Source: Prevotellamassilia timonensis | GTDB taxonomy: Bacteria > Bacteroidota > Bacteroidia > Bacteroidales > Bacteroidaceae | Length of the DNA stretch: 64,000 nt | Assembly (NCBI RefSeq): GCF_900106785.1 | Contig: NZ_LT629843.1 | Coordinates: 206,291 to 270,290 of the forward strand | Direction of reading: 5' to 3' | Part shown: piece by piece, positions 1 to 64,000 of the stretch | How the letters are laid out: each line of letters begins with the position of its first letter | Position numbering within the stretch: the stretch's first letter is position 1 | Made by a program: the position numbers and the translations under genes | The notes under the pieces: model-generated | Told to the model about the DNA's origin: nothing | Databases searched by the model: none | Seen by the model: the letters and a program-made list of their open reading frames with translations, nothing else

Positions 1-58
1 GGCGCACCCGACAAACCCTGTGGAGTAGGCCGTGCAGATGCTAACCCAAAACTGTTGC
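1..58 (+). repeat. IS left terminal inverted repeat
   Basis: This matches the reverse complement of 1563-1620 over almost its full length. The first G expected from the other end is missing because the window starts here. Confidence 0.85.
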
Positions 59-1129
59 TAAACGATACATGAAGAATGGTATGTCTATGACTCCTTTTAC
101 TTGTGCACGAAAGCATTTGATCTTTGAGTTCAACGATTCAGCTGAAGCGTTAGTCTTACGTCCGTCAAAGTAGTTCAGGATTTCATCCTCATAGAATCTG
201 ATGGTATCGCGTACGGACTTGATTTCACGCAGAGTGCAGGAAGCCACTTTCTCATACCACCCCTTGAAATTCTGTTTGGCAGTCTCCTTTGTGAGTTTCT
301 TGTTTCTGAATATGGCTCTAAGGGAGTTGATCAGATTGTATGCTTCTTCAAGTTTTGGGTAGAGTGCGAAAAGTATCTTCGCACGCTTTTTCTGCGTTGC
401 GCTCCACTTCTCTCGGCTCATGGACAATTGCTTGCGACATCGTGTCTGTGCCTCTACAAGAGTCTCGCCATTTTCAAGCCTTTTGGGTTCAAAGCGAGTG
501 TTCAGCCTCATAGGCTTTCTTCCGCGCTTGCTCTTCTTCCAGTTCTTCCCATGCCTTTTCCTCATTCGCTCGCGGTAAGCCTTTCTCTGCGCTGCCAGAT
601 TTTCGAGGTATTTGCGAAACTCTGCCTTCTGTCTGTTCGCCTCCTTTACGGCTTTTCGTTTCAGGCGCAGGCGTATCTCTTCGCAGCCCTCTCCACCGCG
701 TTTTACGACATGGAAGCAGTCACGTATGACTGTGGCTTTAGGGAATGCCTCTCGGGCTATGACACGCATGCAATCTGAGAGATCCATCGTGATATTCTCA
801 ACCATTTCACGCTTATCTGCAGGTAGTTGCATGAGAACCTTCAGTACGTCAGCAGGATTCGTTCCCTTGACTACTGCTATGATTGCACCCTTGCGACCAT
901 GGGCATCCTTGTTGTGAACGATAGTGTACAGTTCGCCCTGGAGGGAGGTCTCGTCTATGCCTTGCTCCTTACCTACGTTTTGCGGAATAAGAATCCACTT
1001 GGATGCGTGATCCTTCTGCTCCCACGTCTCGAAGTTACTCAGGGCGTCCTTGTATCTTTTGGCAAACGTGGAGCTGTTAATCATGTACGTATAACCAATC
1101 TGACGAGCGGTTATCGTCTCAGAGTCCAT
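41..1129 (-). CDS. IS transposase, DDE domain (ORF B)
   Basis: The 362-residue product carries ISL3-type catalytic features: an Asp in MDLSDCMR, an Asp in the following RDCFHVVK segment, and a Glu in the C-terminal NASAESLNSKIK stretch. A long Lys/Arg-rich region separates the second Asp from the Glu. It would catalyse cut-and-paste movement of the element. The ATG lies inside the last codons of ORF A (11-bp overlap), in the +1 frame. An in-frame TAA lies four codons upstream of this ATG, so a simple frameshift fusion is not possible. Separate initiation by translational coupling is the better model, helped by the AGAGGG just before the start. The gene looks intact. Confidence 0.85.
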   Translation of the reverse strand: MDSETITARQIGYTYMINSSTFAKRYKDALSNFETWEQKDHASKWILIPQNVGKEQGIDETSLQGELYTIVHNKDAHGRKGAIIAVVKGTNPADVLKVLMQLPADKREMVENITMDLSDCMRVIAREAFPKATVIRDCFHVVKRGGEGCEEIRLRLKRKAVKEANRQKAEFRKYLENLAAQRKAYRERMRKRHGKNWKKSKRGRKPMRLNTRFEPKRLENGETLVEAQTRCRKQLSMSREKWSATQKKRAKILFALYPKLEEAYNLINSLRAIFRNKKLTKETAKQNFKGWYEKVASCTLREIKSVRDTIRFYEDEILNYFDGRKTNASAESLNSKIKCFRAQVKGVIDIPFFMYRLATVLG

Positions 1130-1520
1130 TCGCCCTCTTTAAAAAAAGCGCGAAGTCCTTCGCGTATCGAGTGCCCTTATGCTTCAGTTCAAACTCCTTG
1201 TCAAGGTCAACACTTCTTGTTGTGCCATCCGGCATTGTCCAACGCCTTCTTCGTATGTGAAGTACCGCCTTCTTGTCTCGGGCTGGATAGTCAAGTAAAC
1301 ATGATTCTTCCCCAAAACCATTGCTCACGGAATCCTTCATGTCTGGTGTGCGATTGTCGCGCTCATCCAGATAGATGTGAAGCTCTGTTGTGTAAAGAAC
1401 ATCCTTGTCCAGAGTACGCTGTGTTGCAAAGTCTGTCACCTCGAAATATTTAAGAACTCCTTCGGGGAGGAAATATGAGGCGAGGCCCTCATACATATTT
1501 TTATTGCCATTCTGATTCAT
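1119..1520 (-). CDS. IS N-terminal-region protein (ORF A)
   Basis: The product has 133 residues with the segments FLPEGVLKYFEVTD and ELHIYLDE, which I associate with the separate N-terminal region protein of ISAon1-type transposases. It has a basic patch (HIRRRRW) that could bind the terminal repeats. It overlaps the start of the DDE transposase by 11 bp. A run of seven T in the coding strand lies just before the overlap. Neither -1 nor +1 slippage there gives a long fusion, because each alternative frame meets a stop or misses the ORF B frame. A TAnnTTTG promoter box at 1525-1532 lies just upstream. Confidence 0.7.
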   Translation of the reverse strand: MNQNGNKNMYEGLASYFLPEGVLKYFEVTDFATQRTLDKDVLYTTELHIYLDERDNRTPDMKDSVSNGFGEESCLLDYPARDKKAVLHIRRRRWTMPDGTTRSVDLDKEFELKHKGTRYAKDFALFLKRANGL

Positions 1521-1524
1521 AGTG

Positions 1525-1532
1525 CAAAGGTA
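1525..1532 (-). promoter_or_regulatory. IS promoter -7 box
   Basis: Read on the minus strand this is TACCTTTG, matching the Bacteroidetes -7 consensus TAnnTTTG, only a few bases upstream of the ORF A start. Confidence 0.5.
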
Positions 1533-1562
1533 CTACTTTTGGGCAATCATGTATCGTTTGGC

Positions 1563-1620
1563 AACTCAGTTTTTGGGTTAGCATCTGCACAGCCCTCCAC
1601 AGGGTTTGTCGGGTGCGCCC
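1563..1620 (-). repeat. IS right terminal inverted repeat
   Basis: Inverted partner of 1-58. Base 1620 or a neighbour is the junction with the interrupted host gene. Confidence 0.85.
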
Positions 1621-2333
1621 AATTTATACAATGTCTTCATAGCCCCGCCACCCTTTTCTCTAAACGTTATGAATAGAGGATTTTGGGGATTCCTTTTATA
1701 TTCTACCGGACACTCATATATGCCAGAACTTACAACAGCTTCGTAAGAGTTTCCTGCGGGAATAGAGACGATCTCTTCTTCGTAATGTTTCATATTTCCT
1801 TTAATGTTTAGAATGTAGTTAATAAAATCTTTAATTATGGGTTCTTTTCCTTGGACATTAGACAGTTCGTTAACCAAATCAAGCCAGGTAATAGAAGTAC
1901 TGCCTTCAACCAACGTTTTAACGTCTTGTGTCAATGTAACAGTTTCTTTATTAGAGAAGCCTTTCAATTGAGGAAAGCTAACATACTTCTGTACTTGGTT
2001 ATTGGCAGCAACTTCAGAGGTCTTAGCTTTGACACTTTTTGCCTCTATGATAATTGCTTTTACTGGGTGCTCGTCTTGATACAAGCGAAGCAAAATGTCA
2101 ATTCTGCCATTGTTGTCTTTTTCCTTACATTGGGCTTCACAATCGACAATACATTTGTCAAATGTCACCTTTACACCAATGAGTTTCAGAAAAGCATTAA
2201 GAGCAGAACGCGATTTATTAAAAAGATACCCAAGAGCCGTCGTTTGTTTGGGTTCAAGGTCTCCTCCTATCAAATCAAAAATTGTACTAATCTTATCGTA
2301 CTTTCTGAACTCACATACGAAATTTCTTTTCAT
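1578..2333 (-). pseudogene. PD-(D/E)XK nuclease-like protein, C-terminus cut by IS
   Basis: The open frame gives 251 residues, but the last 14 or so (ending GAPDKPCGGLCRC) are encoded by the IS inverted repeat, so the native C-terminus is lost. The middle of the protein has a PD-(D/E)XK-like core: GRIDILLRLY (Asp) followed by IIIEAKS (Glu-x-Lys). That pattern is typical of restriction-type or repair nuclease folds. Which family it belongs to is not clear from the sequence. The start MKRNFVCEF is the only sensible one. What remains of the gene beyond the IS would lie upstream of base 1, outside the window. The catalytic core is retained, so a shortened protein could still be made. Confidence 0.6.
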
Positions 2334-2349
2334 GTCAATTTGAATTATA

Positions 2350-2488
2350 TTATAAGCAGGAACAATAGCATAATAACACTCTCTGCTTATTATCTATAGC
2401 CTTATCGTTTCTTGCTTGTTCTTTAGTCTGTTCTTCTGATTGTTTCTTAGCTTGTCCTTCCGCTTGTTTATTACTATATATAAATGCC
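2350..2488 (-). other. Possible gene-tail remnant with 12-bp repeats
   Basis: On the minus strand an open stretch encodes tetrapeptide repeats of the form xQ(A/S/T)(K/E), from 12-bp DNA units at about 2411-2470, and then stops at 2350. There is no convincing start codon or ribosome site, and the frame is closed by a stop just upstream. It resembles the repetitive charged C-terminal tail of Rpn-type proteins. I treat it as a possible remnant. The rest of 2489-2670 is AT-rich with nothing recognisable. Confidence 0.25.
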
Positions 2489-2673
2489 AATTAACAAGTG
2501 TGTGCCCGATTCAACCTTAAAGGAGAGGGCTACAACTACCTTGCTTTCCTTTACGTTTTCTGTTAACTTTAATATTTAATATCTGCTTGCAAATATACGA
2601 CACTTCCGCTTTATCCTATATTGTCCTTTTTGTCCTATTTAAGACTCGTATGCTTTTTGTGCGCACAAATTGC

Positions 2674-2681
2674 TACTTTTG
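2674..2681 (+). promoter_or_regulatory. Promoter -7 box for the HTH protein
   Basis: TACTTTTG matches TAnnTTTG and lies 93 bp upstream of the ATG at 2775, leaving a rather long leader. Confidence 0.45.
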
Positions 2682-2774
2682 CATAACAAATGGGTGAGGA
2701 ACACACCGCCAAACGATGGGTACGGGAGAGGCTTCTACTTTTTCGACCCATAGAGACACTGAATTTTTGCTAAA

Positions 2775-3356
2775 ATGAAAGATAAACTGCTACATGCCTT
2801 AGAGGAAAGGACCGAGCTTAAAATGAAACGCAACCACGACTTTGCGTATCTGAGCGAACTGCTGCTTGCCGAATGCCACGAATATATCAGTACTACCACA
2901 CTCAAACGCATGTGGGGGTATATTCACGACCAGGAAAGCAAACCCAGCAAAAATACGCTGAACGTGATCGCTAATTTCTTGGGATTTGACGATTTTGCAG
3001 ATTTTTGCAACCGGGGGGGTATTTCTGTAAAAGGGGGACATACGATTGCATCGCAGAGCGAAATGTTTTTCAGCAAAGCGTGCTTGTCTAATGAACTGCA
3101 GGTTGGCGACGAGGTGATAGTGCGCTGGCTGCCCGACCGCAGCTGTACGTTCCGGTGTTTGGGCAACAATATGTTTGAGGTAACAAGGAGCCGTAATGCG
3201 CAACTCAGCGTGGGGGATACTTTCAGCTGCGACTTGTTTGCCGAGGGTGAAATGCTCAAAGTGTACAAACTGACGCACGACGGCAAAAGCGACATGGCGT
3301 ACCACGCTGGCAAAGCTGGGGGCATCAAGTTTAATGTGAGACGAAAAAATAAATAA
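2775..3356 (+). CDS. Putative DNA-binding protein, Bacteroidales hypothetical
   Basis: The 193-residue protein has an N-terminal block (about residues 20-80) that reads like a helix-turn-helix: TTTLKRMWGY, then PSKNTLNVIANFLGF and DDFADFC. The C-terminal half is predicted to be mostly beta strands, with repeated hydrophobic/charged alternation (GDEVIVRWLPDRSC, FEVTRSRN). I know similar N-termini in Bacteroidales hypothetical proteins but not a proven function. It stands alone, followed by a very strong hairpin at 3442-3516. A regulatory role is inferred only from the HTH-like part. Confidence 0.65.
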   Translation: MKDKLLHALEERTELKMKRNHDFAYLSELLLAECHEYISTTTLKRMWGYIHDQESKPSKNTLNVIANFLGFDDFADFCNRGGISVKGGHTIASQSEMFFSKACLSNELQVGDEVIVRWLPDRSCTFRCLGNNMFEVTRSRNAQLSVGDTFSCDLFAEGEMLKVYKLTHDGKSDMAYHAGKAGGIKFNVRRKNK

Positions 3357-3441
3357 GGCTTGCAAAACGTGCGAGGAATGCTGATGTGCTGATGATGGCT
3401 GACGCCGTAGCTATATTGATGTTTTTCAAGTTGTAGATAAC

Positions 3442-3516
3442 GATACATTGCTGTCCGGCCAAACGCCTAAGCATTACGATGTGGTGCTTAGGCGTTTGGC
3501 CGGACAGCAATGTATC
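3442..3516. terminator. Perfect 32-bp hairpin, terminator-like
   Basis: Arms 3442-3473 and 3485-3516 are perfectly complementary around an 11-base loop. No clear T-run follows, so it may be a small mobile palindrome and not a classic terminator. It carries the motif TTGCTGTCCGG, which also forms the ends of the family C elements at 8225 and 26424. Confidence 0.5.
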
Positions 3517-3619
3517 ACCCGACTTCGTCAATGCGCCACCCAAATCAATTATAGTGAACTGATCAGGAATATATATTATCCGACATTTGGAGTAATAAAC
3601 TTTGTTCTGTGTTTTTAAG

Positions 3620-3720
3620 GGCAGTTCGCCCTTGTGCCGCTTACCGCGGGAGACATAAGTACATAAGCTACATAAGTAACATAAGGCTGGCGCCGTGGTT
3701 TTTCACATAAGCTGAGGCTG
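3620..3720. repeat. Fragment related to the 30.4-31.0 kb repeat block
   Basis: The segments GCCGCTTACCGCGGGA and ACATAAGCTACATAAGTAAC recur at about 30431-30477. Between 3517 and 3740 I see nothing else recognisable. Confidence 0.4.
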
Positions 3721-3750
3721 GGGCGGCCGCCCTGCCTGTAAAAATGTCAC

Positions 3751-3960
3751 AATGCATAGGCAAAATAAGAGCAATTTATTCCTATTGCATAGGCAAACAG
3801 CAATAAAAATATCACATTGCATAGGCAAAACAAGGGTAAATTGTTCCTATTGCATAGGCAAACATTGATAAAAATGTCACATTGCATAGGCAAAACAAGG
3901 GCAATTTATTCCTATTGCATAGGCAAACATCAATAAAAAAGCCACATTGCATAGGCAAGT
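3751..3960. repeat. Seven-copy array of TGCATAGGCAA with 32/33-bp spacing
   Basis: Copies start at 3753, 3786, 3818, 3851, 3883, 3916 and 3948, so spacing alternates strictly 33, 32, 33, 32, 33, 32. Two kinds of intervening sequence alternate, so the array is also about three copies of a 65-bp unit. A single extra copy (GCATAGGCAAA) lies at 5601. Spacing near three helical turns suggests an iteron-like protein-binding array, but no cognate protein is known. It lies just 3' of the AbiEii gene. Confidence 0.8.
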
Positions 3961-3993
3961 AGCCTTATTTATTTGCCTTTTGCATCTTATGAC

Positions 3994-4857
3994 TTATCCA
4001 AGTATTGCTTCACTCCAATACTCTTGCAGGTTCTCTTTAATGCACTTCATTACAACAGAGAATTCAAGCCGCTCCTTCCAACGTATCTTCTTCAAGAAAG
4101 CCTTCCACAAAGCATTGCGTGTCGTATCTGTAGCGAACTTATCACTAAAAAGCATAAGGTTTGCTCTGTAAGGGGTATTTCTGTTTTTGAATGTACAGAC
4201 AATGGCTTCCGACAGTAGTTCTCGGTCTATTATATGGTTGGCAAACAACTGATACACATCAAAGAAATCTTTCATGCGACTATTGCTTTCGTCACGGTCG
4301 ACCATTGCGTGAAATTTCTCCGCTATTAATGTTTCCAAAGAATAAGCGTATAGTTCCACAGCTGGAACATTGGGCAGTAACAACGGATAATCCAAAGAAA
4401 GCGGGTAAGGCGTTACCACATCGCCAAAGCCTATATCAACAGATATCTGTTGCACAATCGTATCTAAGTGAGCCACCACTTTTACACAAGTGCCTGGATA
4501 TTTCTTTTCAACGGCAATCGGTTCTAATTCAAGCGAAGTTGCATCATAAGTAACGCCATCATCTTCGCATTCTATGTTGCAAATTTTCTCGAATGTTTCT
4601 TTCAAACTTTCTCTCTCATTACTGATGCACTCCCCTAACAGGTCGATGTCGATTGTTGGACGAGCTTTGAAACCATCCAATGCAAACAATAAAGAACTGC
4701 CTTTCAGCAGGAAATTACTTTTGTAAGGACTTGCAGATATGCGAAACAGCAAGCGCTCATGCAAATATCTAACCAGCACCTTCATATACTCTTGCTTCTC
4801 CTCTTTGGCAAGGTTAAGCAAACGTGTCTTAATAGACCGCCCTATATTCTTTGTCAC
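3994..4857 (-). CDS. abiEii: AbiEii/AbiGii-family nucleotidyltransferase toxin
   Basis: This 287-residue protein has the DNA polymerase beta-like nucleotidyltransferase motif of AbiEii: KGSS at residues 52-55, then an Asp-x-Asp in PTIDIDLLG (about residues 70 and 72). A later AEKFHAMVDRDESNSRMKDFFDV segment fits the conserved K/R-D region of the family. AbiEii toxins are type IV toxins that can act as abortive phage defence and plasmid stabilisers. Some homologues transfer nucleotides to tRNA acceptor ends. The ATG overlaps the stop of the antitoxin gene by 4 bp, typical of a translationally coupled pair. It looks intact. The repeat array at 3751-3960 lies immediately 3'. Confidence 0.88.
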   Translation of the reverse strand: MTKNIGRSIKTRLLNLAKEEKQEYMKVLVRYLHERLLFRISASPYKSNFLLKGSSLLFALDGFKARPTIDIDLLGECISNERESLKETFEKICNIECEDDGVTYDATSLELEPIAVEKKYPGTCVKVVAHLDTIVQQISVDIGFGDVVTPYPLSLDYPLLLPNVPAVELYAYSLETLIAEKFHAMVDRDESNSRMKDFFDVYQLFANHIIDRELLSEAIVCTFKNRNTPYRANLMLFSDKFATDTTRNALWKAFLKKIRWKERLEFSVVMKCIKENLQEYWSEAILG

Positions 4858-5438
4858 AATCTTGTCTCCAAATATGTAGTCAATATGTTTTTAACTCTCA
4901 ATTTCTGTGCATACTCATGCAGGAGTGAGATATTACGATTATCTTTTTTCAGATAGCTGTCTATAACTTCGCCACAGACATCAAGCCCTATCTTGTTTCT
5001 GTATTTCACAGCATCGCAAACTGTCCGTTCCAGGTCTGTAATAAGCACATCATATCCCGATATCTCCTTTTGCATGATGCCAAACTCCAAATATTCTTTC
5101 TTCCAATAGTAAAGGTCTATGATTGGATAGTCAGGCAGACGTACTTTGCGCCTGGCATCAATGGCGATGCAAGTTGACGAGGGAACTTGCGTAGACAGTC
5201 CATGATGGGAAAATGCGCTATATAGGCAAAGCACTCCGCGAGGAACGATCCGCTCAACATCTATCATATTATTTGCCAAGGCGGACGTTTCTGCATAGAC
5301 CCCTTTTCTGATTCGCACCAAATTCCCCTCTTCTGCAGCGTGACGGAGTTGCTCATATTCACCACGGCTTTTCACTTCGCCAGTGGTTATGAACCCACCT
5401 TGTTGTTGCAGTGTATCAATGATTGAGCCTTTATTCAT
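4854..5438 (-). CDS. abiEi: AbiEi-family antitoxin / transcriptional regulator
   Basis: The 194-residue protein has a winged-helix-like N-terminus (IDTLQQQGGFITTGEVKSRGE, then LRHAAEEGNLVRIRKGVYA) and a C-terminal half with the ITDLERTVCDAVKY segment typical of AbiEi antitoxins. It would neutralise the downstream AbiEii toxin and repress their shared promoter. It is the first gene of the two-gene unit, with a 4-bp overlap. A TACCTTTG -7 box at 5459-5466 lies about 20 bp upstream. A plain transcriptional regulator is the alternative, but the pairing makes antitoxin the better call. Confidence 0.85.
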   Translation of the reverse strand: MNKGSIIDTLQQQGGFITTGEVKSRGEYEQLRHAAEEGNLVRIRKGVYAETSALANNMIDVERIVPRGVLCLYSAFSHHGLSTQVPSSTCIAIDARRKVRLPDYPIIDLYYWKKEYLEFGIMQKEISGYDVLITDLERTVCDAVKYRNKIGLDVCGEVIDSYLKKDNRNISLLHEYAQKLRVKNILTTYLETRL

Positions 5439-5458
5439 GTCGAAACCTGTTTTGTATG

Positions 5459-5466
5459 CAAAGGTA
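5459..5466 (-). promoter_or_regulatory. abiE operon promoter -7 box
   Basis: Minus-strand TACCTTTG, close to the AbiEi start. Between 5467 and 5720 there is only one stray GCATAGGCAAA copy (5601) and no gene. Confidence 0.55.
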
Positions 5467-5724
5467 CGATACTAATTGAGAAAAAAGAATGTTCTGTGTA
5501 AAAAGTTACGGAGAATGCAGACAAACTCCGTAACATCTTACATTCCCGTCAAACCCAAATATGACTGTTGGCAATGGGCATTGGTGGCAAAATCCCCATG
5601 GCATAGGCAAAACATGGACAAACACCCCCATTACGCAGGGTGCAGTTGGGAGTGCGCACCTGGGGTAGCGCAGGCATTTTAATACATATTATCATTACGC
5701 GGCACAAGTCTTTTAATCTATCGT

Positions 5725-5755
5725 TTTGCGTTGCGCGCAGATTTCAGTAACTTCG
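5725..5755 (+). promoter_or_regulatory. Promoter for the TonB-like gene
   Basis: TTTG at 5725-5728 and TAACTTCG at 5748-5755 are separated by 19 bp, close to the Bacteroidetes -33/-7 arrangement. The start codon is 34 bp further on. Confidence 0.5.
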
Positions 5756-5789
5756 CCGACTGAACAATAACGAATAGGAGGCAACAACA

Positions 5790-6584
5790 GTGCATTCGTC
5801 AGACATATATTCAAAGGAATGGTGCGACATGGTGTTTGAGGGCCGCAACAAAGCGTATGGCGCCTACAAGCTGCGCGAGCAGACGGGCGCCCGCTACCGG
5901 CGTGTGCTCATCATTGTGCTCGGCACCTTGGGCGCCTTGCTGGGTGCGCAGGGGTCGCTGGCCCTCTATGCACACATAATGGCTATGCGCGGCATGAAGG
6001 AGGCCGAGGACGCTTTTGCCAAAAAGCCTGCCGAACTGAAGGAGGGCTACAAGGTGAAGTTTCTGGCCACAGCGCGCCAGGCTCCCACGGTGCGCACGGC
6101 ACCGGGTGCCAAGTCGGCAAGGCCAAAAATTGTTGACGGACTGCCTCCACTCGAAACCATCGGACAGGACGGTCCCATAGACTACGACCCCGAGCAGCAG
6201 GTTATTACCACACCGATTGTGGACACTACGGGCATTCACGACAAGTCGCTGCCCATAGCCAAGGAGAAGATTGTGCCTACCGAACAGGTGTCGCAGATGC
6301 CTGAGTTTCCGGGCGGACTGCGTGCCTTTATGCGCTGGCTCGACCAGCACATCGTTTATCCGCAGGAGTGTATTGACCGCAATGAAAAGGGCTCTGTCAC
6401 AATTTGCTTTATTGTGGACGAAAAGGGCCATACTACCGACCTTGAGGTGAAGAATGCCTTTGACGCTAAAATATACAAGGCTGCCATGGACGCGCTAAAA
6501 CGTATGCCTAAATGGAAACCTGGCACAGATGACAAGGGCGACCCTACACCTGTTAAGATTACAATACCGGTGGACTTTAAGTGA
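5790..6584 (+). CDS. Energy transducer TonB-like protein
   Basis: The product has 264 residues. It begins with a cytoplasmic FEGRNKAYGAYKLR motif typical of Bacteroidetes TonB proteins, followed by one membrane segment (about residues 38-62) and a periplasmic proline-containing linker. The C-terminal TonB domain includes VYPQECIDRNEKGSVTICFIVDEKG and ends in ITIPVDFK. TonB couples the proton motive force to outer-membrane receptors, but no ExbB/ExbD or receptor gene is nearby. The start is GTG at 5790, chosen because a clear AGGAGG lies at 5777-5782, which is unusual in this window. The FPGG segment before the TonB domain is common in this group. Confidence 0.85.
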   Translation: MHSSDIYSKEWCDMVFEGRNKAYGAYKLREQTGARYRRVLIIVLGTLGALLGAQGSLALYAHIMAMRGMKEAEDAFAKKPAELKEGYKVKFLATARQAPTVRTAPGAKSARPKIVDGLPPLETIGQDGPIDYDPEQQVITTPIVDTTGIHDKSLPIAKEKIVPTEQVSQMPEFPGGLRAFMRWLDQHIVYPQECIDRNEKGSVTICFIVDEKGHTTDLEVKNAFDAKIYKAAMDALKRMPKWKPGTDDKGDPTPVKITIPVDFK

Positions 6585-6604
6585 TGGGCTGCGCTTATAT
6601 GAGC

Positions 6605-6735
6605 CACCTCTAATGGGGGCGACGCGTCCCGCGTCGGGATAGAGATAAGAGTTAAACACGAACGCTACTACTGCTAATAATAGCTGCATATTTTCCCGAC
6701 GCGAGACGCGTCGCCCCCATTAGAGGTAGCGTTCG
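6605..6735. repeat. Family A paired REP-like element
   Basis: Left arm TAATGGGGGCGACGCG starts at 6611 and the inverted right arm ends at 6722. Each arm forms its own 7-bp stem with a 3-base loop (CGACGCG-AGA-CGCGTCG on the right). The right arm is followed by one 13-bp unit (GGTAGCGTT type). Confidence 0.85.
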
Positions 6736-6814
6736 GTGCTTGGGGCCTTTTATTGACATCATCGGCTGCGGCTCAGCAATTCAAGGAAACTTGATTGCAT
6801 TCGCCTTGCACGAT

Positions 6815-6865
6815 GATTCAGCCCGCCCTTGTTAAATCAGAAACTTGAATAAAAGTAACTTTTTA
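6815..6865. repeat. Decayed half of a family B palindrome
   Basis: CAGCCCGCCCTTGTTAAATC followed by AACTTGAATAAAAGTAAC matches the right end of the full family B copies at 29022-29299 and 37653-37990. The left half is missing. Confidence 0.55.
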
Positions 6866-6870
6866 ACCTC

Positions 6871-6911
6871 ATAACCCTCTAACCTCATAACCCCCTAACC
6901 CCCTAACCCCT
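6871..6911 (+). repeat. Octamer array (family G) upstream of ispH
   Basis: Five or six consecutive 8-bp units of the form AACCYNNT (AACCTCAT, AACCCTCT, AACCTCAT, AACCCCCT, AACCCCCT) end 2 bp before the ispH ATG. Confidence 0.8.
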
Positions 6912-6913
6912 CC

Positions 6914-7774
6914 ATGCACATAGAGATAGATGAATCATCAGGATTTTGCTTCGGTGTAACAACGGCTATACGCAAGGCCGAAGAAGAATTGGCCCAGTCG
7001 GCAGCGCTCTGCTGCTTGGGCGATATTGTGCATAATGGCAGCGAATGCGAGCGATTGCGAAAGGCCGGTTTGCAAACCATCGACCACGAGGCGCTCAACC
7101 ACCTGCCACAAGGCACTAAAGTGCTGCTGCGTGCACATGGCGAGCCTCCTGCCACCTACGAACTGGCACGTGAGCGTGGCATCTGCATCATAGATGCCAC
7201 CTGTCCGGTGGTACTGCAACTGCAACGGCGTATCAAAAAGGTGTATACCGAAAATCCGCACCCGCAAATCGTTATCTACGGCAAACGCGGACATGCCGAG
7301 GTGCTGGGCCTCGTGGGACAGACTAATGGCGAGGCGCTGGTGATAGAGAGTGTGGAGGAAGCGGCGCAGATAGATTTTTCGCGCCCCGTGGCCTTGTTCT
7401 CTCAAACTACCAAACCGCTTGAGGTGTTCCGGCAGATTGTGGACTATATTACAGCGCACATGGAACGGGTTGAAGATTTTCGCTACTTCGACACCATTTG
7501 TCGTCAGGTGGCCAACCGCTTGCCAAACATTCGCGCCTTTGCCTCACGCCACGACGTGATAGTGTTTGTGTGCGGACTCAAAAGTTCTAACGGACGTGTG
7601 CTGCACGAGGCTTGTCGCAAGGTGAACCCGCGCACTTATCTTGTAGACACTCCCGAGGCCATACGCCCCGAGTGGTTTGAGGGTGCACGCAGTGTGGGCA
7701 TCTGTGGCGCCACTTCCACCCCGAAATGGCTGATGGAAAGATGCGCCGAGGTGCTGAAGGGGGCGCGCGATTGA
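6914..7774 (+). CDS. ispH: 4-hydroxy-3-methylbut-2-enyl diphosphate reductase
   Basis: IspH reduces HMBPP to IPP and DMAPP, the last step of the MEP isoprenoid pathway, using an iron-sulfur cluster. The 286-residue protein has the three cluster cysteines at positions 12 (GFCFGV), 97 (DATCP) and 196 (DTICRQ), plus H40, H75 (AHGE), H127 (GHAEV) and the SQTT segment at 164-167. The length is normal for a single-domain IspH. The ATG at 6914 directly follows an octamer array, and no Shine-Dalgarno is seen. The gene is a single transcription unit and is intact. Confidence 0.96.
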   Translation: MHIEIDESSGFCFGVTTAIRKAEEELAQSAALCCLGDIVHNGSECERLRKAGLQTIDHEALNHLPQGTKVLLRAHGEPPATYELARERGICIIDATCPVVLQLQRRIKKVYTENPHPQIVIYGKRGHAEVLGLVGQTNGEALVIESVEEAAQIDFSRPVALFSQTTKPLEVFRQIVDYITAHMERVEDFRYFDTICRQVANRLPNIRAFASRHDVIVFVCGLKSSNGRVLHEACRKVNPRTYLVDTPEAIRPEWFEGARSVGICGATSTPKWLMERCAEVLKGARD

Positions 7775-7803
7775 GAATGGTGCTGATGTGTTCATGAGGG
7801 GGG

Positions 7804-8058
7804 TATCAAAACCCAAATTGTGCGGGCTGAAAGCCCAATGATTGTACATAGCCCTGGGCAAGCGAAGCGGCACCCAGGGTTATTCGTAACGTGATGCAAC
7901 GACGCCCTGTAAGGGCAAAAGTGATGATTATCATTTACTTTTGCCCTTACAGGGCGCAACTGTTTCTATATACGCCAACCCTGGGTGCCGCTTCGCTTGC
8001 CCAGGGCTATGTACAATCATTGGGCATTCAGCCCGCACAAATTGAGTTTTGACACACC
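7804..8058. repeat. Family B nested palindrome, copy 1
   Basis: Outer arms GCGGGCTGAAAGCCCAA, middle arms with AAGCGAAGCGGCACCC, and an inner hairpin CGCCCTGTAAGGGCAAAAGT/ACTTTTGCCCTTACAGGGCG are nested symmetrically around about 7930. No coding potential is seen. Confidence 0.85.
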
Positions 8059-8136
8059 CTCATTTGCACACCAGCCCTACCTGCACTCCATCGTATGTGC
8101 AGGCGTGTTGTGATGGGTGCCAGCAGAGAATTACGG

Positions 8137-8212
8137 TATAGGGAGCCCGAAAAAAGTGTCGGAGCAACAGAGAATCCGCTCTCCCTATGCCCGAAATTCG
8201 CTCTCCCTATAC
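8137..8212 (+). repeat. Family F 76-bp element, copy 1
   Basis: It starts TATAGGGAGCCCGAAAA, has TGTCGGAGCAA in the middle and ends CTCTCCCTATA. It matches the reverse complement of 53741-53816 at most positions. Confidence 0.7.
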
Positions 8213-8224
8213 TATAAGAACATA

Positions 8225-8588
8225 TTGGTGTCCAATAAAACCATTCTGATATTACAGCTCACGGATCACACCGATTGCACGGATTTTTTTGCTTGTGCAA
8301 CGTGCTTTAGCACCACGGAGATGACGGATTTGACGGATTTTGTGAGCATTGCATGCTCACTTCGCTATTGGCCCGTAACGTACCCGTGGCGAAATACGAT
8401 AGCACAGATTATGTAGTAAGGTACCTGGTCGCAACAACGAGCTAATAGCGAAGTGAGCATGCAATGCTCACAAAATCCGTAGAATCCGTCATCTCCGTGG
8501 TGCTAAAGCACATTGCACAAGCAAAAAAATCCGTGCAATCGGTGCGATCCGTGAGCAATAATATCAGAATGGTTTCACTGGACAGCAA
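8225..8588. repeat. Family C 360-bp inverted repeat, copy 1
   Basis: Arms of about 140 bp run from the TTGGTGTCCA tip through ACCATTCTGATATTA, GATTGCACGGATTTTTTT and GAGCATTGCATGCTCAC. They surround a central region of about 85 bp that is also conserved in the second copy at 26424-26786. No credible gene is seen. Confidence 0.85.
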
Positions 8589-8611
8589 TAACTAAATAAT
8601 AGTTGCATCTT

Positions 8612-8764
8612 ATCCCGACGCGGGACGCGTCGCCCCCATTAGAGGTAGCGTTTTGTGATTGCGTTTGGTGATTGTGCTTGACGCTTGTGTTTGGAGATTG
8701 CGTTTAGAGGTAGCGTTTTGTGATTGCGTTTGATGATTGTGCTTAGAGACAGCGTTTGGTACTA
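8612..8764. repeat. Family A single arm plus nine 13-bp units
   Basis: A single REP stem-loop (CCCGACGCGGGACGCGTCGC) is followed from 8640 by nine contiguous 13-bp units such as TTAGAGGTAGCGT and TTTGTGATTGCGT. The array runs right up to the stop codon of the lipoprotein gene. Confidence 0.85.
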
Positions 8765-9220
8765 CTTCTTCTTGGTCAGCACATAGAGTTTGGCGGTTTC
8801 GCCCTCAGGCTCATTGCCAAGCGAGTCGGTCATGATGATGCTGTTGGCGTCCTTCACCTTATAATATGTAGCCTCGCCACTCGAGGGGCGAACGATTTCT
8901 ACCACATTGTTTGCCAACACCTTGAATGTGCCGCTCGCCTCGTCGTGGCCGTCCTTGCGCTCCAAGTAGTCGGCCGAATACTGGTAGGTGCTGTCGGCGT
9001 TGAGCGTCAGTACGGTGCGAATGCCCGGACAGTCGGCAGCGGGAAGTGTGCCCTCGTAGGTGCCTGCCAGCGACTCGATGGCCACACCCGCATTGAGCGA
9101 ATCGCTCGCAACAGTGCTCAAACTGTCCTTGCTTGTATCATTACTCTTTGTGTTGCCATGGCATGATGCCATGCACAGCGCAGCGGCTGCGGCAGCCGCT
9201 ATTACCAAATTCTTCTTCAT
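8762..9220 (-). CDS. NlpE-like outer-membrane lipoprotein
   Basis: Starting at the MKKN codon (9220) gives 152 residues with a lipoprotein signal peptide of Ala-rich hydrophobic type and the lipidation Cys at residue 19 (MASC). A low-complexity Ser/Asp/Thr linker follows. Then GTYEGTLPAADCPGIRTVLTL resembles the NlpE N-terminal domain. NlpE in enterobacteria senses copper and surface contact. The usual CxxC (CADC) is reduced here to AADC, so the redox or metal role may be lost. An upstream in-frame Met at 9259 is less likely because it precedes the signal peptide. It lies 71 bp after the AraC gene on the same strand. Confidence 0.75.
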   Translation of the reverse strand: MKKNLVIAAAAAAALCMASCHGNTKSNDTSKDSLSTVASDSLNAGVAIESLAGTYEGTLPAADCPGIRTVLTLNADSTYQYSADYLERKDGHDEASGTFKVLANNVVEIVRPSSGEATYYKVKDANSIIMTDSLGNEPEGETAKLYVLTKKK

Positions 9221-9291
9221 AGGTTTGTGATTATTTTTTAGGGGTTGTCTTATTATCATTGTAACAGCGTTGCCTCAGCGTGAAAGAGCCA

Positions 9292-10194
9292 TCAGCCCGG
9301 CATGCCCTTTCTGAAGTCGCTGGGCGAAATGCCCTCCGTGTTTTTGAAGTATTTGCCAAGGAAACTCTGGTTTGGGAAGTTCATTTCCATAGCAATCTCC
9401 TTGATAGAGAGCGGGGTGTTCATCAGCAGCGACTTTATTTCGATAATCACCAGCGTGTTAATCCACTGTCCGGCCGTTTTGCCGCTCACCAGTTTCACCA
9501 CTTCCGACAGGTATTTGGGCGTGAGGCACATTTCGCTGCTGTACCATTCAACGCTGCGCTCGTGCTTAAAGTGTTGCGACACGAGTTTGATAAACTGGTC
9601 GAATATGGCGTAGGCGCGACTCTGCGTCTTGGAGTTTGACTGCGGCACACGCACATCGAGCAGGTTGCATATTTCAAAGTAAAAGGCGCGCACCAGCGAC
9701 ACGGTGGCTTCGCGCATGTAGCGTCCTGGTGTGGGGCGGTTGAGCCTTTTACGTATCAGCTGGTAGCACTCGAGCAGCCACAGTTGTTCGCTCTCGGTCA
9801 TGGTGAGCACCGGGTGCTCCATCAAGAATAGCAGGTAAGGCCACATCTTGTCCATGCCCACCAGGCAGTTTTGGGCAAATGTGCGCGACATGAGCACCGC
9901 CTTGGCGTGAAAATTGCCGTTGGAGCTGCCATCGCGAAATATCTGTTCGCCAAAACTGATGAGCAGGTCGCCCGGCTCCATGTGGCATTGGCGGCCATTC
10001 ATTGTAAAGTCCACCTGTCCCTCGGTGCAGAGGGCTATGAGCAGAAAGCCTACTTGTGCGGGGGCTTCAACCAGGTCGTCGAGGGTGATGTCGTCGAGCA
10101 CGGTAAATTCTTTGCCAAGCCCTATGCCGCTGGTTGTGGCCAGGGCATCGTTTATGCTGAGTGTGCGTATGGGTGAGTAGCTTTGTTGGGTCAT
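9292..10194 (-). CDS. AraC-family transcriptional regulator
   Basis: The 300-residue protein has an N-terminal cupin-like sensing region (QVDFTMNGRQCHMEPGDLLISF, about residues 60-85) and a C-terminal double helix-turn-helix: LTPKYLSEVVKLVSGKTAGQWI, then LSIKEIAMEMNFPNQSFLGKYFK, ending SPSDFRKG. Such proteins bind DNA and usually respond to a small ligand. The nearest co-oriented gene is the NlpE-like lipoprotein, so co-transcription or control of it is possible but unproven. The two tRNA-Phe genes lie on the other side. Target and ligand are unknown. Confidence 0.9.
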   Translation of the reverse strand: MTQQSYSPIRTLSINDALATTSGIGLGKEFTVLDDITLDDLVEAPAQVGFLLIALCTEGQVDFTMNGRQCHMEPGDLLISFGEQIFRDGSSNGNFHAKAVLMSRTFAQNCLVGMDKMWPYLLFLMEHPVLTMTESEQLWLLECYQLIRKRLNRPTPGRYMREATVSLVRAFYFEICNLLDVRVPQSNSKTQSRAYAIFDQFIKLVSQHFKHERSVEWYSSEMCLTPKYLSEVVKLVSGKTAGQWINTLVIIEIKSLLMNTPLSIKEIAMEMNFPNQSFLGKYFKNTEGISPSDFRKGMPG

Positions 10195-10332
10195 GCGTGT
10201 ATTGATAGGGGTTGTGCTTGCAAATATATGGATTATTGTTCATAATATCGGATTTTGGCGCAAATATTATTCCTTTTTACGTTTTTGTTAGAAATAAAGG
10301 GGCATTTGCTTGGAGCGAATGAAAGTTTTTCG

Positions 10333-10340
10333 TACTTTTG
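10333..10340 (+). promoter_or_regulatory. Promoter -7 box for the tRNA-Phe genes
   Basis: TACTTTTG lies 17 bp upstream of the first tRNA. Confidence 0.5.
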
Positions 10341-10357
10341 CACTCGCAAATCAGCAA

Positions 10358-10430
10358 GGTGCCATAGCTCAGTTGGTAGAGCAAAGGACTGAAAATCCTT
10401 GTGTCCCCGGTTCGATTCCTGGTGGCACCA
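10358..10430 (+). tRNA. tRNA-Phe (GAA), copy 1
   Basis: A 73-nt cloverleaf: acceptor GGTGCCA/TGGCACC with discriminator A, D-arm GCTC...GAGC, anticodon stem AAGGA/TCCTT with loop CTGAAAA (anticodon GAA), and T-arm CCCGG-TTCGATT-CCTGG. The T-stem contains one C-U mismatch, shared by copy 2. CCA is not encoded after the discriminator. Confidence 0.95.
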
Positions 10431-10468
10431 CTGCTAATAAATGCCAATTGCATGATTTGCAACATTTT

Positions 10469-10541
10469 GGTGCCATAGCTCAGTTGGTAGAGCAAAGGAC
10501 TGAAAATCCTTGTGTCCCCGGTTCGATTCCTGGTGGCACCA
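10469..10541 (+). tRNA. tRNA-Phe (GAA), copy 2
   Basis: Identical in sequence to copy 1 and 38 bp downstream of it. It is followed by an intrinsic terminator at 10546-10581. Confidence 0.95.
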
Positions 10542-10545
10542 CTAC

Positions 10546-10581
10546 AAAAAGAGGTTTATCGTAAAGGTAAATCTCTTTTTT
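10546..10581 (+). terminator. Terminator after tRNA-Phe copy 2
   Basis: AAAAAGAGGTTTA pairs with TAAATCTCTTTTT around a short loop, ending in a T-run. Confidence 0.8.
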
Positions 10582-10605
10582 GGTATACCTCTTTTGTTTA
10601 GTTCT

Positions 10606-10693
10606 TATGCCACTATACCACAGTTGGCAGAGCAAAGGACTGGACGTTGAAATATCTGGCCTTGTGTCCCCGGTTCGATTCCTGGTGGCACCA
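10606..10693 (+). pseudogene. tRNA-Phe-derived pseudogene
   Basis: The T-arm and 3' acceptor (GTGTCCCCGGTTCGATTCC onward) match the two tRNA-Phe genes exactly. The 5' acceptor has changed (TATGCCA), the D-arm is altered, and about 15 extra bases sit in the anticodon arm, giving 88 nt. The 3' flank, including the terminator, is also duplicated. It is unlikely to work as a normal tRNA. Confidence 0.75.
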
Positions 10694-10697
10694 CTAC

Positions 10698-10732
10698 AAA
10701 AAGAGGTTTATCGTAAAGATAAATCTCTTTTT
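10698..10732 (+). terminator. Duplicated terminator after the tRNA pseudogene
   Basis: Same hairpin as 10546-10581 with one loop change, followed by TTTTT. Confidence 0.75.
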
Positions 10733-10755
10733 GGTATATGGACCAATAATAGTTT

Positions 10756-10994
10756 CAAGTTTCGGATTTAACAAGGGCGGGCTGAAAGCCCAAGTATTTA
10801 CTTAGCCCAGGGCAACGCCCTGGGTAAAAATGAACAAGGTTGCGACGCCCTGTAAGGGCAGAAGTAAAACCACTTCATCATACTTTTGCCCTTACAGGGC
10901 GTAACGTTTCTTCTTGTGGGCGACCCAGGGCGTTGCCCCGGGCTATGGATTACATTGGGCTTTCAGCCCGCACTTGCAAAATCCGAAAGTTGAG
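10756..10994. repeat. Family B nested palindrome, copy 2
   Basis: Outer arms with AACAAGGGCGGGCTGAAAGC, a middle arm with AGCCCAGGGCAACGCCCTGG, and the CGCCCTGTAAGGGC inner hairpin. It ends 18 bp before the dacB start, so it forms most of the gene's upstream region. Confidence 0.85.
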
Positions 10995-11012
10995 TAATAG
11001 TCAGGCAAAATA

Positions 11013-12248
11013 ATGAAACGCTTTATATCACTCTTACTGCTCGTTGTGAGCATACTGCCCATGCACGCTGGCATTATGCGCACCGACAGCATCATGCCCG
11101 AGGACTCGGTGGTGACCGACACCATAGCCGACAATACCGACTTGCAACTGTCGCTGCCCGACCGCTTGCGCCAACTGCTCGACAACGATATATTTGAACG
11201 CACGCAGGTGGGCATTTATGTGTATGACCTCACGGCCGACACCCTGGTGTTTACACACAACGAAAGACAGTGCATGCGACCTGCATCGAACGAGAAACTC
11301 GTTACGGCCATTGTGGCGCTCAACGACCTTGGCGTGACCTACAACTATCAGACAAGGCTCTATGCCGACCACTTGCCGAGCGACACGGACAGTGTGTTTG
11401 TGGGACGTGTGTATGTGCGCGGTGGTTACGACCCACTGATTGATGCCGACGACTTGCGCGCCTTTGCGCAAAGCCTGAAGGCGCACGGCATCACCCGTAT
11501 CACATCGCCCATTGGGCTTGACCTCAGCATGAAGGACGACAAGCGCATGGGCTGGGGCTGGTGTTGGGACGACGATTGCGTGCCGCTCACACCGCTGCTC
11601 TACCGCAACCACGACTCCTTTGCCGACAATCTGCGCCGCATCTTTCGTGAGGAGGGCATTGACTGGGACGGCACCACCGAGGAGCGCACCGTGCCGTCAG
11701 ATGCCACGCTTGTATGCACCCGCACGCGCAACATAGACCAGGTGTTGCTGCCCATGCTCAAGGAGAGCAACAACTCTGCCGCCGAATCGCTCTTTTACCA
11801 GCTTGCCGCACAGGGGGGCAAGCCGCGTGCCGGACGCAAGCAGGCTGTGGCGCACTACAATGCGCTGTTCAGGCACATTGGACTCGAGCCTTCGCACTAC
11901 CAGATAGCCGACGGGTCGGGCTTGTCGCTCTACAACTATCTCACACCCGAGGCCATTGGCCGCCTGTTGCGCTATGCTTACAACGACGATGACATATACC
12001 GCCACCTGCACCCCGCCCTGCCCATAGCTGGCGAGGACGGCACGCTGCGCAAACGTATGCGCCACTCGGCCGCCGAGGGCAATGTGCATGCCAAAACGGG
12101 CACTGTGGAGGGTGTGAGCACGCTTTCGGGTTATCTGACTACTGCCACGGGCAATGTGCTCTGTTTCAGCATCATGAACCAGGGTGTGCGTTACAGCAGC
12201 ACGGGGCGCAATTTTCAAGACAGGGTGTGCCGGGCATTGTGCAGGTAG
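11013..12248 (+). CDS. dacB: D-alanyl-D-alanine carboxypeptidase/endopeptidase (PBP4, S13 family)
   Basis: This periplasmic enzyme trims or cuts peptidoglycan stem peptides. The 411-residue protein has a signal peptide (about residues 1-19) and the three penicillin-binding motifs: SxxK at 92-95 (SNEK), SxN at 252-254 (SNN) and KTG at 361-363. A DGSGLS segment at about 300-305 is also typical of the family. The long stretch between SxxK and SxN fits the extra domains of PBP4. It is a single gene ended by a hairpin at 12281-12342. A family B palindrome lies immediately upstream, so its promoter probably sits in or before that repeat. Confidence 0.93.
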   Translation: MKRFISLLLLVVSILPMHAGIMRTDSIMPEDSVVTDTIADNTDLQLSLPDRLRQLLDNDIFERTQVGIYVYDLTADTLVFTHNERQCMRPASNEKLVTAIVALNDLGVTYNYQTRLYADHLPSDTDSVFVGRVYVRGGYDPLIDADDLRAFAQSLKAHGITRITSPIGLDLSMKDDKRMGWGWCWDDDCVPLTPLLYRNHDSFADNLRRIFREEGIDWDGTTEERTVPSDATLVCTRTRNIDQVLLPMLKESNNSAAESLFYQLAAQGGKPRAGRKQAVAHYNALFRHIGLEPSHYQIADGSGLSLYNYLTPEAIGRLLRYAYNDDDIYRHLHPALPIAGEDGTLRKRMRHSAAEGNVHAKTGTVEGVSTLSGYLTTATGNVLCFSIMNQGVRYSSTGRNFQDRVCRALCR

Positions 12249-12260
12249 TGGCATCATTTG

Positions 12261-12272
12261 CCGGACAGCAAT
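12261..12272 (+). repeat. Single CCGGACAGCAAT motif
   Basis: The same 12-mer forms or nearly forms the ends of the family C elements and part of the 3442-3516 hairpin. Here it stands alone. Confidence 0.4.
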
Positions 12273-12280
12273 ATAATAGG

Positions 12281-12342
12281 AAGAGACCATTGAGTTGACA
12301 ACCGACGCACTTGTGCGTATGGCAGCGACTCAATGGTCTCTT
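12281..12342. terminator. Hairpin terminator after dacB
   Basis: Arms 12281-12295 and 12328-12342 pair perfectly over 15 bp (AAGAGACCATTGAGT). A short inner palindrome lies in the loop. Confidence 0.65.
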
Positions 12343-12397
12343 GCTTTGTGGTATGTTATGGGTTATAGTTGTGTGGTAAAACGTAAACATGCTATCA

Positions 12398-12590
12398 GAC
12401 GCAAGCACTAAACGTAAGCACTAAACGCTACCTCTAATGGGGGCGACGCGTCTCGCGTCGGGCATTAAGGCAAAGGCTTACAGATAGACGTGTAATTCGT
12501 GCTGTCAGTGAGTTTATGTTTAGTGTATAAACAGTGCAATTTTCCGACGCGAGACGCGTCGCCCCCATTAGTGCTTGCGTTTTCTATCAG
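12398..12590. repeat. Family A paired element with left 13-bp units
   Basis: Three 13-bp units (ACGCAAGCACTAA, ACGTAAGCACTAA, ACGCTACCTCTAA) lead into the left REP arm at 12435. A middle segment carries a GCTTACAG-type hairpin, and the right arm ends at 12570 followed by one unit. Confidence 0.85.
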
Positions 12591-12639
12591 ATTGACAGGT
12601 TAAAAAGCATATTAGAAGCCATGTAAAGGACTGTTGTGC

Positions 12640-12805
12640 CAGGGAATCGCCCCCATTAGAGCGCAAGGTGCATACACTTCATTTGAGCGCAAGGTGCATA
12701 CACAAAATAAAGGCTCACAGACAGCACTAATTACATGCTGGACTGTGAGCCTTTGCTTTGATTACCGCGGGACGCATCGCCCCCATTAGAGGTAGCGTTT
12801 GATGT
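12640..12805. repeat. Degenerate family A element
   Basis: Eroded arms (AATCGCCCCCATTAGAG near 12647 and CGCGGGACGCATCGCCCCCA near 12768) flank an AAAGGCTCACAGACAGC...GTGAGCCTTT hairpin. A 21-bp direct duplication (GAGCGCAAGGTGCATACAC) lies at the left. Confidence 0.65.
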
Positions 12806-12857
12806 TTTACCAAACAGTGATATTTATGGGTAAGGTAGCGTCTGCAGCGGGGTGAGT

Positions 12858-15692
12858 TTACTTAATCACCTTTCGGCCCGCAACGATGTAAACACCGTGC
12901 TTTGAAGGCTTGCTCACCTTGCGTCCTGACAAATCGTAGATGACATTGTTTGCCTTTGCGGCAGGATTGGTAACCACCTGGCCAAGGGCTGTGATTTCGT
13001 CGTCCTGTGCTGCATCGACAAAGGTAAACACATAACTGTCGTTGAGGGCGGCGTCCACACGTTTGATTGTGTTGTCGGGCGTGATGCCCCAGTATTGGGG
13101 AACGGCGTTGGGCGTCACACTCATGATGGCCCATAGTCCGGCACGCTCTGTAAGGATTACCGAGTTCCAGTCCGAATAGTAGGCATTCTGGTTAATTCGG
13201 CCCTCTTCGTCGAGGAACTTCTGGTTGTTATAGGCAATCTTCCAACGGCCCGAAGTATTGTCGATGCTTACCGTCCACTTTTGATATTGGCGTGCACCTG
13301 CGCTCTCGGCCTTGGCCTCAAAGGTAGGATTGCTCAATGCCGCGAGTTGGGGCGTTGTGGTAAGGTATTCGCCATTGTGGTTCTTGATGTAGTAGCTGTT
13401 GCCACTCTTTATCACAGGGTGTTCGGTGGTGGTGCCTTGCACCGGCACAATCTCGAAGATGGCATCGTCGATGTGCAGAATAGGCGCATTGTTCTTATCC
13501 TTGCTCAGCGGCGTGTCACGCTTTATAATGCGGCTGTCGTTGGCAGCCATAAAGCGGTTTTTAACCTTTGCGGTAGTCTGAATGGCATATTTGCCGTTCA
13601 CGCGATAGATTGTGTAACTGTGCCAGTCGGCATCGTAAGGATTGATTGTCTTGTCAGCCCAGAAGGCGCCATTCTCGTTCAAGTAGCGTCCGTCTTGCGT
13701 GTTGACAATTTTGTAGCGTCCGGTGTTGGCGTCGAGCGTGATGGTCCATTCACACTTTTGCGGTTGCGCATCGTCAATTTCGTCAGCCCATACGGGATAG
13801 TCGCCCGTTTTGTCGGCTGAGGCGTCCTTGTCGTAGAGGTATTTGCCGTTATACTTAATGTAGTAGTTGCCCGACTCGAGCACCTGTGCCGGGAACACCT
13901 CCCAGCCTTCGGTGTAGCGACTCTTGTAGTCGAGCACCAGCTGGTTGAGCTTTGTTTTGAGGAACGGCTCTATCTTTTGGCTCGCCACCACGGGACGTGC
14001 GCTCTTGATTGTGCCCTCGAAGTTGCGCGAAATGAGTGCATCCTCCTTAGCCTGTATGGCTGTAATGTCGCGGTAGTTCTGCAGGAACAGGTCAGGCTTG
14101 TTATCGTCCAGCGCCTGCTGCATCTCCACCATTTTCTGTCCGCGCTGCCCCATGTACTTCATTTTCAAGAGCCACGGTGTAATTTCGGTAATCAGTGCGG
14201 GGTTGTAGGTGTCGGCAAGCAGCGCATCGGCAGCCTCCACCATTTTGTCGTACTGTGCTTTGCGTGCCTCAATAGTGCCAGTGGCGTCGAAGTTAGGACT
14301 TTCGCCCTCGCGGCGCATGCCGTGCACCGTTGTGCCGAGGTCGACGTTATGTTCGCAGAACACACGGTAAGCCTCAGCATTGGTCGGCATCAAATATTTG
14401 ATGGCACGCTCCCAGTTGGCCTCAGGGTTGTAGTCCTTCATGTTCCAGGCATAGTCGGCCACACCATACAGTGCCACCTTCGATGCCTCGGCATACTCCA
14501 TGGGGTTGCTCGTGAATGCCGTCATTTTGGCACCAAAGGCGTTGTCGCCCTGGTCGTTGCCGTAGAACTTGCCCATGAGCATGTGGCCGATGCAATAGTC
14601 GTTAACCGGATAGTTCAACCAAATAAAAGGATCCAGGCCGTTAGTGGCCGTCTTAAAGAAGTCCAGGTCGCGTTGGTTAATCATGTCGGCCACACCGGCA
14701 CCGGTCCACATTACCTCGATGCCCTTGCGCAATCCGTTGCCCAAGCCGCGCAGATAGGCATCGGCATTGTTGTTGCCGGCATAAGCGGCGTTGTACTTTG
14801 TAGGACACATTGAAAGCTTGTGCAAGTCGTCGTGCTTCAGTATGAAGTTATCCCAAACGTAGTTGCATTCGGCCACTTGCAGGTTGGCGTCGGCTGCACC
14901 AAAGTCGTCGAAGAAGATGGAGAAGTTGCGCACGCCCAATGAGTAGACGTGCTCGAGCTTGTTGACCACTGCCTTAAAGTCGGCCTCTGAGTTTGATATT
15001 GAACCGCCTGTGTGGATAGACCACACAAAGTCTACGTGGTTTTTCTTGGCCGATTCGGCCAGGCTGCGAATAATGGCTGCCTTGTCGTCGGGATAGTTCT
15101 CGCGCCATTTTGTACGGTGGTAAGGGTCGTCCTTGGGTCCGTAAACATAAATGTTCAGTTTGTTCTTGCCATAAAAGTCAAACTGGCTCTTGCGGTCGGC
15201 GTCGCTCCAAGGGTTGCCATAAAAGCCTTCAATCACGCCACGCTGCGCACAGGCGGGGTAGTCCTTAATTTCGACAGACATCACCTCGGGTTGTGCCAAT
15301 ATTTGCAGCAGCGTTTGCACACCGTAGTATGTGCCAGCGTCGTCGGCGCCGGCCACCACAATACCGTCGGCGGCCACTTTCAGGTAGTAACCCTCGGCTG
15401 TTGAGGGTATGTTGGCTTCGACGGCGCTCACCGTTGCTTCGCCCTTTTTGCCTATTGTCAGGCTAAGGCCGTCATCGGCTGTTGTGAGTTTGTCTTGCAA
15501 CAGGGCCACGGCGTATGCGTCGGTTGTGGCGGCCTTGTTAATGGCGTATTTTGCTCCTGCCGAAGCAAAGGCCTTTGCGCCCCAGTTCACCGATTGTGGC
15601 ACAGGCGACACTTGCACCTGCTGGGCCCATGCGGCCACTTGCACCGCCAGGGCGCAAAGCCACATCAAACAGATTCTTTTCAACGAATTCAT
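12858..15692 (-). CDS. Secreted GH84 beta-N-acetylglucosaminidase with C-terminal sorting-like domain
   Basis: The enzyme hydrolyses terminal beta-linked GlcNAc from glycans such as mucin or O-GlcNAc. I start it at 15692 (MNSLKRIC), where a signal peptide ending AWAQ begins, giving 944 residues. Upstream in-frame Mets lack a signal peptide. An N-terminal alpha/beta domain is followed by the catalytic barrel (CAQRGVIEGFYGNPWS onward), with the catalytic Asp pair at residues 262-263 (FFDDFG). Two ricin-like modules follow (SGNYYIKYNGKYLY and GNSYYIKNHNGEYL), each with a WT/WK segment. The C-terminus (IYDLSGRKV ... GVYIVAGRKVIK) resembles a T9SS sorting domain. The gene stands alone. Confidence 0.9.
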   Translation of the reverse strand: MNSLKRICLMWLCALAVQVAAWAQQVQVSPVPQSVNWGAKAFASAGAKYAINKAATTDAYAVALLQDKLTTADDGLSLTIGKKGEATVSAVEANIPSTAEGYYLKVAADGIVVAGADDAGTYYGVQTLLQILAQPEVMSVEIKDYPACAQRGVIEGFYGNPWSDADRKSQFDFYGKNKLNIYVYGPKDDPYHRTKWRENYPDDKAAIIRSLAESAKKNHVDFVWSIHTGGSISNSEADFKAVVNKLEHVYSLGVRNFSIFFDDFGAADANLQVAECNYVWDNFILKHDDLHKLSMCPTKYNAAYAGNNNADAYLRGLGNGLRKGIEVMWTGAGVADMINQRDLDFFKTATNGLDPFIWLNYPVNDYCIGHMLMGKFYGNDQGDNAFGAKMTAFTSNPMEYAEASKVALYGVADYAWNMKDYNPEANWERAIKYLMPTNAEAYRVFCEHNVDLGTTVHGMRREGESPNFDATGTIEARKAQYDKMVEAADALLADTYNPALITEITPWLLKMKYMGQRGQKMVEMQQALDDNKPDLFLQNYRDITAIQAKEDALISRNFEGTIKSARPVVASQKIEPFLKTKLNQLVLDYKSRYTEGWEVFPAQVLESGNYYIKYNGKYLYDKDASADKTGDYPVWADEIDDAQPQKCEWTITLDANTGRYKIVNTQDGRYLNENGAFWADKTINPYDADWHSYTIYRVNGKYAIQTTAKVKNRFMAANDSRIIKRDTPLSKDKNNAPILHIDDAIFEIVPVQGTTTEHPVIKSGNSYYIKNHNGEYLTTTPQLAALSNPTFEAKAESAGARQYQKWTVSIDNTSGRWKIAYNNQKFLDEEGRINQNAYYSDWNSVILTERAGLWAIMSVTPNAVPQYWGITPDNTIKRVDAALNDSYVFTFVDAAQDDEITALGQVVTNPAAKANNVIYDLSGRKVSKPSKHGVYIVAGRKVIK

Positions 15693-15835
15693 TGTGTAAG
15701 GGAAGATTTGTAGTGAATAATAATGTTTTCGTGTGTAAAGGTACGAATATTTCTTCATAAAGGACGACAACGGCGAAGCGCCTTTAATAAAATGCAAAAA
15801 TGCACAGGTTGTTGGCATGATGTTCTACGCTCACC

Positions 15836-15930
15836 TTGCACTATCTTTGCAGAAGATAGGCGGCTCCTCGGAATAAAGTTCAAGCAAGCTTGACTTTATT
15901 CGCTCGGTTTGCACTATCTTTGCAGCACTT
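15836..15930 (+). promoter_or_regulatory. Family D promoter-hairpin module upstream of fumarase
   Basis: Two TATCTTTG boxes (15842-15849 and 15915-15922) are exactly 73 bp apart. Between them an imperfect hairpin GAATAAAGT.TCAAGC / GCTTGA.CTTTATTC is centred on AAGCTT. The second box lies 41 bp before the fumarase ATG. Confidence 0.65.
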
Positions 15931-15963
15931 AAACATAACATATCTATTATATATCCATCAACT

Positions 15964-17610
15964 ATGGCAACAACTCCAGAGTTTAAGTATGCTCCTATGT
16001 TCCAGTTGGGCAAGGACACTACCGAATACCGATTGCTCGGCACCGAGGGTGTGAGCACCGGCGAGTTTGAGGGCAAAACTATCCTCAAAGTGAGCAAAGA
16101 AGCGCTCACACAGTTGGCACAACAGGCTTTCCACGATGTGGAGTTTATGCTCCGTCGTGAGCACAACCTGCAGGTGGCTAAAATATTGACCGACCCCGAG
16201 GCTTCGGAAAACGACAAGTACGTGGCACTGCAATTCCTGCGCAATGCCGAAACTGCTGTTAAGGGTATCCTCCCCTTCTGCCAGGACACCGGCACCGCCA
16301 TCATTCATGGCGAAAAGGGACAGCGCGTATGGACTGACTTTGAGGACGAAGAGGCTCTCAGCCTTGGCGTATATAACACTTATACCCAGGACAACCTGCG
16401 CTACTCGCAGAACGCTCCGCTCAACATGTACGACGAGGTGAACACCCGTTGCAACCTGCCTGCACAAATTGACATCGAAGCCGTTGAGGGCGACGAATAC
16501 CGCTTTGTAATGGTGGCAAAGGGTGGTGGCTCTGCCAATAAAACGTATTTCTACCCCATGACTAAGGCTACCATTCAGAACGAGGGCACACTGCTCCCCT
16601 TCTTGGTAGAGAAGATGAAGAGTCTGGGTACAGCTGCGTGCCCGCCTTACCACATTGCCTTTGTGATTGGTGGTACAAGTGCTGAAAAGAACTTGCTCAC
16701 TGTGAAGCTGGCCTCTATCAAATATTACGACAACCTGCCTACTACGGGCGATGAAACGGGCCGCGCTTTCCGCGATATTGACCTTGAAGAGAAGTTGCTG
16801 CACGAGGCACACAAAATTGGTCTTGGCGCACAGTTTGGTGGCAAATATCTGGCACACGACATTCGCGTAATACGTCTGCCCCGCCATGGTGCAAGCTGCC
16901 CCATCGGTATGGGTGTGAGCTGCTCGGCCGACCGCAACATCAAGGCTAAAATCAACAAGGACGGCATCTGGCTCGAAAAGATGGATAACAATCCTTCAGA
17001 ACTCATTCCGGAAGAGCTGCGCAACCCGGGCGAGGGCGGAAAGGGTATTGAAATTGACCTTGACAAGGGTATTGACGCCGTGCGTGCCGAACTGACCAAG
17101 TACCCCGTGAGCACACGTGTGAGCCTCAAGGGTACCATCATCGTGGCACGCGACATTGCCCACGCCAAGCTCAAGGCACGTCTTGACGCCGGCGAGGACC
17201 TTCCCCAATATTTCAAGGATCACCCCATTCTCTATGCCGGACCGGCCAAGACACCCGCTGGCTATCCTTGTGGCTCAATGGGCCCCACCACTGCCAACCG
17301 TATGGACCCCTATGTGGACGAGTTCCAGTCGCATGGCGGTTCGTTGGTTATGATTGCCAAGGGTAACCGTGGACAGGTGGTGACCGATGCTTGCCAAAAG
17401 CATGGCGGTTTCTACCTCGGCACTATTGGTGGCGTGGCTGCCGTATTGTCGCAGAGCAGCATCAAGAGCATTGAATGCGTGGAGTACCCCGAGCTCGGCA
17501 TGGAGGCTATCTGGAAAATTACCGTTGAGGATTTCCCCGCCTTCATTTTGGTGGACGACAAGGGCAACGACTTCTTCAAGCAGCTCAAGCCTTGCAACTG
17601 CTGCCACTAA
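15964..17610 (+). CDS. Fumarate hydratase, class I (iron-sulfur)
   Basis: The enzyme interconverts fumarate and malate with a 4Fe-4S cluster. In this type of anaerobe it usually works in the reductive branch towards succinate. The 548-residue length fits the single-chain FumA/FumB type, with both halves fused. Cys106 in [11 protein letters not shown] is a cluster ligand, with further cysteines in [19 protein letters not shown]. The C-terminal half contains [24 protein letters not shown], the class I beta domain. The start MATTPEF directly follows the family D promoter module, and a long hairpin at 17696-17778 ends the unit. The gene is intact. Confidence 0.93.
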
Positions 17611-17695
17611 ACCGACAACGTTTGAACGGCGCTGTTTTTTGAACGGCGCACTTTGATTGGCAAGACGGGGCTTTCCCCCCATTGCCATAGAACTT

Positions 17696-17778
17696 ACCCT
17701 AAAGCACAAATCAGGAGTTGAACATAGGTCAAGCTATATAATGCCTGGCGGTTCAACTCCTGATTTGTGCTTTAGGGT
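17696..17778. terminator. 28-bp hairpin after fumarase
   Basis: Arms 17696-17723 and 17751-17778 are perfectly complementary (ACCCTAAAGCACAAATCAGG at the outer end) around a 27-base loop. Confidence 0.65.
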
Positions 17779-17865
17779 TTCTATGTAATGAAGTTTACTC
17801 TCTGTTAGAATATGGCTATCCGGCAAAACGTAAATATGCGAACGGACTCGAGCACTAAACGCTAC

Positions 17866-18118
17866 CACCAAACGCAAGCACTAATGGGGGCGACGCGTCT
17901 CGCGTCGGTTTTCTGCAGCCGCGTCTCGCGTCAGTTTTTCTGCAGCCGCGTCCCGCGGAATTAAAGCAAAGGCTCACAGACAAGCATGTGATTAGTGCTG
18001 TCTGCGAGCCTTTATTCAGTGTGTTAACATTGCATTTTCCCGACGCGAGACGCGTCGCCCCCATTAGTGGTTGCATTTGGTGCTTGCGTTTGGTGTTTGC
18101 GTTTGGTGCTTGCGTTTA
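17866..18118. repeat. Family A paired element reaching the mltD stop codon
   Basis: Left 13-bp units lead to the REP arm at 17882. The middle carries three copies of a CTGCAGCCGCGTC-type segment and an AAGGCTCACAGACA/TGTCTGCGAGCCTT hairpin. The right arm ends at 18066 and is followed by four 13-bp units (TTAGTGGTTGCAT, TTGGTGCTTGCGT and others). The next TTA is the mltD stop codon. Confidence 0.85.
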
Positions 18119-19540
18119 TTTCACCCTCAGCTTTTTGCCCGGGTTGATGGTGTTGCCTTTTATTTTGTTCAGTTTCTTCAGCTTTTCAACGGTTGTACCG
18201 TTCTTTGCTGCAATCTCGTAGAGCGTGTCGCCCTTCTTCACCGTGGTGCTCTTCTCCCTTTCTTGAGACTTTTTGCGGCTCTTATTTGACGACTTGCTTG
18301 ACGACTTTGACGACGACCTGCTGCCCCTCGACGATGACTTGCTTGACGACCTGCTCTCTGACCTTGACGATGACGCACTTTGCGATGCCTTGCTGTCGGT
18401 TGAGGCCGAGCGAGAACGGCGGCGCGAGGCCACACTGCGGTTGTCAAGTTTTTCGTCCACCTCCACGGTGGCACGGCGTTTCATCAGTTCGTCAGCGTTG
18501 TAGTTGTACACCGAGTCCTTCAGGTCGATAAGCGTGTTGAGCGTTTCGGTGGGCAAACAAAGCGACATGAGTCCCGCCGAACCTGGTATGAGGTCGGTGC
18601 GATACTGCGGATTGAGTGCGCGTATGGCCTCGATGTCGATGTTGCAAAGGTCGGCCACCTGCTTCATGTGTAAGTCGCGGCTCACCATGATGGTATCGGT
18701 AGTGACGGGAATTTTCGTCTTCATCGGGCAAATGTTATGCTCGCAGTAATAGTTCATGATGTAGTTGGCCGCAATAAATGCCGGCACATAACCGCGTGTC
18801 TCGCTGGGCAGATAGGGGTAGATAGTCCAGTAGTCGCGCACCCCGTCGGCGCGGTGAATAGCCTTGTTCACCGTGGTCGGGCCGCAGTTGTAGGCGGCAA
18901 TTACCAGGCTCCAGTCCTTGTATATCTTGTACAAGTCGCGCAGGTAGCGCGCTGCGGCCCACGAACTTTTGTAGGGGTCCTGTCGCTCGTCGACAAGGCT
19001 GTTCACCTTGAGGTCGTAGCGCTTGCCCGTAGCCAGCATGAACTGCCACAAGCCCACTGCACCGGCAGAACTCTTGGCGCGGGGCTCGAGTGCCGACTCA
19101 ATGACGGGCAGATACTTCAGTTCGAGCGGCAAGCCATAGTAGTCGAGCGCCTCCTCAAATATGGGTATGTAAAAGTTTCCGGCGCCCAAAGCGTACGACA
19201 CGGTGCGACGCAGGCGTCCGCTGTATTGGTCGATAAACTTTTGCACCACCTGGTTGTAAGGCATCTCCATCACCACCGGCAGGCGGCGCAGATGCTCCTG
19301 ATACTCCTCGGCGGTGAAGGTCGGGTTGTAGTCGGGGTTGACACACGTGGTGTCGGGGTAGAGATACTTTTTGGCCATCCACTCTCCCAGCAGCGAGTCG
19401 CAGTCGGCCGACATGCCCTCGGGCAGGTCTATCACCTCATCGCGTCCGTTTTGGTCGTTGTGTACGGTAATTTCGTTTTGCGCTGTGGCAGACATAAAGC
19501 CGGCCGCCAGTGCTACAATCAATGTCTTTAAGCGTTTCAT
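18116..19540 (-). CDS. mltD: Lytic murein transglycosylase MltD-like, LysM
   Basis: This enzyme cleaves the MurNAc-GlcNAc bond in peptidoglycan. The 474-residue protein (start MKRLK at 19540, with a signal peptide ending SATAQ) has an SLT domain with the catalytic Glu in LPVIESALEP, then SSAGAVGLWQFM and AAYNCGP. A Ser/Arg/Lys-rich linker of about 65 residues (RRRSRSAS ... SSKSSNKSRKKS) leads to one C-terminal LysM domain (KKGDTLYEIAAKNGTTVEKL). The in-frame upstream Met at 19576 is less likely. It is the last gene of the parA-parB-DUF5683-mltD series. Its stop codon lies inside a 13-bp repeat unit. Confidence 0.9.
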   Translation of the reverse strand: MKRLKTLIVALAAGFMSATAQNEITVHNDQNGRDEVIDLPEGMSADCDSLLGEWMAKKYLYPDTTCVNPDYNPTFTAEEYQEHLRRLPVVMEMPYNQVVQKFIDQYSGRLRRTVSYALGAGNFYIPIFEEALDYYGLPLELKYLPVIESALEPRAKSSAGAVGLWQFMLATGKRYDLKVNSLVDERQDPYKSSWAAARYLRDLYKIYKDWSLVIAAYNCGPTTVNKAIHRADGVRDYWTIYPYLPSETRGYVPAFIAANYIMNYYCEHNICPMKTKIPVTTDTIMVSRDLHMKQVADLCNIDIEAIRALNPQYRTDLIPGSAGLMSLCLPTETLNTLIDLKDSVYNYNADELMKRRATVEVDEKLDNRSVASRRRSRSASTDSKASQSASSSRSESRSSSKSSSRGSRSSSKSSSKSSNKSRKKSQEREKSTTVKKGDTLYEIAAKNGTTVEKLKKLNKIKGNTINPGKKLRVK

Positions 19541-19613
19541 CAAAAAAAGTGTGTATCTTTTGTGTTGTTGGCGCATGGTGTGCCTTAAATTGCCAAACGT
19601 TAAAGCGTGAAGC

Positions 19614-20489
19614 TTAAAACGTCAAGCTGCAGCCCACGCCGTAGGCCGAGCGTCCCGACGATGAGCCGAGCAAGGCAGGCTGCCCTATGACAGCCGGTTC
19701 GACACGCATGCTCAAGTCGGGCGAGATGTCGAACACCGAGAGTTGTGCGTCAACGTATGCGTCGACTACCGAGAGCAGGTACACGCCCACAAAGCAGAAG
19801 GCGCTCAAGTCGCGGTAGCGGCGGTAAAAGTTCTTTTTGCGTTTGAATATGTTCTTAAATTGGTCCTCGCGCCCCGTAATGTCGTAACGTGGTGGCAACA
19901 TGTCAAGGTACGAGTTGGTGTTAGGGTTGTCGTCCATGATGTCGAGATAAGCCTGCGAGTAGTCGCGGTACATCATCTGGTTCCACATCAGGGCATAGGC
20001 GCAACCCAAAAAGCCGCCGTATATGAAAGGCAGTTTCCAGTATTTGCGGTTGTAAATTTGTCCGGCGCCGGGACACACCAGCGACAGCCACAGCGCCTTG
20101 GTGGGATTAGGCACGAACACCTTGGGCTTGCCCCCCTTGCCGTTGGCGGGCAGTGTGGCGGGGGGTGCCTTCAGCGAATCGGCAGTGTGTTGCAGTCTGG
20201 CCGTGTCCACGGGCATGACCATTGAGTCGGGGTCCGACGCCAATTCGGCCGCCATGCGGTCAAAGTCGGCATCGGCATCGGTGCTGTGTTCGCGGGCCAG
20301 TTCGTCGGGCGATTTCACTGTGTCGGGGCGCATGGCAGGGCAACCGGTGCGTGCGGCAGCAAAAACGGCTAAAGCCGGAACCCCGTTTGAGGCTCCGACT
20401 TTGGCCGTATTTTTTGCATAAAGCGCCAGTGCTTGTGAGCATGCGAGCATCACCATCAGCACCACGCTCCGTAGTGTATGCGAACTCAT
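19614..20489 (-). CDS. DUF5683 membrane protein
   Basis: The 291-residue protein has an N-terminal signal sequence (residues 1-25), a Pro/Asp-rich stretch to about 110, then KALWLSLVCPGAGQIYNRKYWKLPFIYGGFLGCAYAL. That segment is the DUF5683 signature, with two membrane segments around it. A further hydrophobic stretch (AFCFVGVYLLSVVDAYVDAQL) follows. The function is unknown. Its place between parB and mltD is conserved in Bacteroidetes and hints at cell envelope or division work, but that is only association. Confidence 0.8.
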   Translation of the reverse strand: MSSHTLRSVVLMVMLACSQALALYAKNTAKVGASNGVPALAVFAAARTGCPAMRPDTVKSPDELAREHSTDADADFDRMAAELASDPDSMVMPVDTARLQHTADSLKAPPATLPANGKGGKPKVFVPNPTKALWLSLVCPGAGQIYNRKYWKLPFIYGGFLGCAYALMWNQMMYRDYSQAYLDIMDDNPNTNSYLDMLPPRYDITGREDQFKNIFKRKKNFYRRYRDLSAFCFVGVYLLSVVDAYVDAQLSVFDISPDLSMRVEPAVIGQPALLGSSSGRSAYGVGCSLTF

Positions 20490-20630
20490 TGACTATAAGT
20501 AGGTGTTCTATATTAATTTATACATCAGCAGGTGTCATTTCCGCATTGAAAGTGCGTTATCGGGACGTATCTGCCCCCTTGTTCTCGGTCACATAGCCCG
20601 AACACCCACTTAATATATGGCGTATCTCTA

Positions 20631-21527
20631 TCAGATTTTGTCGAGCAGCGTGATAATGCGCTCAAGTTCCTCCTCCGATGCAAAAGGAATGCTGATTTTG
20701 CCTTTGCCCTGTTGCGAGCACGTCATTTGCACCTTTGTGCTGAAGCGTTCCGACAGCCGGTTGCGCAGTTCGGTGTACTCCTCGGGCAGTCGTTTGGTGG
20801 CTGTTTTGCTTTTGAGTGTGTGGCGTCCGCTTTTCAGCGTTTCGCCGTTGTTAAGCGCTTTGACCATCTCTTCCACCTGTCGCACCGAGTAGCCCTTTTC
20901 GCGTATTTCGTTAAAGAGCTTCACCTGCAGCGATGGTTTGTCCAGCCCCAGCAGTGCACGTGCGTGTCCTTGGTCCACCTCCTTGTTCTGCAGTGCCACC
21001 TGCACCTGTGCGGGCAGTTTGAGCAGTCGCAGATAGTTGGCTATGGTAGCGCGGTTCTTGCCCACCTTTTCCGACAGTTTGTCTTGAGTCAGGCTATACT
21101 GCTCAATGAGGTTTTGGTAGGCCAGAGCTATTTCGATGGCATTCAAGTCCTCGCGCTGAATGTTCTCCACCAGCGCCATCTGCATCACGTTCTCGTCGTT
21201 GGCGGTGCGTATATAGGCCGGAATGTTGGTCAGCCCCGCCAGTTGTGCTGCACGCCAGCGTCGTTCGCCGGCAATGATTTGGTAAGTGCCGTCCTCCATC
21301 TGCCGCAGCGTGATAGGCTGTATGATGCCTATTTGGCGTATGCTCTCGGCCAGCTCTTGCAGTGCTTCGGGCTGGAACTCGCGGCGCGGCTGGTTGGGGT
21401 TAGCCTTGATTTTGAACACCGGCACTTCGTTGATGCTCGACGACCCGCTGGTGTGAACCTCCTCCTCGGTCGAGATGAGTGCGTCGAGCCCGCGTCCTAA
21501 TGCTGGATATTTCTTATGTGTTGCCAT
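20631..21527 (-). CDS. parB: Chromosome partitioning protein ParB
   Basis: ParB binds parS sites and spreads as a CTP-dependent clamp to segregate the chromosome. The 298-residue protein has the N-terminal ParA-interacting tail (GRGLDALIS) and the ParB/Srx domain with PNQPRREF and the CTP-binding GERRWRA at 87-93. It also has the central HTH (SLTQDKLSEKVGKNRATIANYLRLLKLP) and a C-terminal dimerisation region. It starts 2 bp after the parA stop. I did not find a parS-like 16-bp palindrome by eye. Confidence 0.95.
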   Translation of the reverse strand: MATHKKYPALGRGLDALISTEEEVHTSGSSSINEVPVFKIKANPNQPRREFQPEALQELAESIRQIGIIQPITLRQMEDGTYQIIAGERRWRAAQLAGLTNIPAYIRTANDENVMQMALVENIQREDLNAIEIALAYQNLIEQYSLTQDKLSEKVGKNRATIANYLRLLKLPAQVQVALQNKEVDQGHARALLGLDKPSLQVKLFNEIREKGYSVRQVEEMVKALNNGETLKSGRHTLKSKTATKRLPEEYTELRNRLSERFSTKVQMTCSQQGKGKISIPFASEEELERIITLLDKI

Positions 21528-21529
21528 AC

Positions 21530-22297
21530 TTATTTTTCGTTCTTCTTAATAACCTCCTTGGCCAGTGCCAAGTGGTTCTTTGCCCCGGTGGAGTCGGCGT
21601 CGTACAATATGGCCGGCAGTCCGTGACTTGGGGCTTCCGACAGTTTGACGTTGCGCTGAATAACCGTTTTGAACACCAACTCTTGAAAGTGTCGTTTCAC
21701 CTCGTCGTATATTTGGTTGGCCAGGCGCAGGCGGCTGTCGTACATGGTGAGCAAAAAGCCCTCAATCTCAAGCTCGGGGTTAAGCTTCTTCTTTACTATC
21801 TTGATGGTGTTGAGCAGTTTTGATATGCCCTCAAGTGCAAAGTATTCGCATTGCACAGGAATGATAACCGAGTTGGCCGCAGTCAGTGCGTTAACAGTGA
21901 TGAGACCGAGCGATGGCGAGCAGTCGATGAGTATGTAGTCATACTCCTTGTCGAGCGGCCGCAGCAGGTTTTTCATCACAAACTCGCGTTTGTCAAAGTT
22001 CAACATCTCAACCTCGGCCCCCACAATGTTGATGTTTGAGGGCACAATGTCGAGCCTGTCAATGTCGGTGGTGTAAATGGCCTCATGCACATCGTTGCCG
22101 TTAATGAGGCACTCATAGATGGAGCAGTCCACCTTGCTCAGGTCAACGCCCAGGCCCGACGAAGCATTAGCCTGTGAGTCGGCGTCAATCAGCAGCACAC
22201 GTTTTTCGAGTGTGGCGAGCGAGGCTGCCAGGTTCATCGAAGTAGTGGTTTTGCCCACGCCACCCTTTTGGTTGGCCAAAGCAATGATCTTACTCAT
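21530..22297 (-). CDS. parA: Chromosome partitioning ATPase ParA/Soj
   Basis: The 255-residue protein has a deviant Walker A at residues 11-18 (KGGVGKTT), a Walker B region (YDYILIDCSPSLG) and the SLATLEKRVLLIDADSQANAS segment. It moves ParB-bound origins by ATP-dependent DNA binding. It is the first gene of the parAB-DUF5683-mltD series and runs divergently from surE. A TACCTTTG box at 22349-22356 lies about 50 bp upstream. Confidence 0.95.
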   Translation of the reverse strand: MSKIIALANQKGGVGKTTTSMNLAASLATLEKRVLLIDADSQANASSGLGVDLSKVDCSIYECLINGNDVHEAIYTTDIDRLDIVPSNINIVGAEVEMLNFDKREFVMKNLLRPLDKEYDYILIDCSPSLGLITVNALTAANSVIIPVQCEYFALEGISKLLNTIKIVKKKLNPELEIEGFLLTMYDSRLRLANQIYDEVKRHFQELVFKTVIQRNVKLSEAPSHGLPAILYDADSTGAKNHLALAKEVIKKNEK

Positions 22298-22348
22298 GTC
22301 GGTTGTTTATGGTTTTGAGGTTAAGAATAGCAGTGCTATAATAGGTTG

Positions 22349-22356
22349 CAAAGGTA
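22349..22356 (-). promoter_or_regulatory. parA promoter -7 box
   Basis: Minus-strand TACCTTTG, facing the parA start. Confidence 0.55.
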
Positions 22357-22398
22357 AGAAAAAAACAGCGAACTCCTCCAACCATTAGCTATTTTTCG

Positions 22399-22490
22399 TA
22401 CTTTTGCATAAGATAAGCTGCGGCTCGGCATAACATTCAAGTATACTTGATGTCCTGCACTCACCTTGCACTATCTTTGCACAAGATAAG
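22399..22490 (+). promoter_or_regulatory. Family D promoter-hairpin module upstream of surE
   Basis: -7 boxes TACTTTTG (22399-22406) and TATCTTTG (22472-22479) are 73 bp apart, the same spacing as at 15836. The hairpin between them has a perfect 14-bp palindrome TCAAGTATACTTGA. Confidence 0.6.
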
Positions 22491-22555
22491 CGGCACGGTG
22501 GCAACAGCCGTTGCCGCTGTGTGGCATACAAATCATTCTGAAACCTTTGTTTACA

Positions 22556-23311
22556 ATGCGTCCATATCTGCTCATATCCAATGACGACGGCGTCGACGCG
22601 CCAGGCATCAATTTCCTTATCGAAGCCCTGCGTCCCTATGCCGACATGCTCGTCATGGCCCCCGATTCGGCCCGTTCGGGCTTCAGCTGTTCCATCACCT
22701 CGTCGCGACCGCTCACCTACAAGGTGTTGCGACAGGAGGAGGGCCTCACCGTATGCGCTTGCTCAGGCACCCCGACCGACTGTGTGAAGATGGCGCTCAA
22801 CCTGTTCAACGACCGCAAATTCGACCTCGTGATAGGCGGCATTAACCATGGCGACAATTCGTCGGTCAATGCCCACTATTCGGGCACAATGGGCGTGGCC
22901 ACCGAGGGTGCGCTGCAGGGCTATCCCGCTGTGGCTTTCTCGTTGTGCGACCACAGCATGGACGCCGATTTCGAACCCTTGCGCCCTTATTTGGTCGACT
23001 TCATGTTCAAGGCCATTGCCGTAGGGCTGCCCGAACTTACGTGCTTAAACATCAATTTCCCGAAAGCCGACAAGTTCAAGGGCATCAAAGTGTGCCGCAT
23101 GGCCCATTCACGCTGGCAAAACGAGGTGGAACACCGCACCCACCCCTATGGCGGCGACTACTATTGGCTGGTTGGCGACTGCAAGGAACTCGAGCCTGAA
23201 GCCACCGACACCGACCGCTGGGCACTGGCTCACAACTATGTGGCCGTCACACCCACGCAACTCGACGTCACCGCCCGCGAACTGGTTGACGTGCTGAGAG
23301 AGGTGCTGTGA
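22556..23311 (+). CDS. surE: 5'/3'-nucleotidase SurE
   Basis: SurE is a metal-dependent phosphatase acting on nucleoside monophosphates. Starting at MRPYLLISNDDG gives 251 residues with the metal-binding Asp pair at 10-11, and GGINHGDNSSVNAHYSGTMGVATEG in the middle, which is the family signature. The earlier Met at 22511 would add 15 residues ahead of the conserved start and is unlikely. It is followed by lpxB, a common neighbour in this order. Confidence 0.94.
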   Translation: MRPYLLISNDDGVDAPGINFLIEALRPYADMLVMAPDSARSGFSCSITSSRPLTYKVLRQEEGLTVCACSGTPTDCVKMALNLFNDRKFDLVIGGINHGDNSSVNAHYSGTMGVATEGALQGYPAVAFSLCDHSMDADFEPLRPYLVDFMFKAIAVGLPELTCLNINFPKADKFKGIKVCRMAHSRWQNEVEHRTHPYGGDYYWLVGDCKELEPEATDTDRWALAHNYVAVTPTQLDVTARELVDVLREVL

Positions 23312-23314
23312 TGA

Positions 23315-23480
23315 CGGGCCGACGAGTTTACAGATAAGTATGTTCTGCATAATTTACAGTATTAAGGACAGAAAGCAAAGAATCGTAAGAAACTGACAAA
23401 CTCACTCGTCAACCAGCTAGCCCCCCCATCAACCATCTTACCCATCACCCCGTCAACTAACTCCGCCAACGCGTAATATA
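23315..23480. repeat. Octamer-type intergenic repeat between surE and lpxB
   Basis: Left part ACGGGCCGACGAGTTTACAG and right part of roughly 8-bp units (CCCATCAA, CCATCTTA, CCCATCAC, CCCGTCAA) form an imperfect inverted arrangement just before the lpxB start. Confidence 0.5.
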
Positions 23481-23485
23481 ATGCA

Positions 23486-24631
23486 ATGAGCAAACAGTCA
23501 ATGAAATTCTTCATCATAGCCGGCGAGGCCAGTGGCGACCTGCACGCAGCCCACCTCATGCGTGCCATCAAGCAGCATTGCCCCGGTGCCGAGTTCCGCT
23601 ATTATGGCGGCGAACAGATGCAGGCCGAGGGCGGCACCCTCTTGTGCCACTATCGCCAACTGGCCTACATGGGATTTGTGCAAGTGGCCTTGCACCTGCG
23701 CACCATTCTGCGCGGCATGGCCCGTTGCAAGCGCGAAATTGAAGCATGGCAGCCCGATGCGCTGATATTGGTGGACTACCCGAGTTTTAACCTCAAAATG
23801 GCACGCTATGTCAAACAGCGCGCCATTTGTCCTGTGTTCTACTACATATCACCCAAAATATGGGCTTGGAAGGAACACCGCATCAATGCCATACGCCGCG
23901 ATGTCGACCGCTTGTTCTCGATACTCCCCTTCGAGGTCGACTTTTTTGAGCGCAAGCACCATTATCCCATATCATATGTGGGCAATCCCACTGTGGACGA
24001 GGTGTCAGCCTACTGCCACACGCATGGCACCCCCGTGCCCGACGGCCGCACCATTGCCCTGCTGCCTGGCTCGCGCCGGCAGGAGATAACCGACAACCTC
24101 AGCCGCATGCTGTGCGCTGTGCGCCCCTGGGCTTCGACCCATCATATTGTGGTAGCCATGGCTCCGGGCGTCGAACCAGCGTTTTATCAAGACATCATGC
24201 ACGCCGCAGACATTACTCCCGACAATGTGCAACTGGTCAGCGGCCGCACCTACGAGCTGCTCTCGCATGCACAGGTCGCCCTCGTTACGAGCGGCACCGC
24301 CACACTCGAAACAGCACTGTTCCGTGTGCCGCAGGTAGTGTGTTACTACATGCGTTGCGGCTGGTTCATATCGCGTGTGCGCCCCTATTTCCTCAAGGTG
24401 CCCTACATCTCGTTGGTCAACCTTATAGCCGGACGCGAGGTAGTGCCCGAATTGGTGGCAGATGGCATGAACGTAACGGCTCTCCGTGCACATCTCACTC
24501 AGTTGTTGGACGACAAATCCCCTGTGCGCCAAGCCCAGCTGCAGGGATATGCCGATGTGGCAAAACGTCTCGGACAGCCTGGCGCACCACAACGGGCTGC
24601 CGCCGAAATGCTCACACGCTTGGGCAAGTAA
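23486..24631 (+). CDS. lpxB: Lipid-A-disaccharide synthase
   Basis: LpxB is a GT19 glycosyltransferase. It joins UDP-2,3-diacylglucosamine and lipid X into the lipid A disaccharide on the inner face of the cytoplasmic membrane. The 381-residue protein has the N-terminal IIAGEASGDLHAAHLM, then YYISPKIWAWKEHR, ALLPGSRRQEI and TSGTATLETAL, all strong LpxB signatures. The start MSKQSMKFF is used; MKFF five codons on is an alternative. The length is normal. Confidence 0.95.
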   Translation: MSKQSMKFFIIAGEASGDLHAAHLMRAIKQHCPGAEFRYYGGEQMQAEGGTLLCHYRQLAYMGFVQVALHLRTILRGMARCKREIEAWQPDALILVDYPSFNLKMARYVKQRAICPVFYYISPKIWAWKEHRINAIRRDVDRLFSILPFEVDFFERKHHYPISYVGNPTVDEVSAYCHTHGTPVPDGRTIALLPGSRRQEITDNLSRMLCAVRPWASTHHIVVAMAPGVEPAFYQDIMHAADITPDNVQLVSGRTYELLSHAQVALVTSGTATLETALFRVPQVVCYYMRCGWFISRVRPYFLKVPYISLVNLIAGREVVPELVADGMNVTALRAHLTQLLDDKSPVRQAQLQGYADVAKRLGQPGAPQRAAAEMLTRLGK

Positions 24632-24639
24632 ATATCTGT

Positions 24640-24780
24640 TGAATGATTGACGGGTTGACAAGTAAGCATGTCTTTTACTATTTATTGTGGTAAAGACAAA
24701 AGGGAAAGGAAAGTGAGAACTTGACCAAGTTGCCCCCTAACCCATTAACCCTCAAACCCATTAACCCCCTAACTCCCTAA
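24640..24780. repeat. Octamer array between lpxB and the SRPBCC gene
   Basis: At 24726-24779 there are six consecutive 8-bp units (CCCCCTAA, CCCATTAA, CCCTCAAA, CCCATTAA, CCCCCTAA, CTCCCTAA) directly before the ATG. A weaker inverted partner (GACGGGTTGACAAGTAAG) lies at 24650. Confidence 0.75.
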
Positions 24781-24781
24781 T

Positions 24782-25252
24782 ATGTCATTAGCAAAATTTG
24801 AGAGCGAAGTAAAGCTCGTACCGCAAAATCAGGCAGTGGTGTTCAGCCGCTTTGCCGATCTCAACAATTTGGCCGCCATCAAGGAGGCCTTGAGCAATCC
24901 CGAAGTGCAGCAACGCATCAGCCAGCAAGTGCCGGCCGACAAATTAGGCGATTTGCAAAAGTATGCCGAGGGCCTTACATTCGAAACCGATGCCCTGCAC
25001 ATCAGTTCGCCCATGGGCAATATCACCCTGCGCGTGGTAGAGCGCGAGGAGCCCAAGTGCATCAAGTTCGCCTCAGAAGGCTCGCCCGTGCAGCTCTATG
25101 TGTGGATACAACTGTTGCCGCATGGTGACATGGCCTGCAAACTGCGCGTCACCGTGGGTGCCGAGGTAAACTTCTTCATGAAGGGCATGGTTGCCAAACC
25201 CCTGCAGCAGGCGGCCGACGGACTAGCCAACATGCTCAGCGCCATTCGCTGA
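24782..25252 (+). CDS. SRPBCC-like conserved protein
   Basis: The 156-residue protein reads as an alpha/beta START-like (SRPBCC) fold: an N-terminal strand (KFESEVKLVPQNQAVVFSRFADL), a helical region, then alternating strands (FETDALHISSPMGNITLRVVERE, PVQLYVWIQLLP), ending in a long helix (KPLQQAADGLANMLSAIR). No signal peptide is present. Similar proteins are found in Bacteroidales next to surE-lpxB, but I know no tested function. Confidence 0.65.
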   Translation: MSLAKFESEVKLVPQNQAVVFSRFADLNNLAAIKEALSNPEVQQRISQQVPADKLGDLQKYAEGLTFETDALHISSPMGNITLRVVEREEPKCIKFASEGSPVQLYVWIQLLPHGDMACKLRVTVGAEVNFFMKGMVAKPLQQAADGLANMLSAIR

Positions 25253-25254
25253 AT

Positions 25255-25380
25255 ACACGGGCGTGAATAAGGGCCAGACCGTGTCCTACCATAATAAGTT
25301 AACGGGGTAACAAGTTTACAGATTCATTACCCGTCAACCTGTTAACCCGTTAGCTTGTCCACTCATTTACTAATTTCGCC
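25255..25380. repeat. Octamer-type repeat upstream of the Rpn-family gene
   Basis: Left part TTAACGGGGTAACAAGTTTA and right part GTCAACCTGTTAACCCGTTA form an imperfect inverted pair. The right part has 8-bp periodicity (AACCTGTT, AACCCGTT). Confidence 0.55.
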
Positions 25381-25396
25381 AAAGCGTAAAGTAATT

Positions 25397-26365
25397 ATGA
25401 AAATAACAGTAGCCAACCCCATATACGATTCTGTGTTCAAATTCATGATGGAAGATGAACGCATAGCCCGCACCGTACTCTCGGCCTTGCTCAAGAAGGA
25501 GGTACTTACTGTTGAGATGCGGCGCCATGAGCACCCCAATGTCACACGTGACAATTTGTCGATGTTCAGAATAGATTTCGCCGCAAAGGTGCGCGAGAGC
25601 GACGGCTCAGAGCGCTTGATATTGATAGAGTTGCAAAAGACTTGGCTCAACACCGAAACTCTGCGCTTCCGCCGTTACCTGGCAGCCCAATACAATGCCG
25701 AGGAAAACATGCTGAAGGAAGAAGAGCAGCGATGCTACGCCATGCCCATGGTGGCCGTGTATCTGCTTGGCCACCGTGTGGGCGACATCGAAGAGCCTGT
25801 GGTGTACGTTAATCACAAGGCTTTTGACTATGATGGCCGCGAGGTGGCAAACTGCGACACGGACCCCTTTATCAACAGTCTCACACACGACAGCATTATT
25901 GTGCAGATACCTTTGCTGCATGGCAAAATCAACAACCGCCTCGACAAGGTGTTGAGCGTGTTCGACCAAACACTGGTAGCGGACAAAAACCAGCACGTTA
26001 TCAACCTTGACGGCAAATTGTACGAAGACGACCCCGACATGATGCACTTGCTCCACCGTTTGGGCCTTGCCACCATGAATGCCGATTTGCGACAGGAAAT
26101 GAACGACGAGGACGAATATTTCTCAGCTATCGAGGATCGTGACACACTGCTGATGGAAGCAAAGGCAAAACTGTCGGATTTGGACGCACAGCTATCAGAT
26201 GTAAATTCGCAGCTATCAGATGTAAATTCGCAGCTATCAGATGCCAATGCGCAGATACGTTCAATGGCACAAGCAATGTACCACAATGGCGTGTCCTTGG
26301 AGGTTATAGCGCAAAGTATGAACTGTCGCATTGATGAGTTGAAAGCATTATTGGGATTGTCGTAA
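25397..26365 (+). CDS. Rpn/PD-(D/E)XK nuclease family transposase-like protein
   Basis: I start this at 25397 (MKITVANPIYDSVFKFMM), giving 322 residues. The N-terminal domain has RIDFAAKV (Asp) and LILIELQK (Glu-x-Gln/Lys), the PD-(D/E)XK core of Rpn-type recombination-promoting nucleases. The C-terminus is a coiled coil with heptad repeats (QLSDVNS three times) and a last segment NGVSLEVIAQSMNCRIDELKALL typical of these proteins. Rpn homologues cut DNA and promote RecA-independent recombination, and some act in phage defence. Whether this copy is active is unknown. A family C repeat follows. Confidence 0.85.
   Translation: MKITVANPIYDSVFKFMMEDERIARTVLSALLKKEVLTVEMRRHEHPNVTRDNLSMFRIDFAAKVRESDGSERLILIELQKTWLNTETLRFRRYLAAQYNAEENMLKEEEQRCYAMPMVAVYLLGHRVGDIEEPVVYVNHKAFDYDGREVANCDTDPFINSLTHDSIIVQIPLLHGKINNRLDKVLSVFDQTLVADKNQHVINLDGKLYEDDPDMMHLLHRLGLATMNADLRQEMNDEDEYFSAIEDRDTLLMEAKAKLSDLDAQLSDVNSQLSDVNSQLSDANAQIRSMAQAMYHNGVSLEVIAQSMNCRIDELKALLGLS
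26186..26250 (+). repeat. 21-bp tandem repeat inside the Rpn-family gene
   Basis: Near-perfect copies of a 21-bp unit (GCAGCTATCAGATGTAAATT plus C) encode the heptads QLSDVNS. The copy number could change without breaking the frame. Confidence 0.85.
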
Positions 26366-26371
26366 AATTAT

Positions 26372-26413
26372 TGCCGACAACCAGTTCCTGCACGATGGCG
26401 CCCCCCGCGCTTA
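26372..26413 (+). repeat. Direct repeat left of family C copy 2
   Basis: TGCCGACAACCAGTTCCTGC onward recurs at 26785-26825 with few differences. Confidence 0.75.
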
Positions 26414-26423
26414 TGTGATACTA

Positions 26424-26786
26424 TTGCTGTCCGGTTGAACCATTCTGATATTATAACTCACGGATCGCACCGATTGCACGGATTCTTTCGCTCACGCAAC
26501 GTGCTTTAGCACCATGGAGATGACAGATTTTACGGATTTTGTGAGCATTGCATGCTCACTTCGCTATTGGCCCGTAACGTACCCATGGCGAAATACGTTA
26601 GCACAGATTATGTAGTAAGGTACCTAGTCGCAGCAACGAGCTAATGGCGAAGTGAGCATGCAATGCTCACAAAATCCGTCAAATCCGTCATCTCTGTGGT
26701 GCTAAAGCACGTTGCATGAGCGAAAAAATCCGTGCAATCGGTGTGATCCGTGAGCTATAATATCAGAATGGTTTTACCGGACAGTG
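26424..26786. repeat. Family C 360-bp inverted repeat, copy 2
   Basis: Same arms and centre as 8225-8588, here with clear TTGCTGTCCGG and CCGGACAG ends. The central segment with GCCCGTAACGTACCCATGGC and GATTATGTAGTAAGGTACCT is nearly the same in both copies. Confidence 0.85.
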
Positions 26787-26825
26787 CCGGCAACCAGTTC
26801 CAGCACGATGGCGCCCCCGTGCTTA
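26785..26825 (+). repeat. Direct repeat right of family C copy 2
   Basis: Partner of 26372-26413. About 41 bp is too long for a normal target-site duplication. Confidence 0.75.
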
Positions 26826-26835
26826 GATAATACAA

Positions 26836-26870
26836 AACGGCTCCGACAACATCACGTCGTCGGAGCCGTT
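26836..26870 (-). terminator. Hairpin terminator (minus strand)
   Basis: AACGGCTCCGAC pairs with GTCGGAGCCGTT. On the minus strand it is followed by TTTTG, so it probably ends minus-strand transcription. Confidence 0.65.
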
Positions 26871-27256
26871 ATATGTCGGGCAGCGCAGTCACTACTCGGG
26901 AAATGACTCTACGCACCCTTATCTTCTTTCCTTAACAACCTTTTTACCCGAGTATTTAACCTAACCTATCTATGAGAAATGAATTGACCCAGCTTTTATC
27001 TTGTCATCTTCGCAGACTTGAGATAGCAACCTTTGTAAGGATCAATCCGCATTACTTTCGAGTTTTAATGAAAACGTAAACAAGTCGCACGCTACTGCTT
27101 TTGTGTGTTACACGCAGGGGCCATACCGTGGTATGAAGTTTAGTCGTGTGTGTCGTAGTTCCTTTGCGTTTTTGTGTTGGTCAATGGAGAGAGTGTGTCT
27201 GGCCACGCGTGCTTTGTTGTGTAGCACAAGCGCACCGGCTACTTGTCTCATTTTCA
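26836..27256 (-). ncRNA. Candidate non-coding RNA or unknown transcription unit
   Basis: A minus-strand -7 box TATCTTTG (27262-27269) and the terminator at 26836-26870 bracket about 420 bases with no established gene. Inside, ACTCGGG and CCCGAGT (near 26948 and 26896) could pair as a long-range stem. A 47-codon ORF (27108-27251) begins only about 5 bases after the expected transcript start, which argues against it. I see no RNase P or tmRNA signature. On the plus strand a 35-codon ORF at 26971 is equally unconvincing. Confidence 0.3.
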
Positions 27257-27376
27257 CGATGCAAAGATACAACGACACCCCGCCCTACCCTTTACACATA
27301 TGTTGCATTGATGCGTAAATGCGTACTCATGCAACATTTGTACGCACGAATGCAACATTTGCGCGCAAACGGCCTG

Positions 27377-28930
27377 TTAGAACGGCCAAAGCAGCGGCAC
27401 CACGAGCACGGTAATGATGAGCGATATGATGTTAAGCGGCAGTCCGATACGCACAAAATCGGCAAAACGGTAGTTGCCCACACCCTGCACTATCAAGTTT
27501 GTCTGGTAGCCAATGGGGGTGCTGAAACTGGCCGATGCGGCCATGCAGATGGTTACGAAAAAGGGAATGGGACTTACGTCCATGTGCTGCGCAATGCTCA
27601 ACGACAGCGGAAAGGCGAGCGCGGCGGCAGCATTGTTGGTCATGAGTTCGGTAAACACATTGGTAATGACAAACACCACGGCGAGCAACACCACGGGACT
27701 GCAGCTGTGGCTCAATCCTACGGCAAACTGTGCCACGAGGTCGGCCATGCCGGAGTTTTGCATGGCGCGGCTTATGGCAAAGGCCGAGGCTATGGTGATG
27801 AGTATGTCCCACGATATGAATTTGGTATACTTTCGGGCCGGAAATATGTTGAGCCAGGCCATGATAACTGTAACAACGCTGACAAAGAAGAACATGTCAA
27901 GGTGCATGCGCGGAGCGGCCTGGCGCACTGCGGGCAACTCGCCGACTGTGGCGCCCACTATCATCAGGAAGAGGAGGAGTACCGACAGCCAGCACTTCCA
28001 ACGGGGCATTTTGTAGTCGGTCTCTTTGCCATTCGACACCATGAGGAAGAATGACGAGTCGCCCCAGTTCTGCATAAAGTCATTGTCGGCCAGTAGCACA
28101 AGGGTGTCGCCTTCGTGAAAGCGTTCGCGGCGCATGTCGTGCATAATCATGGTCACACCGCCGCGCTTGAGCTCTAATATGTCGGCACCATACTTGCGCT
28201 TGAAGTCGAAGTCGATGATGCGGCGGTTGATAGCGGGAAAGCGGGCACCGAGCACCACCTCGATGCGGTGCAGACCGCGGCCCAACTCGCTGGGCTGCGT
28301 CTCTTCGTTGCGGTCGGTGCGGGCTGCGGGGAGCAACTTCGACGAGAAGGCCCAGATGTAAAGCAACCCTGCTGCGGCTATGATGATGCCGACCTTGCCA
28401 AGCTCAAACATGCTGAACCCGCCGTAGCCGGCATCTATCACCATGCCATGCACCACAAGATTGGTGCTGGTACCTATGAGTGTACACACTCCGCCTAATA
28501 TGGTGGCATACGACAGGGGTATGAGCAGTTTGGTGGCGGCCACGCCATACTTTTCGGCCCAACGTTTTATCATGGGGGCGAATATCACTACCACGGGGGT
28601 GTTGTTGAGAAAGGCTGATATAAAGGCTATCACCGGCAGCATGCGTGCTTGCACTTGCCGCTCGCCTGCGCCTTGCTGGTGTGGCAGCAAACGACGCAGG
28701 AGTGCTTCGAGCAAACCTGACCGGCGCACGCCTTCACTCACAAGGAAGAGCATGGCAACGGTTATCATGCCTTTGTTGGCAAAGCCTTCGAGTAGTTCTT
28801 TGGGCGACAATATGCCGGCACACATGAACACTACGGCGCCCGAGAAGAGTATCAATCCCGGACGCATTCTGTCCTTTATCAATGCTGTGATGACAAAGAA
28901 CAATACGATTATTACAAATAGTGCGTGCAA
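27377..28930 (-). CDS. SLC13/DASS-family anion permease, probably sulfate
   Basis: The 517-residue protein has about 11 membrane segments in two repeats. Each repeat has a re-entrant NN(T/A) motif: SAFLNNTPVVV at about 105 and TELMTNNAAAA at about 425. Between the repeats lies a soluble regulatory TrkA-C (RCK-C) domain of about 75 residues (HRIEVVLGARFPAINRRI, ... FHEGDTLVLLAD). SLC13-type carriers with an inserted RCK-C domain next to cysQ are usually assigned to sulfate uptake. Substrate is inferred from this context and not from a specific residue. The gene is co-oriented with cysQ, with a family B repeat between them. Confidence 0.82.
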   Translation of the reverse strand: MHALFVIIVLFFVITALIKDRMRPGLILFSGAVVFMCAGILSPKELLEGFANKGMITVAMLFLVSEGVRRSGLLEALLRRLLPHQQGAGERQVQARMLPVIAFISAFLNNTPVVVIFAPMIKRWAEKYGVAATKLLIPLSYATILGGVCTLIGTSTNLVVHGMVIDAGYGGFSMFELGKVGIIIAAAGLLYIWAFSSKLLPAARTDRNEETQPSELGRGLHRIEVVLGARFPAINRRIIDFDFKRKYGADILELKRGGVTMIMHDMRRERFHEGDTLVLLADNDFMQNWGDSSFFLMVSNGKETDYKMPRWKCWLSVLLLFLMIVGATVGELPAVRQAAPRMHLDMFFFVSVVTVIMAWLNIFPARKYTKFISWDILITIASAFAISRAMQNSGMADLVAQFAVGLSHSCSPVVLLAVVFVITNVFTELMTNNAAAALAFPLSLSIAQHMDVSPIPFFVTICMAASASFSTPIGYQTNLIVQGVGNYRFADFVRIGLPLNIISLIITVLVVPLLWPF

Positions 28931-28935
28931 TGTGA

Positions 28936-28995
28936 AGATGCTAATATGTTAATGTGCTAATATGGCAATATGGTAATGGGGTAATGAGGTAATGG
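28936..28995. repeat. Octamer array upstream of the SLC13 permease
   Basis: Consecutive 8-bp units GCTAATAT, GTTAATGT, GCTAATAT, GGCAATAT, GGTAATGG, GGTAATGA, GGTAATGG begin a few bases from the start codon. Confidence 0.75.
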
Positions 28996-29021
28996 GCGGC
29001 CGAGGCGCAGCTTATGAAGAT

Positions 29022-29299
29022 AAAAGTTACTCAAGTTTTGGATTTAACAAGGGCGGGCTGAAGGCCCAAGTATTTACTTAGCCCAGGGCAAGCGAAGCGG
29101 CACCCTGGGTATCGCGTGTTGAAGCAATTGCGCCCTGTAAGGGCAAAAGTAAAAAAGCTCTGTTACTTCTGCCCTTACAGGGCGTAACTTTTGCTTTCAT
29201 ATCAACCCAGGGTGCCGCTTCGCTTGCCCTGGGCTAAGTAAATACTTGGGCTTTCAGCCCGCGCTTGCTAAATCCGGAACTTGAGTAAAGGTTACTTTT
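29022..29299. repeat. Family B nested palindrome, copy 3
   Basis: Full copy with AAAAGTTACTCAAGTTTTGG outer end, GGGCGGGCTGAAGGCCCAAG, GCAAGCGAAGCGGCACCCTG and the inner GCGCCCTGTAAGGGC hairpin. Confidence 0.87.
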
Positions 29300-29330
29300 T
29301 AACCTCATAACCCCATAACCTCATAACCTA
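29300..29330. repeat. Octamer array at the cysQ stop codon
   Basis: AACCTCAT, AACCCCAT, AACCTCAT, AACCTACT. The last unit contains the cysQ stop codon. Confidence 0.75.
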
Positions 29331-30107
29331 CTTCACCACAAACCAGGGGTTGTGCAGGTCTTCCTTATTATAGGTAAGGGGCAAGTCGGTTTGTGCGTCG
29401 AGCACCTGGCAACCGGCCGCCAGGGCTATGGCATGTCCGGCAGCGGTGTCCCACTCCATGGTGGGGGCCAAACGCGGATAGATGTCAGCCTTGCCCTCGG
29501 CCACGAGACAGAGTTTGAGCGACGAACCGGCACTTACCAATTCAAGGTCGGGGTGATAGCGGCGCAGGTCGTTGATGAATGATTCTGTCTCGGCAGAAAG
29601 GTGCGAGCGCGAAGCTACCACGCGATAAGGACGGCCCGTGTCGGCCCCTTTTAGGGGTAAAGCTTCGGCCTCGCCCACATGGAGCGTTTCTGGTTCTACC
29701 TCAGCTGTAAAGGCGCCCTGTCCTTTCTCGCCCCAGAACAGGCGGTTTTTGGCAGGTACATAGATCACGCCAAGCACGGGTACACCATCAGTTACCAAGG
29801 CAATGTTCACCGTAAACTCGTCGTTGCGCTTTAAGAATTCCTTTGTACCGTCGAGGGGGTCCACTATCCACAGCGTGCGCCAGTCTTTACGCTCGTCGTA
29901 GGGCAAGTGTGCGCCCTCCTCGCTGAGCAGGGGGTACGGACTCGACTCCAGGGCCTCAGCTATAACACGGTGCGACTCGCGGTCGGCCAGTGTCAGTGGC
30001 GAATTATCGGCTTTGCGTTCCACCTGCCAGTCGAGGTCGGGGTGGGTATATATCTGCATGATGGCTCGGCCTGCACGCAGGGCGGTATTTATTATATGGT
30101 CTATCAT
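29328..30107 (-). CDS. cysQ: 3'(2'),5'-bisphosphate nucleotidase CysQ
   Basis: CysQ hydrolyses PAP, the by-product of PAPS-dependent sulfonation, to AMP. The 259-residue protein has the inositol-monophosphatase fold signatures: EEG at 63-65, DPLDGTKEF at 83-91 with metal ligands D83 and D86, and WDTAAGHAIALAAGC near the C-terminus. It is transcribed from a family D promoter region with a -7 box at 30148-30155, about 40 bp upstream, and lies upstream of the SLC13 permease. The sulfotransferase at 58309 and CysD at 43687 would be metabolic partners. Confidence 0.93.
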   Translation of the reverse strand: MIDHIINTALRAGRAIMQIYTHPDLDWQVERKADNSPLTLADRESHRVIAEALESSPYPLLSEEGAHLPYDERKDWRTLWIVDPLDGTKEFLKRNDEFTVNIALVTDGVPVLGVIYVPAKNRLFWGEKGQGAFTAEVEPETLHVGEAEALPLKGADTGRPYRVVASRSHLSAETESFINDLRRYHPDLELVSAGSSLKLCLVAEGKADIYPRLAPTMEWDTAAGHAIALAAGCQVLDAQTDLPLTYNKEDLHNPWFVVK

Positions 30108-30139
30108 AAGCGTGTATTCAAAATTAGGTCATTATAACT

Positions 30140-30360
30140 CACTTGTGCAAAGATAGTGCAAACCGAGTGCAATACAAAACAAGCTCGCTTGTTTTTATTG
30201 CCGAGGTGCAACCTATCTTATCAAAAGATAGTGCAAACCGAGCGAATAAAGTCAAGCTTGCTTGAACTTTATTCCGAGGTGCAGCCTATCTTATCAAAAG
30301 ATAGTGCAAACCGAGTGCAATACAAAACAAGCTCGCTTGTTTTTATTGCCGAGGTGTGCT
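30140..30360 (-). promoter_or_regulatory. Family D modules in tandem upstream of cysQ
   Basis: Three -7-like boxes (30148-30155 TATCTTTG, 30223-30230 and 30296-30303 both TATCTTTT on the minus strand) are 73-75 bp apart. Hairpins built on CAAGCGAGCTTG, CAAGCTTGCTTG and CAAGCGAGCTTG lie between or beside them. The first and third units are almost identical and the middle one resembles the fumarase module. Confidence 0.65.
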
Positions 30361-31040
30361 CTGGCAGCCGCTAACGCGGTAAACATAAGAACAGAAGGAC
30401 AGAAGAACATAAGATATGACGTTTGTGTTAGCCGCTTACCGCGGGAACATAAGAACATAAGCTACATAAGTAACATATAAGGCCGCTGCGCGGCTAACGG
30501 CCACGGACTAACGTCCGGGTGGCCTCAAGAAACATAAGGGCTGACGCCGTAGCGTTACAATATGTAATACAACGGCGTCAGCCCTTATGTCCTTATGTCC
30601 TTATGTTCTTCTGTTTGCCGCGTTAGCGGCTGCCAAGTCCCGCTACGGCGTCAGCCCTTATGTCTCTTGAGGCCACCCGGACGTTAGTCCGTGGCCGTCA
30701 GCCGCGCAGCGGCCTTATGTGTATCTTATGAAAACTTATGTTCCTTATGTTTTCCGCGCTAAGTGGCTAACACAAACGCCTTCTGTCCTTCTGTCCTTAT
30801 GTTCTTCTGTTTGCCGCGTTAGCGGCTGCCAAGTCCCGCTACGGCGTCAGCCCTTATGTCTCTTGAGACCACCCGGACGTTAGTCCGTGGCCGTCAGCCG
30901 CGCAGCGGCCTTATATGTATCTTATGAAAACCTATGTTCCTTATGTTTTCCGCGCTAAGCGGCTAACACAAACGTAATATCTTCTGTTCTTATGTCCTTA
31001 TGTCCTTTTGTTTACCGCGTTAGCGGCCAACAAGCAACTC
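30360..31040. repeat. Large direct and inverted repeat block
   Basis: Two direct copies of about 180 bp (about 30608-30775 and 30811-30970) share CCGCGTTAGCGGCTGCCAAG, CCACCCGGACGTTAGTCCGT and CGCGCAGCGGCCTTAT. An inverted, shorter arm lies at 30360-30560. Purine-poor CTTATGTCC and TTCTGTCC stretches link them. No gene is seen in the block. The 31041-31200 stretch holds nothing recognisable. Confidence 0.8.
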
Positions 31041-31207
31041 CATCATCTCTGAAAGGCTCTAAAATACGCACATTCGTCTACAAATTGCGACATTTGGTCG
31101 ATTGCGAATAAACCTTACGCCCCGCTGCTTGAGCAAGCACTTGCATCTGTTTGAACAGCTTGTGCTGACACCTGGCCATGCACCTCCTGTCACTCTAAGC
31201 ACCCATC

Positions 31208-31243
31208 AAAAAAGAGCCGCGCGAATCACTTCGAACGGCTCTC
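31208..31243 (-). terminator. Terminator of the lectin-like/peptide operon
   Basis: On the minus strand AGAGCCG pairs with CGGCTCT, followed by TTTTTT. Confidence 0.8.
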
Positions 31244-31270
31244 CAAATAAAAAAAATTACATTAACTTAA

Positions 31271-31360
31271 ACTCGCGGGGGCTACCTACTCCCCCGCAAG
31301 TGGGAATAAAGGCCTGGAGCGTAAGGACTGTTATTGCGCCGCTTACCTCCGGCCTTTATG
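31271..31360 (-). other. 3' untranslated hairpins below the peptide gene
   Basis: GCGGGGG/CCCCCGC (31274-31297) and ATAAAGGCC/GGCCTTTAT (31306-31359) can form stems between the peptide stop codon and the terminator. Confidence 0.4.
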
Positions 31361-31407
31361 TTTGTGTGCATGTGAGAATGTCATTCTATACACCTCACAC
31401 GGTGAGA

Positions 31408-31578
31408 TTAGTCTTCGTCGGCGGTCCAGCTATCGCTGTTCCAACCCTTGCTATCAGACATTACCACGTTGGTTTCCTTTGTAGCGTCAACGTCATAAAC
31501 AGGAGAAGTGCTAGTCATTACGTCCTCGCCATAAAGATTTACCACCTGTGCCTGTGGCTTGTTATAAGTCTTTTTCAT
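31408..31578 (-). CDS. Small protein of 56 residues, MKKTYNKP type
   Basis: The gene encodes a hydrophilic, acidic peptide beginning MKKTYNKPQAQVVNLYGED and ending SDSWTADED. It has no signal peptide or membrane segment. It lies 33 bp after the stop of the secreted lectin-like gene, on the same strand, before a strong terminator, so the two are probably co-transcribed. I recognise the N-terminal MKKxYxxPxxxVVxL pattern from many short Bacteroidales proteins of unknown function. A peptide precursor or small regulator are possibilities, with no direct evidence. The only plausible start is ATG at 31578. Confidence 0.75.
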   Translation of the reverse strand: MKKTYNKPQAQVVNLYGEDVMTSTSPVYDVDATKETNVVMSDSKGWNSDSWTADED

Positions 31579-31611
31579 TGTTATACTTGTTATAATGAAT
31601 GCGTGAAAGGT

Positions 31612-33990
31612 TTACTTGATAATTTTTTTGCCATTCTGAATGTAAAGACCACCCTTAACAGGAGCCCATACGCGGCGACCGCTGAGGTCGTAGATGGGAG
31701 CATTGTTCTCACCCTTGACGAGAGTAGCAGCGTTGATGCCAGTTACAGTATTGCCAAAGTTGAGGGCAATAGCTTGGTTAGAGAGTTCGCTTGCGTTGAT
31801 GTAAGCCTTGTTGGCAGGAATAGCGGGGACACTATTTGAAGGAGTGTAGAAGCCCACCTTGTCATTATTCACACCAAACACGAGGTAGTTGGCACGAGGT
31901 GTGGCATCTGCAAATGTAACGCCAGTGTTAGTACCAGTCAGAGCATTTACACCCTCAATGGCAGCAGCATTACCGATAGTAAGAGTAGCCTTGTTACCAT
32001 TACCCACAAGTACAAAACCAGTGTTGGCAGGAACACCGCTCACACCCTTCATGTCGATGGCAGTCTTATCTGCATTGAGTGCACCCACATAGGCAGTAGC
32101 GCCGTCAACTGCGCTTACGCTGAAAGGAAGATAAGCCGAAGCGTATGTGTTGTCACCCTGAGCAGTCATGTCAATTTCCACATCAGTAGCGGGGAAAGCG
32201 TACCACTGGCTGGCGGGAGCAGAAGCTTCCCAACCTAATGCGCTGCCATTTACGTGAATGTAGTGGAAGTTCTTTTCATTTTCTACGCTTACGTCTTGCA
32301 ACAAAGTGATGAAGTTTGAAGAAGTTACACTGAAGGTACCCTTGTCAGCCTCGTCCACCAAATTGATAGCTTGGCTTTTTGTTACCTTACCCAGATACTT
32401 GCCCTCAATCATCATGCTGTACTGATTGTCGCCGACAGACTTGAAGTATACTACCGAACCAATAGCCTTTTCCTTGCCATTCTGCAGGTTCATGTTATTG
32501 CCATTGATATGCAGGTACTGATTGTATTGACGGTTAACAAGGCGATAGTAACCCTCGGTCAAAGTTGTACCCGCTGGCGAAGCTGCAATCTGCTTGTTAA
32601 TATCAACGAGCTTCTGCACATTTTCGTCTGTAGCACCAGCCTCTACTGCATTATAAGCAGCTTTAAGTGCAATAAGGTTACCCTTTGTTTCAAGATACTG
32701 AGGACCACCTATTGCACCTTCAGGTACATTTACGTACGGAGCTGCATAATTCAAGGGGAAACTTTCGGGGGCGTAAACTGTGCAAGTTGAGCCTTGGTCA
32801 TTGTCACCCCAACCATACACACCAGGCTTATTAGAGCCTTCAGGATTTTGGAAATTCAGATACCATGAACCATTTGAGATGCAGAAACCATTTTCCATAC
32901 CCTGAATTCGGGTTGCCATTACATGGAACGCCGTAGCATCGGCCTCATCTACCAAAGTAGAAATTGCGTCCTGTGCCGAGGTCTTAAGATACTTTTGTGT
33001 ACCCTTGTTGTAGAGTTTGAAAGAAGTGAGCAAATCGTCACCCACAAAAGCCCACTGGTTGGCATCGGGCAGTTCGGGAAGACTAAGTTCTACATCATTG
33101 CAAGCCACCTCTGAATTTGCAGCGTCTGCCACTATCATGCGTTTGCCATTGTGCAGTCTCACTGCATACCATTTAGGAGCAGCCGCAGTCGAAGCCTCAA
33201 CGGGAAGGGCCATGGTGCAATTTACAACCACATCACCGCTCTCGGTAATGGTCTGCTTGTCATAGCCAGTGATGGTAAGGCAAGGGTATGCATCGGCACT
33301 TGGTGCTGAGCCTTTAACTTTTGAGGCACCATTCACTGCCAACACCACGTGACCGTCAACAGTGTATTTGTAATTTACCGTATAGGCATCATCGAGTGTC
33401 AGCTTGTAGAATTGGTAAGAACTGTTGCCGTTTTTATCTGAAGGATCTTTCCAACCTACAAAATTACCATCACCATTGCCTTGACCCTGGTAGTTACCGC
33501 CCTTGCCATTAGCATAAAGGTTGTTTCCGTCCTTGAAATTGAAATAAGGTTCGCCCTCTTTATAAATAGCGATAGTCAACTTGGTAGCAGTTTCATTTGA
33601 TGAGGTTTTAGCACCACCAAACGCAGGCATATACTTACCCGACTTGAATTGCATGGTGTACGTACCGTCCTCTGAATTCTTAGCCAAATACACTACCGAA
33701 TTCATGTTCGTAGCACTACCACTAAAAACATTATTGATGCTCGTCAAATCACTGCTGTAGTTATTAGCATTCCACAGATAAAGGTTACCATTGCCCTGCT
33801 CTTGCAAAAAAGTAGAGTGACCTGCATTACGCACTAAATAGTAACCATCGGTCAAGTCGCTAAGACTGGTCACAGCCGCGTCTACGCTCTTGATACCTTT
33901 GCCTGTCCACTTTGCATCATCAGCAAAGGCAGACTGCACACTGCTCACAAGCATAGCAAGCAATGTAGCAAAAAAAGTAATTTTCTTCAT
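31612..33990 (-). CDS. Secreted ricin-like repeat protein with C-terminal sorting-like domain
   Basis: The 792-residue protein has a signal peptide ending SAFA at about 23. It has at least three modules that read like ricin-type or fascin-like lectin repeats: LTDGYYLVRNAGHSTFLQEQ, WYAVRLHNGKRMIVAD and LTEGYYRLVNRQYNQYLHING. A beta-rich region follows (ASAYLPFSVSAVDGATAYVG), and the C-terminus APIYDLSGRRV ... GLYIQNGKKIIK resembles a T9SS-type domain. No catalytic domain is recognised, so carbohydrate binding or adhesion is inferred. Similar modules occur in the GH84 protein of this window. A -7 box at 34114-34121 serves it. Confidence 0.75.
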   Translation of the reverse strand: MKKITFFATLLAMLVSSVQSAFADDAKWTGKGIKSVDAAVTSLSDLTDGYYLVRNAGHSTFLQEQGNGNLYLWNANNYSSDLTSINNVFSGSATNMNSVVYLAKNSEDGTYTMQFKSGKYMPAFGGAKTSSNETATKLTIAIYKEGEPYFNFKDGNNLYANGKGGNYQGQGNGDGNFVGWKDPSDKNGNSSYQFYKLTLDDAYTVNYKYTVDGHVVLAVNGASKVKGSAPSADAYPCLTITGYDKQTITESGDVVVNCTMALPVEASTAAAPKWYAVRLHNGKRMIVADAANSEVACNDVELSLPELPDANQWAFVGDDLLTSFKLYNKGTQKYLKTSAQDAISTLVDEADATAFHVMATRIQGMENGFCISNGSWYLNFQNPEGSNKPGVYGWGDNDQGSTCTVYAPESFPLNYAAPYVNVPEGAIGGPQYLETKGNLIALKAAYNAVEAGATDENVQKLVDINKQIAASPAGTTLTEGYYRLVNRQYNQYLHINGNNMNLQNGKEKAIGSVVYFKSVGDNQYSMMIEGKYLGKVTKSQAINLVDEADKGTFSVTSSNFITLLQDVSVENEKNFHYIHVNGSALGWEASAPASQWYAFPATDVEIDMTAQGDNTYASAYLPFSVSAVDGATAYVGALNADKTAIDMKGVSGVPANTGFVLVGNGNKATLTIGNAAAIEGVNALTGTNTGVTFADATPRANYLVFGVNNDKVGFYTPSNSVPAIPANKAYINASELSNQAIALNFGNTVTGINAATLVKGENNAPIYDLSGRRVWAPVKGGLYIQNGKKIIK

Positions 33991-34113
33991 ATCAGTTAAC
34001 TTATAAATTGGTTAGCATTTTTTCATTCTCTTATGCTGCATTAGGATAAGAAGCATTTTGCACCAGTTGGATAGTATTAATAGGTCATAACACCACCTCC
34101 GGTAAATGTGCTG

Positions 34114-34121
34114 CAAATATA
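34114..34121 (-). promoter_or_regulatory. Promoter -7 box for the lectin-like operon
   Basis: Minus-strand TATATTTG, about 120 bp upstream of the start codon. From 34140 to 34557 I see only a G9 run near 34147 and no gene. Confidence 0.45.
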
Positions 34122-34557
34122 TGGCGCGTTTCCCAAAATACCAAACGGGGGGGGGTAAAAGTATGTTAACGTACTAAATTTTTCAGCATAAGTGTTAATC
34201 AAACGGGGATTTTGGCTTCAATGGAGTGACATTTGATACATTTTTTTCGATTTTCGGGAAAAAAGGCGCGTCAGTGGACGGGGACGCGGTTTGTGCTATG
34301 GGGAGGTGTGTTTTTCGATGGTGAAAGGAGAAAAACTGGTACGGGAGGGCGGTTATACGATAACGGGAGGTAGACTTTTCAGTTGCTCTAACCAAAAAAT
34401 CGCTCCCCCAATGGCGAAAAACGTAAGTGGTATAACCAATCAAGCTAACAGGTGCTGCCGTGTATAATGAGGGGGCAGACGGTGTGTAGATAAGTGCAGG
34501 CAAACGTGTAGTAACAATGATTTGCGTCTGGGGAAACGAAAACATGCGAACGGACGC

Positions 34558-34845
34558 AAGCACAAAACGCAAGCACCAAACGCTACCTCTAAACGCAATC
34601 TCTAAACGCTATCACAAAACGCAAGCACTAAACGCTACCACTAAACGCAATCTCTAAACGCTACCACTAAACGCTACCACTAATGGGGGCGACGCGTCTC
34701 GCGTCGGGAAAGTTGCAACGTTCATACACTAAATAAAGGCTCACTGACAGCAGTAATTACACTCCTGTCTGTGAGCCTTTGACTTGATTTCCGACGCGGG
34801 ACGCGTCGCCCCCATTAGAGGTAGCGTTTAGTGATAGCGTTGCGT
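34558..34845. repeat. Family A element with ten 13-bp units
   Basis: Ten contiguous 13-bp units from about 34554 to 34680 fit ACGCNANCNCNAA, for example ACGCAAGCACCAA, ACGCTACCTCTAA and ACGCAATCTCTAA. The REP arm starts at 34681. The middle carries an AAAGGCTCACTGACAGC...GTGAGCCTTT hairpin. The right arm ends at 34817, followed by two units that touch the topoisomerase stop codon. Confidence 0.9.
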
Positions 34846-37613
34846 CAATCTGGCAATTCGTCGAAAAGCGAGGGCGTGGCGTCGTTCGGGGTGTCGCTGG
34901 TGGCGGTGGTGTCGCCGGCATCATCATCGGACGCGGCGGCATCAGCCCCAGCTTCCGCCGGTTCGGGGAAGCGCAACGGTTCGAGTTCCTCAATTTTATC
35001 GACCGTGCAGGTGGTGATGCGCTTGCCCTTGGCCTTGTAACTCTTTACACCGATGAATGGCTCCACATCAAGCTCCATGGGGTCGCGGAAAGCATCGCCG
35101 CCGCCATAGGTGACGAGCAAGCGCGGATATACCTGGTCGGTGAGCAGCACAAAGCGCGAGTTAGCATTGTCGCCAAGGAAACTCTGAGGACGGGCCTGCG
35201 TGCAGCGCTCTAAAGTGAAACGCTTGACGTAGGGGAAATTCTGCTGGTCGGCATCGAAAAGCACCGCCGTCCACACCTTGTGCTCGTCAAACTTCTCCAC
35301 ACGCAGTATGCCCGTGGGCTCGTAGTGGTTGTTGAGGTCGAAGTTGGTGGTGTAGAACTGGCCGCTCTGCAAAATGACGAGCACGTAATCGTCGGAGTGG
35401 AACTCGCCAAGGTACTGGCCGCGGCCGTCGTAGTTGAGTCGCTGCACATCATGGTCGAACCATACCTTGCGGCCGCCAAGGGTTGAGGCACCGTGGGCCT
35501 TGAGCGTGATTTTGTGCACATCGACACGTGTGAGCAGGTTGCCACGGCTCTGTCGCCCCTTGACGAGTATCTCGCCAAAGTCGCGGTCCATGCTGATGCG
35601 CTTGAGCTTGGGGTTGGGCCTGAAGGTAACCTTGATGGTTTCGGCCTCGCCATTGGGGTTGGCCGTAAAGTAGAGAATCTTGCTGCCGGGGGTACCGGTG
35701 GTGAGGTCGTACTCGCGGTCGTGGGTGACGCTTGTCACATTAAAGCGCTTGATGTAGCAGGCATTGGTGGCGCCATCGCGGTAGACGGCATTGTAGATGG
35801 TGCGTTTGTCGCCTTTCTTAAACACGGCTATGTGCACCACCTCCACCTTCTTTTTCTTTTCGGCCTTCATGCGTTCGGTTTCGCCTATGAACACTTTGTC
35901 CTGCACACGTGTCACCTTGTAGGTGCCATCGCGGTAGAAGATGATGACATCGTCGATGGGCGAGCAGTTCTCGACAAACTCGTCCTTTTTGAGACTGGTG
36001 CCCATAAAGCCGTTTTCGCGGTCGATGTAGAGTTTTTCGGTAGCCTCAATCACCTTGGTGGCCTCAATGTTGTCGAATGAGCGTATTTCGGTGCGGCGGG
36101 GGTGTTCGTGGGCGTACTTGTCGCGTATGAGGCGGAACCAGTTGGCGGTTACCTCCACCATGTTTTGCAGGTCGTGGTCGATGCGTGCCACCTCCTCCTT
36201 CATGCGGGCAATGAGCTCGTTGGCCTTTTCTTTGTTAAACTTGAGTATGCGGCCCATCTTGATTTCCATCAGACGTAAGATGTCGTCGCGCGTTACCTCG
36301 CGGTAGAACTGCGGTTTGTAAGGCTCGAGGCGGCTGTCGATGTGGCTGACGGCGGCGTCCATGTCCTTGGCTTGCTCAAAGGCGCGGTCTTTGTAGATGC
36401 GCTCTTCGATAAATATGCGTTCGAGCGAGGCAAAGTGCAAGCTTTCCATCAGTTCGCCGCGGCGTATCATGAGTTCCTTTTCGAGCAGCGAGCGCGTGTG
36501 GTCCACCGAACGGCGCAGCACATCGCTCACGCTGAGGAACTTTGGTTTTTTCTCGTCGATGACGCAGCAGTTGGGATTGATGCTCGTTTCGCAATCGGTA
36601 AAGGCATACAGGGCATCGATGGCCTTGTCGCTCGAGGTGCCGGGGGTGAGGTGTACGTGTATTTCGGCCTCGGCGGCGGTGTTGTCCTCCACCTTGCGTA
36701 TTTTGATTTTACCCTTTTCGTTGGCCTTGAGTATGGAGTCGATAAGGGTGCTTGTAGTCTTGCCGTAGGGCACCTCGCGAATGACGAGGGTTTTGTTGTC
36801 GAGTTTTTCAATCTTGGCACGCACCTTGACGGCTCCGCCACGCATGCCGTCGTTGTAGCGCGACACATCGATGGAGCCGCCCGTCTGGAAGTCGGGGTAG
36901 AGGTGGAACTCCTCACCGTGCAGATATTTGATGGCGGCCTCGCAAAGCTCGCCAAAGTTGTGGGGCAGAATTTTGGCCGACAATCCTACGGCAATGCCTT
37001 CGGCACCTTGGGCCAGGAGCAGCGGAAACTTGACGGGGAGCGACACGGGCTCCTTTTTGCGGCCGTCGTACGACATTTTCCACTCTGTGGTTTTGGGGTT
37101 GAACAGCACGTCGAGCGCAAACTTTGACAAGCGTGCCTCGATGTAACGCGGTGCGGCTGCACTGTCGCCGGTGAGTATGTTGCCCCAGTTGCCCTGGCTG
37201 TCGATGAGCAGGTTTTTTTGTCCGAGCTGCACCAGCGCGTCGCCTATTGAGGCATCGCCGTGCGGGTGGAACTGCATGGTGTGTCCCACCACGTTGGCCA
37301 CCTTGTTGTAGCGGCCATCGTCGAGCAGTTTCATCGAGTGCAGAATGCGGCGCTGCACGGGTTTGAGGCCGTCGCCAAGGTGTGGCACGGCACGCTCAAG
37401 TATGACGTACGAGGCATAGTCAAGAAACCAGTTTTGATACATGCCAGTAAGTTGCAACTTGCCCTCGTCGTCCTTCACCCCGCCGGGGTGATAGTCTGAG
37501 TGGGCCGTTGTGGCATCGGCATAGTCGGTTGTGGCATCGTCCTGTGCGCCCTGTTGGGGTGCAGTGGCAGCATCGTTCAATTCGTTGTCCATGTCTTTTG
37601 TTTCGTCGCTCAT
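34845..37613 (-). CDS. parC: DNA topoisomerase IV subunit A (type IIA)
   Basis: The A subunit cuts and religates DNA to decatenate chromosomes. The 922-residue protein has an acidic, low-complexity N-terminus of about 45 residues, then the winged-helix/tower core. The catalytic Tyr is at 157 (AAAPRYIEARLS) and GDASIGDALVQLGQ lies just before it. The C-terminal part has beta-pinwheel-like repeats (KILYFTANPNGEAETIKV, RGNLLTRVDVHKITLK) but no clear GyrA box, which favours ParC over GyrA. No parE lies next to it in the window. A family B repeat is upstream and a family A element abuts the stop. Confidence 0.9.
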   Translation of the reverse strand: MSDETKDMDNELNDAATAPQQGAQDDATTDYADATTAHSDYHPGGVKDDEGKLQLTGMYQNWFLDYASYVILERAVPHLGDGLKPVQRRILHSMKLLDDGRYNKVANVVGHTMQFHPHGDASIGDALVQLGQKNLLIDSQGNWGNILTGDSAAAPRYIEARLSKFALDVLFNPKTTEWKMSYDGRKKEPVSLPVKFPLLLAQGAEGIAVGLSAKILPHNFGELCEAAIKYLHGEEFHLYPDFQTGGSIDVSRYNDGMRGGAVKVRAKIEKLDNKTLVIREVPYGKTTSTLIDSILKANEKGKIKIRKVEDNTAAEAEIHVHLTPGTSSDKAIDALYAFTDCETSINPNCCVIDEKKPKFLSVSDVLRRSVDHTRSLLEKELMIRRGELMESLHFASLERIFIEERIYKDRAFEQAKDMDAAVSHIDSRLEPYKPQFYREVTRDDILRLMEIKMGRILKFNKEKANELIARMKEEVARIDHDLQNMVEVTANWFRLIRDKYAHEHPRRTEIRSFDNIEATKVIEATEKLYIDRENGFMGTSLKKDEFVENCSPIDDVIIFYRDGTYKVTRVQDKVFIGETERMKAEKKKKVEVVHIAVFKKGDKRTIYNAVYRDGATNACYIKRFNVTSVTHDREYDLTTGTPGSKILYFTANPNGEAETIKVTFRPNPKLKRISMDRDFGEILVKGRQSRGNLLTRVDVHKITLKAHGASTLGGRKVWFDHDVQRLNYDGRGQYLGEFHSDDYVLVILQSGQFYTTNFDLNNHYEPTGILRVEKFDEHKVWTAVLFDADQQNFPYVKRFTLERCTQARPQSFLGDNANSRFVLLTDQVYPRLLVTYGGGDAFRDPMELDVEPFIGVKSYKAKGKRITTCTVDKIEELEPLRFPEPAEAGADAAASDDDAGDTTATSDTPNDATPSLFDELPD

Positions 37614-37652
37614 CGTGTTGTATGATTGTGTGGTAAGTAGGTGTTCAAAATT

Positions 37653-37990
37653 ATTTACTCAAGTTTCTGATTTAGCAAGGGCGGGCTGAAAGCCCAATGG
37701 AGCACTCAGCCCAGGGCAAGCGAAGCGGCACCCTGGGTTCCCCGTGTTAGTGCAGTCGCGCCCTGAAAGGGCAAAAGCATTAAACGTGCTTTTGAGATCC
37801 TCATCGAACAGCAATAACAATGATTGATGCTAATTTTGAGCACCCTGCCTGTAAGGGTTAAAGCTTTTGCCCTTACAGGGCGCGACTGCTCCAACACGCG
37901 ATACCCAGGGTGCCGCTTCGCTTGCCCTGGGCTGAGTGCTCCATTGGGCTTTCAGCCCGCCCTTGTTAAATCCGAAACTTCAATTATTTA
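37653..37990. repeat. Family B nested palindrome, copy 4 (longest)
   Basis: Same arms as the other copies, with the inner GCCCTGAAAGGGCAAAAGC and GGTTAAAGCTTTTGCCCTTA parts split by an insert of about 55 bp (near 37790-37845) that contains GAACAGCAATAACAATGATT. Confidence 0.85.
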
Positions 37991-38129
37991 TACAATCAGT
38001 ATGAACGCCTACTTAAGGGGTTCCGCTTCAACGGGCAGTCGGCCCATTTGGCGTACAAAGTTACTAATTTTTTGCGGTTACGGGCTACGCGGCCACGCAC
38101 AAGGGGGTGATATTGATGGCCTTTTGCAC

Positions 38130-38171
38130 AAAAAAAAATGGTAAATACGCGTTTCACAACGCATATTTACC
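38130..38171 (-). terminator. Intrinsic terminator of the candidate sRNA
   Basis: A 14-bp stem (arms 38140-38153 and 38158-38171, one mismatch) with a 4-base loop is followed on the minus strand by a run of eight to nine T. Confidence 0.85.
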
Positions 38172-38256
38172 TCACAGAACTTATATAGAGATGAAAAAAC
38201 TATCGTAGTATGCAGGCCTGCCCACTATGGGGGCTGCCGCTGTTGTAATTACATTA
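38130..38256 (-). ncRNA. Candidate small RNA with promoter and terminator
   Basis: A promoter (CTTG-N20-TATCTTTG, 38263-38294) would start a minus-strand transcript at about 38256. A strong intrinsic terminator ends it at about 38130. The transcript of about 127 nt has no ORF of note. It can form short stems, for example GCCC/GGGC near 38230-38215 and ACTA-CGA-TAGT near 38195, before the terminator hairpin. It lies between cvfB and the family B copy 4. I do not recognise a known RNA family. Confidence 0.55.
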
Positions 38257-38262
38257 CGTGTG

Positions 38263-38294
38263 CAAAGATAATACACTATGCGTTATGTTGCAAG
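38263..38294 (-). promoter_or_regulatory. Promoter of the candidate sRNA
   Basis: On the minus strand CTTG (38294-38291) is 20 bp from TATCTTTG (38270-38263), matching Bacteroidetes spacing. Confidence 0.6.
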
Positions 38295-38351
38295 TATTTA
38301 TACGACTTTTTACCCCCCCCATTAAGGTTATTTAATATAGCGACGCGCTCG

Positions 38352-39194
38352 TTACCTATTAGCAACCATAATGGCATCGTCGGTCAATATTATTTCATGT
38401 TTTTTATACAGGGTGCCCACGGCGCGCTTGAAGGTTTTTTTGCTCACACCGAAGCGTTGCTGAATATCCTCGGGGGCCGAACGGTCGGTAAAGGGCAGTC
38501 GGCCTCCGGCCTGTTGCAGTTCGTGCAGCAGTTGGTCGGCAAAATCGCGGAAGCGTCCCTTGCCAATGCGTTGCAGCGAGAGGTCGAGCTTGCCGTCGGG
38601 GCGCACATTAACCACGGTAGCCGACAGCACATCGCCGGCATGGGGTTCGGCCTCGAATATCTGGTTGTCGTAAATGAGTCCCGCACAGCGGTTGTCGGCC
38701 ACCACCTTGAAGCCGAGGGGCGTTTTTTGCTGTACTATGACCTCCACTTCCTGTCCGCGGTGGTAGTCGGTGGGCCTTGCGGGCTGCAGGTAGCGCTCCA
38801 CCTTGGCAGAAGCCACAATGCGCTGGGTTTCGGGGTCGACGTGCACGTGCACCAAATAGCTGCGGCCTTGCTGCATGGGCATCTTTTGCTCGCGGAAGGG
38901 CACGAAGAGGTCCTTCATCAAGCCCCAGTCGAGAAAGGCGCCATACTCGTTGACCCATGCCACCTTGAGGAATGCGAAATCGCCCACACGCGCCAGGGGT
39001 GTTTCGAGTGTGCCCACAAGGCGCTCACTTTGGTCGAGGTAGACAAACACCTCTACCTCGTCGCCCGGACGCATGCTGCGCTCCACATAGGTTTTGGGCA
39101 TAAGTATTTCGCCCACTGTGCCGCCGTCGAGGTAGGCGCCGTGGTCGGTAAAGCGTGTAATGCGCAGGGTGTTGTATTGGCCGAGTTTTATCAT
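38352..39194 (-). CDS. cvfB: S1-domain RNA-binding protein, CvfB family
   Basis: The 280-residue protein has two or three N-terminal S1-like OB folds: [42 protein letters not shown], and [18 protein letters not shown] further on. The C-terminal winged helix ([33 protein letters not shown]) defines CvfB/YitL. Homologues bind RNA and affect virulence gene expression in staphylococci. The role in Bacteroidales is unknown. It overlaps the end of the ABC ATPase gene by 4 bp, so the two are coupled. Confidence 0.88.
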
Positions 39195-39895
39195 AAGGCT
39201 GTGTTGGGGGTGTTGGTGATTGTGGGGGTTGCGTCGGTTGGCTGGCTGTTGATGCGTCCGTCGAGCAAGTGAATGGTGCGGTCGGTGAGCGAGGCGAGTT
39301 CCTCATCGTGTGTGACGATGACAAAGGTTTGTCCCAGTTCGTCACGCAGTTTGAAGAAGAGTTGGTGCAACTCTTGCTTGTTGTGCGTGTCGAGGCTGCC
39401 CGACGGCTCGTCGGCCAGTATGACATCGGGGTTGTTCATCAGGGCGCGAGCCACTGCCACACGTTGTTTTTCGCCGCCCGAGAGTTGTGCGGGTTTGTGT
39501 TGTGCACGCTCGGCCAGTCCTAAGTAGTCGAGCAGTTCGAGTGCGCGTTTGCGGCATTCGGTGCGCGGTTTGTCGGCTATCATGCCGGGTATCATCACAT
39601 TTTCGAGTGCGCTGAACTCGGGCAGCAGCTGATGGAACTGGAACACGAAGCCCAGGTGTTCGGCACGGAAGCGCGAGAGTTTTTTTGACGAGAGTGCGAG
39701 CACATCGCAGCCGGCAATGTTTACCGTGCCTTCATCGGGCTTGTAAAGTGTGCCCATAATCTGCAGCAGGGTGGTTTTGCCTGCGCCGCTCGGGCCGACA
39801 ATGCTCACCACCTCGCGCGGGGCGATGTCGAGGTCGATGCCCTTGAGCACCTCGAGTTTGCCAAACGACTTGTGTATGTTGCGTAGTGTGATCAT
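39191..39895 (-). CDS. ABC transporter ATP-binding protein, LolD-like
   Basis: Starting at [19 protein letters not shown] (39895) gives 234 residues with Walker [10 protein letters not shown] (34-42), the signature [15 protein letters not shown], Walker [14 protein letters not shown] and an H-loop THDEEL. The sequence style ([10 protein letters not shown]) matches LolD/MacB-type ATPases, which power lipoprotein release or other membrane export with FtsX-like permeases. No permease gene is next to it. The upstream Met at 39952 would add a poorly conserved stretch. It lies 89 bp after ompH and overlaps cvfB by 4 bp. Confidence 0.88.
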
Positions 39896-39984
39896 GTGCA
39901 TTAGGGGCTTAAAAGCATCGGCACACAGGCATAAAGTCTGCGTGCCGATCATGCTTATATGTCTTGTTGTAAGACTGTTATGTG

Positions 39985-40533
39985 TTATTTCTTAGCAGCG
40001 GGTGCGGCTGTTGTAGCAGAGGCCGTGATGCCGAGTTTCTTCATTACTACCGAAGTAACATCGGTGCTAAGTGTCTCGTTGATTACGATGCCAGCCTGCT
40101 GCGAGGCGTTTTTGTCGATGATATAGACGTAGCCGCCCTCTTGTGCCACTGTGTTGACAGCGTTCATCACCTTCTGCATGATGGGCTGCATTTTCTTTTG
40201 CTGCTCCTGCTGGAACTTTTCAGTGTTGTCCTGCTGTGCCTGCTGCAAACGCTGGTACATATCCTGCAGTTCCTGCTGATGGCGCTCCTTTATGTTGGCG
40301 GGAGTAGCGTCGGTATCTTCCTTCTGATACTTCTCGGCCTTTGTTTGGAGTTCCTTCTGCATACCTTCGATTTCGCTCTGGTACTGCTTGCCGAGGGCCT
40401 CGATGCTTGCTTGTGCTGTTTTGAACTCGGGCATGGCTTGCATGATGGTGCCATAGTCGAAGTGTGCAAACTTTTGAGCGCAGAGGCTCAGAGGTGCTAC
40501 AAAGAGCACGAGTAATAAGAGTTTCTTAAACAT
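39985..40533 (-). CDS. OmpH/Skp-family periplasmic chaperone
   Basis: Using the [11 protein letters not shown] start (40533) gives 182 residues with a signal peptide cut after LCAQ, a long coiled-coil middle ([27 protein letters not shown] ... [15 protein letters not shown]), and the C-terminal [14 protein letters not shown] that matches OmpH. Skp holds unfolded outer-membrane proteins in the periplasm. The longer frame to 40665 crosses the promoter box at 40572-40579 and is not used. There is one OmpH gene here, though many Bacteroidetes carry two in tandem after bamA. Confidence 0.87.
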
Positions 40534-40571
40534 TTCTGTGTTATGTGTTGTTTTGTTTGATGATTTTGCCG

Positions 40572-40579
40572 CAAAGTTA
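40572..40579 (-). promoter_or_regulatory. ompH promoter -7 box
   Basis: Minus-strand TAACTTTG, about 40 bp before the chosen start codon. Confidence 0.5.
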
Positions 40580-40690
40580 GTGTATGACGGGAGATGGGCA
40601 AAGCGAAAAGGCAAAAAAGAAACTAAATTGATGCGCGAATGCGTTGTCAATGTGTTGCTTGGCATGCTCGCTAATGTGCTAATCTACCTG

Positions 40691-41563
40691 TCAGATTGCT
40701 GATATGCTATATTCTCCCTGCCAAGTTTGGCCGCCGTGAACGCAGTTGATGTAGGGGCGCTCGCTCACAGGACCGTTGAAACCCTGGTGGTCGCACAAGC
40801 CATACCATGGTTCGCAGCACACAAAGGGCGTGTGCACACCCTGCGGACTCCAAAAGAGCCACGCCGGGGCATTGCAAGCCACACGGGCCACCGGCTGGCG
40901 GTTGCGGTCGAGTACGGTGGCCGCTGTCACCTCATGATTTTCAAAGATAAGGGCCTCGTGACTGAATGTCTCCACCGAGATGGGTATCAAGCCATCGGCA
41001 TCAGCCGGCACACTGTAAGTGTCAGGTTCAAGGCAACCTTGCTCGCCGGCGCGCAGCACATGGGTTGGGTTGCCCTCAAGCTGCAAATAGCCGTCTATGG
41101 TGTGTGACTCGTCCCAATCGGGCAATACGATGGCGGGGTGACCGCCTAACTGGAACCACAGGTCGCAGCCCGAGGGGTTGTGTACACTGAAGTCGGCCTT
41201 GAGGGTGCGGTTGTCGAGCGTGTAGGTAACGGTGAGTCTGAAGGCATAGGGGAACACCTTGAATGTGCCCACGGTGCTGCATATCTCGAAGGTGGCGCGG
41301 TCTGTCTGCACATCAATGGCGCGCCAAGTGGCACGGCGCACAAAGCCATGTTTGCTTATTTGCAATTCTGCGCCATCGATACGGCATGTGCCGTTCCACA
41401 ATCCGCCCACAATGGGGAAGAGTATGGGCGAATGGCCGTTCCACCATTTGGCATCGCCGTGCCACATATACTCGCGCCCGCTCTTACAGCAGCGCAGGCT
41501 TTGCACTTCGGCCCCCACCTCACTGATGGAAGCTGTTATTATTCCGTTTGAAATCTGTACCAT
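40691..41563 (-). CDS. Aldose 1-epimerase family protein
   Basis: The 290-residue protein has the galactose mutarotase-like beta fold: an early EVGAEVQSLRCCKSGREYMWHGD, then the WNGHSPILFPIVGGLWNG segment, a central WFQLGGHPAIVLP, and late FVCCEPWYGLCDHQGF (Glu/Trp). This arrangement is typical of the LacX-type subgroup of sugar epimerases that act on aldoses or hexose phosphates. The exact substrate is unknown. It follows SufB after an octamer array. Confidence 0.85.
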   Translation of the reverse strand: MVQISNGIITASISEVGAEVQSLRCCKSGREYMWHGDAKWWNGHSPILFPIVGGLWNGTCRIDGAELQISKHGFVRRATWRAIDVQTDRATFEICSTVGTFKVFPYAFRLTVTYTLDNRTLKADFSVHNPSGCDLWFQLGGHPAIVLPDWDESHTIDGYLQLEGNPTHVLRAGEQGCLEPDTYSVPADADGLIPISVETFSHEALIFENHEVTAATVLDRNRQPVARVACNAPAWLFWSPQGVHTPFVCCEPWYGLCDHQGFNGPVSERPYINCVHGGQTWQGEYSISAI

Positions 41564-41597
41564 GATTTGTATACATTAGTTGCCTACGGCGTCCGCC

Positions 41598-41640
41598 CAT
41601 TAGCATATTAGCACATTAACATATTAGCATATTAACGCGC
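41598..41640. repeat. Octamer array between sufB and the epimerase gene
   Basis: Units CCATTAGC, ATATTAGC, ACATTAAC, ATATTAGC, ATATTAAC, each 8 bp. Confidence 0.7.
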
Positions 41641-41643
41641 ACA

Positions 41644-43089
41644 CTACCCCACACTCCCCTCGAGCGACACGCTGAGCAGTTTGGTAGCCTCAACAGCAAA
41701 CTCCATAGGCAGTTTGTTAATCACCTCCTTGGCATAGCCGCCCACAATGAGCGACACCGCGTCCTCGGTAGGTATGCCGCGCTGGTTGCAGTAGAGCAGC
41801 TGGTCCTCTGATATTTTAGAGGTGGTAGCCTCGTGCTCCACGGTAGAGTCTGGGTTAGCCACGTCAATGTAGGGGAAGGTGTGTGCGCCACACTCCGAGC
41901 CCAGCAGCAAAGAGTCGCACGACGAGTAATTGCGCGCACCGGCCGCCTTGCTGCCCACCTTTACGAGGCCGCGGTAAGAGTTTTGGCTCTTGCCGGCCGA
42001 AATACCCTTCGATATGATGGTGCTGCGCGTATTGCGCCCAATGTGTATCATTTTTGTGCCAGTGTCAGCCTCCTGGTGGTTGTTCGTCACAGCCACCGAG
42101 TAGAACTCAGCCTGCGAGTTGTCGCCCATGAGCACACACGACGGGTACTTCCAGGTGATGGCCGAACCCGTCTCGACCTGCGTCCACGACAGTTTGGAGT
42201 TGGCGCCGCGCAGCTGGCCACGCTTGGTCACGAGGTTGTACACACCGCCACGGCCCTCCTTGTCGCCAGGATACCAGTTTTGCACGGTCGAATACTTCAC
42301 CTCGGCATTTTCGTTCACCACAATCTCCACAATGGCGGCGTGCAGCTGGTTCTCGTCGCGCATAGGGGCGGTGCACCCTTCGAGGTAGCTCACATAGCCA
42401 CCATCGTCGCACACAATGAGGGTGCGTTCAAACTGTCCGGTATTGCGTGCATTGATGCGGAAATAGGTGGACAACTCCATCGGGCAGCGCACGCCACGTG
42501 GTATGTAGACAAACGAACCGTCGGAAAACACCGCACTGTTGAGCGCTGCAAAGTAATTGTCGCGATAAGGCACCACCGAGCCGAGGTACTTGCGCACCAA
42601 TTCGGGATTTTCGCGCACGGCCTCAGATATGGAGCTGAATATGATGCCCTTCTCCTGCAGTTTGTCCTTAAAGGTGGTTTTCACACTCACCGAGTCCATC
42701 ACGGCATCAACCGCCACACCGGCCAGCTGCATGCGCTCCTCAAGCGGAATGCCAAGTTTGTCAAAGGTTTTCATCAGTTCGGGGTCAATCTCCTTGTTGC
42801 CCTCGTCCTTTTGTTTCTTTGTAGGGTCGGCATAGTACGATATGGCCTGATAGTCAATTTGCGGCAGGTTGACGTGCCCCCAGTCAGGCTGTTCGAGTGT
42901 CTGCCAGTAGCGGAATGCCTTGAGGCGGAAGTCGAGCAGCCATTCGGGTTCACCCTTCTTGGCCGAAATAAGGCGTATCACGTCCTCGTTGAGTCCGCGT
43001 TCTATCACCTCGGTATGTATGTCGGTGGTAAAACCGTATTCGTATTTCTTGTCGGTAAGTTCCCTTACCAGTTCGTTGTCGTTAGCCAT
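41644..43089 (-). CDS. sufB: Fe-S cluster assembly protein SufB
   Basis: SufB is the scaffold of the SufBCD complex that builds iron-sulfur clusters. The 481-residue protein contains [44 protein letters not shown] and [18 protein letters not shown], with the conserved Cys/Glu region near the C-terminus. SufC, SufD and SufS are not next to it; the downstream gene is an epimerase. Its ATG lies 1 bp after the CvpA stop. This organism has several iron-sulfur enzymes (IspH, fumarase), so a full Suf system is expected elsewhere. Confidence 0.95.
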
Positions 43090-43090
43090 G

Positions 43091-43642
43091 TCAGTTTTTC
43101 TTCTTTGTCATGTCCACCCAGACGGTGTCGGGCTGGGCTGTGGCCGCACTGTCGGCAGGCAGCACCTGCTGGCCGCCGTTAGCCGCATCGTCGTGATCAA
43201 AACAAGCGCGCAGGGCGCCGGTTACAGGACCGAGCAGTGTCGACGACTCGGCCTTTTCCTGGTTGAGTATGTGCAGGCTCTGCATCACATTGAGCACGCA
43301 GCTCAATATAACGACATACTTCAGCGCGCTGACTGCGGCGCCAAGTATGGAGTTGGGCATACCAAGTTTCATGCCTTTGAGCGACGCGGTAAGCACATTG
43401 GCCACGAAACCAAGCACAATGGGCACGGCTATCCATAGCAGGAAGAAGGCTATGATACTGGTCACCATGTTGGTTTCTGTGCCATTAACTGCCAGATATT
43501 CGCCAAAGGCTGAGTAACAGGTGGCAGCTATGAGCAAACCGGCCAGGGTGCCGACGGTCGACACAAGCTCCTTTACAAAGCCGGCGCGCCAACCGCTAAA
43601 CAGGGCCCACAGCACTACTATTATTATAAATGCGTCTATCAT
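43091..43642 (-). CDS. CvpA-family membrane protein
   Basis: The 183-residue protein has four predicted membrane segments: [54 protein letters not shown] and [17 protein letters not shown]. It has a GFVKELV motif after the first. CvpA is needed for colicin V production in E. coli and is linked to envelope homeostasis, but its mechanism is open. It lies between cysD and sufB, almost touching sufB. Confidence 0.85.
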
Positions 43643-43686
43643 TGTAATGGTAGTTTGCTATATAAATGGGGAGAGGGGGCGCGGAG

Positions 43687-44598
43687 TTAGAAGTATCCCT
43701 CGCGCTTTTTCTGTTCCATCGAGGCGTCCTGGTCAAAGTCTATCACACGGGTTGTGCGCTCGCTCTTGGTGGTGGTCATCATCTCCTCCACAATCTTTTC
43801 GATGGTGTCGGCCTCGCTCTCAATGGCACCGGTCAAGGGCCAGCAGCCAAGGGTGCGGAAGCGTATTTTGCGCATTTCTATCTTGTCGCGGTACTGCTCG
43901 GGCAGACGGTCGTCGTCGGGCATGATGAGCTGGCCGTCAATCTCTACGCACGGACGCTCCTTGGCAAAGTAGAGGGGCACGATGGGTATGTTCTCCAAAC
44001 GTATGTACTGCCAGATGTCGAGCTCGGTCCAGTTGCTGAGCGGGAACACGCGTATGCTCTCGCCCTTGTGAATGCGGGCATTGTAGATGTCCCACAACTC
44101 GGGGCGCTGGTTCTTGGGGTCCCATTGGTGAAACTGGTCGCGGAAGGAGAAGATGCGCTCCTTGGCACGGCTCTTTTCCTCGTCGCGGCGTGCACCGCCA
44201 AAGGCTGCGTCAAAGTGGTACTTGTCGAGGCCGGCCTTGAGGGCCTGGGTCTTCATCAGATCGGTGTGCACTTTCGAACCGTGGGTAAACGGGCCCACAC
44301 CGGCTTTGAATGCCTCCATATTGCTCTCCACAATGAGGTTCCACCCGTGTTCCTTGGCATACCAGTCGCGGAATTGGAGCATCTCCTTAAACTTCCACTT
44401 TGAGTCGATGTGCATCAAGGGGAATGGCGGACGGCCGGGGGCAAAGGCCTTTTCGGCCAAGCGCACCATCACGCTCGAGTCCTTGCCTATGCTGTAGAGC
44501 ATTACGGGATTTTCAAATTCTGCTGCCACCTCGCGTATGATGTGAATCGACTCTGCCTCGAGTTCCTTCAAATGGCTCAAACTATAATTTTCGGTCAT
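43687..44598 (-). CDS. cysD: Sulfate adenylyltransferase subunit 2 (CysD)
   Basis: CysD is the ATP-pyrophosphatase-like subunit that makes adenosine phosphosulfate from ATP and sulfate, together with the GTPase CysN. Starting at [10 protein letters not shown] (44598) gives 303 residues with the PP-loop SIGKDSSV at about 36-43, then [29 protein letters not shown] and [15 protein letters not shown]. The start at 44685 would cross the promoter box. cysN and an APS kinase gene are not adjacent, so the partner must be elsewhere. Confidence 0.93.
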
Positions 44599-44682
44599 TG
44601 TGTCTATATTTATTATTGCGTTGCAAACGCCGGGGGCTGGGCCGATGGGCTGACCCCTACGTTTGTCACTATCTATTTCGTG

Positions 44683-44721
44683 CAAAGGTACGTCTTTTTC
44701 TATAAAAAACGACTACCTTTG
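44683..44721. promoter_or_regulatory. Divergent promoters, cysD and glycosyltransferase
   Basis: Minus-strand TACCTTTG (44683-44690) faces cysD, and plus-strand TACCTTTG (44714-44721) faces the GT2 gene. The two boxes are 23 bp apart. Confidence 0.6.
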
Positions 44722-44752
44722 TACCATTACTTAAAACGAGCTACTCCAAGCA

Positions 44753-45469
44753 ATGAAGGAATTACACATCATAACTCCGGTTAAGGACTCCATAGAGTCT
44801 ACTCTGCTCACCATCGAGGCCATTATGGCCAGCCAGCTGAGCATAGCCCACACCTATACGGTATACAACGACTTTTCAACACCCGAGAATACGGCTCGCC
44901 TCGAGGAGGCCGCCAAGCGCTACGGGTTCAGACTGGTCAACCTGAGCGACCTCACGTCGCACCCTTCGCCCAACTATCTGCTGGTGCTGCAAACGGTGCA
45001 GCGCGAGGCACTGGCGGCTGATGCGGGGGTATGCATCGTCGAGAGCGATGTGATTGTGCGTCCCGACACACTGCAGGGATTAGTTGACGGGGCCACGGCG
45101 CACGAGCAGTGTGGCATAGCGGCATCAGTTACGGTGGACGACAATGGCGACATCAACTATCCATACCTCTATGCCAAGGGTATGGAGAACCGCGTTGTCG
45201 ACACCAAGCGGCATTGCAGTTTTTGCTGCTCGCTGCTCACACCGGCCCTACTGCGCGCTTATGCGTTTACGGAGCTTAATCCCGAAAAGAACTGGTTCGA
45301 CGTCACCATATCGCACGAGTCGCTCAAGCACGGGCTGCACAATTATCTGTTCACCTCGCTGCCGGTCATTCACCGTCCGCACCAAAGCCGCCCATGGAAA
45401 CAGCTGAAATATAAGAACCCGCTGAAGTATTATTGGCTCAAGTTTACAAAAGGGCTGGACAAGATTTAA
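44753..45469 (+). CDS. Family 2-like glycosyltransferase
   Basis: The 238-residue protein starts like a GT-A glycosyltransferase: MKELHIITPVKDSIESTLLTIEAI, then TYTVYNDFSTPENTARLEEAA. It has an acidic VCIVESDVIVRPDT motif (about residues 100-112) in the place of the usual DxD. A later HRPHQSRPWKQLKYKNPLKYYWLKF is positively charged. No membrane segment is seen. The sugar and acceptor are unknown. A role in surface glycan synthesis is a guess. Confidence 0.75.
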   Translation: MKELHIITPVKDSIESTLLTIEAIMASQLSIAHTYTVYNDFSTPENTARLEEAAKRYGFRLVNLSDLTSHPSPNYLLVLQTVQREALAADAGVCIVESDVIVRPDTLQGLVDGATAHEQCGIAASVTVDDNGDINYPYLYAKGMENRVVDTKRHCSFCCSLLTPALLRAYAFTELNPEKNWFDVTISHESLKHGLHNYLFTSLPVIHRPHQSRPWKQLKYKNPLKYYWLKFTKGLDKI

Positions 45470-45524
45470 CGCGCTGACGGAATTAGTGAACGGGTAAGTT
45501 TGCAAAGCCTTATTTCTCTCCTTT

Positions 45525-45718
45525 TTCTATCCCGACGCGAGACGCGTCGCCCCCATTAGTGGTAGCGTTTCGTGGTAGCGTCTGGTGGTAGCGCTTGGTG
45601 CTTGAAGAAACGCAAGCTCTAATGGGGGCGACGCGTCCCGCGTCGGGGAAAGATGCAGCTGTTATTAAGTAGAGTGCGTATATCCTTTCTCTATCCCGGC
45701 GAGACCCGTCGCCCCCTC
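45525..45718. repeat. Family A arms in head-to-head order
   Basis: A right-type arm (45532-45559) is followed by three or four 13-bp units (TTAGTGGTAGCGT and variants). At GCTTGAAGAAACGCAAGC these meet units leading to a left arm at 45620. An eroded right arm (CCCGGCGAGACCCGTCGCCC) ends the block. Confidence 0.8.
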
Positions 45719-45742
45719 GACCCATAATTTTAAGCATTACAC

Positions 45743-46441
45743 ATGAAACGCATTTCCCACCTCATAGCAGTGATGGCCACCGCCTTGTGTGGCCTCGGCG
45801 CCCAAGCACAAACACCTGTCGACACGGTGGAGCACGAGGTGCTGCTCGAAACGACAAAGGGCAACATTCGTGTCAAATTGTTCAACGACACACCGCGCCA
45901 CCGCGACCATTTCATGAAATTGGTGCGCGAGGGCTACTACAATGGTTTGCTCTTCCACCGCGTCATTCCCGACTTTATGATTCAGGCTGGCGACTCGGCC
46001 AGCCGGCATGCCGCACCAGGCCAGCGGCTTGGCGACTCGCCAGAACCTTACACTCTGCCGGCCGAAATTCTCTACCCCACGCACTTTCACTGCCGCGGGG
46101 CTTTGGCTGCGGCCCGCGAGGGCGACGACACCAATCCCACAAAGGCCTCATCATATTCGCAATTTTACATCGTGACGGGGAGCATCTTTACCAACGACAT
46201 GCTCGACCGTGCCCAACAATACCTTGACAGCACCACCAACCATCAGGTAAAGCTCACACCGGCCATCAAGGAGGCATACCGCACTTACGGCGGGGCACCC
46301 CACCTCGACGGGCAGTACACGGTGTTTGGCCAGGTGGTGGAGGGCTACGATGTGACGGACCTCATTCAGTGGGCCGGACGCGACGAGAACAACCGTCCCT
46401 TCGACGACATTCGCATTGAGCGCGCCACAGTGGTGCGATAG
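45743..46441 (+). CDS. Periplasmic cyclophilin-type peptidyl-prolyl isomerase
   Basis: The enzyme catalyses cis-trans isomerisation of proline bonds during folding of exported proteins. The 232-residue protein has a signal peptide ending GAQAQ, then the cyclophilin core: LLETTKGNIRVKLFNDTPRHRDHF, LLFHRVIPDFMIQAGD, a GALAAAREGDDTNPTKASSYSQFYIV segment and VFGQVVEGYDVTDLIQ. A helical insert of about 35 residues (MLDRAQQYLDSTTNHQVKLTPAIKEAYRTYGGAP) is common in Bacteroidetes members. It stands alone between two family A elements. Confidence 0.92.
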   Translation: MKRISHLIAVMATALCGLGAQAQTPVDTVEHEVLLETTKGNIRVKLFNDTPRHRDHFMKLVREGYYNGLLFHRVIPDFMIQAGDSASRHAAPGQRLGDSPEPYTLPAEILYPTHFHCRGALAAAREGDDTNPTKASSYSQFYIVTGSIFTNDMLDRAQQYLDSTTNHQVKLTPAIKEAYRTYGGAPHLDGQYTVFGQVVEGYDVTDLIQWAGRDENNRPFDDIRIERATVVR

Positions 46442-46500
46442 CGAGCCATGCCCGTTGGTGAGGAGCATGACTTGAGGAACCGAACAATGCACGTAGAATA

Positions 46501-46752
46501 GCGCTAACACTAAGCGCTACCACTAAACGCTATCACCAAACGCTACCTCTAATGGGGGCGACGCGTCTCGCGTCGGGAACTAAGACAAAGGCTCACAGAC
46601 AAGCATGTAATTACTGCTGTCTGTGAGCCTTTGTTTAGTGTATGAACATTGCAATTTTCCCGACGCGAGACGCGTCGCCCCCATTAGAGTTAGCGTTTGG
46701 TGGTAGCGTTTAGAGCTAGCGTTTAGTGGTAGCGCTTAGCAGTCGCACTCTG
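46501..46752. repeat. Family A paired element with units on both sides
   Basis: Four left units (GCGCTAACACTAA to ACGCTACCTCTAA) lead to the REP arm at 46551. A middle hairpin GGCTCACAGACAAGC/GCTGTCTGTGAGCC follows. The right arm ends at 46686 and five right units follow (TTAGAGTTAGCGT to TTAGCAGTCGCAC). Confidence 0.88.
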
Positions 46753-46824
46753 TGCTAAGGGAGCAGCATTATGAACACCAATAATAATAAGTTATTCGCC
46801 AATGCGCAGATGCGCAAACAAACA

Positions 46825-46861
46825 AACGCCGTAGCGTTACAAGTAGTAACGTTACGGCGTC
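46825..46861 (-). terminator. Hairpin terminator after the Omp28-like gene
   Basis: AACGCCGTAGCGTTAC pairs with GTAACGTTACGGCGT around a 5-base loop. On the minus strand a TTTGTTTGTTTG tail follows. Confidence 0.6.
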
Positions 46862-46865
46862 TGCC

Positions 46866-46902
46866 ATTTATCATATTATCATATTGTCACATTAGCGCAT
46901 CA
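46866..46902. repeat. Octamer array at the Omp28-like stop codon
   Basis: Units CATTTATC, ATATTATC, ATATTGTC, ACATTAGC run up to the TGA of the Omp28-like gene. Confidence 0.6.
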
Positions 46903-49170
46903 GAACAAAGCCTTCTGCGTAGTGCTGCGACCAGCCTGGTCCACACGAATGATGAACAAGCCAGTGCCGAAGGTGGGCAATGAAACCTCACCATCAACAG
47001 TAGCGCTGCTCACAAGGCGGCCCTGAGCGTCGAACACGCGTGCAGTAGCATTATGAGCCTTCACCACAAATGCACCATCAACAGTTGAAATCTGTGCATC
47101 AGCAGCAGTGTTGGCAACAGTCACATCGTTGATACCCGTCATGGTCTCATCTACGGTGTTAGTCTCGCCAAGCTTAGTCTGGCAACCAGTCACAATCTTG
47201 CCGGTTGAAGCGTCTACCAAGTAAACAGCCACCGAGCAGTTGCCCTTGTTCACAGCGGGAGTAAGGTTCTTCGGCCACTTCAGGTTGTAGCTGTTAGTCC
47301 ACTCCTCGCCAGCCTTGAGTGCGGGCAGAATGCCAGCCTCATTTGCGCCAGCCTCGGTAAAGGCGCGTGCCACGTGGTTCATGTCAAACTTCGAGGTAGC
47401 AGTCTTGGGGTTGAATGTGGCAGAAGCAAGAGCCCACAAGTAGGGATCCTTCTTCCAGGCTTCAATATAGCTCTTGTAGCCAGTCTGACCCTGGTAGGTG
47501 TACATATATTTTACAGCAGCAAAGTTGTTAACCTGGTTTACGCCGCTTACACCGTCCTCGGTGAGCACGTATGCCAAGGCATACTGGTTGGCAGGCACAT
47601 CAATGTTGAACTTAACAGTCGTGCTGACGTTAGGACCGGCCAAGCCATTGTTACCCTTTACAGAGAGGCTGGCCTCGCAAGGCAAGCTGTTCATGTAGCG
47701 GCAAGCCTGCAGTAATCCCTCGGCGGGGTGGAGCCTGATTTGACGGTTGAGCAACACGGTGGGCAGAGAACTGCTGAAGTTGCTGAAGAAAGCGCTGTAA
47801 TCGCTGCAAGTAAGCGGGTCGGCGTCTCCATTATAGGGACCATGAATGGCAACCTTCACAATTTTCTTGGCATCGATCGAATCGGCCAATCGGTTGAATT
47901 CGGCTATACCGTAAGGACACCAACCACATGCTGTGCTGGTAAGTTCCTCTACAACGGGAATGCGCTTGTACGTTTCGGCAGGCAGTGCAATAACGGGGAG
48001 CGGACCCTCGTTTTCAGTCTTTGCTGTATAGTCGTCTGCCACACCGTTCACCTTGGTAATAGTAAACTTGGCTTCAGAGCGTCCTGCAGTGGCAGGCATA
48101 TCCATGGGCAGAGCAAGCTGCGTAGCACTCATATACTGCAAACCATACTCACCGGCAAAGCTCTTTGTGTATGTCTTGGTAGAACCACCATTTTCAACGG
48201 TATACTCAATGCTGCTGATAGAGTCGGTACCAAGCGACATCAGTTGCACTGTGGCTTCACCATTTTTGCCAGCAAAGTTGCGGGCATCGTCAATGGCGAG
48301 AATGGCCGCATCGTTGGTTTTCAAACCTCCCTTGCCAGTGGTCTGCACCCAAATGGGGGCATTGTAGTAGTAGTTTTGGCCGCTCATCATGGTTACGGCA
48401 AACACGTCGTCATTACCTGTTGAACCCATCATGAACGCGCCATAACCGGTGTTGGTAAAGTCAGGGTAGTAAATCATGCCCAATGGTTTGCCTTCCTGGC
48501 TGACGAAGGGGTCATTGCTGTCGTAAGCTGTGCCGCCGGCCACCCAACCAATAAAGAGCTCGCTTTTGAGGGTATCAGGAATAACATAGTCGCAAACTAC
48601 CGAAGTAGCCTGAGGTTGGTACACGGTCTTACCATTCTGCTTGACAGGAGTCGGTGTCTTGACAGTGACAGGTGCCGACCACAACACGTTGATGTCGCCC
48701 TGGTCGTTTGCCATTGTGCCTACAAACACCTTAGCATCGGTGTACTTACCCATCCATGCCACAAAGTTGATGAGGCCCACTTTGTTGCCTGCAAAGCGGT
48801 CGGTTACGATGGCGGGGAAAGCAGCGGCATAACCTATACCAGTGATGCCAGCTTTTTGAAGAGTTGAAAGCGACAAGCCAGTGCTGCCGATGCCCATATA
48901 GCTGTTAATTTCATTACCGGTCACCTGGTAGCTGAGCTCTTTGGGGTTGCGGGTAACGGTTTCATCGTCGGCCATGACGTGCATGCGGCCGGTGGCATTT
49001 GCCAAGCCAATTTTGGCTGACGGTGTGGCCATGCCTGCGCGCTGGCTCATACGGGTTGCGGGCAATGTGCTCTTAAGACCACTAAGCGCCTTGGGAGTTG
49101 TTGCCACTTGTGCAACTGCGCTGCCAGCCACAAAAGCGGCAGAAAGCAGTGTGAGTACAAATTGCTTCAT
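46900..49170 (-). CDS. Omp28-like secreted protein, thioredoxin-fold region, C-terminal sorting-like domain
   Basis: The 756-residue protein has a signal peptide ending SAVAQ, a beta-rich N-terminal half and a central VVEELTSTACGWCPYGIAEFNRLADS. That is a CxxC motif within an Omp28-like thioredoxin fold, together with VKVAIHGPYNGDADPLTC and SLPTVLLNR. Further beta domains follow. The C-terminus (ARVFDAQGRLVSS ... GLFIIRVDQAGRSTTQKALF) resembles a type A T9SS sorting domain. A cell-surface role in thiol chemistry or adhesion is inferred. It ends a five-gene co-oriented cluster that begins with a TlpA-like protein. Confidence 0.82.
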   Translation of the reverse strand: MKQFVLTLLSAAFVAGSAVAQVATTPKALSGLKSTLPATRMSQRAGMATPSAKIGLANATGRMHVMADDETVTRNPKELSYQVTGNEINSYMGIGSTGLSLSTLQKAGITGIGYAAAFPAIVTDRFAGNKVGLINFVAWMGKYTDAKVFVGTMANDQGDINVLWSAPVTVKTPTPVKQNGKTVYQPQATSVVCDYVIPDTLKSELFIGWVAGGTAYDSNDPFVSQEGKPLGMIYYPDFTNTGYGAFMMGSTGNDDVFAVTMMSGQNYYYNAPIWVQTTGKGGLKTNDAAILAIDDARNFAGKNGEATVQLMSLGTDSISSIEYTVENGGSTKTYTKSFAGEYGLQYMSATQLALPMDMPATAGRSEAKFTITKVNGVADDYTAKTENEGPLPVIALPAETYKRIPVVEELTSTACGWCPYGIAEFNRLADSIDAKKIVKVAIHGPYNGDADPLTCSDYSAFFSNFSSSLPTVLLNRQIRLHPAEGLLQACRYMNSLPCEASLSVKGNNGLAGPNVSTTVKFNIDVPANQYALAYVLTEDGVSGVNQVNNFAAVKYMYTYQGQTGYKSYIEAWKKDPYLWALASATFNPKTATSKFDMNHVARAFTEAGANEAGILPALKAGEEWTNSYNLKWPKNLTPAVNKGNCSVAVYLVDASTGKIVTGCQTKLGETNTVDETMTGINDVTVANTAADAQISTVDGAFVVKAHNATARVFDAQGRLVSSATVDGEVSLPTFGTGLFIIRVDQAGRSTTQKALF

Positions 49171-49232
49171 ATATTATTAGTTATGTAATTAGTTGTTCAA
49201 CTATTGCCGTTTAATATTGCGGCTTGTCAGAT

Positions 49233-49937
49233 TTACTTTACCATGATTTTGACGCTGCTGCCCATGCCTGTTGTGGCAAGGTAGAGGCCGCGCTGCAAAC
49301 CGGCCAGGCTGACTGTGCCATTGGCGGCAGTGGTAGCGGCGCGCTTTACAAGGCGTCCGTCGGTGGCGTAGAGGCTGATAGTGCGCGGTGCTGCCGAGCC
49401 AAAGGCATAGCTGAGTGTGTTGCCGTTCACCTGCAGTCCCTTGTTGTCGGCCTTTACCTGGCTGATGCCTGTGGGGTCGGCATAGACGTAGCGTAACACA
49501 AAGCTTGTTACATATTCATTGTCTGCCATTACAGTCACATTGGCATTAGCCGTCATGTAATTGCCGCTCTTAAAATTGGCGTGCAAGGACATGTCTGTGC
49601 CTTGACCGGGAGCAAGTGGAGCTTCACGTGTTTCGGTAAAAGTGGACATTTCACCACATGAGCCTGTGATGCCGCACCACGAGAAAATGTTTTCCGACGC
49701 CAGTTTGCGGTCAATGACTACTGTCACTTTGAGGTCGACAGCCTCGTCGCCAGTGTTGACGATCATGGGCTCACGGGCTAAAACCTCGCCAGAACCATCA
49801 CCCTCGTCTACATCGGCATAGAATGTCACCACCTCGTTGGTGGCCACCTCCTTGCCGTTGCAAGTAACCTTTACTTGTGCTTTCATGCTTGCAGTGCAGG
49901 CAAGTACCAAAGCCGCAAGCGCTAATAACTTCTTCAT
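49233..49937 (-). CDS. Small secreted protein with C-terminal sorting-like domain
   Basis: The MKKLLALAALVLACTASMKAQ start (49937) gives 234 residues with a signal peptide. A beta-sandwich-like region follows (VTCNGKEVATNEVVTFYADVDEGDG, EPMIVNTGDEAVDLKVTVVIDR), then a C-terminal region typical of sorting domains: TISLYATDGRLVKRA and GLYLATTGMGSSVKIMVK. I do not recognise the central domain. Two cysteines in WCGITGSCGEM could form a disulfide. It lies between two Omp28-like genes and is probably co-expressed with them. Confidence 0.7.
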   Translation of the reverse strand: MKKLLALAALVLACTASMKAQVKVTCNGKEVATNEVVTFYADVDEGDGSGEVLAREPMIVNTGDEAVDLKVTVVIDRKLASENIFSWCGITGSCGEMSTFTETREAPLAPGQGTDMSLHANFKSGNYMTANANVTVMADNEYVTSFVLRYVYADPTGISQVKADNKGLQVNGNTLSYAFGSAAPRTISLYATDGRLVKRAATTAANGTVSLAGLQRGLYLATTGMGSSVKIMVK

Positions 49938-50054
49938 AATGTGTGTATTGTTTGTTATATATATGTATTCGGATTTTACCAACGGCGTGGCGTCTGATTG
50001 GCTCATAAAGCCAAAGCCTGTTTATAAAGCAAACTTACTCGCCTACGCGTATGC

Positions 50055-50870
50055 CTATTGCAACTTGTGGTCAATCACCTGCATCACGCCCTGTTGGTCG
50101 TTGTAAAAGAACACCACCACACTCATGTTCTGCGTGTTCCACGGTGTGTTGTTCTTCAGTGCCGACACATCGGGCAACGTGTAGGTGTAGTGCTTGGTGT
50201 CTGTGGCGCTGGCAGCCAATGTAAGCTGGTCGCCATAGGGGTCGTTTACCGAGGCACGCAGCACATGGTTGTGCACGTACTGGTTGTTCTTGGTGCCGTC
50301 GGGCATATACTGCTGCTGTACGATGCCGCTTTCGGTGAGCCACACTTGCAGACGTCCCGTCACAGACTCGTTTGCCGTCACACTGACATCGAGGTTGAGT
50401 GTCTTGCTCGCTGCGTCATAGGCTATATTGGCAATATTCAACTCGGCAGCAGGCTGTTGAATGATGCGTGTAAGCACAGCGGCAGCCCATTTGTCCGGAC
50501 CTTGCAAGCCGCCCGTACGGTCTATCATGCCCGAAGGCCATTGGCTCACGCCCCAATGTTCGTTGTACGCCTTGCTGGTGGCGTTAGCCAGGCCGAACTT
50601 GTCAGTAGCCTCATCGCGCGAGAGCGAACCGCCATGAATAGAGACGGCCACCACATGTTCGGCACCATAGAGTTGTTGCAGCGAGGCCGCCATGTCGGCT
50701 GCAGATGGACAGTTGACGCACTTCTGCCCCGTAAAATCCTCGACGAGCACATTCTTGCGCGCCTCGGGGACAACAGGCCCAATAAAGCGTTTGTCGCTGT
50801 CTACCTCGTCGCAGGCTGTAAGGCAACCTGCGGCCATGGCCATGCCAAGTATGATATGATGGAGTTTCAT
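50055..50870 (-). CDS. Omp28-like lipoprotein
   Basis: Starting at MKLHHIILGMAMAAGCLTACDE (50870) gives 271 residues with a lipobox (LTAC, Cys20). The Omp28-like domain begins NVLVEDFTGQKCVNCPSAADMAASLQQLYG, with a CxxC, and contains VVAVSIHGGSL and WPSGMIDR. A C-terminal beta domain follows. It probably sits on the outer membrane as a thioredoxin-fold lipoprotein. The reading frame extends upstream into the DUF6029 gene but that part is not coding. It lies 52 bp after the DUF6029 stop. Confidence 0.82.
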   Translation of the reverse strand: MKLHHIILGMAMAAGCLTACDEVDSDKRFIGPVVPEARKNVLVEDFTGQKCVNCPSAADMAASLQQLYGAEHVVAVSIHGGSLSRDEATDKFGLANATSKAYNEHWGVSQWPSGMIDRTGGLQGPDKWAAAVLTRIIQQPAAELNIANIAYDAASKTLNLDVSVTANESVTGRLQVWLTESGIVQQQYMPDGTKNNQYVHNHVLRASVNDPYGDQLTLAASATDTKHYTYTLPDVSALKNNTPWNTQNMSVVVFFYNDQQGVMQVIDHKLQ

Positions 50871-50922
50871 TGTGTATGCTTTTGTTAAATAGGTGAGCGT
50901 GCTTGCCATGTCGGTGCATCGC

Positions 50923-52713
50923 TTAAAAGTTAAACGTGTAGCTGGCTTGCAAGCCCTTCGATGCGGGCACGTAGCGGCACACGCCACCCGAACAGTTGTA
51001 GCCGGCACGTGTCTTGCCGTAGCCCACTTGCAGGCGGTGGGCACCATGGGTATAGGTCACGCTGCCCATGAAGTAGTGCACCTTGTTGGTGCCACCGGCC
51101 TCGTTTTCCGAACCATCGGCATTGTGCATGGGCACATGGGCGTTGAACTGGTCGCTCACGGTGAACATGAAGTTGGGCAGCACGCTCAGCTCGAGCAGGC
51201 CGAACCACCAGTCCTTCTGGTCCTGACGTGTGTGCAAATATTGGGCCTCGCCACGCAGTGTAACCTTGGGGCTGAACTGATATTTGCCCTCGGCTATGAA
51301 GATGTGGCTCTTGATGGCGTCGTAGCCGTGGCCTTCAACTACCTTCTGGTTGTAGCGCTGGTATGAATACATGAAATTGAGCTTGAGCGGTTTGCTCACC
51401 TTCTTTTCAATCTGCACATTCACATCGCGGAAGTAGACGGCATCGCCAAACTTAAAGAAGTGCGACTTGTAGCCGTCAGTGCCCATAAGCTCGCCGCCAT
51501 TGAGGTTGTCAACGTGCTGGTCGATGGCACGAATGTTGGAGAAGTTGACCTTGACATTGGTGCCATACTTGCCGCCCAGCGCGGTGTGGCGCTTGAAGTT
51601 GTAGCCCACTTCGCCCTGGAAAGCCCACTCGCCTGGTGTCATCTGTGTGGCATAGGGGTAGAGTGCGGCCAGCGTGTAGGTTTGCTGCATGGAGAAGGCC
51701 GGCAGGTGGTTGATGTAGCACGGGGTGATGGCATCGATGGTTGAACGCGAGCGGAAGGCCATGTCCTCGCTGCGCTTGGCCTGCAACAGCACGCTCATGC
51801 CGCGCTTTGAATAGGAGCCTGAGAGCAGGAGCGTTTTGCCACGCTTATATATATAGTTGTTGCGGCTTGAGGGGTCCTGACTCTTCCAGGCGTACTCGGC
51901 CAAGAAGTTGTAGTTGTCCTTTTGCAGATTGGCGCGCACATCGAAGGCGGCCACGTCCTTGGGCATATTCAGTTTGTAGGCTGCTATCACCTCGTCGCCC
52001 GTCGCGGGGTCGGTTTCGCCCGTTGGGTGTATGCTGTAAATGTCCTTTTCGGCCTTGCCCTTGTGGTTGCTCACGGCCGACAGGCCGAGGGTGAGGCGTG
52101 TGCCCGACTCGTCCATGCGGCGCACCCATTGGTCTACGCTCAGTTCGAGGTCGCCGCCGTAGGTCCAGGGCGAGCAGCTGTCCATGTTGCGGTGGTGCCA
52201 GTAGTAGCGCTGCTGTCCGGCTATGAGCTTGAGGCTCACGCCCTTGAAGGGCTTGAGTGCCAGGCGCGCACCACGCAACGAGTTGTCTACGCCCAATGAG
52301 CGCTCTTCGTAAGCACGGAATATGAGTCCTGAGCCAAACTGGTCGTAGTAGTCGCCCAATGTGAGTTCGGCCCACTTGTAATTGCCTTTGATGTAAAAAT
52401 ATGGCACGCCCCAGCCCTTGAAGTCTTTTTCAAAACCGGGCAGGGGGTGGTCAAGATATTCCAGGCGGGCTCCCGCTTGGAAATACTTGTTGAGCAAGTG
52501 CAACTCGGCATACGTGTTGGTCATAAACTTGTCGTCGTATGTGCCGGTGCCTATTTTATTGTCTTCGCTGGCGGCTGTAAGGATATCGGTTTGCAGTGAG
52601 CCATGCAGCGTAAATTTCTTGGCGTCGTTGTCTTGTCCGTCTGCATTTTGTGCATGCAGCGGCATGGCGGCCGAGGCCAGAGCTAATGCCGTGATGGCGG
52701 CGTAATGTTTCAT
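50923..52713 (-). CDS. DUF6029 outer-membrane beta-barrel-like protein
   Basis: The 596-residue protein has a signal peptide ending LHAQ and then a series of alternating strands with aromatic ends (GARLEYLDHPLPGFEKDF, GVPYFYIKGNYKWAELTLGDYYDQFGSGLIFRAYEERS). It ends in a C-terminal aromatic residue (QASYTFNF), typical of outer-membrane barrels. I assign it to DUF6029, whose function is unknown. In Bacteroidales it is commonly found between a TlpA-like thioredoxin and an Omp28-like gene, as here. A pore or receptor role is a guess. Confidence 0.8.
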   Translation of the reverse strand: MKHYAAITALALASAAMPLHAQNADGQDNDAKKFTLHGSLQTDILTAASEDNKIGTGTYDDKFMTNTYAELHLLNKYFQAGARLEYLDHPLPGFEKDFKGWGVPYFYIKGNYKWAELTLGDYYDQFGSGLIFRAYEERSLGVDNSLRGARLALKPFKGVSLKLIAGQQRYYWHHRNMDSCSPWTYGGDLELSVDQWVRRMDESGTRLTLGLSAVSNHKGKAEKDIYSIHPTGETDPATGDEVIAAYKLNMPKDVAAFDVRANLQKDNYNFLAEYAWKSQDPSSRNNYIYKRGKTLLLSGSYSKRGMSVLLQAKRSEDMAFRSRSTIDAITPCYINHLPAFSMQQTYTLAALYPYATQMTPGEWAFQGEVGYNFKRHTALGGKYGTNVKVNFSNIRAIDQHVDNLNGGELMGTDGYKSHFFKFGDAVYFRDVNVQIEKKVSKPLKLNFMYSYQRYNQKVVEGHGYDAIKSHIFIAEGKYQFSPKVTLRGEAQYLHTRQDQKDWWFGLLELSVLPNFMFTVSDQFNAHVPMHNADGSENEAGGTNKVHYFMGSVTYTHGAHRLQVGYGKTRAGYNCSGGVCRYVPASKGLQASYTFNF

Positions 52714-52752
52714 GTGATGATGCGTCGTGTTTGAGGGAGAGGGGGGGGGAGA

Positions 52753-52849
52753 AGTTTTGAGTTTTGAGGTTATAAGGTTATAAAGTTACCTTTGGCTATT
52801 GAGCTCGCAGAGGTTACTTTATAACCTTATAACCTCAAAACTCAAAACT
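52753..52849. repeat. 39-bp-arm hairpin made of octamer units
   Basis: Arms 52753-52791 and 52811-52849 differ at one position. Each arm is a series of 8-bp units (GTTTTGAG, TTTTGAGG, TTATAAGG, TTATAAAG). It sits between the TlpA-like and DUF6029 genes and could attenuate read-through. Confidence 0.85.
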
Positions 52850-52870
52850 AAACAAAACTCCAAACTGAAA

Positions 52871-53374
52871 TTACTTCTTGCTGGCGGCAATGAGTTCCTT
52901 CACCTTGTCGATGAGGTGCTGTTCGCCACCCTCAGTGTAACCACTGCGGCTTTCGGCTATCTTGCCATTGCCGTCAATCACAAATACGTGGGGAATCATG
53001 TTCACGCCCATGGCACGGCGGAAGTCAGAGTTAGGGTCAAGCAGCACTTGGTACTCCCAGCCTGCAGCATCGACCATGGGTTTTACCTTCTGTGCGTTCT
53101 GTGCCTCGTCAATGCTCACAGCCACCACACGCACACCGGTTTCGTCCTGCCAGTCGGCATAGACCTCGTTTATGGCTTTAAGCTCGCGGTTGCAGGGCTT
53201 GCACCATGTGGCAAAGAAACTGATGATGAAGGGTTTGCCATCGTTGCTGAGCGTTGCAGTATCAATGGTTTTACCGTTAATATCCTTCAGTTTGACAGAA
53301 GGCAGCTGCGCAAAGGCGCTTGCCGTTACCCCTACAAAAAGGAGCAAGGCCAACAATAGCTTAGTTACTTTCAT
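52871..53374 (-). CDS. TlpA-like periplasmic thioredoxin
   Basis: The MKVTKLLLALLLF start (53374) gives 167 residues with a signal peptide ending AFAQ. The thioredoxin fold has FFATWCKPCNRELKAINEVY (CxxC), VRVVAVSIDEAQ and a cis-Pro loop in NMIPHVFVID. Such proteins reduce disulfides or transfer electrons in the periplasm. It is the first gene of a five-gene co-oriented cluster with two Omp28-like proteins. A TAATTTTG box at 53446-53453 lies about 70 bp upstream. An in-frame Met at 53437 is less likely. Confidence 0.9.
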   Translation of the reverse strand: MKVTKLLLALLLFVGVTASAFAQLPSVKLKDINGKTIDTATLSNDGKPFIISFFATWCKPCNRELKAINEVYADWQDETGVRVVAVSIDEAQNAQKVKPMVDAAGWEYQVLLDPNSDFRRAMGVNMIPHVFVIDGNGKIAESRSGYTEGGEQHLIDKVKELIAASKK

Positions 53375-53445
53375 TTTGGTTGAATTTTGGTTGATGCCGT
53401 GGCAAGTAGACACTTGTCGGGGCATGATTGATTGCATTATCGCGG

Positions 53446-53453
53446 CAAAATTA
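53446..53453 (-). promoter_or_regulatory. Promoter -7 box of the thioredoxin/Omp28 cluster
   Basis: Minus-strand TAATTTTG upstream of the TlpA-like gene. From 53454 to 53700 I see no other feature. Confidence 0.45.
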
Positions 53454-53740
53454 CGCCTTTTAGTTGTATTGGCAAATACTATGGCATTGAAAAAAGCTGA
53501 AACACAACGTTTAAGGGTATTTATGGGGTCATGTAAAGTGTTTTTGTGCGGTTTTGTCTACACCTTATTATATTATACACCGCTTTAGCTCTGGTAATTT
53601 ATTTTTTTGCCGTTTTGCTTGCATCTTGCACTTTTGCATAACAAAAGCTTGATAATCAACGGATAAAAATGTGTAGGCAGCCTCTAATTTTACATGCACT
53701 ACCATCTGCACGCATCAATTACGGCAGTGCGTTTTTTCAG

Positions 53741-53816
53741 CATAGGGAGGGCGATTACAGAGCATAGGGAGGGCGAATTTTCATTTGCTCCGACATTATT
53801 TTCGGGCTCCCTATGC
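53741..53816 (-). repeat. Family F 76-bp element, copy 2
   Basis: Reverse-complement match to 8137-8212, with three ATAGGGAG/CTCCCTAT boxes. Confidence 0.7.
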
Positions 53817-53855
53817 CGGTCACTCCCTACCTGCATGACGTATACATGCTTGCCC

Positions 53856-53921
53856 GTGCAAGGTTGTGCAGGGAGTGCAGGTTGGAGTGCAGGTAGTGCA
53901 AGAAGTGCAGGCAGTGCAGGC
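53856..53921. repeat. AGTGCAGGN array, about 9-bp units
   Basis: AGTGCAGGT, AGTGCAAGA, AGTGCAGGC and AGTGCAGGC follow each other, preceded by looser copies. Confidence 0.6.
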
Positions 53922-54055
53922 AAAAGTGTAAGCAGATTTCAGCATTACCTACACTACGTAACTTTATGAGTATCAACACATTACTATTAAAGAGTGCAAG
54001 ATGCAAGTAAAATAGCAAAAAAGGTGTGTAGGGGAGTTATAGGAGCACAAAGCGC

Positions 54056-54130
54056 AAGCACTAATGGAGGCGACGCGTTTGGTGGTAGCGTTTTGATGAT
54101 AGCGTTTGATGGCGGCGTTTGGTGTTTGAA
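54056..54130. repeat. Truncated family A arm with right-type units
   Basis: A left arm start (TAATGGAGGCGACGCG) runs straight into 13-bp-like units without the stem-loop partner. Confidence 0.6.
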
Positions 54131-54325
54131 GAAACGCAAGCTCTAATGGGGGCGACGCGTCTCGCGTCGGGAATAGTGCAGCTGTTATTTAGTAGAGCTT
54201 GTATTCTTTTCTTTCATTTTCCCGACGCGAGACGCGTCGCCCCCATTAGAGCTTGCGTTTTGAGCTAGCGTTTTGATGATAGCGTTTTATGCTAGCGTTT
54301 GGTGGTGGCGCTTAGCGCTTGAAGA
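54130..54325. repeat. Family A complete element downstream of RAYT (distal)
   Basis: REP arms at 54144 and ending 54248 enclose GTGCAGCTGTTATTTAGTAG. The right side continues with four or five 13-bp units, ending at the GCGCTTGAAGAAACGC joint. Confidence 0.88.
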
Positions 54326-54482
54326 AACGCAAGCACTAATGGGGGCGACGCGTCTCGCGTCGGGGAAAGATACAGCTGTTATTTAGTAGAGCTTGTTTGC
54401 TTTTCTTTCATTTTCCCGACGCGAGACGCGTCGCCCCCATTAGAGCTTGCGTTTAGTGGTAGCGTTTTGATGATAGCGTTTA
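54325..54482. repeat. Family A complete element abutting the RAYT stop
   Basis: REP arms at 54337 and ending 54442 enclose the same middle as its neighbour. The last right-type unit leads into the TTA stop codon of the RAYT gene. Confidence 0.88.
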
Positions 54483-55100
54483 TCGCAGAATGGCATAATT
54501 AGACATTGGCTTGAAGTTGGGATAACCGTCTGTCAGATATAAGCTGTATTCATTGCTATGTAATCCGCGTGGATTGCGTGCTATGTAGTCGACTACTTTC
54601 CAATAATGGTGTTCATTGCGAATTATACGGTCAAATGACTCTGATTGCCATACTTTGCCATTGACATTGAGCAACTCGTTAAGTTTATGTGCAGTGTATG
54701 ATTTTAGTGAAGCTATTACAGACTGAATGCTAAAGTTATTGATAGTTTGCAGTATTAGATGTACGTGATTAGGCATTATCACATAATCGTGTATGTGATA
54801 ACGGCTATGGTCAAAATGGTGAAACGCGTGTTCTACAAGTTTCCTCGCCTCTACTATTTTAAGCATGCAACAACCAAGGCATCTGTCAAGCAGACTGTTG
54901 ATTGTTTGCAACTTCAACCTTTCTAATTCATTTGCCTCTTCAGTAGTCAGTACATTACCATGTGCTTTTTGCCATGCGCTAACAGTTCTTTTGTACTCCA
55001 TGGTGGCATCTGCGGGCATTGAATCTGCCAATCTGAATGTAACGAAGTATATTTTACCCTCTATATGCCAGTGAGGCAGGTCGCCACGTGTTATGTACAT
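54480..55100 (-). CDS. REP-associated tyrosine transposase (RAYT, Y1/IS200-like)
   Basis: RAYTs are single-copy relatives of IS200/IS605 transposases that bind and nick REP hairpins. The 206-residue protein starts MYITRGDLPHWHIEGKIYFVTFRL, has the metal-binding HUH motif in YVIMPNHVHLIL (H112, H114) and VWQSESFDRIIRNEHHYWKVVDYIARNP, with the likely catalytic Tyr172. The fold appears complete. It is flanked by family A elements on both sides (two complete plus one broken 3', three complete 5'), the arrangement expected for a RAYT and its REPs. The stop codon lies inside a 13-bp repeat unit. Activity has not been shown. Confidence 0.9.
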   Translation of the reverse strand: MYITRGDLPHWHIEGKIYFVTFRLADSMPADATMEYKRTVSAWQKAHGNVLTTEEANELERLKLQTINSLLDRCLGCCMLKIVEARKLVEHAFHHFDHSRYHIHDYVIMPNHVHLILQTINNFSIQSVIASLKSYTAHKLNELLNVNGKVWQSESFDRIIRNEHHYWKVVDYIARNPRGLHSNEYSLYLTDGYPNFKPMSNYAILR

Positions 55101-55119
55101 AGGTATTATATTTTAAGAT

Positions 55120-55305
55120 TAAAAGTGACGCAAGCACAAAACGCTAGCACTAAACGCAAGCTCTAATGGGGGCGACGCGTCTCGCGTCGGGGATAATGCA
55201 GCTGTTATTTAGTAGAACTTGTATTCTTTTCTTTCATTTTCCCGACGCGAGACGCGTCGCCCCCACTAGAGCTTGCGTTTTGTGGTAGCGTTTGGTGGCG
55301 TTTGG
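55120..55305. repeat. Family A complete element upstream of RAYT (proximal)
   Basis: Left units ACGCAAGCACAAA, ACGCTAGCACTAA, ACGCAAGCTCTAA lead to the REP arm at 55164. The right arm ends at 55268 (one change, CCCACTAGAG). Confidence 0.88.
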
Positions 55306-55470
55306 TGCTTGAAGAAACGCTAGCACTAATGGGGGCGACGCGTCTCGCGTCGGAGATAGTGCAGCTGTTATTTAGTAGAGTTTGTATTCTTTTCTTTCAT
55401 TTTCCCGACGCGAGACGCGTCGCCCCCATTAGAGCTTGCGTTTTGTGGTAGCGTTTGGCGGCGTTTGGTG
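55305..55470. repeat. Family A complete element upstream of RAYT (middle)
   Basis: Starts at the GCTTGAAGAAACGC joint. REP arms at 55327 and ending 55431, with the TTATTTAGTAGAGTTTG middle. Confidence 0.88.
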
Positions 55471-55650
55471 CTTGAAGAAACGCAAGCACTAATGGGGGCG
55501 ACGCGTCTCGCGTCGGGAATAGCGCAGCTGTTATTTAGTAGAGCTTGTTTTGTATTCTTTTCTTTCATTTTCCCGACGCGAGACGCGTCGCCCCCATTAG
55601 AGCTAGCGTTTTGAGGTGGCGTTTTGTGGTAGCACTTTGCGCTTGACGCT
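55470..55650. repeat. Family A complete element upstream of RAYT (distal)
   Basis: REP arms at 55490 and ending 55599, then right-type units down to the stop codon of the RluA-like gene. Confidence 0.88.
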
Positions 55651-55652
55651 GG

Positions 55653-56534
55653 CTATTTTTGCTGTGCTGTACCCAGTCTGAAGCCCTTGGGCACAGGTGT
55701 TTCAAAGCGGAGCGGCTCACCCGTCATGGGGTGGTAGAAGTTGAGACGGTAGGCGTGCAAGGCCAGGCGGCCTATGGGGTCGTCGCCATTGCCATACTTT
55801 ATATCGCCGCACACGGGGTGTCCGAGGTCCTGCATGTGTACACGTATCTGGTTTTTGCGTCCCGTTTCGAGCTTGAGCTCTACAAGCGAGTGCTTGCCGT
55901 CAGTGCGCAACACGCGGTAGTGCGTCAGGGCATACTTTCCGCCATTGTCCACGGGCGAAGAGTAGGTGAAGTATGCCTTGTTGTCCTTGAGCCAGCTCTC
56001 TACACTGCCCTGCTTTTGTGGCAGCTCGCCCGACACAAGGGCCAGATAACGGCGGTCGGTCACAATGTCGCGCCAGTTGTGCTCCAATATCTGCTCGGCC
56101 TGCAATGTTTTGGCATACACCAGTAAGCCCGAGGTGTCGCGGTCGAGACGGTGCACCACGTGGGCGGTACACTTTTGGTGTGTGCGGTGAAAGTAGTAGT
56201 CGAGCACCTGCTTCACACAAAAGGCGTGGTGCGAGGTGGCCATTGACAATATGCCGGGGGCCTTTTCTATCACAATTATCTGAGGGTCTTCATACACAAT
56301 CTTTACAAACTTTGATTGCAGTTCGCCCTTGGGCTTGCGCTTTGATATTTCGACTACCTGGCCGGGACGCAGCTCGAGGTCGAACTGTCGTGTGTTTTTG
56401 CGGTCGACGCGCACACCGCCTCCGCTCAGTATGGCTTTGGCGCGGCTGCGGCTCACACCGTTGAGGGCGTGTTCTATAAACTGGAGCAGCTGCATGGGCT
56501 GCTTTACGTGGTATGTGGTATATTGCAGTTGCAT
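55653..56534 (-). CDS. RluA/RluD-family pseudouridine synthase
   Basis: The enzyme converts uridine to pseudouridine in rRNA or tRNA. I start it at MQLQYTTYHV (56534), giving 293 residues. The open frame continues upstream to 57056, but that part overlaps porX in another frame and is low-complexity. An S4 domain (QLLQFIEHALNGVSRSRAKAILSGGGVRVD) is followed by the catalytic HVVHRLDRDTSGLLVYAKT with its Asp, and by GRKNQIRVHMQDLGHPVCGDIKYG. The target uridine is unknown. Confidence 0.9.
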   Translation of the reverse strand: MQLQYTTYHVKQPMQLLQFIEHALNGVSRSRAKAILSGGGVRVDRKNTRQFDLELRPGQVVEISKRKPKGELQSKFVKIVYEDPQIIVIEKAPGILSMATSHHAFCVKQVLDYYFHRTHQKCTAHVVHRLDRDTSGLLVYAKTLQAEQILEHNWRDIVTDRRYLALVSGELPQKQGSVESWLKDNKAYFTYSSPVDNGGKYALTHYRVLRTDGKHSLVELKLETGRKNQIRVHMQDLGHPVCGDIKYGNGDDPIGRLALHAYRLNFYHPMTGEPLRFETPVPKGFRLGTAQQK

Positions 56535-56564
56535 GGGGATATGTATTTGGTATGGTTGATGGGG

Positions 56565-56658
56565 GGGGACGGGGTTGACGGGTAAGTTTGTCAGGTTTGT
56601 ACGTTTCCTTTTGTCTTTAATTATATAATACAGAACATACTTACCTGTTAACCCGTTA
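56565..56658. repeat. Inverted ACGGGTTGACGGGTAAG-type element
   Basis: GGGTTGACGGGTAAGTTTGT at the left and ACATACTTACCTGTTAACCC at the right form an imperfect inverted pair of family G type between the RluA-like gene and porX. Confidence 0.5.
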
Positions 56659-56659
56659 A

Positions 56660-58207
56660 TTATCTTCGTTTTGGCCTCAGCGTGATGAGCGGCACCAGCA
56701 TCTCCTCCATGGATATGCCGCCATGCTGGAAGGTGTCGGTGTAGTACTGCACGTAGTGGTTGTAGTTGTTGGGGTAAGCAAAGAAGCGGTTGCCCGTGGC
56801 AAATATGTACGCTGTGCTGAGGTTGGGCTGTGGCAGGAGGAGGGCCTTTGGCTCGCGCACCTCGTACACGTCCTTGGCGTTGTACGACAGGTTGCGGCCT
56901 AACTTGTAGCGCAGGTTGGTGTTGACGTTGCGGTCGCCCACCACTTTGGAGGGTTGGTCCACCTTGATGCTGCCGTGGTCGGTGGTGATGATGAGGTCGT
57001 AGTCGAGTTCGGCCAGCTGTCTGAAGAGTTGGCGTATGGGGGTGTGCTTGAACCACGATTGGGTGATGCCGCGGTAGGCACCCTCGCTGCCGGCCAACTC
57101 GCGCACCATGCGGCTTTCGGTGCGTGCATGGCTCAGTATGTCGATAAAGTTGATTACGAGCACGTTGAGGGGCGTGGCGGCAAACTGCTTTATTTGCGTC
57201 AGCAACTGACTCACGGCTTGCGAGTCGTTGAGTTTGTGGTAGGTAAACTGCTCGCGACGGCGGAAGCGCTCGAGCTGGTGGGCTATCAATGCCTTCTCGT
57301 TAAGGTTTTTGCCTTCGTCCTCCTCCTCGTCCACCCACAGGTCGGGATACATCTGCTTTATTTGCAGCGGCATGAGTCCGGCAAATATGGCATTGCGCGC
57401 ATACTGTGTGGCTGTGGGCAGTATGGTGTAATAGAGGTCTTCGTCGATGTCGAAGTCGTCGGCCAGCTCGCCTGATATGGCGCGCCATTGGTCGTAGCGC
57501 AGGTTGTCGAGCACGAGCAGGAACACCTTGCGGCCGGCTGTGAGGCGCGGGAATATGCAGCGCTTGAACAGGTCGGGACTCATGAGCGGACGCTCGTCGG
57601 GGTGTTGCACCCAATGCGCGTAATGCCGTTTTATAAACTTGGCAAAGGTGGCATTGGCCTCTTCCTTCTGCATGCGCAGCATGTCGTCCATGGCGCTGCC
57701 CGTCGAGGCCAGTTCGAGCTCCCAATGCACCAGCCGGCGGTAGAGTTCCTTCCACTCGTCGGGGTTCAGCTGTTCGCTCAGTTGCATGCCGATGCGCCCG
57801 AAGTCCTGGCGGTAGCCAGTTTGTGTCACCTCCTGCACAATCTCGCGTTGGTGTATATTCTTTTTGAGCGTGAGCAGTATCTGCTTGGGGTTGACGGGCT
57901 TTATCAGGTAGTCGGCAATTTTTGAGCCGATGGCCTGGTCCATGATGTCCTCCTCCTCGTTCTTGGTCACCATCACCACGGGCAGGTTGGGCGCGATGTC
58001 CTTCAGCTGCATGAGCGTTTCGAGCCCCGAGAGTCCGGGCATGTTCTCGTCGAGCAGCACCAAGTCGAAGCGCTGCTCGCGGCAAAGGTCTATGGCGTCG
58101 GGGCCATTGCTGGCCGTCACCACCTCATAGTCTTTTTTCTGTAAAAAGATGATGTGGGCGCGGAGCATATCTATCTCGTCGTCCACCCAAAGCAAACGTG
58201 CGGTCAT
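56660..58207 (-). CDS. porX: PorX-like response regulator with PglZ domain
   Basis: PorX is the response regulator that controls type IX secretion genes in Bacteroidetes. Starting at MTARLLWVDDE (58207) gives 515 residues. The receiver domain has the acidic D9/D10, phospho-acceptor D53 (LLDENMPG) and a conserved Lys in LIKPVNP. The long C-terminal part is an alkaline-phosphatase-like PglZ domain (VFLLVLDNLRYDQW, NVLVINFIDILSHAR, DYDLIITTDHGSIKV), which hydrolyses nucleotides in PorX. No porY kinase is nearby. The presence of several proteins with sorting-like domains in the window fits this regulator. Confidence 0.92.
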   Translation of the reverse strand: MTARLLWVDDEIDMLRAHIIFLQKKDYEVVTASNGPDAIDLCREQRFDLVLLDENMPGLSGLETLMQLKDIAPNLPVVMVTKNEEEDIMDQAIGSKIADYLIKPVNPKQILLTLKKNIHQREIVQEVTQTGYRQDFGRIGMQLSEQLNPDEWKELYRRLVHWELELASTGSAMDDMLRMQKEEANATFAKFIKRHYAHWVQHPDERPLMSPDLFKRCIFPRLTAGRKVFLLVLDNLRYDQWRAISGELADDFDIDEDLYYTILPTATQYARNAIFAGLMPLQIKQMYPDLWVDEEEDEGKNLNEKALIAHQLERFRRREQFTYHKLNDSQAVSQLLTQIKQFAATPLNVLVINFIDILSHARTESRMVRELAGSEGAYRGITQSWFKHTPIRQLFRQLAELDYDLIITTDHGSIKVDQPSKVVGDRNVNTNLRYKLGRNLSYNAKDVYEVREPKALLLPQPNLSTAYIFATGNRFFAYPNNYNHYVQYYTDTFQHGGISMEEMLVPLITLRPKRR

Positions 58208-58308
58208 TGTGTGTGTGTATGATAAAAATGGACATTGGCGATGCTCGCCGTGCTCATAAATGTACAAATGTGCAAATGTGCACATCTGCACATTTGCACA
58301 TCAGCGCA

Positions 58309-59415
58309 TCAAATTCTGTACCCCCACTGGTCGAGCACATCGCCCCAGTTGTCCTCCACAAGCTGGCGTGTGCGGTCGGCGTATTGGTACTTGTTCTTCT
58401 TATACCCCTTCTTCGAACCCACATACTGGGCTATGGCCGTCTTGGCGTTGTCCCAACCGGGGAGCGAGAGTGTGCGGTATATCTCTTCGGTCATGCCAAG
58501 GGCATCGGCCTCAAAGTCCTCAAACTTCACCTCGATGAGGTTGCCCTCGGGAATGAGGTGCTTGTCGGCCTCATATTGGTCGTGCAGCTTGCGGTAGGTG
58601 GTGAGTATGTTCTGCTCAATGGCCTCGTTGCTGAACTCCTCAAGTTTGAGCGGCTGAATGGTGTTGGTAAAGAATGAGCGTGTGCTCTCAAACACCGTGT
58701 AGGGATTGCGCATGAGGTAGATGAACTTGGCGTTGGGGAACATCTTTACCAACTCCTTTACACGGCCCGTGTGGGGCGGGTTCTTCGAAAGGAACTGCTC
58801 GCCGCCTGTGTTCCACAGCGAAATCTTGATAAGCTTGCGGAAAGTCTCCTCCCACACATTCAGTTCGGCTGGGGTGATGTCCTTAAATATAAGATACTTG
58901 TCGCAATACTCCTGCATGTACTTGGGGAAGAACCAGAAGTTGTAGAAGGTGTAGGGGCACATGTTAGAAATGGCAAACTCCTCCTCTTGCGGCAGGTCGA
59001 CGGCCAGCTCCATGTTGTCGGTCGGACGCTTGTCGGGCATGAGCCACGACATGTTCTTCTTAAAGAAAGGCTGGCCGAACATCATCAGGTGCGGAAACAC
59101 CGTTTGATAGGTGGTGCAATAGCCAAAGCGCTTGTCGCACGAGAGCACATTGTGCACAAAGGTAGTGCCCGAGCGCCAGTGGCCGAGTATGAACACGGGG
59201 TCGTGCTTGAGCGGTTCGTTGGCCAAGAGCTTTTGATAGCGACGCTCCTGCACGGGGGCGAGCACCGAGAGCAAGCGGCACACGGCCTTGGTCAGGCGAT
59301 ATTTGCCACGCCAGGGGGCATCGACCTCGCGGCCGGCTGTAAGTTCCTTAAAGGTTTTCCAATCTGCTCCTACGAGCGTATTGATAGGGAGTTTGTTGAA
59401 TTCTATAAGACCCAT
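58309..59415 (-). CDS. PAPS-dependent sulfotransferase family protein
   Basis: Sulfotransferases move a sulfuryl group from PAPS to hydroxyl or amine groups. The 368-residue protein has a 5'-phosphosulfate loop VFILGHWRSGTTFVHNVLSC (R81 to T85) and a 3'-phosphate-binding region LMRNPYTVFESTRSFF (about residue 235). No signal peptide is seen, so it acts in the cytoplasm or at the membrane. The acceptor is unknown; lipid, steroid or glycan are all possible. A TACCTTTG promoter at 59624-59631 lies about 210 bp upstream, separated by an inverted octamer repeat. CysD, CysQ and the SLC13 permease would supply and clear its cofactor. Confidence 0.85.
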   Translation of the reverse strand: MGLIEFNKLPINTLVGADWKTFKELTAGREVDAPWRGKYRLTKAVCRLLSVLAPVQERRYQKLLANEPLKHDPVFILGHWRSGTTFVHNVLSCDKRFGYCTTYQTVFPHLMMFGQPFFKKNMSWLMPDKRPTDNMELAVDLPQEEEFAISNMCPYTFYNFWFFPKYMQEYCDKYLIFKDITPAELNVWEETFRKLIKISLWNTGGEQFLSKNPPHTGRVKELVKMFPNAKFIYLMRNPYTVFESTRSFFTNTIQPLKLEEFSNEAIEQNILTTYRKLHDQYEADKHLIPEGNLIEVKFEDFEADALGMTEEIYRTLSLPGWDNAKTAIAQYVGSKKGYKKNKYQYADRTRQLVEDNWGDVLDQWGYRI

Positions 59416-59454
59416 TGTAGAGTGTGTTGTTGCTTTTATATAAGATATATACGC

Positions 59455-59612
59455 GTTGGCGGAATTAGCAAGCGAGTTGACAAGCTGACGGGGTGACAGG
59501 TATGTTTGCCGAGTTTTTTAAGCCTCTTGCCAGCCATAGGCAGTGTATGGCTTGCTTACTTGTCAAGCTGTCAACTTGTAAACCCGTTAACCAATAATTC
59601 CGCCAACGGGTA
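59455..59612. repeat. Octamer-type inverted repeat upstream of the sulfotransferase
   Basis: GGCGGAATTAGCAAGCGAGT at the left and CAACTTGTAAACCCGTTAAC then AATTCCGCC at the right form an inverted pair with 8-bp internal periodicity around GCCATAGGCAGTGTATGGC. Confidence 0.65.
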
Positions 59613-59623
59613 AGATATGGGTG

Positions 59624-59631
59624 CAAAGGTA
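59624..59631 (-). promoter_or_regulatory. Sulfotransferase promoter -7 box
   Basis: Minus-strand TACCTTTG. Confidence 0.5.
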
Positions 59632-59717
59632 GTACTTTTTTGCGTGTAGGAGTATGTGTCACTGCACAATAATGCACACGCCACAGGCACGCGGGGTATG
59701 CGGGGGGAGGAGGGGCA

Positions 59718-62207
59718 TTACTCCACGTCGAAATATATGGTCACGCTCTTGTACACATCGAAACCGTGCACCACATCGCGGGCTGCCAGCAGAGTGCGCC
59801 GCACGCTCGTGGGGGTGAATTGCAGCGGCACCTTGAGCATTATTTTGCGTATGTACTGCATCTGCACACGCGCCACCACCGGGCGGTCGGGGCCCAACAT
59901 GCCGTCGGCAAAGTGGGGGCGCAGCAGGGCTGCAAGGTGGCGTGCCGCGTGGTCCACCACCGCGTCATTGCGGTGTTTGAGGTAGATGCTTATGATGCGG
60001 CTGAAGGGCGGATAGCCAAAAGCCTGACGCTCGGCCAGCTGCTGGCGGTACATGGCCTCGTAGTCGGAACGCCTCACATAGTCGATGATGGGGTTGTCGG
60101 CCTGCTTGGTCTGCACCACCACCAGTCCGCGGCTGCCACGGCGGCCGGCACGCCCCGCCACCTGGCTCATCATTTGGTAGGCACGCTCGTAGGCACGGAA
60201 GTCGGGCTGTCCCAGCATTTGGTCGGCATTGAGCACGCCCACCACCTGCACGCGGTCAAAGTCAAGGCCCTTGGTCACCATCTGTGTGCCAATGAGCAGA
60301 TTGGTGTCGCCCGAGGCAAAACGGTGTATAATGCGCTCGTAGGCTGTGCGCGAGCGTGTGGTGTCGAGGTCCATGCGCTCCATGCGTGCATCGGGGAAAG
60401 CCTTGGCGGCCTCATCTTCTATCTTCTCCGTGCCATAGCCCATGTCGCGCATCTCGGTGCCGCCACAGGCCGGACACTGGGTGGGCACACTGTACTGCGC
60501 CCCGCAATAGTGGCATACCAGTTTGCCCAAGCGCTGGTGGTAGGTAAGACTCACGTCGCAGCGTGTGCAACGGGGCGTCCAGCCACAAGCCTTGCACTCG
60601 AGCACGGGGGCATAGCCGCGACGGTTCTGAAAGAGTATGGCCTGCCCCCCACCCTCAATGGCCTTGCGCACCTCGGTGGCAAGCCGCGGGCTGAAGGGTG
60701 ACTTCATCAGGCGCTTGCGCCGCAACTCCTTCACGTCCTCCACCACTATTTCGGGCAACTCCACGCCCCCATAGCGGTGGGCCATGCGCACCAGTCCGTA
60801 CTTGCCGCTCAGGGCATTGTGGTAGGTTTCGATGGCTGGCGTGGCCGTGCCGAGCAGCACCTTGGCTCCAAGTTGGTGTGCCATGACAATGGCCGTGTCG
60901 CGGGCATGGTAACGGGGGGCGGGGTCCTGCTGCTTGTAGCTCGTTTCGTGCTCCTCGTCTACAATGACAAGGCCCAACCGTCTGAAAGGCAGAAACAGCG
61001 ACGAGCGCACACCGACCACCAACGGGAAAGCCTCGGGGGTGAGCTGGCGCTGCCACATCTCCACACGCTCGGCGTCAGGAAACTTGGAGTGATACACGCC
61101 CATCTGTGTACCAAACACACGTTCGAGCCGCGAGGTGAGCTGGGTGGTGAGTGCTATTTCGGGCACAAGGTACAGCACCTGTTCGCCACGCGCCAGTGTC
61201 TCCTTTATCAGCTGGGTGTACACCTCGGTTTTGCCGCTCGATGTCACACCATGCAGCAGGCACACTTCCTTGGTGGCGAAGGCCGCCACTATCTCGTCGT
61301 GGGCACGCTGCTGCTCAGTGCTCAACGGTTTGTCAAGCATGGGGGCGTCCTGCCCTGCCCGCTCGGCCACAGAGGGGCGCAAGCGGCTGGTTTCGACGGC
61401 ATACACCTCGAGCACGCCGCGCTTTTTGAGTGCGGCAAGGGCTGTGGCGGCATTGGGCGCGTGGCACAGGTCGTGGCGTGTCACGGGCTTGAGCATCTGG
61501 GCGTTGCCCAACTTTACAGCCGCAGTCACACCGGCCATGTCGAGATAGTTCACAAACAGGGCATGCTGGGCCGGGGCGCGCTGCAAGGCGTCGAGCGTGA
61601 GGTGGAGTGCCACCTCCGTAAACAGTGCGGGGGCCAGACGCACATAGGCCTCGGTGCGCGGTTTGAAACTATGTGTCATGCTTTCGCGCACCACCACAGC
61701 GCCCAGTTGCATCAGGTGCCTTATGGGGCGCATCAGGGCGCGCTGCCCAAGGGCTTTCTCTATGGCCAATATGTTGTAGCCCTTATCGGCACTTAGCACA
61801 CGGCAGATGTCAGCCTCTATGGGCGTGAGGGGTTCCTCGGCCGACGGCACATAGTCATCGTTGCGCAGCAGTGTGGTCTCGCTCTCAAGTTTCAGCCCCG
61901 ACGGCAGCGCCGCCTTCATCACCTCGCCCTGCGTACACATATAATAACTGCTTATCCACTGCCACAGCTTGAGTTGTGCGGGCAGCACCACGGGGGTATT
62001 GTCGGCCACATCGCTCACAGCCTTGAGCTGGCCCGCACCCTCGGGGGGCGTGTTGCTCAAGGCCGTCACGATGCCCGTGTAGTAGCGGCGTGCGCCAAAC
62101 TGCACCACCACACGCACACCGGGCTTTACCCGTGCGGCCAACTCAGGCGGCACGGTGTAAGTAAAGGTGGTCCCGACAGCAAGGGGCAGAAGTATCTGGG
62201 CGTACAT
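59718..62207 (-). CDS. priA: Primosomal protein N' (PriA helicase)
   Basis: PriA restarts stalled replication forks by binding D-loops and reloading the replicative helicase. The 829-residue protein has an N-terminal 3'-OH-binding domain (MYAQILLPLAVGTTFTYTVP), Walker A GVTSSGKTEVY, the DEEH box VIVDEEHETSYKQQD and helicase motifs (LLGTATPAIETY, FLFQNRRGYAP-like). Eight zinc-binding cysteines lie in CKACGWTPRCTRC and CHYCGAQ...CPACGG, and MVTKGLDFDRVQVVGVLNAD follows. Length is normal. An octamer array lies just upstream of the start. Confidence 0.96.
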   Translation of the reverse strand: MYAQILLPLAVGTTFTYTVPPELAARVKPGVRVVVQFGARRYYTGIVTALSNTPPEGAGQLKAVSDVADNTPVVLPAQLKLWQWISSYYMCTQGEVMKAALPSGLKLESETTLLRNDDYVPSAEEPLTPIEADICRVLSADKGYNILAIEKALGQRALMRPIRHLMQLGAVVVRESMTHSFKPRTEAYVRLAPALFTEVALHLTLDALQRAPAQHALFVNYLDMAGVTAAVKLGNAQMLKPVTRHDLCHAPNAATALAALKKRGVLEVYAVETSRLRPSVAERAGQDAPMLDKPLSTEQQRAHDEIVAAFATKEVCLLHGVTSSGKTEVYTQLIKETLARGEQVLYLVPEIALTTQLTSRLERVFGTQMGVYHSKFPDAERVEMWQRQLTPEAFPLVVGVRSSLFLPFRRLGLVIVDEEHETSYKQQDPAPRYHARDTAIVMAHQLGAKVLLGTATPAIETYHNALSGKYGLVRMAHRYGGVELPEIVVEDVKELRRKRLMKSPFSPRLATEVRKAIEGGGQAILFQNRRGYAPVLECKACGWTPRCTRCDVSLTYHQRLGKLVCHYCGAQYSVPTQCPACGGTEMRDMGYGTEKIEDEAAKAFPDARMERMDLDTTRSRTAYERIIHRFASGDTNLLIGTQMVTKGLDFDRVQVVGVLNADQMLGQPDFRAYERAYQMMSQVAGRAGRRGSRGLVVVQTKQADNPIIDYVRRSDYEAMYRQQLAERQAFGYPPFSRIISIYLKHRNDAVVDHAARHLAALLRPHFADGMLGPDRPVVARVQMQYIRKIMLKVPLQFTPTSVRRTLLAARDVVHGFDVYKSVTIYFDVE

Positions 62208-62217
62208 GTGAAGAGGG

Positions 62218-62275
62218 GTTAGGGGGTTAGGAGGTTAGAGGGTTAATGGGTTAGGAGGTTAATGGGTTAATGGCA
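62218..62275. repeat. Octamer array upstream of priA
   Basis: Seven consecutive 8-bp units on the plus strand: TTAGGGGG, TTAGGAGG, TTAGAGGG, TTAATGGG, TTAGGAGG, TTAATGGG, TTAATGGC. Confidence 0.85.
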
Positions 62276-62500
62276 TGGCGCGCAGCACGCCACTGGTGCA
62301 AAGATAGTACATTCTGCACAAATATGCCGCCACGCTGGCGCAAGCATATAGCGCAACACCGAACGGGGGAAACGCCGTTCACACTCTTTCAACTCCTTTC
62401 AAACCGCTTTCACTTATTCAAAAATTCCAAATAATTGTCCAAAATCACGCCTAACACCCTATTTTTCTGCAAAAAACGTGCAACGTATACCAAAAGGTCG

Positions 62501-62508
62501 TACATTTG
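62501..62508 (+). promoter_or_regulatory. Promoter -7 box for the outer-membrane protein
   Basis: TACATTTG, about 90 bp before the start codon at 62601. From 62276 to 62500 no other feature is seen. Confidence 0.55.
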
Positions 62509-62600
62509 CGCCAACAATCAGTTGGCAACGGTGCAACACATGGCGCAAAACCGCCACACGAAATGCGACCGTGGCCGTAACTATTAAAATTGACACTACA

Positions 62601-63179
62601 ATGAAAAAGGTATTCTTAACAGTAGCTCTCGCTGCCGCTTCATTGGCAGCAAGTGCACAGGTTTACGTAGGTGGTGGAGTAGGTTTCTGGCGCAATGCTG
62701 ACGACAACCACACTAATTTCAATATCAAACCCGAGATTGGTTACAACCTCTCAGATAAGTGGGACCTCGGTATCGGCATTGGCTTCAACCATGACTACTA
62801 TGGCAAGGGCGAATATGACGGCGAGACTCTCTCAAAGACTAAGGTTAACAGCTTTGAGGTTGACCCGTACGCTCGTTGGAGCTTTGTAAAGTTCGGTCCC
62901 GTTAAGCTCTTCCTCGACATGGGCTTCGGTATCAACACTTACAAGGTTAAGGGTGAAATAATGGGCCACGACTATGATAGCGACGCTCAGGTAGGCTGGC
63001 GCATAGGTGTTCAGCCCGGTGTAAAGGTTTCTTTGGCCAAGAACGTTGACTTCGTTGCTCACATGGGCTTCCTCGGCTACCAAGAAGCTGACGATAACCT
63101 CTGCTCATACGGCGAAGACGGCTTCGGCTTCAAATTCTCAGGCAACAACCTCAACTTTGGTATCCTCTACAACTTCTAA
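62601..63179 (+). CDS. Outer-membrane beta-barrel protein (porin-like, OmpW/OmpX size)
   Basis: Starting at MKKVFLTVALAAASLAASAQ (62601) gives 192 residues: a signal peptide and then an eight-strand-like barrel pattern (VYVGGGVGFWRN, FNIKPEIGYNLSDKWDLGIGIGFN, SFEVDPYARWSFVKFGPVKLFLDMGFG, GWRIGVQPGVKVSLAKNVDFVAHMGFLG). It ends in the aromatic C-terminus GILYNF used for membrane insertion. The earlier start at 62478 lies in the promoter region. The codon use here (GGT, CTC, AAG) looks biased like a highly expressed gene. Substrate is unknown. Confidence 0.85.
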   Translation: MKKVFLTVALAAASLAASAQVYVGGGVGFWRNADDNHTNFNIKPEIGYNLSDKWDLGIGIGFNHDYYGKGEYDGETLSKTKVNSFEVDPYARWSFVKFGPVKLFLDMGFGINTYKVKGEIMGHDYDSDAQVGWRIGVQPGVKVSLAKNVDFVAHMGFLGYQEADDNLCSYGEDGFGFKFSGNNLNFGILYNF

Positions 63180-63207
63180 GTTGTTACTGTTACATACATA
63201 AAGGCAT

Positions 63208-63246
63208 AACACGGCACTGCTTGCTACACGCAAGTGGTGCCGTGTT
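63208..63246 (+). terminator. Terminator after the outer-membrane protein gene
   Basis: AACACGGCAC and GTGCCGTGTT pair, with an inner CTTG/CAAG, followed by TTTGCG. Confidence 0.65.
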
Positions 63247-63346
63247 TGCGTTGTGCGCCACCGCAACATGGCAACCCAAACGGCCATTTTGTGCCAATTA
63301 CGACCAAAACATTGCAACTTGGGGCGAGACAAACCCTTTTATCATG

Positions 63347-63354
63347 TATATTTG
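63347..63354 (+). promoter_or_regulatory. Promoter -7 box for the P-type ATPase
   Basis: TATATTTG, about 40 bp before the ATG at 63396. Confidence 0.5.
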
Positions 63355-63395
63355 CAGCACAAACGCAATATAACAAAAACCTTATAACAAGCAAC

Positions 63396-64000
63396 ATGAC
63401 ACAACAACACATCACGGGACTCACCCCGCAACAGGTGGCCGAAAGCCGCGCCAAGCATGGCGCCAACGTGCTCACACCACCCGAAAAGGAACCTCTCTGG
63501 AAACAATTTCTCGAGAAATTCACCGACCCGCTCATCATCATACTAATGATAGCCGGCGCGCTGAGCATCGGCATTTCGCTGTACGAGCGCTTTGGTCTGG
63601 GCGAAGGGGCCGAGGTATTCTTCGAGCCGGTGGGCATCTTCGTAGCCATATTCCTGGCCACGGGACTTGCCTTCTACTTTGAACTGCAGGCCGACAAGGA
63701 ATTCACCATTCTCAACCAGGTGAACGACGACGAAATGGTTGAGGTCATACGCGATGGCAACGCCACACACATTGCACGCCGCGATGTGGTGGTGGGCGAC
63801 GTGGTAGTAATCAACACGGGCGAGGAAGTGCCGGCCGACGGCGACCTTATCACAGCCGTGTCGCTGGCCGTCGACGAGTCGACCCTCACCGGCGAACCGC
63901 TCTGCCGCAAAAGCACCGACGAAAAGGACTTCGACACCAACGCCACCTTTGCCACCAACCATGTGCTGAAGGGCACCAAGGTGATGGAGGGCCACGGCTT
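63396..64000 (+). CDS. Cation-transporting P-type ATPase, calcium type (5' part only)
   Basis: The gene runs off the window after about 201 codons. The start is MTQQHITGLTPQQVAESRAKHGAN, a cation-ATPase N-terminal domain. A first membrane pair (FTDPLIIILMIAGALSIGISLY and VGIFVAIFLATGLAFYFEL) and the actuator domain follow, with VVVGDVVVINTGEEVPADGDLI and VDESTLTGEPLCR, which holds the TGE loop. The style fits PMCA/SERCA-like calcium pumps of Bacteroidetes. The phosphorylation site DKTGT lies beyond the window, so ion specificity is inferred. Confidence 0.88.
   Translation, partial: MTQQHITGLTPQQVAESRAKHGANVLTPPEKEPLWKQFLEKFTDPLIIILMIAGALSIGISLYERFGLGEGAEVFFEPVGIFVAIFLATGLAFYFELQADKEFTILNQVNDDEMVEVIRDGNATHIARRDVVVGDVVVINTGEEVPADGDLITAVSLAVDESTLTGEPLCRKSTDEKDFDTNATFATNHVLKGTKVMEGHG

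Follow-up and report, generated by a model that had tools for sequence, protein, structure and literature searches.

The window, that is the whole stretch of 64,000 nucleotides analysed here, harbors at positions 54480-55100 the gene of a RAYT, the only one found in the whole genome (3.48 Mb). The gene is bordered by five complete inverted REP pairs and one broken copy, with two pairs and the broken copy on its 3' side and three pairs on its 5' side, exactly as described by a sequence-only reading of the same DNA. That reading had further listed dispersed copies at 6.6, 8.6, 12.4, 17.9, 34.7, 45.6 and 46.6 kb, each of which is present, and had taken the cluster for the densest group of these repeats, which is correct within the window, whereas groups of three to four elements are found elsewhere in the genome too (e.g. 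L051, L053, L055). At two mismatches or fewer, CGACGCGAGACGCGTCG is matched 23 times in the window compared to 0.01 matches expected. The features are the following, entries without a strand being unstranded:

54480-55100, reverse strand: RAYT, a TnpAREP-type Y1 HUH transposase of 206 amino acids (open reading frame, PF01797, catalytic residues)
54053-54078, forward strand: broken REP copy, one arm with the second half of the hairpin absent (read directly, ...ACTAATGGAGGCGACGCGTTTGG)
54132-54260 (complete pair at 54147-54245): REP pair 1, RAYT 3' side, 38-bp arms including the first 13-bp unit, 53-bp spacer
54260-54325: outward 13-bp units AGCGTTT... between pairs 1 and 2 (consensus AAACGCWASCWCT read toward the arm)
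54325-54454 (54340-54439): REP pair 2, RAYT 3' side (arm matches)
55152-55280 (55167-55265): REP pair 3, RAYT 5' side (arm matches)
55315-55443 (55330-55428): REP pair 4, RAYT 5' side (arm matches)
55478-55611 (55493-55596): REP pair 5, RAYT 5' side (arm matches)
6614-6719: dispersed REP pair (arm matches)
8616-8638, reverse strand: single REP arm, partner decayed (arm matches)
12438-12567: dispersed REP pair (arm matches)
17885-18063: dispersed REP pair with enlarged spacer (arm matches)
34684-34814: dispersed REP pair with class-B spacer (arm matches)
45533-45645: two REP arms facing the opposite way, 13-bp units between them (arm matches)
46553-46683: dispersed REP pair with class-B spacer (arm matches)

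Tracts similar to the 13-bp units at 54260-54325 border the remaining RAYT-flanking pairs as well.

The protein contains the HUH motif (H112-V-H114), W151, Tyr172 and N176-P177, and all six of the named residues H112, H114, W151, Tyr172, N176 and P177 are invariant in an alignment of nine sequences. Thus the HUH motif and the single tyrosine in a helix (YIxxNP) that define the Y1 HUH core are both in place. The Pfam model Y1_Tnp (PF01797) is matched with 32.2 bits at a cut-off of 23; the NCBIfam model REP_Tyr_transpos (NF047646) is matched with an E-value of 2.7e-19, yet its 69.5 bits fall below the cut-off of 80, which is a threshold of curation and not of mechanism. The first match in a profile search is E. 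coli TnpAREP complexed with a REP hairpin (PDB code 4er8), and the same entry is the top Foldseek match (E 3e-6) of an AlphaFold2 model with a mean pLDDT of 78. No RAYT match was found in a phage collection, and a plasmid collection yielded a single distant one (27% identity).

In two close species (L174, L175) the junction of trx and RluA contains no RAYT and the two genes are adjacent and divergent. In the window (52871-56534) the RAYT/REP cluster lies between trx and RluA and, as RluA has the opposite orientation to that in the close species, is located at a rearranged junction. A clean empty RAYT site was not found in these two species. Just 3' of the cluster, a tract rich in 'gtgcaggtagtgcaagaagtgcaggcagtgcagg' repeats extends from 53694 to 53960. 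The RluA gene is adjoined by a gene for PorX, the T9SS response regulator (56660-58291; NF052313, 818 bits), which places the organism in Bacteroidota.

Architecture of the REP element

The repeat was characterized in a sample of about 400 kb plus the window (462 kb), which contains 146 arms. Each arm reads TGGGGG-CGACGCG-TCY-CGCGTCG and consists of a GGGG foot and a hairpin of 7 bp whose loop has 3 nt; 131 of the 146 arms belong to one of two variants, TCT or TCC. Nearly all arms have GGGG as their tetranucleotide foot in contrast to the canonical GT[AG]G (PMC6006769), which is why the repeat is not filed as a canonical REP. Two main classes of spacer separate the facing arms, one of about 54 bp and the other of about 87 bp. 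Folded as DNA, the element forms a single long stem (-60.1 kcal/mol, z -15), because the arms including the innermost 13-bp unit are mutually complementary.

Outward of the arms the unit AAACGCWASCWCT is iterated. A second unit at a period of exactly 13 follows in 79 of 146 arms, compared to 0-2 arms at periods of 10-12 and 14-16, and 311 of 371 unit matches are located less than 300 nt from an arm, the remainder being near the chance rate. The claim that tandem 13-bp units flank each REP is confirmed as to the units; one unit, the innermost, is present at nearly every arm (135 of 146), and two or more are found at 54%. The tails would be part of the arm by their innermost unit and would have been lengthened outward by tandem duplication, probably via slippage or repeated strand transfer. 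In another genome, seven near-identical tandem units AAACGCTACAACT precede a REP arm (L191:1-130, IMGVR_UViG_2788500337_000004), and judged from this contig the tails resemble a variable-number tandem repeat in their length.

A second dispersed repeat of 430-850 bp, the 5' leader of a VapE-like gene, begins exactly where the 13-bp tails of REP elements stop. Eight copies were sampled (L061:7961-8800, L066:9752-10603, L055:15113-15569 and one each in L067, L051, L054, L058 and L065), seven beside arms and one beside a tail without arms. An intact VapE-like gene is located at L066:8684-10129.

The arms are 96.5% identical, compared to 75% for the spacers of the same elements, and are therefore held constant by selection or copying. 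Invariant arms together with drifting spacers fit an arm-selective copying process. Two inverted REPs recur as a unit, as known from REPINs, with 62-63 pairs and 22 single arms in the 462 kb. The greater conservation of pairs over singles expected of REPINs is absent from the REPs of this species: paired and single arms have 0.24 and 0.23 mismatches per arm, respectively (permutation p 0.52). Consequently, either the partners were lost recently, or single arms are processed too, or the arms are kept for another reason, and the observation speaks against a simple REPIN reading.

Age of the copies bears on whether the RAYT is a relic that formerly spread the REPs and is now kept for some other single-strand DNA job while the repeats are immobile. 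With identity down to about 75% among the spacers of one class, many copies must be old, and arms that are single, broken or tail-facing are frequent, with 22 among about 85 elements in the 462 kb. The RAYT reading frame and its catalytic residues are intact, however, and the arms are still nearly identical, which makes such a relic possible but rather doubtful. According to the reading preferred here, RAYT and REPs together look like a small self-spreading repeat system.

Genomic distribution and pairing with the RAYT

The genome contains 475-487 REP arms, which correspond to about 280 elements, of which some three quarters are paired, as extrapolated from the 462 kb or 13% of the genome. In the sample, 58 of 60 REP sites are intergenic or located at the edge of a stretch, although 82% of the sample is coding by crude ORF calling. 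Neither the 398 other genomes of the family nor 60 relatives from genus and order contain a match to the arm, the species being represented by one genome in these searches. Two contigs in a viral collection, both from IMG 2788500337, carry the arm, and this genome may belong to the same species as the window. The proposal that the repeat forms a REP system of its own lineage together with this RAYT had been tied to the count of copies in relatives, and the counts bear it out: in the 398 genomes, no relative lacking the RAYT was seen with the repeat at equal or greater abundance, the RAYT is the sole one of its genome, and the one-RAYT/one-REP correspondence recurs in relatives (see below).

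Siting of the elements permits another explanation, namely that the arms are bidirectional terminators or other hairpin signals of the host and that the RAYT gene landed in a cluster of them by chance. Besides the nearly exclusive intergenic location, this would account for the mild enrichment between convergent genes (17 of 56 REP sites compared to 36 of 189 gaps of at least 100 bp) and for single arms being conserved as much as paired ones. Against it, nine sites lie between divergent and 30 between tandem genes, the burst is confined to the species with no copies in relatives, relatives of the RAYT are regularly bounded by hairpins of their own, and no Rfam family matches the element; host signals are thus an improbable explanation. 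A function of the REPs as terminators only was rejected on account of the many sites between divergent or tandem genes.

Recombination or a different mobile element, such as the VapE-linked repeat or an IS, is to be considered as the cause of the spread as well, since seven of the eight sampled copies of the 430-850 bp leader directly abut REP tails and IS transposases are found near some copies. Numbers disagree, though, with about 280 REP elements facing about 60 copies (extrapolated) of the second repeat; it is lacking from the five pairs around the RAYT and from most others, and none of four independent RAYT/REP pairs in other genomes requires such a partner. A mover other than the RAYT is accordingly very improbable.

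These four pairs were found among relatives of the window genome. The genus is represented by 58 genomes, six of which contain a RAYT of this kind, and the family by 399, of which eight do (both counts including the window genome); the homologs share 31-42% identity with the RAYT of the window. Four of them are each bordered by a different hairpin repeat, which is exclusive to its own genome and present in 13-89 copies (G268, 15; G069, 89; G017, 13; G077, 22), with no copies in the other 14-15 genomes searched in each case. The REP of G268 (GGAGCCGACGTCTCCAGGCGTCGG) has the stem base CGACG/CGTCG in common with that of the window. In G017 all 13 copies are located within 3.3 kb around the RAYT, hence this REP is a population without dispersal. 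G077 is the closest species as judged by RluA (81%), and its REP is entirely different from that of the window. Across five genomes there is thus one REP to one RAYT, and each pair is exclusive; the same pattern has been reported in Proteobacteria (PMC2817692; summarised in PMC6006769).

The locus is therefore very likely a REPtron, in which the gene of a domesticated Y1 HUH transposase is located among the REPs that the enzyme recognizes and which have spread to about 280 intergenic sites. Arguments against it are the GGGG foot, the NCBIfam score below its cut-off and the equal conservation of single and paired arms. The TnpAREP proteins of E. coli, S. maltophilia and Marinomonas recognize a single-stranded hairpin, nick beside it by means of their tyrosine and perform strand transfer, where the foot acts in the choice of the cleavage site and the cleavage dinucleotide is CT or CA (PMC8266576). 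By analogy, processing of single-stranded REP hairpins by the RAYT is most likely in the window lineage. The enzyme would bind single-stranded DNA at the 7-bp hairpin CGACGCG-TCY-CGCGTCG and its GGGG foot (TGGGGGCGACGCGTCTCGCGTCG hairpin), Tyr172 would nick beside the hairpin, and the inverted pair would then be moved or copied as a unit. Since only arms that suit the enzyme would be passed on to new copies, the arms would stay invariant and the spacer would drift. In view of the GGGG foot, a cleavage dinucleotide other than CT or CA is predicted. This is a clean case in which the spread of the REP and the identity of the RAYT coincide with the species boundary, the foot being non-canonical and the 13-bp tails iterated, and the choice and copying of REPs by a RAYT thereby become testable outside Proteobacteria.

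RAYT homologs within other proteins

Named genomes were scanned with the RAYT alignment, the window genome's own records being excluded, and the nearest 80 loci were kept. They belong to Verrucomicrobia, Planctomycetes, Bacteroidota, Acidobacteria, Chloroflexi and others. Within about 500 nt of the RAYT homolog, recurrent hairpins are found in 33 of 75 loci compared to 1 of 71 control stretches. Out of the 80 nearest homologs and eight in-family relatives taken together, about 35 are located in frame inside other proteins, and in about 23 long open reading frames Pfam domains of the host are recognized on both sides of the RAYT:

LeuRS: L094, L096, L157
ValRS: L155
AlaRS: L140
CarB: L087, L107, L133
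MetH: L112
CCA/polyA polymerase: L089
XseA: L115
adenosine deaminase: L164
HsdR: L130, L152, L158
DinG-like helicase: L153
SNF2: L091
two-domain oxidoreductase: L150
FabZ: L106
MmeI-type R-M: L088 and, in-family, L042, L045, L047

Eco57I-type R-M and DUF1156 proteins carry an embedded RAYT too, and L040 is also among the in-frame loci. In the related MmeI-type R-M genes of L045, L042 and L047 the cassettes occupy two different insertion points, after HVHCVIIGFS in L045 and L042 and just before the NPPF motif in L047, with both sides translated.

Most of the embedded genes are bounded by REPs that belong to the translated frame. Of 20 cases looked at more closely, 16 have in-frame hairpins flanking the RAYT on either side; counted by side, hairpins are present in 85% compared to 14% of control segments. 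In L106 and L115 GTAG-footed pairs are read straight through. For the three LeuRS cases the embedded copy is the sole strong LeuRS match found in the genome; LeuRS with the insert would measure 1,064-1,218 aa at full length. Most of the genomes concerned are MAGs; L109 and L148 are titled as strains. On the RAYT tree, which is supported by SH-aLRT only and has 37 rows scored as embedded (L101 and L126 among them by ORF length without a recognized host domain), the embedded and free states require 19 changes, at least eight of which are forced by well-supported branches. The host gene can differ between closely related RAYTs, e.g. HsdR in L158 beside Eco57I in L095/L141. Judged from these sequences, embedding is a series of repeated independent events on the tree.

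In the published work nearest to this, TnpAY1 proteins of excessive length were discarded as fusions or annotation errors, and REPs on their own are described from within open reading frames (PMC6006769, PMC3733652). A description of whole RAYT cassettes translated in frame inside host proteins was not found in the literature. The RAYT of the window probably belongs to a broad clade that repeatedly lives as REP-bounded in-frame cassettes amid other proteins, among them restriction enzymes and essential proteins (leucyl-, valyl- and alanyl-tRNA synthetase, CarB, MetH, FabZ), with transposase and hairpins translated within the host protein, the REPtron of the window being the free-standing form. 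If true, this would be a protein-coding lifestyle of a mobile element comparable to that of inteins, except that no splicing domain was recognized. The in-frame cassettes form a lead of their own, stronger than the window locus, and they pose the sharper question, as a transposase and two palindromes are translated inside the only leucyl-tRNA synthetase of a cell: the cassette may be moving, be excised from the protein, or simply be tolerated in a loop.

Comparison with known REP systems

In the REPtrons and REPINs of E. coli (YafM/BIME), P. fluorescens and S. maltophilia (PMC2817692, PMC3116915, PMC8266576), a single-copy Y1 HUH gene is likewise flanked by inverted REPs on either side. Hundreds of dispersed, mostly paired intergenic REPs with conserved arms and a variable spacer are found there as here, and the pairing of RAYT and REP is genome-specific in both. 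The window system differs from them by its GGGG foot in place of GT[AG]G, by the single stem that both arms form over about 38-42 bp and by the outward iteration of 13-bp units; compared to the REPINs of P. fluorescens (PMC3116915), single arms are conserved as much as pairs. The RAYT itself is far diverged, with 43% identity to the best match among the named genomes scanned.

Among the TnpAY1 subclasses of Quentin et al. 2018 (PMC6006769), 2.4 seems to suit the RAYT best by the motifs NHVH, WQ and YIxxNP and by its taxonomic spread over Bacteroidetes and other phyla, placement being judged by motif only. NHVH (NH[IFV]H) and WQ match, and the tyrosine motif YIARNP differs in one position from YIxNNP. 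A GT[AG]G foot is expected for REPs of subclass 2.4 and is missing from the REP of the window, as it is from those of the Bacteroidetes subclass 2.6 (PMC6006769). REPs in frame within the tnpAREP gene have been reported for subclass 2.4 (PMC6006769).

REP dimers inside longer inverted repeats also occur as GTAG-15 in A. variabilis and CGTC-1 in H. neapolitanus (PMC3733652), whereas the enclosing sequence in the window consists of the iterated 13-bp unit in variable number (1-10). CGTC-tagged REPs have an unpaired CGTC at one end, a stem of 8-9 bp starting from A-T and a loop of 4-5 nt, in contrast to the 7-bp GC stem, 3-nt loop and GGGG foot found here. The embedded RAYT cassettes are reminiscent of intragenic REPs and Rickettsia palindromic elements (PMC3733652), which are palindromes in frame in protein genes; those insertions consist of palindromes alone (about 20-82 amino acids), while the cassettes comprise a whole transposase gene with its REPs. 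The REPtron of the window is thus of a type already known, and what is new is its species-confined REP family, which is unlike canonical REPs in its foot and its 13-bp tails.

Follow-up and report, generated by a model that had tools for sequence, protein, structure and literature searches.

Tandem octamer arrays as candidate arms of inverted intergenic elements in Prevotellamassilia timonensis

Introduction

In bacteria, the usual view of short tandem arrays is that they reflect simple slippage. The STRR heptamers of cyanobacteria are short-period intergenic arrays with 7-bp units; we know of no inverted pairing in these, nor in the heptamers of Xanthomonas and Nostoc. REPINs consist of an inverted pair around a short spacer, a layout shared by the elements described here, and a RAYT gene is typically flanked by its REPs, a layout matched by palindromes around the single Y1_Tnp gene of the genome studied here. 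The G-quadruplex heptamer of Xanthomonas and Nostoc (PMC4692102) is likewise a short-period intergenic array with a 7-bp unit. MacGregor (2015, PMC4679880) described TAACTGA heptamers as direct repeats in Beggiatoaceae, Cyanobacteria and five Bacteroidetes, and BrickBuilt of Porphyromonas gingivalis is a MITE with a minisatellite (Klein 2015, PMC4596501).

We analyzed a 64,000-nt stretch of P. timonensis DNA (hereafter the window, meaning the whole stretch) within its genome of 3,475,353 bases in 17 contigs. TAACTGA heptamers, MITEs with minisatellites and REPINs are the closest known systems to the arrays we find, and none fits fully. Like the TAACTGA heptamers (PMC4679880), the arrays are short, tandem and intergenic, often lie bases from a start codon, contain a TAAC core, supply forward-frame stop codons, show no apparent gene-function pattern and are patchy among species. 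Whereas the TAACTGA unit is 7 bp and mostly invariant, the unit here is 8 bp (TAACCYNN and others) with three free columns; arrays are often inverted pairs around a core, fall into several classes within one genome, and are found beside both start and stop codons. BrickBuilt (PMC4596501), likewise from Bacteroidales, also carries tandem units inside an intergenic element that has inverted ends and dispersed copies, but its bricks are 23 bp long and lie between leader and tail; in the present elements the units are 8 bp long, and it is their arrays that form the inverted arms. REP and REPIN sequences (PMC3116915, PMC3733652, PMC8266576) are similarly intergenic, hairpin-forming and present in many copies. 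Each REP arm is one palindrome, associated with a RAYT, in contrast to the tandem-array arms found here. The STRR and Xanthomonas/Nostoc heptamers resemble the present arrays as short-period intergenic bacterial arrays and differ in having 7-bp rather than 8-bp units. Among the titles and abstract openings found by searching a library of open-access papers, we recognized no description of inverted octamer arrays.

Results

Octamer arrays in the window and across the genome

An initial annotation of the window had listed degenerate 8-bp arrays at eight places. All eight are present at, or a few bases from, those places (Table 1); seven are true arrays, and the other, at 52753-52849, proved to be a 97-bp palindrome with 42-nt arms rather than a single array. 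The proposed unit patterns, AACCYNNT and CAYATTAR, correspond to classes TAACCYNN (A) and CATATTAR (D), and the neighboring genes had been named in agreement with Pfam matches as far as these were tested: ispH encodes LytB (PF02401), LpxB (PF02684) precedes the array at 24733-24780, the transporter gene (27377-28930) matches CitMHS / Na_sulph_symp, the cysQ-like gene (29328-30107) is of inositol-phosphatase type, sufB encodes SufB (PF01458), and the Omp28-like gene matches PF11551. The CATTAR-like units at 28935-28994 read toward the transporter gene start on the minus strand, and a stretch of about 45 bp before the array at 29300-29329 resembles that preceding 6856. Arrays absent from that annotation comprise one at 25329-25352, four of CTTATGT type (30382-30414, 30583-30615, 30779-30811 and 30980-31011), and an inverted pair at 58258-58311 that has no long core. 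Further tandem repeats, with units of about 65 and 73 bp, lie at 3739-3958 and 30149-30356.

Table 1. Array features of the window
Feature	Position	Strand	Context
TAACCYNN array, class A, single arm	6856..6910	+	ends 3 bp before ispH ATG (6914)
TAACCYNN array, class A, single arm	24733..24780	+	ends 1 bp before ATG at 24782
CATATTAR-type array, class D	28935..28994	-	4 bp upstream of transporter gene's longest frame
TAACCYNN array, class A	29300..29329	+	overlaps stop codon of cysQ-like gene
Four class E arrays, CTTATGT/ACATAAG, about four units each	30382..31011	.	among CCGCTAACGCGG and GGCGTCAGCC palindromic pieces
CATATTAR array, class D	41599..41634	+	9 bp from sufB stop; ACGGCGTCCGCC precedes
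CATATTAR array, class D	46868..46893	+	6 bp from Omp28-like stop; ACGGCGTCTGCC precedes
Complete class A element, left arm (8-bp units and half-core)	52753..52794	-	
Hairpin loop of the 52753-52849 element	52795..52807	.	
Right arm of the 52753-52849 element	52808..52849	+	95% complementary to left arm
AAATGTGC array abutting inverted GCACATTT-type units	58258..58311	.	at stop codon
TAACCYNN array, class A, single arm	62215..62273	-	7 bp upstream of priA ATG

We scored each period from 2 to 30 in the intergenic DNA of the window and 20 further stretches, using gene calls from a codon-bias script in which start codons are approximate. Period 8 was the strongest short period, with 85 segments in 129,385 intergenic bases, a density inflated by the choice of most of the 20 stretches at matches to the TAACC pattern; five dinucleotide shuffles of the intergenic sequence gave a mean of 0.0, and coding sequence contained one such segment in 334,305 bases. 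Other intergenic periods included 13 (33 segments) and harmonics at 16, 24 and 26. A less biased sample, consisting of the window and five stretches without listed matches, held 26 period-8 segments in 54,564 intergenic bases, patchily distributed when counted over whole stretches: 11 in the window, 11 in stretch L009, three in L028, one in L012, and none in two of the five stretches (L018 and L027). The pattern TAACCN3TAACCN3TAACC matches the genome 141 times and its reversed form not at all. The proposal of a genome-wide 8-bp repeat system thus survives comparison with shuffled intergenic DNA. The idea of a single system does not, as the arrays fall into several unit classes and often form inverted pairs around a core.

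Unit columns vary at two speeds

The genome contains units of class A (TAACCYNN), class B (AACTYNTN type, mostly from one phage-like gene group in L009), class C (GTYAACYY type), class D (CATATTAR), class E (CTTATGT type) and a 13-bp class. Within class A (39 arrays, 150 unit pairs), neighboring units agree at the TAACC columns with identities of 0.96, 0.96, 0.95, 0.95 and 0.95, whereas the three free columns give 0.56, 0.33 and 0.54, a level of difference between neighbors similar to that of random draws. All 181 class A units have a pyrimidine at position 6, and none has G at position 8. GG runs, considered with regard to G-quadruplexes, occur in this class only. Classes B, C and E likewise vary at two speeds, at other columns. 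For the 64 period-8 arrays of this genome, and for periods 7, 8 and 9 in stretches from the genus, no permutation reached the observed concentration of mismatches in columns; the exception was period 8 in 80 named loci, which scored 111 where the null distribution extended up to 119. Eleven arrays without a partner within 400 bp keep their fixed columns as well as 31 partnered arrays do. Single arms obey the unit rule too, so that pairing between arms is not by itself a sufficient explanation. We read the two-speed columns as a probable constraint on each unit; common ancestry of copies can likewise confine variation to certain columns.

Many arrays pair as inverted arms around a core

A unit-based search of the genome, including loci fetched by BLAST with the 97-bp element, yielded 34 inverted pairs consisting of an array, a core of up to 69 bp (the commonest gap being 41 bp) and an inverted array; the other arrays are single arms. 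Matches to the triple TAACC pattern often run as a minus-strand array followed at a fixed distance by a plus-strand array. The half-core GGTWAYYTTWTAACC has 43 genome matches (reversed pattern, none), and the 97-bp element has 62 BLAST matches, many of them the two strands of one palindrome. Hybrids are also present; in L021 (15226-15359), for instance, a class A arm stands opposite a class B arm. Numerous arrays in this genome nevertheless lack a nearby inverted partner: period detection gave 41 close array pairs, of which 13 were inverted, 15 direct and 13 unrelated; the low share of inverted pairs is due in part to class E copies lying side by side.

As RNA, the copy at 52753-52849 folds at -61 kcal/mol, which is no independent proof since any inverted array would fold. 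We set aside arm covariation as proof of selection on the hairpin: the arm-to-arm match is borderline within classes, with permuted arms scoring at least as high in 57 of 1000 trials, and the strong match obtained without class stratification (0 of 2000) is a class effect. The elements have the terminal inverted repeats, non-coding nature and dispersed copies of MITEs, and the inverted pair with short spacer of REPINs. Target-site duplications were not evident by eye around seven full copies. A stretch of roughly 300-380 bp with inverted ends (AACTCAAGTTTCGGATTT... and ...AAATCCGAAACTTGAGT) sits between array halves at window 28995-29300, L019 9089-9450 and L026 10385-10770, and is possibly a separate MITE inserted in the array elements.

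Placement depends on gene orientation

The arrays had been described as lying directly at gene boundaries. This holds for a good minority and not for most gaps: in 30 of 70 gaps with arrays, the nearest gene edge is no more than 15 bp away, whereas 1000 random placements averaged 17.9 such gaps and never exceeded 28. Edges within 15 bp were found on the start side in 14 of the 70 and on the stop side in 20. Class A and B gaps are co-directional in 33 of 35 cases; with L009 left out, 24 of 26 are co-directional (P = 0.018) and none of the 26 convergent (P = 0.031). Taking classes A, B and C together (28/34, P = 0.21), the inclusion of class C makes the preference no longer significant. The 13-bp class prefers convergent gaps (12/26, P = 7e-6), and six of 17 class E gaps are convergent. 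The suggested independence from gene function agrees with these observations, although gene orientation does matter; the suggested shaping of leaders or 3' ends is possible. Class A reads TAACC toward the start codon at ispH, at the gene with its ATG at 24782 and at priA, the three cases inspected visually.

The architecture recurs in relatives with other units

The nearest named relatives of this PriA belong to rumen Prevotellaceae/Alloprevotella metagenome genomes (57-58% identity), and the best identity among 57 other genus genomes is 65%. The triple TAACC pattern occurs in nine of 37 genus genomes, this one included, with counts of 141, 94, 46, 15, 13, 8, 3, 2 and 1, the reversed control also matching once in two low-count genomes. 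The half-core GGTWAYYTTWTAACC is present in four of the 57 other genus genomes; in the loci read, cores are of GTAACTTT type in G034 and GGGCTGCGCGACGCC type in G012. In the order's other families the pattern is near chance (5 of 24 genomes, counts 1-8), the reversed control matching in some genomes and, in G052, 11 times against three.

The 40 stretches sampled from 23 genus genomes contain 14 close array pairs. Of these, 11 are inverted, with both arms sharing one period in every case; among random pairs the corresponding share is 1.7%. The stretches were picked blind to arrays except G061:C54 and G023:C48, which contain priA loci already known to carry arrays; TAACC matches in G009, G012, G034, G026, G010 and G003 were known beforehand. 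The inverted pairs have periods of 7 bp (G066, G023, G012, G003), 8 bp (G061, G012, G010), 9 bp (G064) and 10 bp (G036). Among the 80 named loci, six of 19 close pairs are inverted and one direct, with 2.4% expected. Unit sequence and length (7, 8, 9 or 10 bp) are species-specific, and many genus genomes have few arrays or none. An array lies directly upstream of priA in three of 12 loci, each with a different unit: 8-bp GGTTA here, 8-bp AGTAAAC in one relative and 7-bp CATTGAC in another. Among longer intergenic periods, 21/22 is the most frequent in relatives; such arrays, several with internal palindromes, occur in G033, G081, G067, G008, G002, G064, G020 and other genus genomes. Two Prevotella metagenome loci (L057 6683-6790, L076 6686-6793) carry an identical inverted heptamer element.

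Phage-like surroundings and other candidates

L009 (G000:C13:20001-40000) contains, at 353-7732, a phage-like gene group with class B hairpins in most co-directional gaps; its phage-like signs are a Terminase_4 match just below cut-off, Amidase_2, HNH and a nearby integrase. We rejected a phage origin of the arrays. Of eight viral contigs encoding a relative of one gene of the L009 group, six lack period-8 arrays, and L238 and L239 have a single array apiece. A phage collection contains no match to this gene, and synteny of the group is not kept in the eight loci. Four-unit patterns in viral contigs number only 35 stretches for TAACC and nine for TCAACT. Loss of SbcCD as the reason palindromes are tolerated was also discarded, SbcD being present (4.5e-49). 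Arrays close all six reading frames in 28 of 99 cases, against 10.5 for column-permuted arrays; as a general rule, however, a six-frame stop barrier fails, since the excess of opposite-strand stops in TAACC units here (92.8% versus 86.2% column-shuffled) is reversed in relatives (81.8% versus 87.1%).

Discussion

The periodicity, the inverted architecture, the two-speed columns, the species-specific units and the co-directional preference are direct observations. We give an even chance to the following explanation of them: the arrays are arms of short non-coding intergenic elements, each an array of 8-bp units, a core some tens of bases long and an inverted array, shaped by slippage, by spread and by a factor that reads the units. 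Complete copies could form a long stem, many places retaining one arm only. In co-directional gaps the element would be transcribed, placing the stem between two coding regions; alternatively, the transcript may carry a leader that is poor in G and rich in stops next to the start codon, and the complementary sequence next to the stop codon. Arm length would change through unit slippage, cores would be copied into new gaps, and selection would keep elements out of genes, leaving them against start and stop codons. The fixed unit part, TAACC in class A, would be held by something reading every unit rather than by arm pairing, the likeliest candidate being a factor that binds DNA or RNA at an 8-base pitch. 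A single factor predicts one motif, however, and the genome has at least four.

Recognition of TAACC units beside start codons, likened to the published heptamer, would account for the several arrays that end 1-15 bp from a start codon, with start-side edges this close in 14 of 70 gaps; two-speed columns fit sequence recognition, and a TAAC core is shared with the heptamer (PMC4679880). Yet stop-side edges are at least as close (20/70), inverted pairs would bury the site in a stem, and the 8-bp pitch is common to several unrelated motifs. We consider this account unlikely. That the arrays are plain microsatellites, intergenic slippage tolerated without function or mobility, seems decidedly unlikely to us: nearly array-free coding sequence (one in 334 kb), variable lengths and species specificity would all be expected, but not five fixed columns beside free columns that differ like random draws, inverted equal-period pairs far above chance in relatives, or cores that are dispersed copies.

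The genome's only Y1_Tnp (IS200-like, RAYT-like) gene lies within window 54030-55640 among copies of an inverted palindrome pair (CCGACGCGAGACGCGTCG). Mobilization of REP/REPIN-like elements by this single IS200-type transposase is suggested by the position of its gene (54480-55100, minus strand) between GACGCGTCTCGCGTC palindrome blocks with 13-bp arrays, and by GTAG- or CGTC-bearing palindromes in classes D and E and the 13-bp class. The flanks, however, are 13-bp/GACGCG palindromes; no TAACC array and none of classes A-C adjoins the gene, and TAACC arrays occur in G034, G026, G021 and G003 (56-87% complete), where no Y1_Tnp match was found. The 13-bp class suits this reading far better than classes A-C do, and as an account of the arrays it is quite improbable. 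Intrinsic terminators with repeated stems would explain long intergenic stems and half-cores finishing in short T runs (GGTAATCTTTT), but a terminator-like site was found inside none of 52753-52849, 58258-58311 and 62215-62273, 46000-63000 holds 17 such sites against 19.6 expected, and classes A and B, which do not show the terminator signature of a GC-rich stem and T run enriched at convergent ends, shun the convergent gaps (0/26) where terminators are needed. We regard termination as very improbable. Rfam at gathering score recognizes only two tRNAs in the window.

The preferred reading, array arms around a core, could extend beyond this species. It is conceivable, if unlikely, that "array-armed" elements exist across Bacteroidales, each species having its own unit of 7, 8, 9 or 10 bp in which a fixed core for recognition is joined to freely varying spacer positions, a mirror-image build made by dedicated copying or hairpin templating, and a lineage-specific factor that reads one unit after another. 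One architecture recurs in relatives with differing unit lengths and sequences, and the same niche upstream of priA holds different arrays in different species. A unit of fixed and free parts is not predicted by slippage alone, and these observations make an old puzzle testable, namely why the intergenic DNA of some bacteria is filled with arrays of 7-9 bp units.
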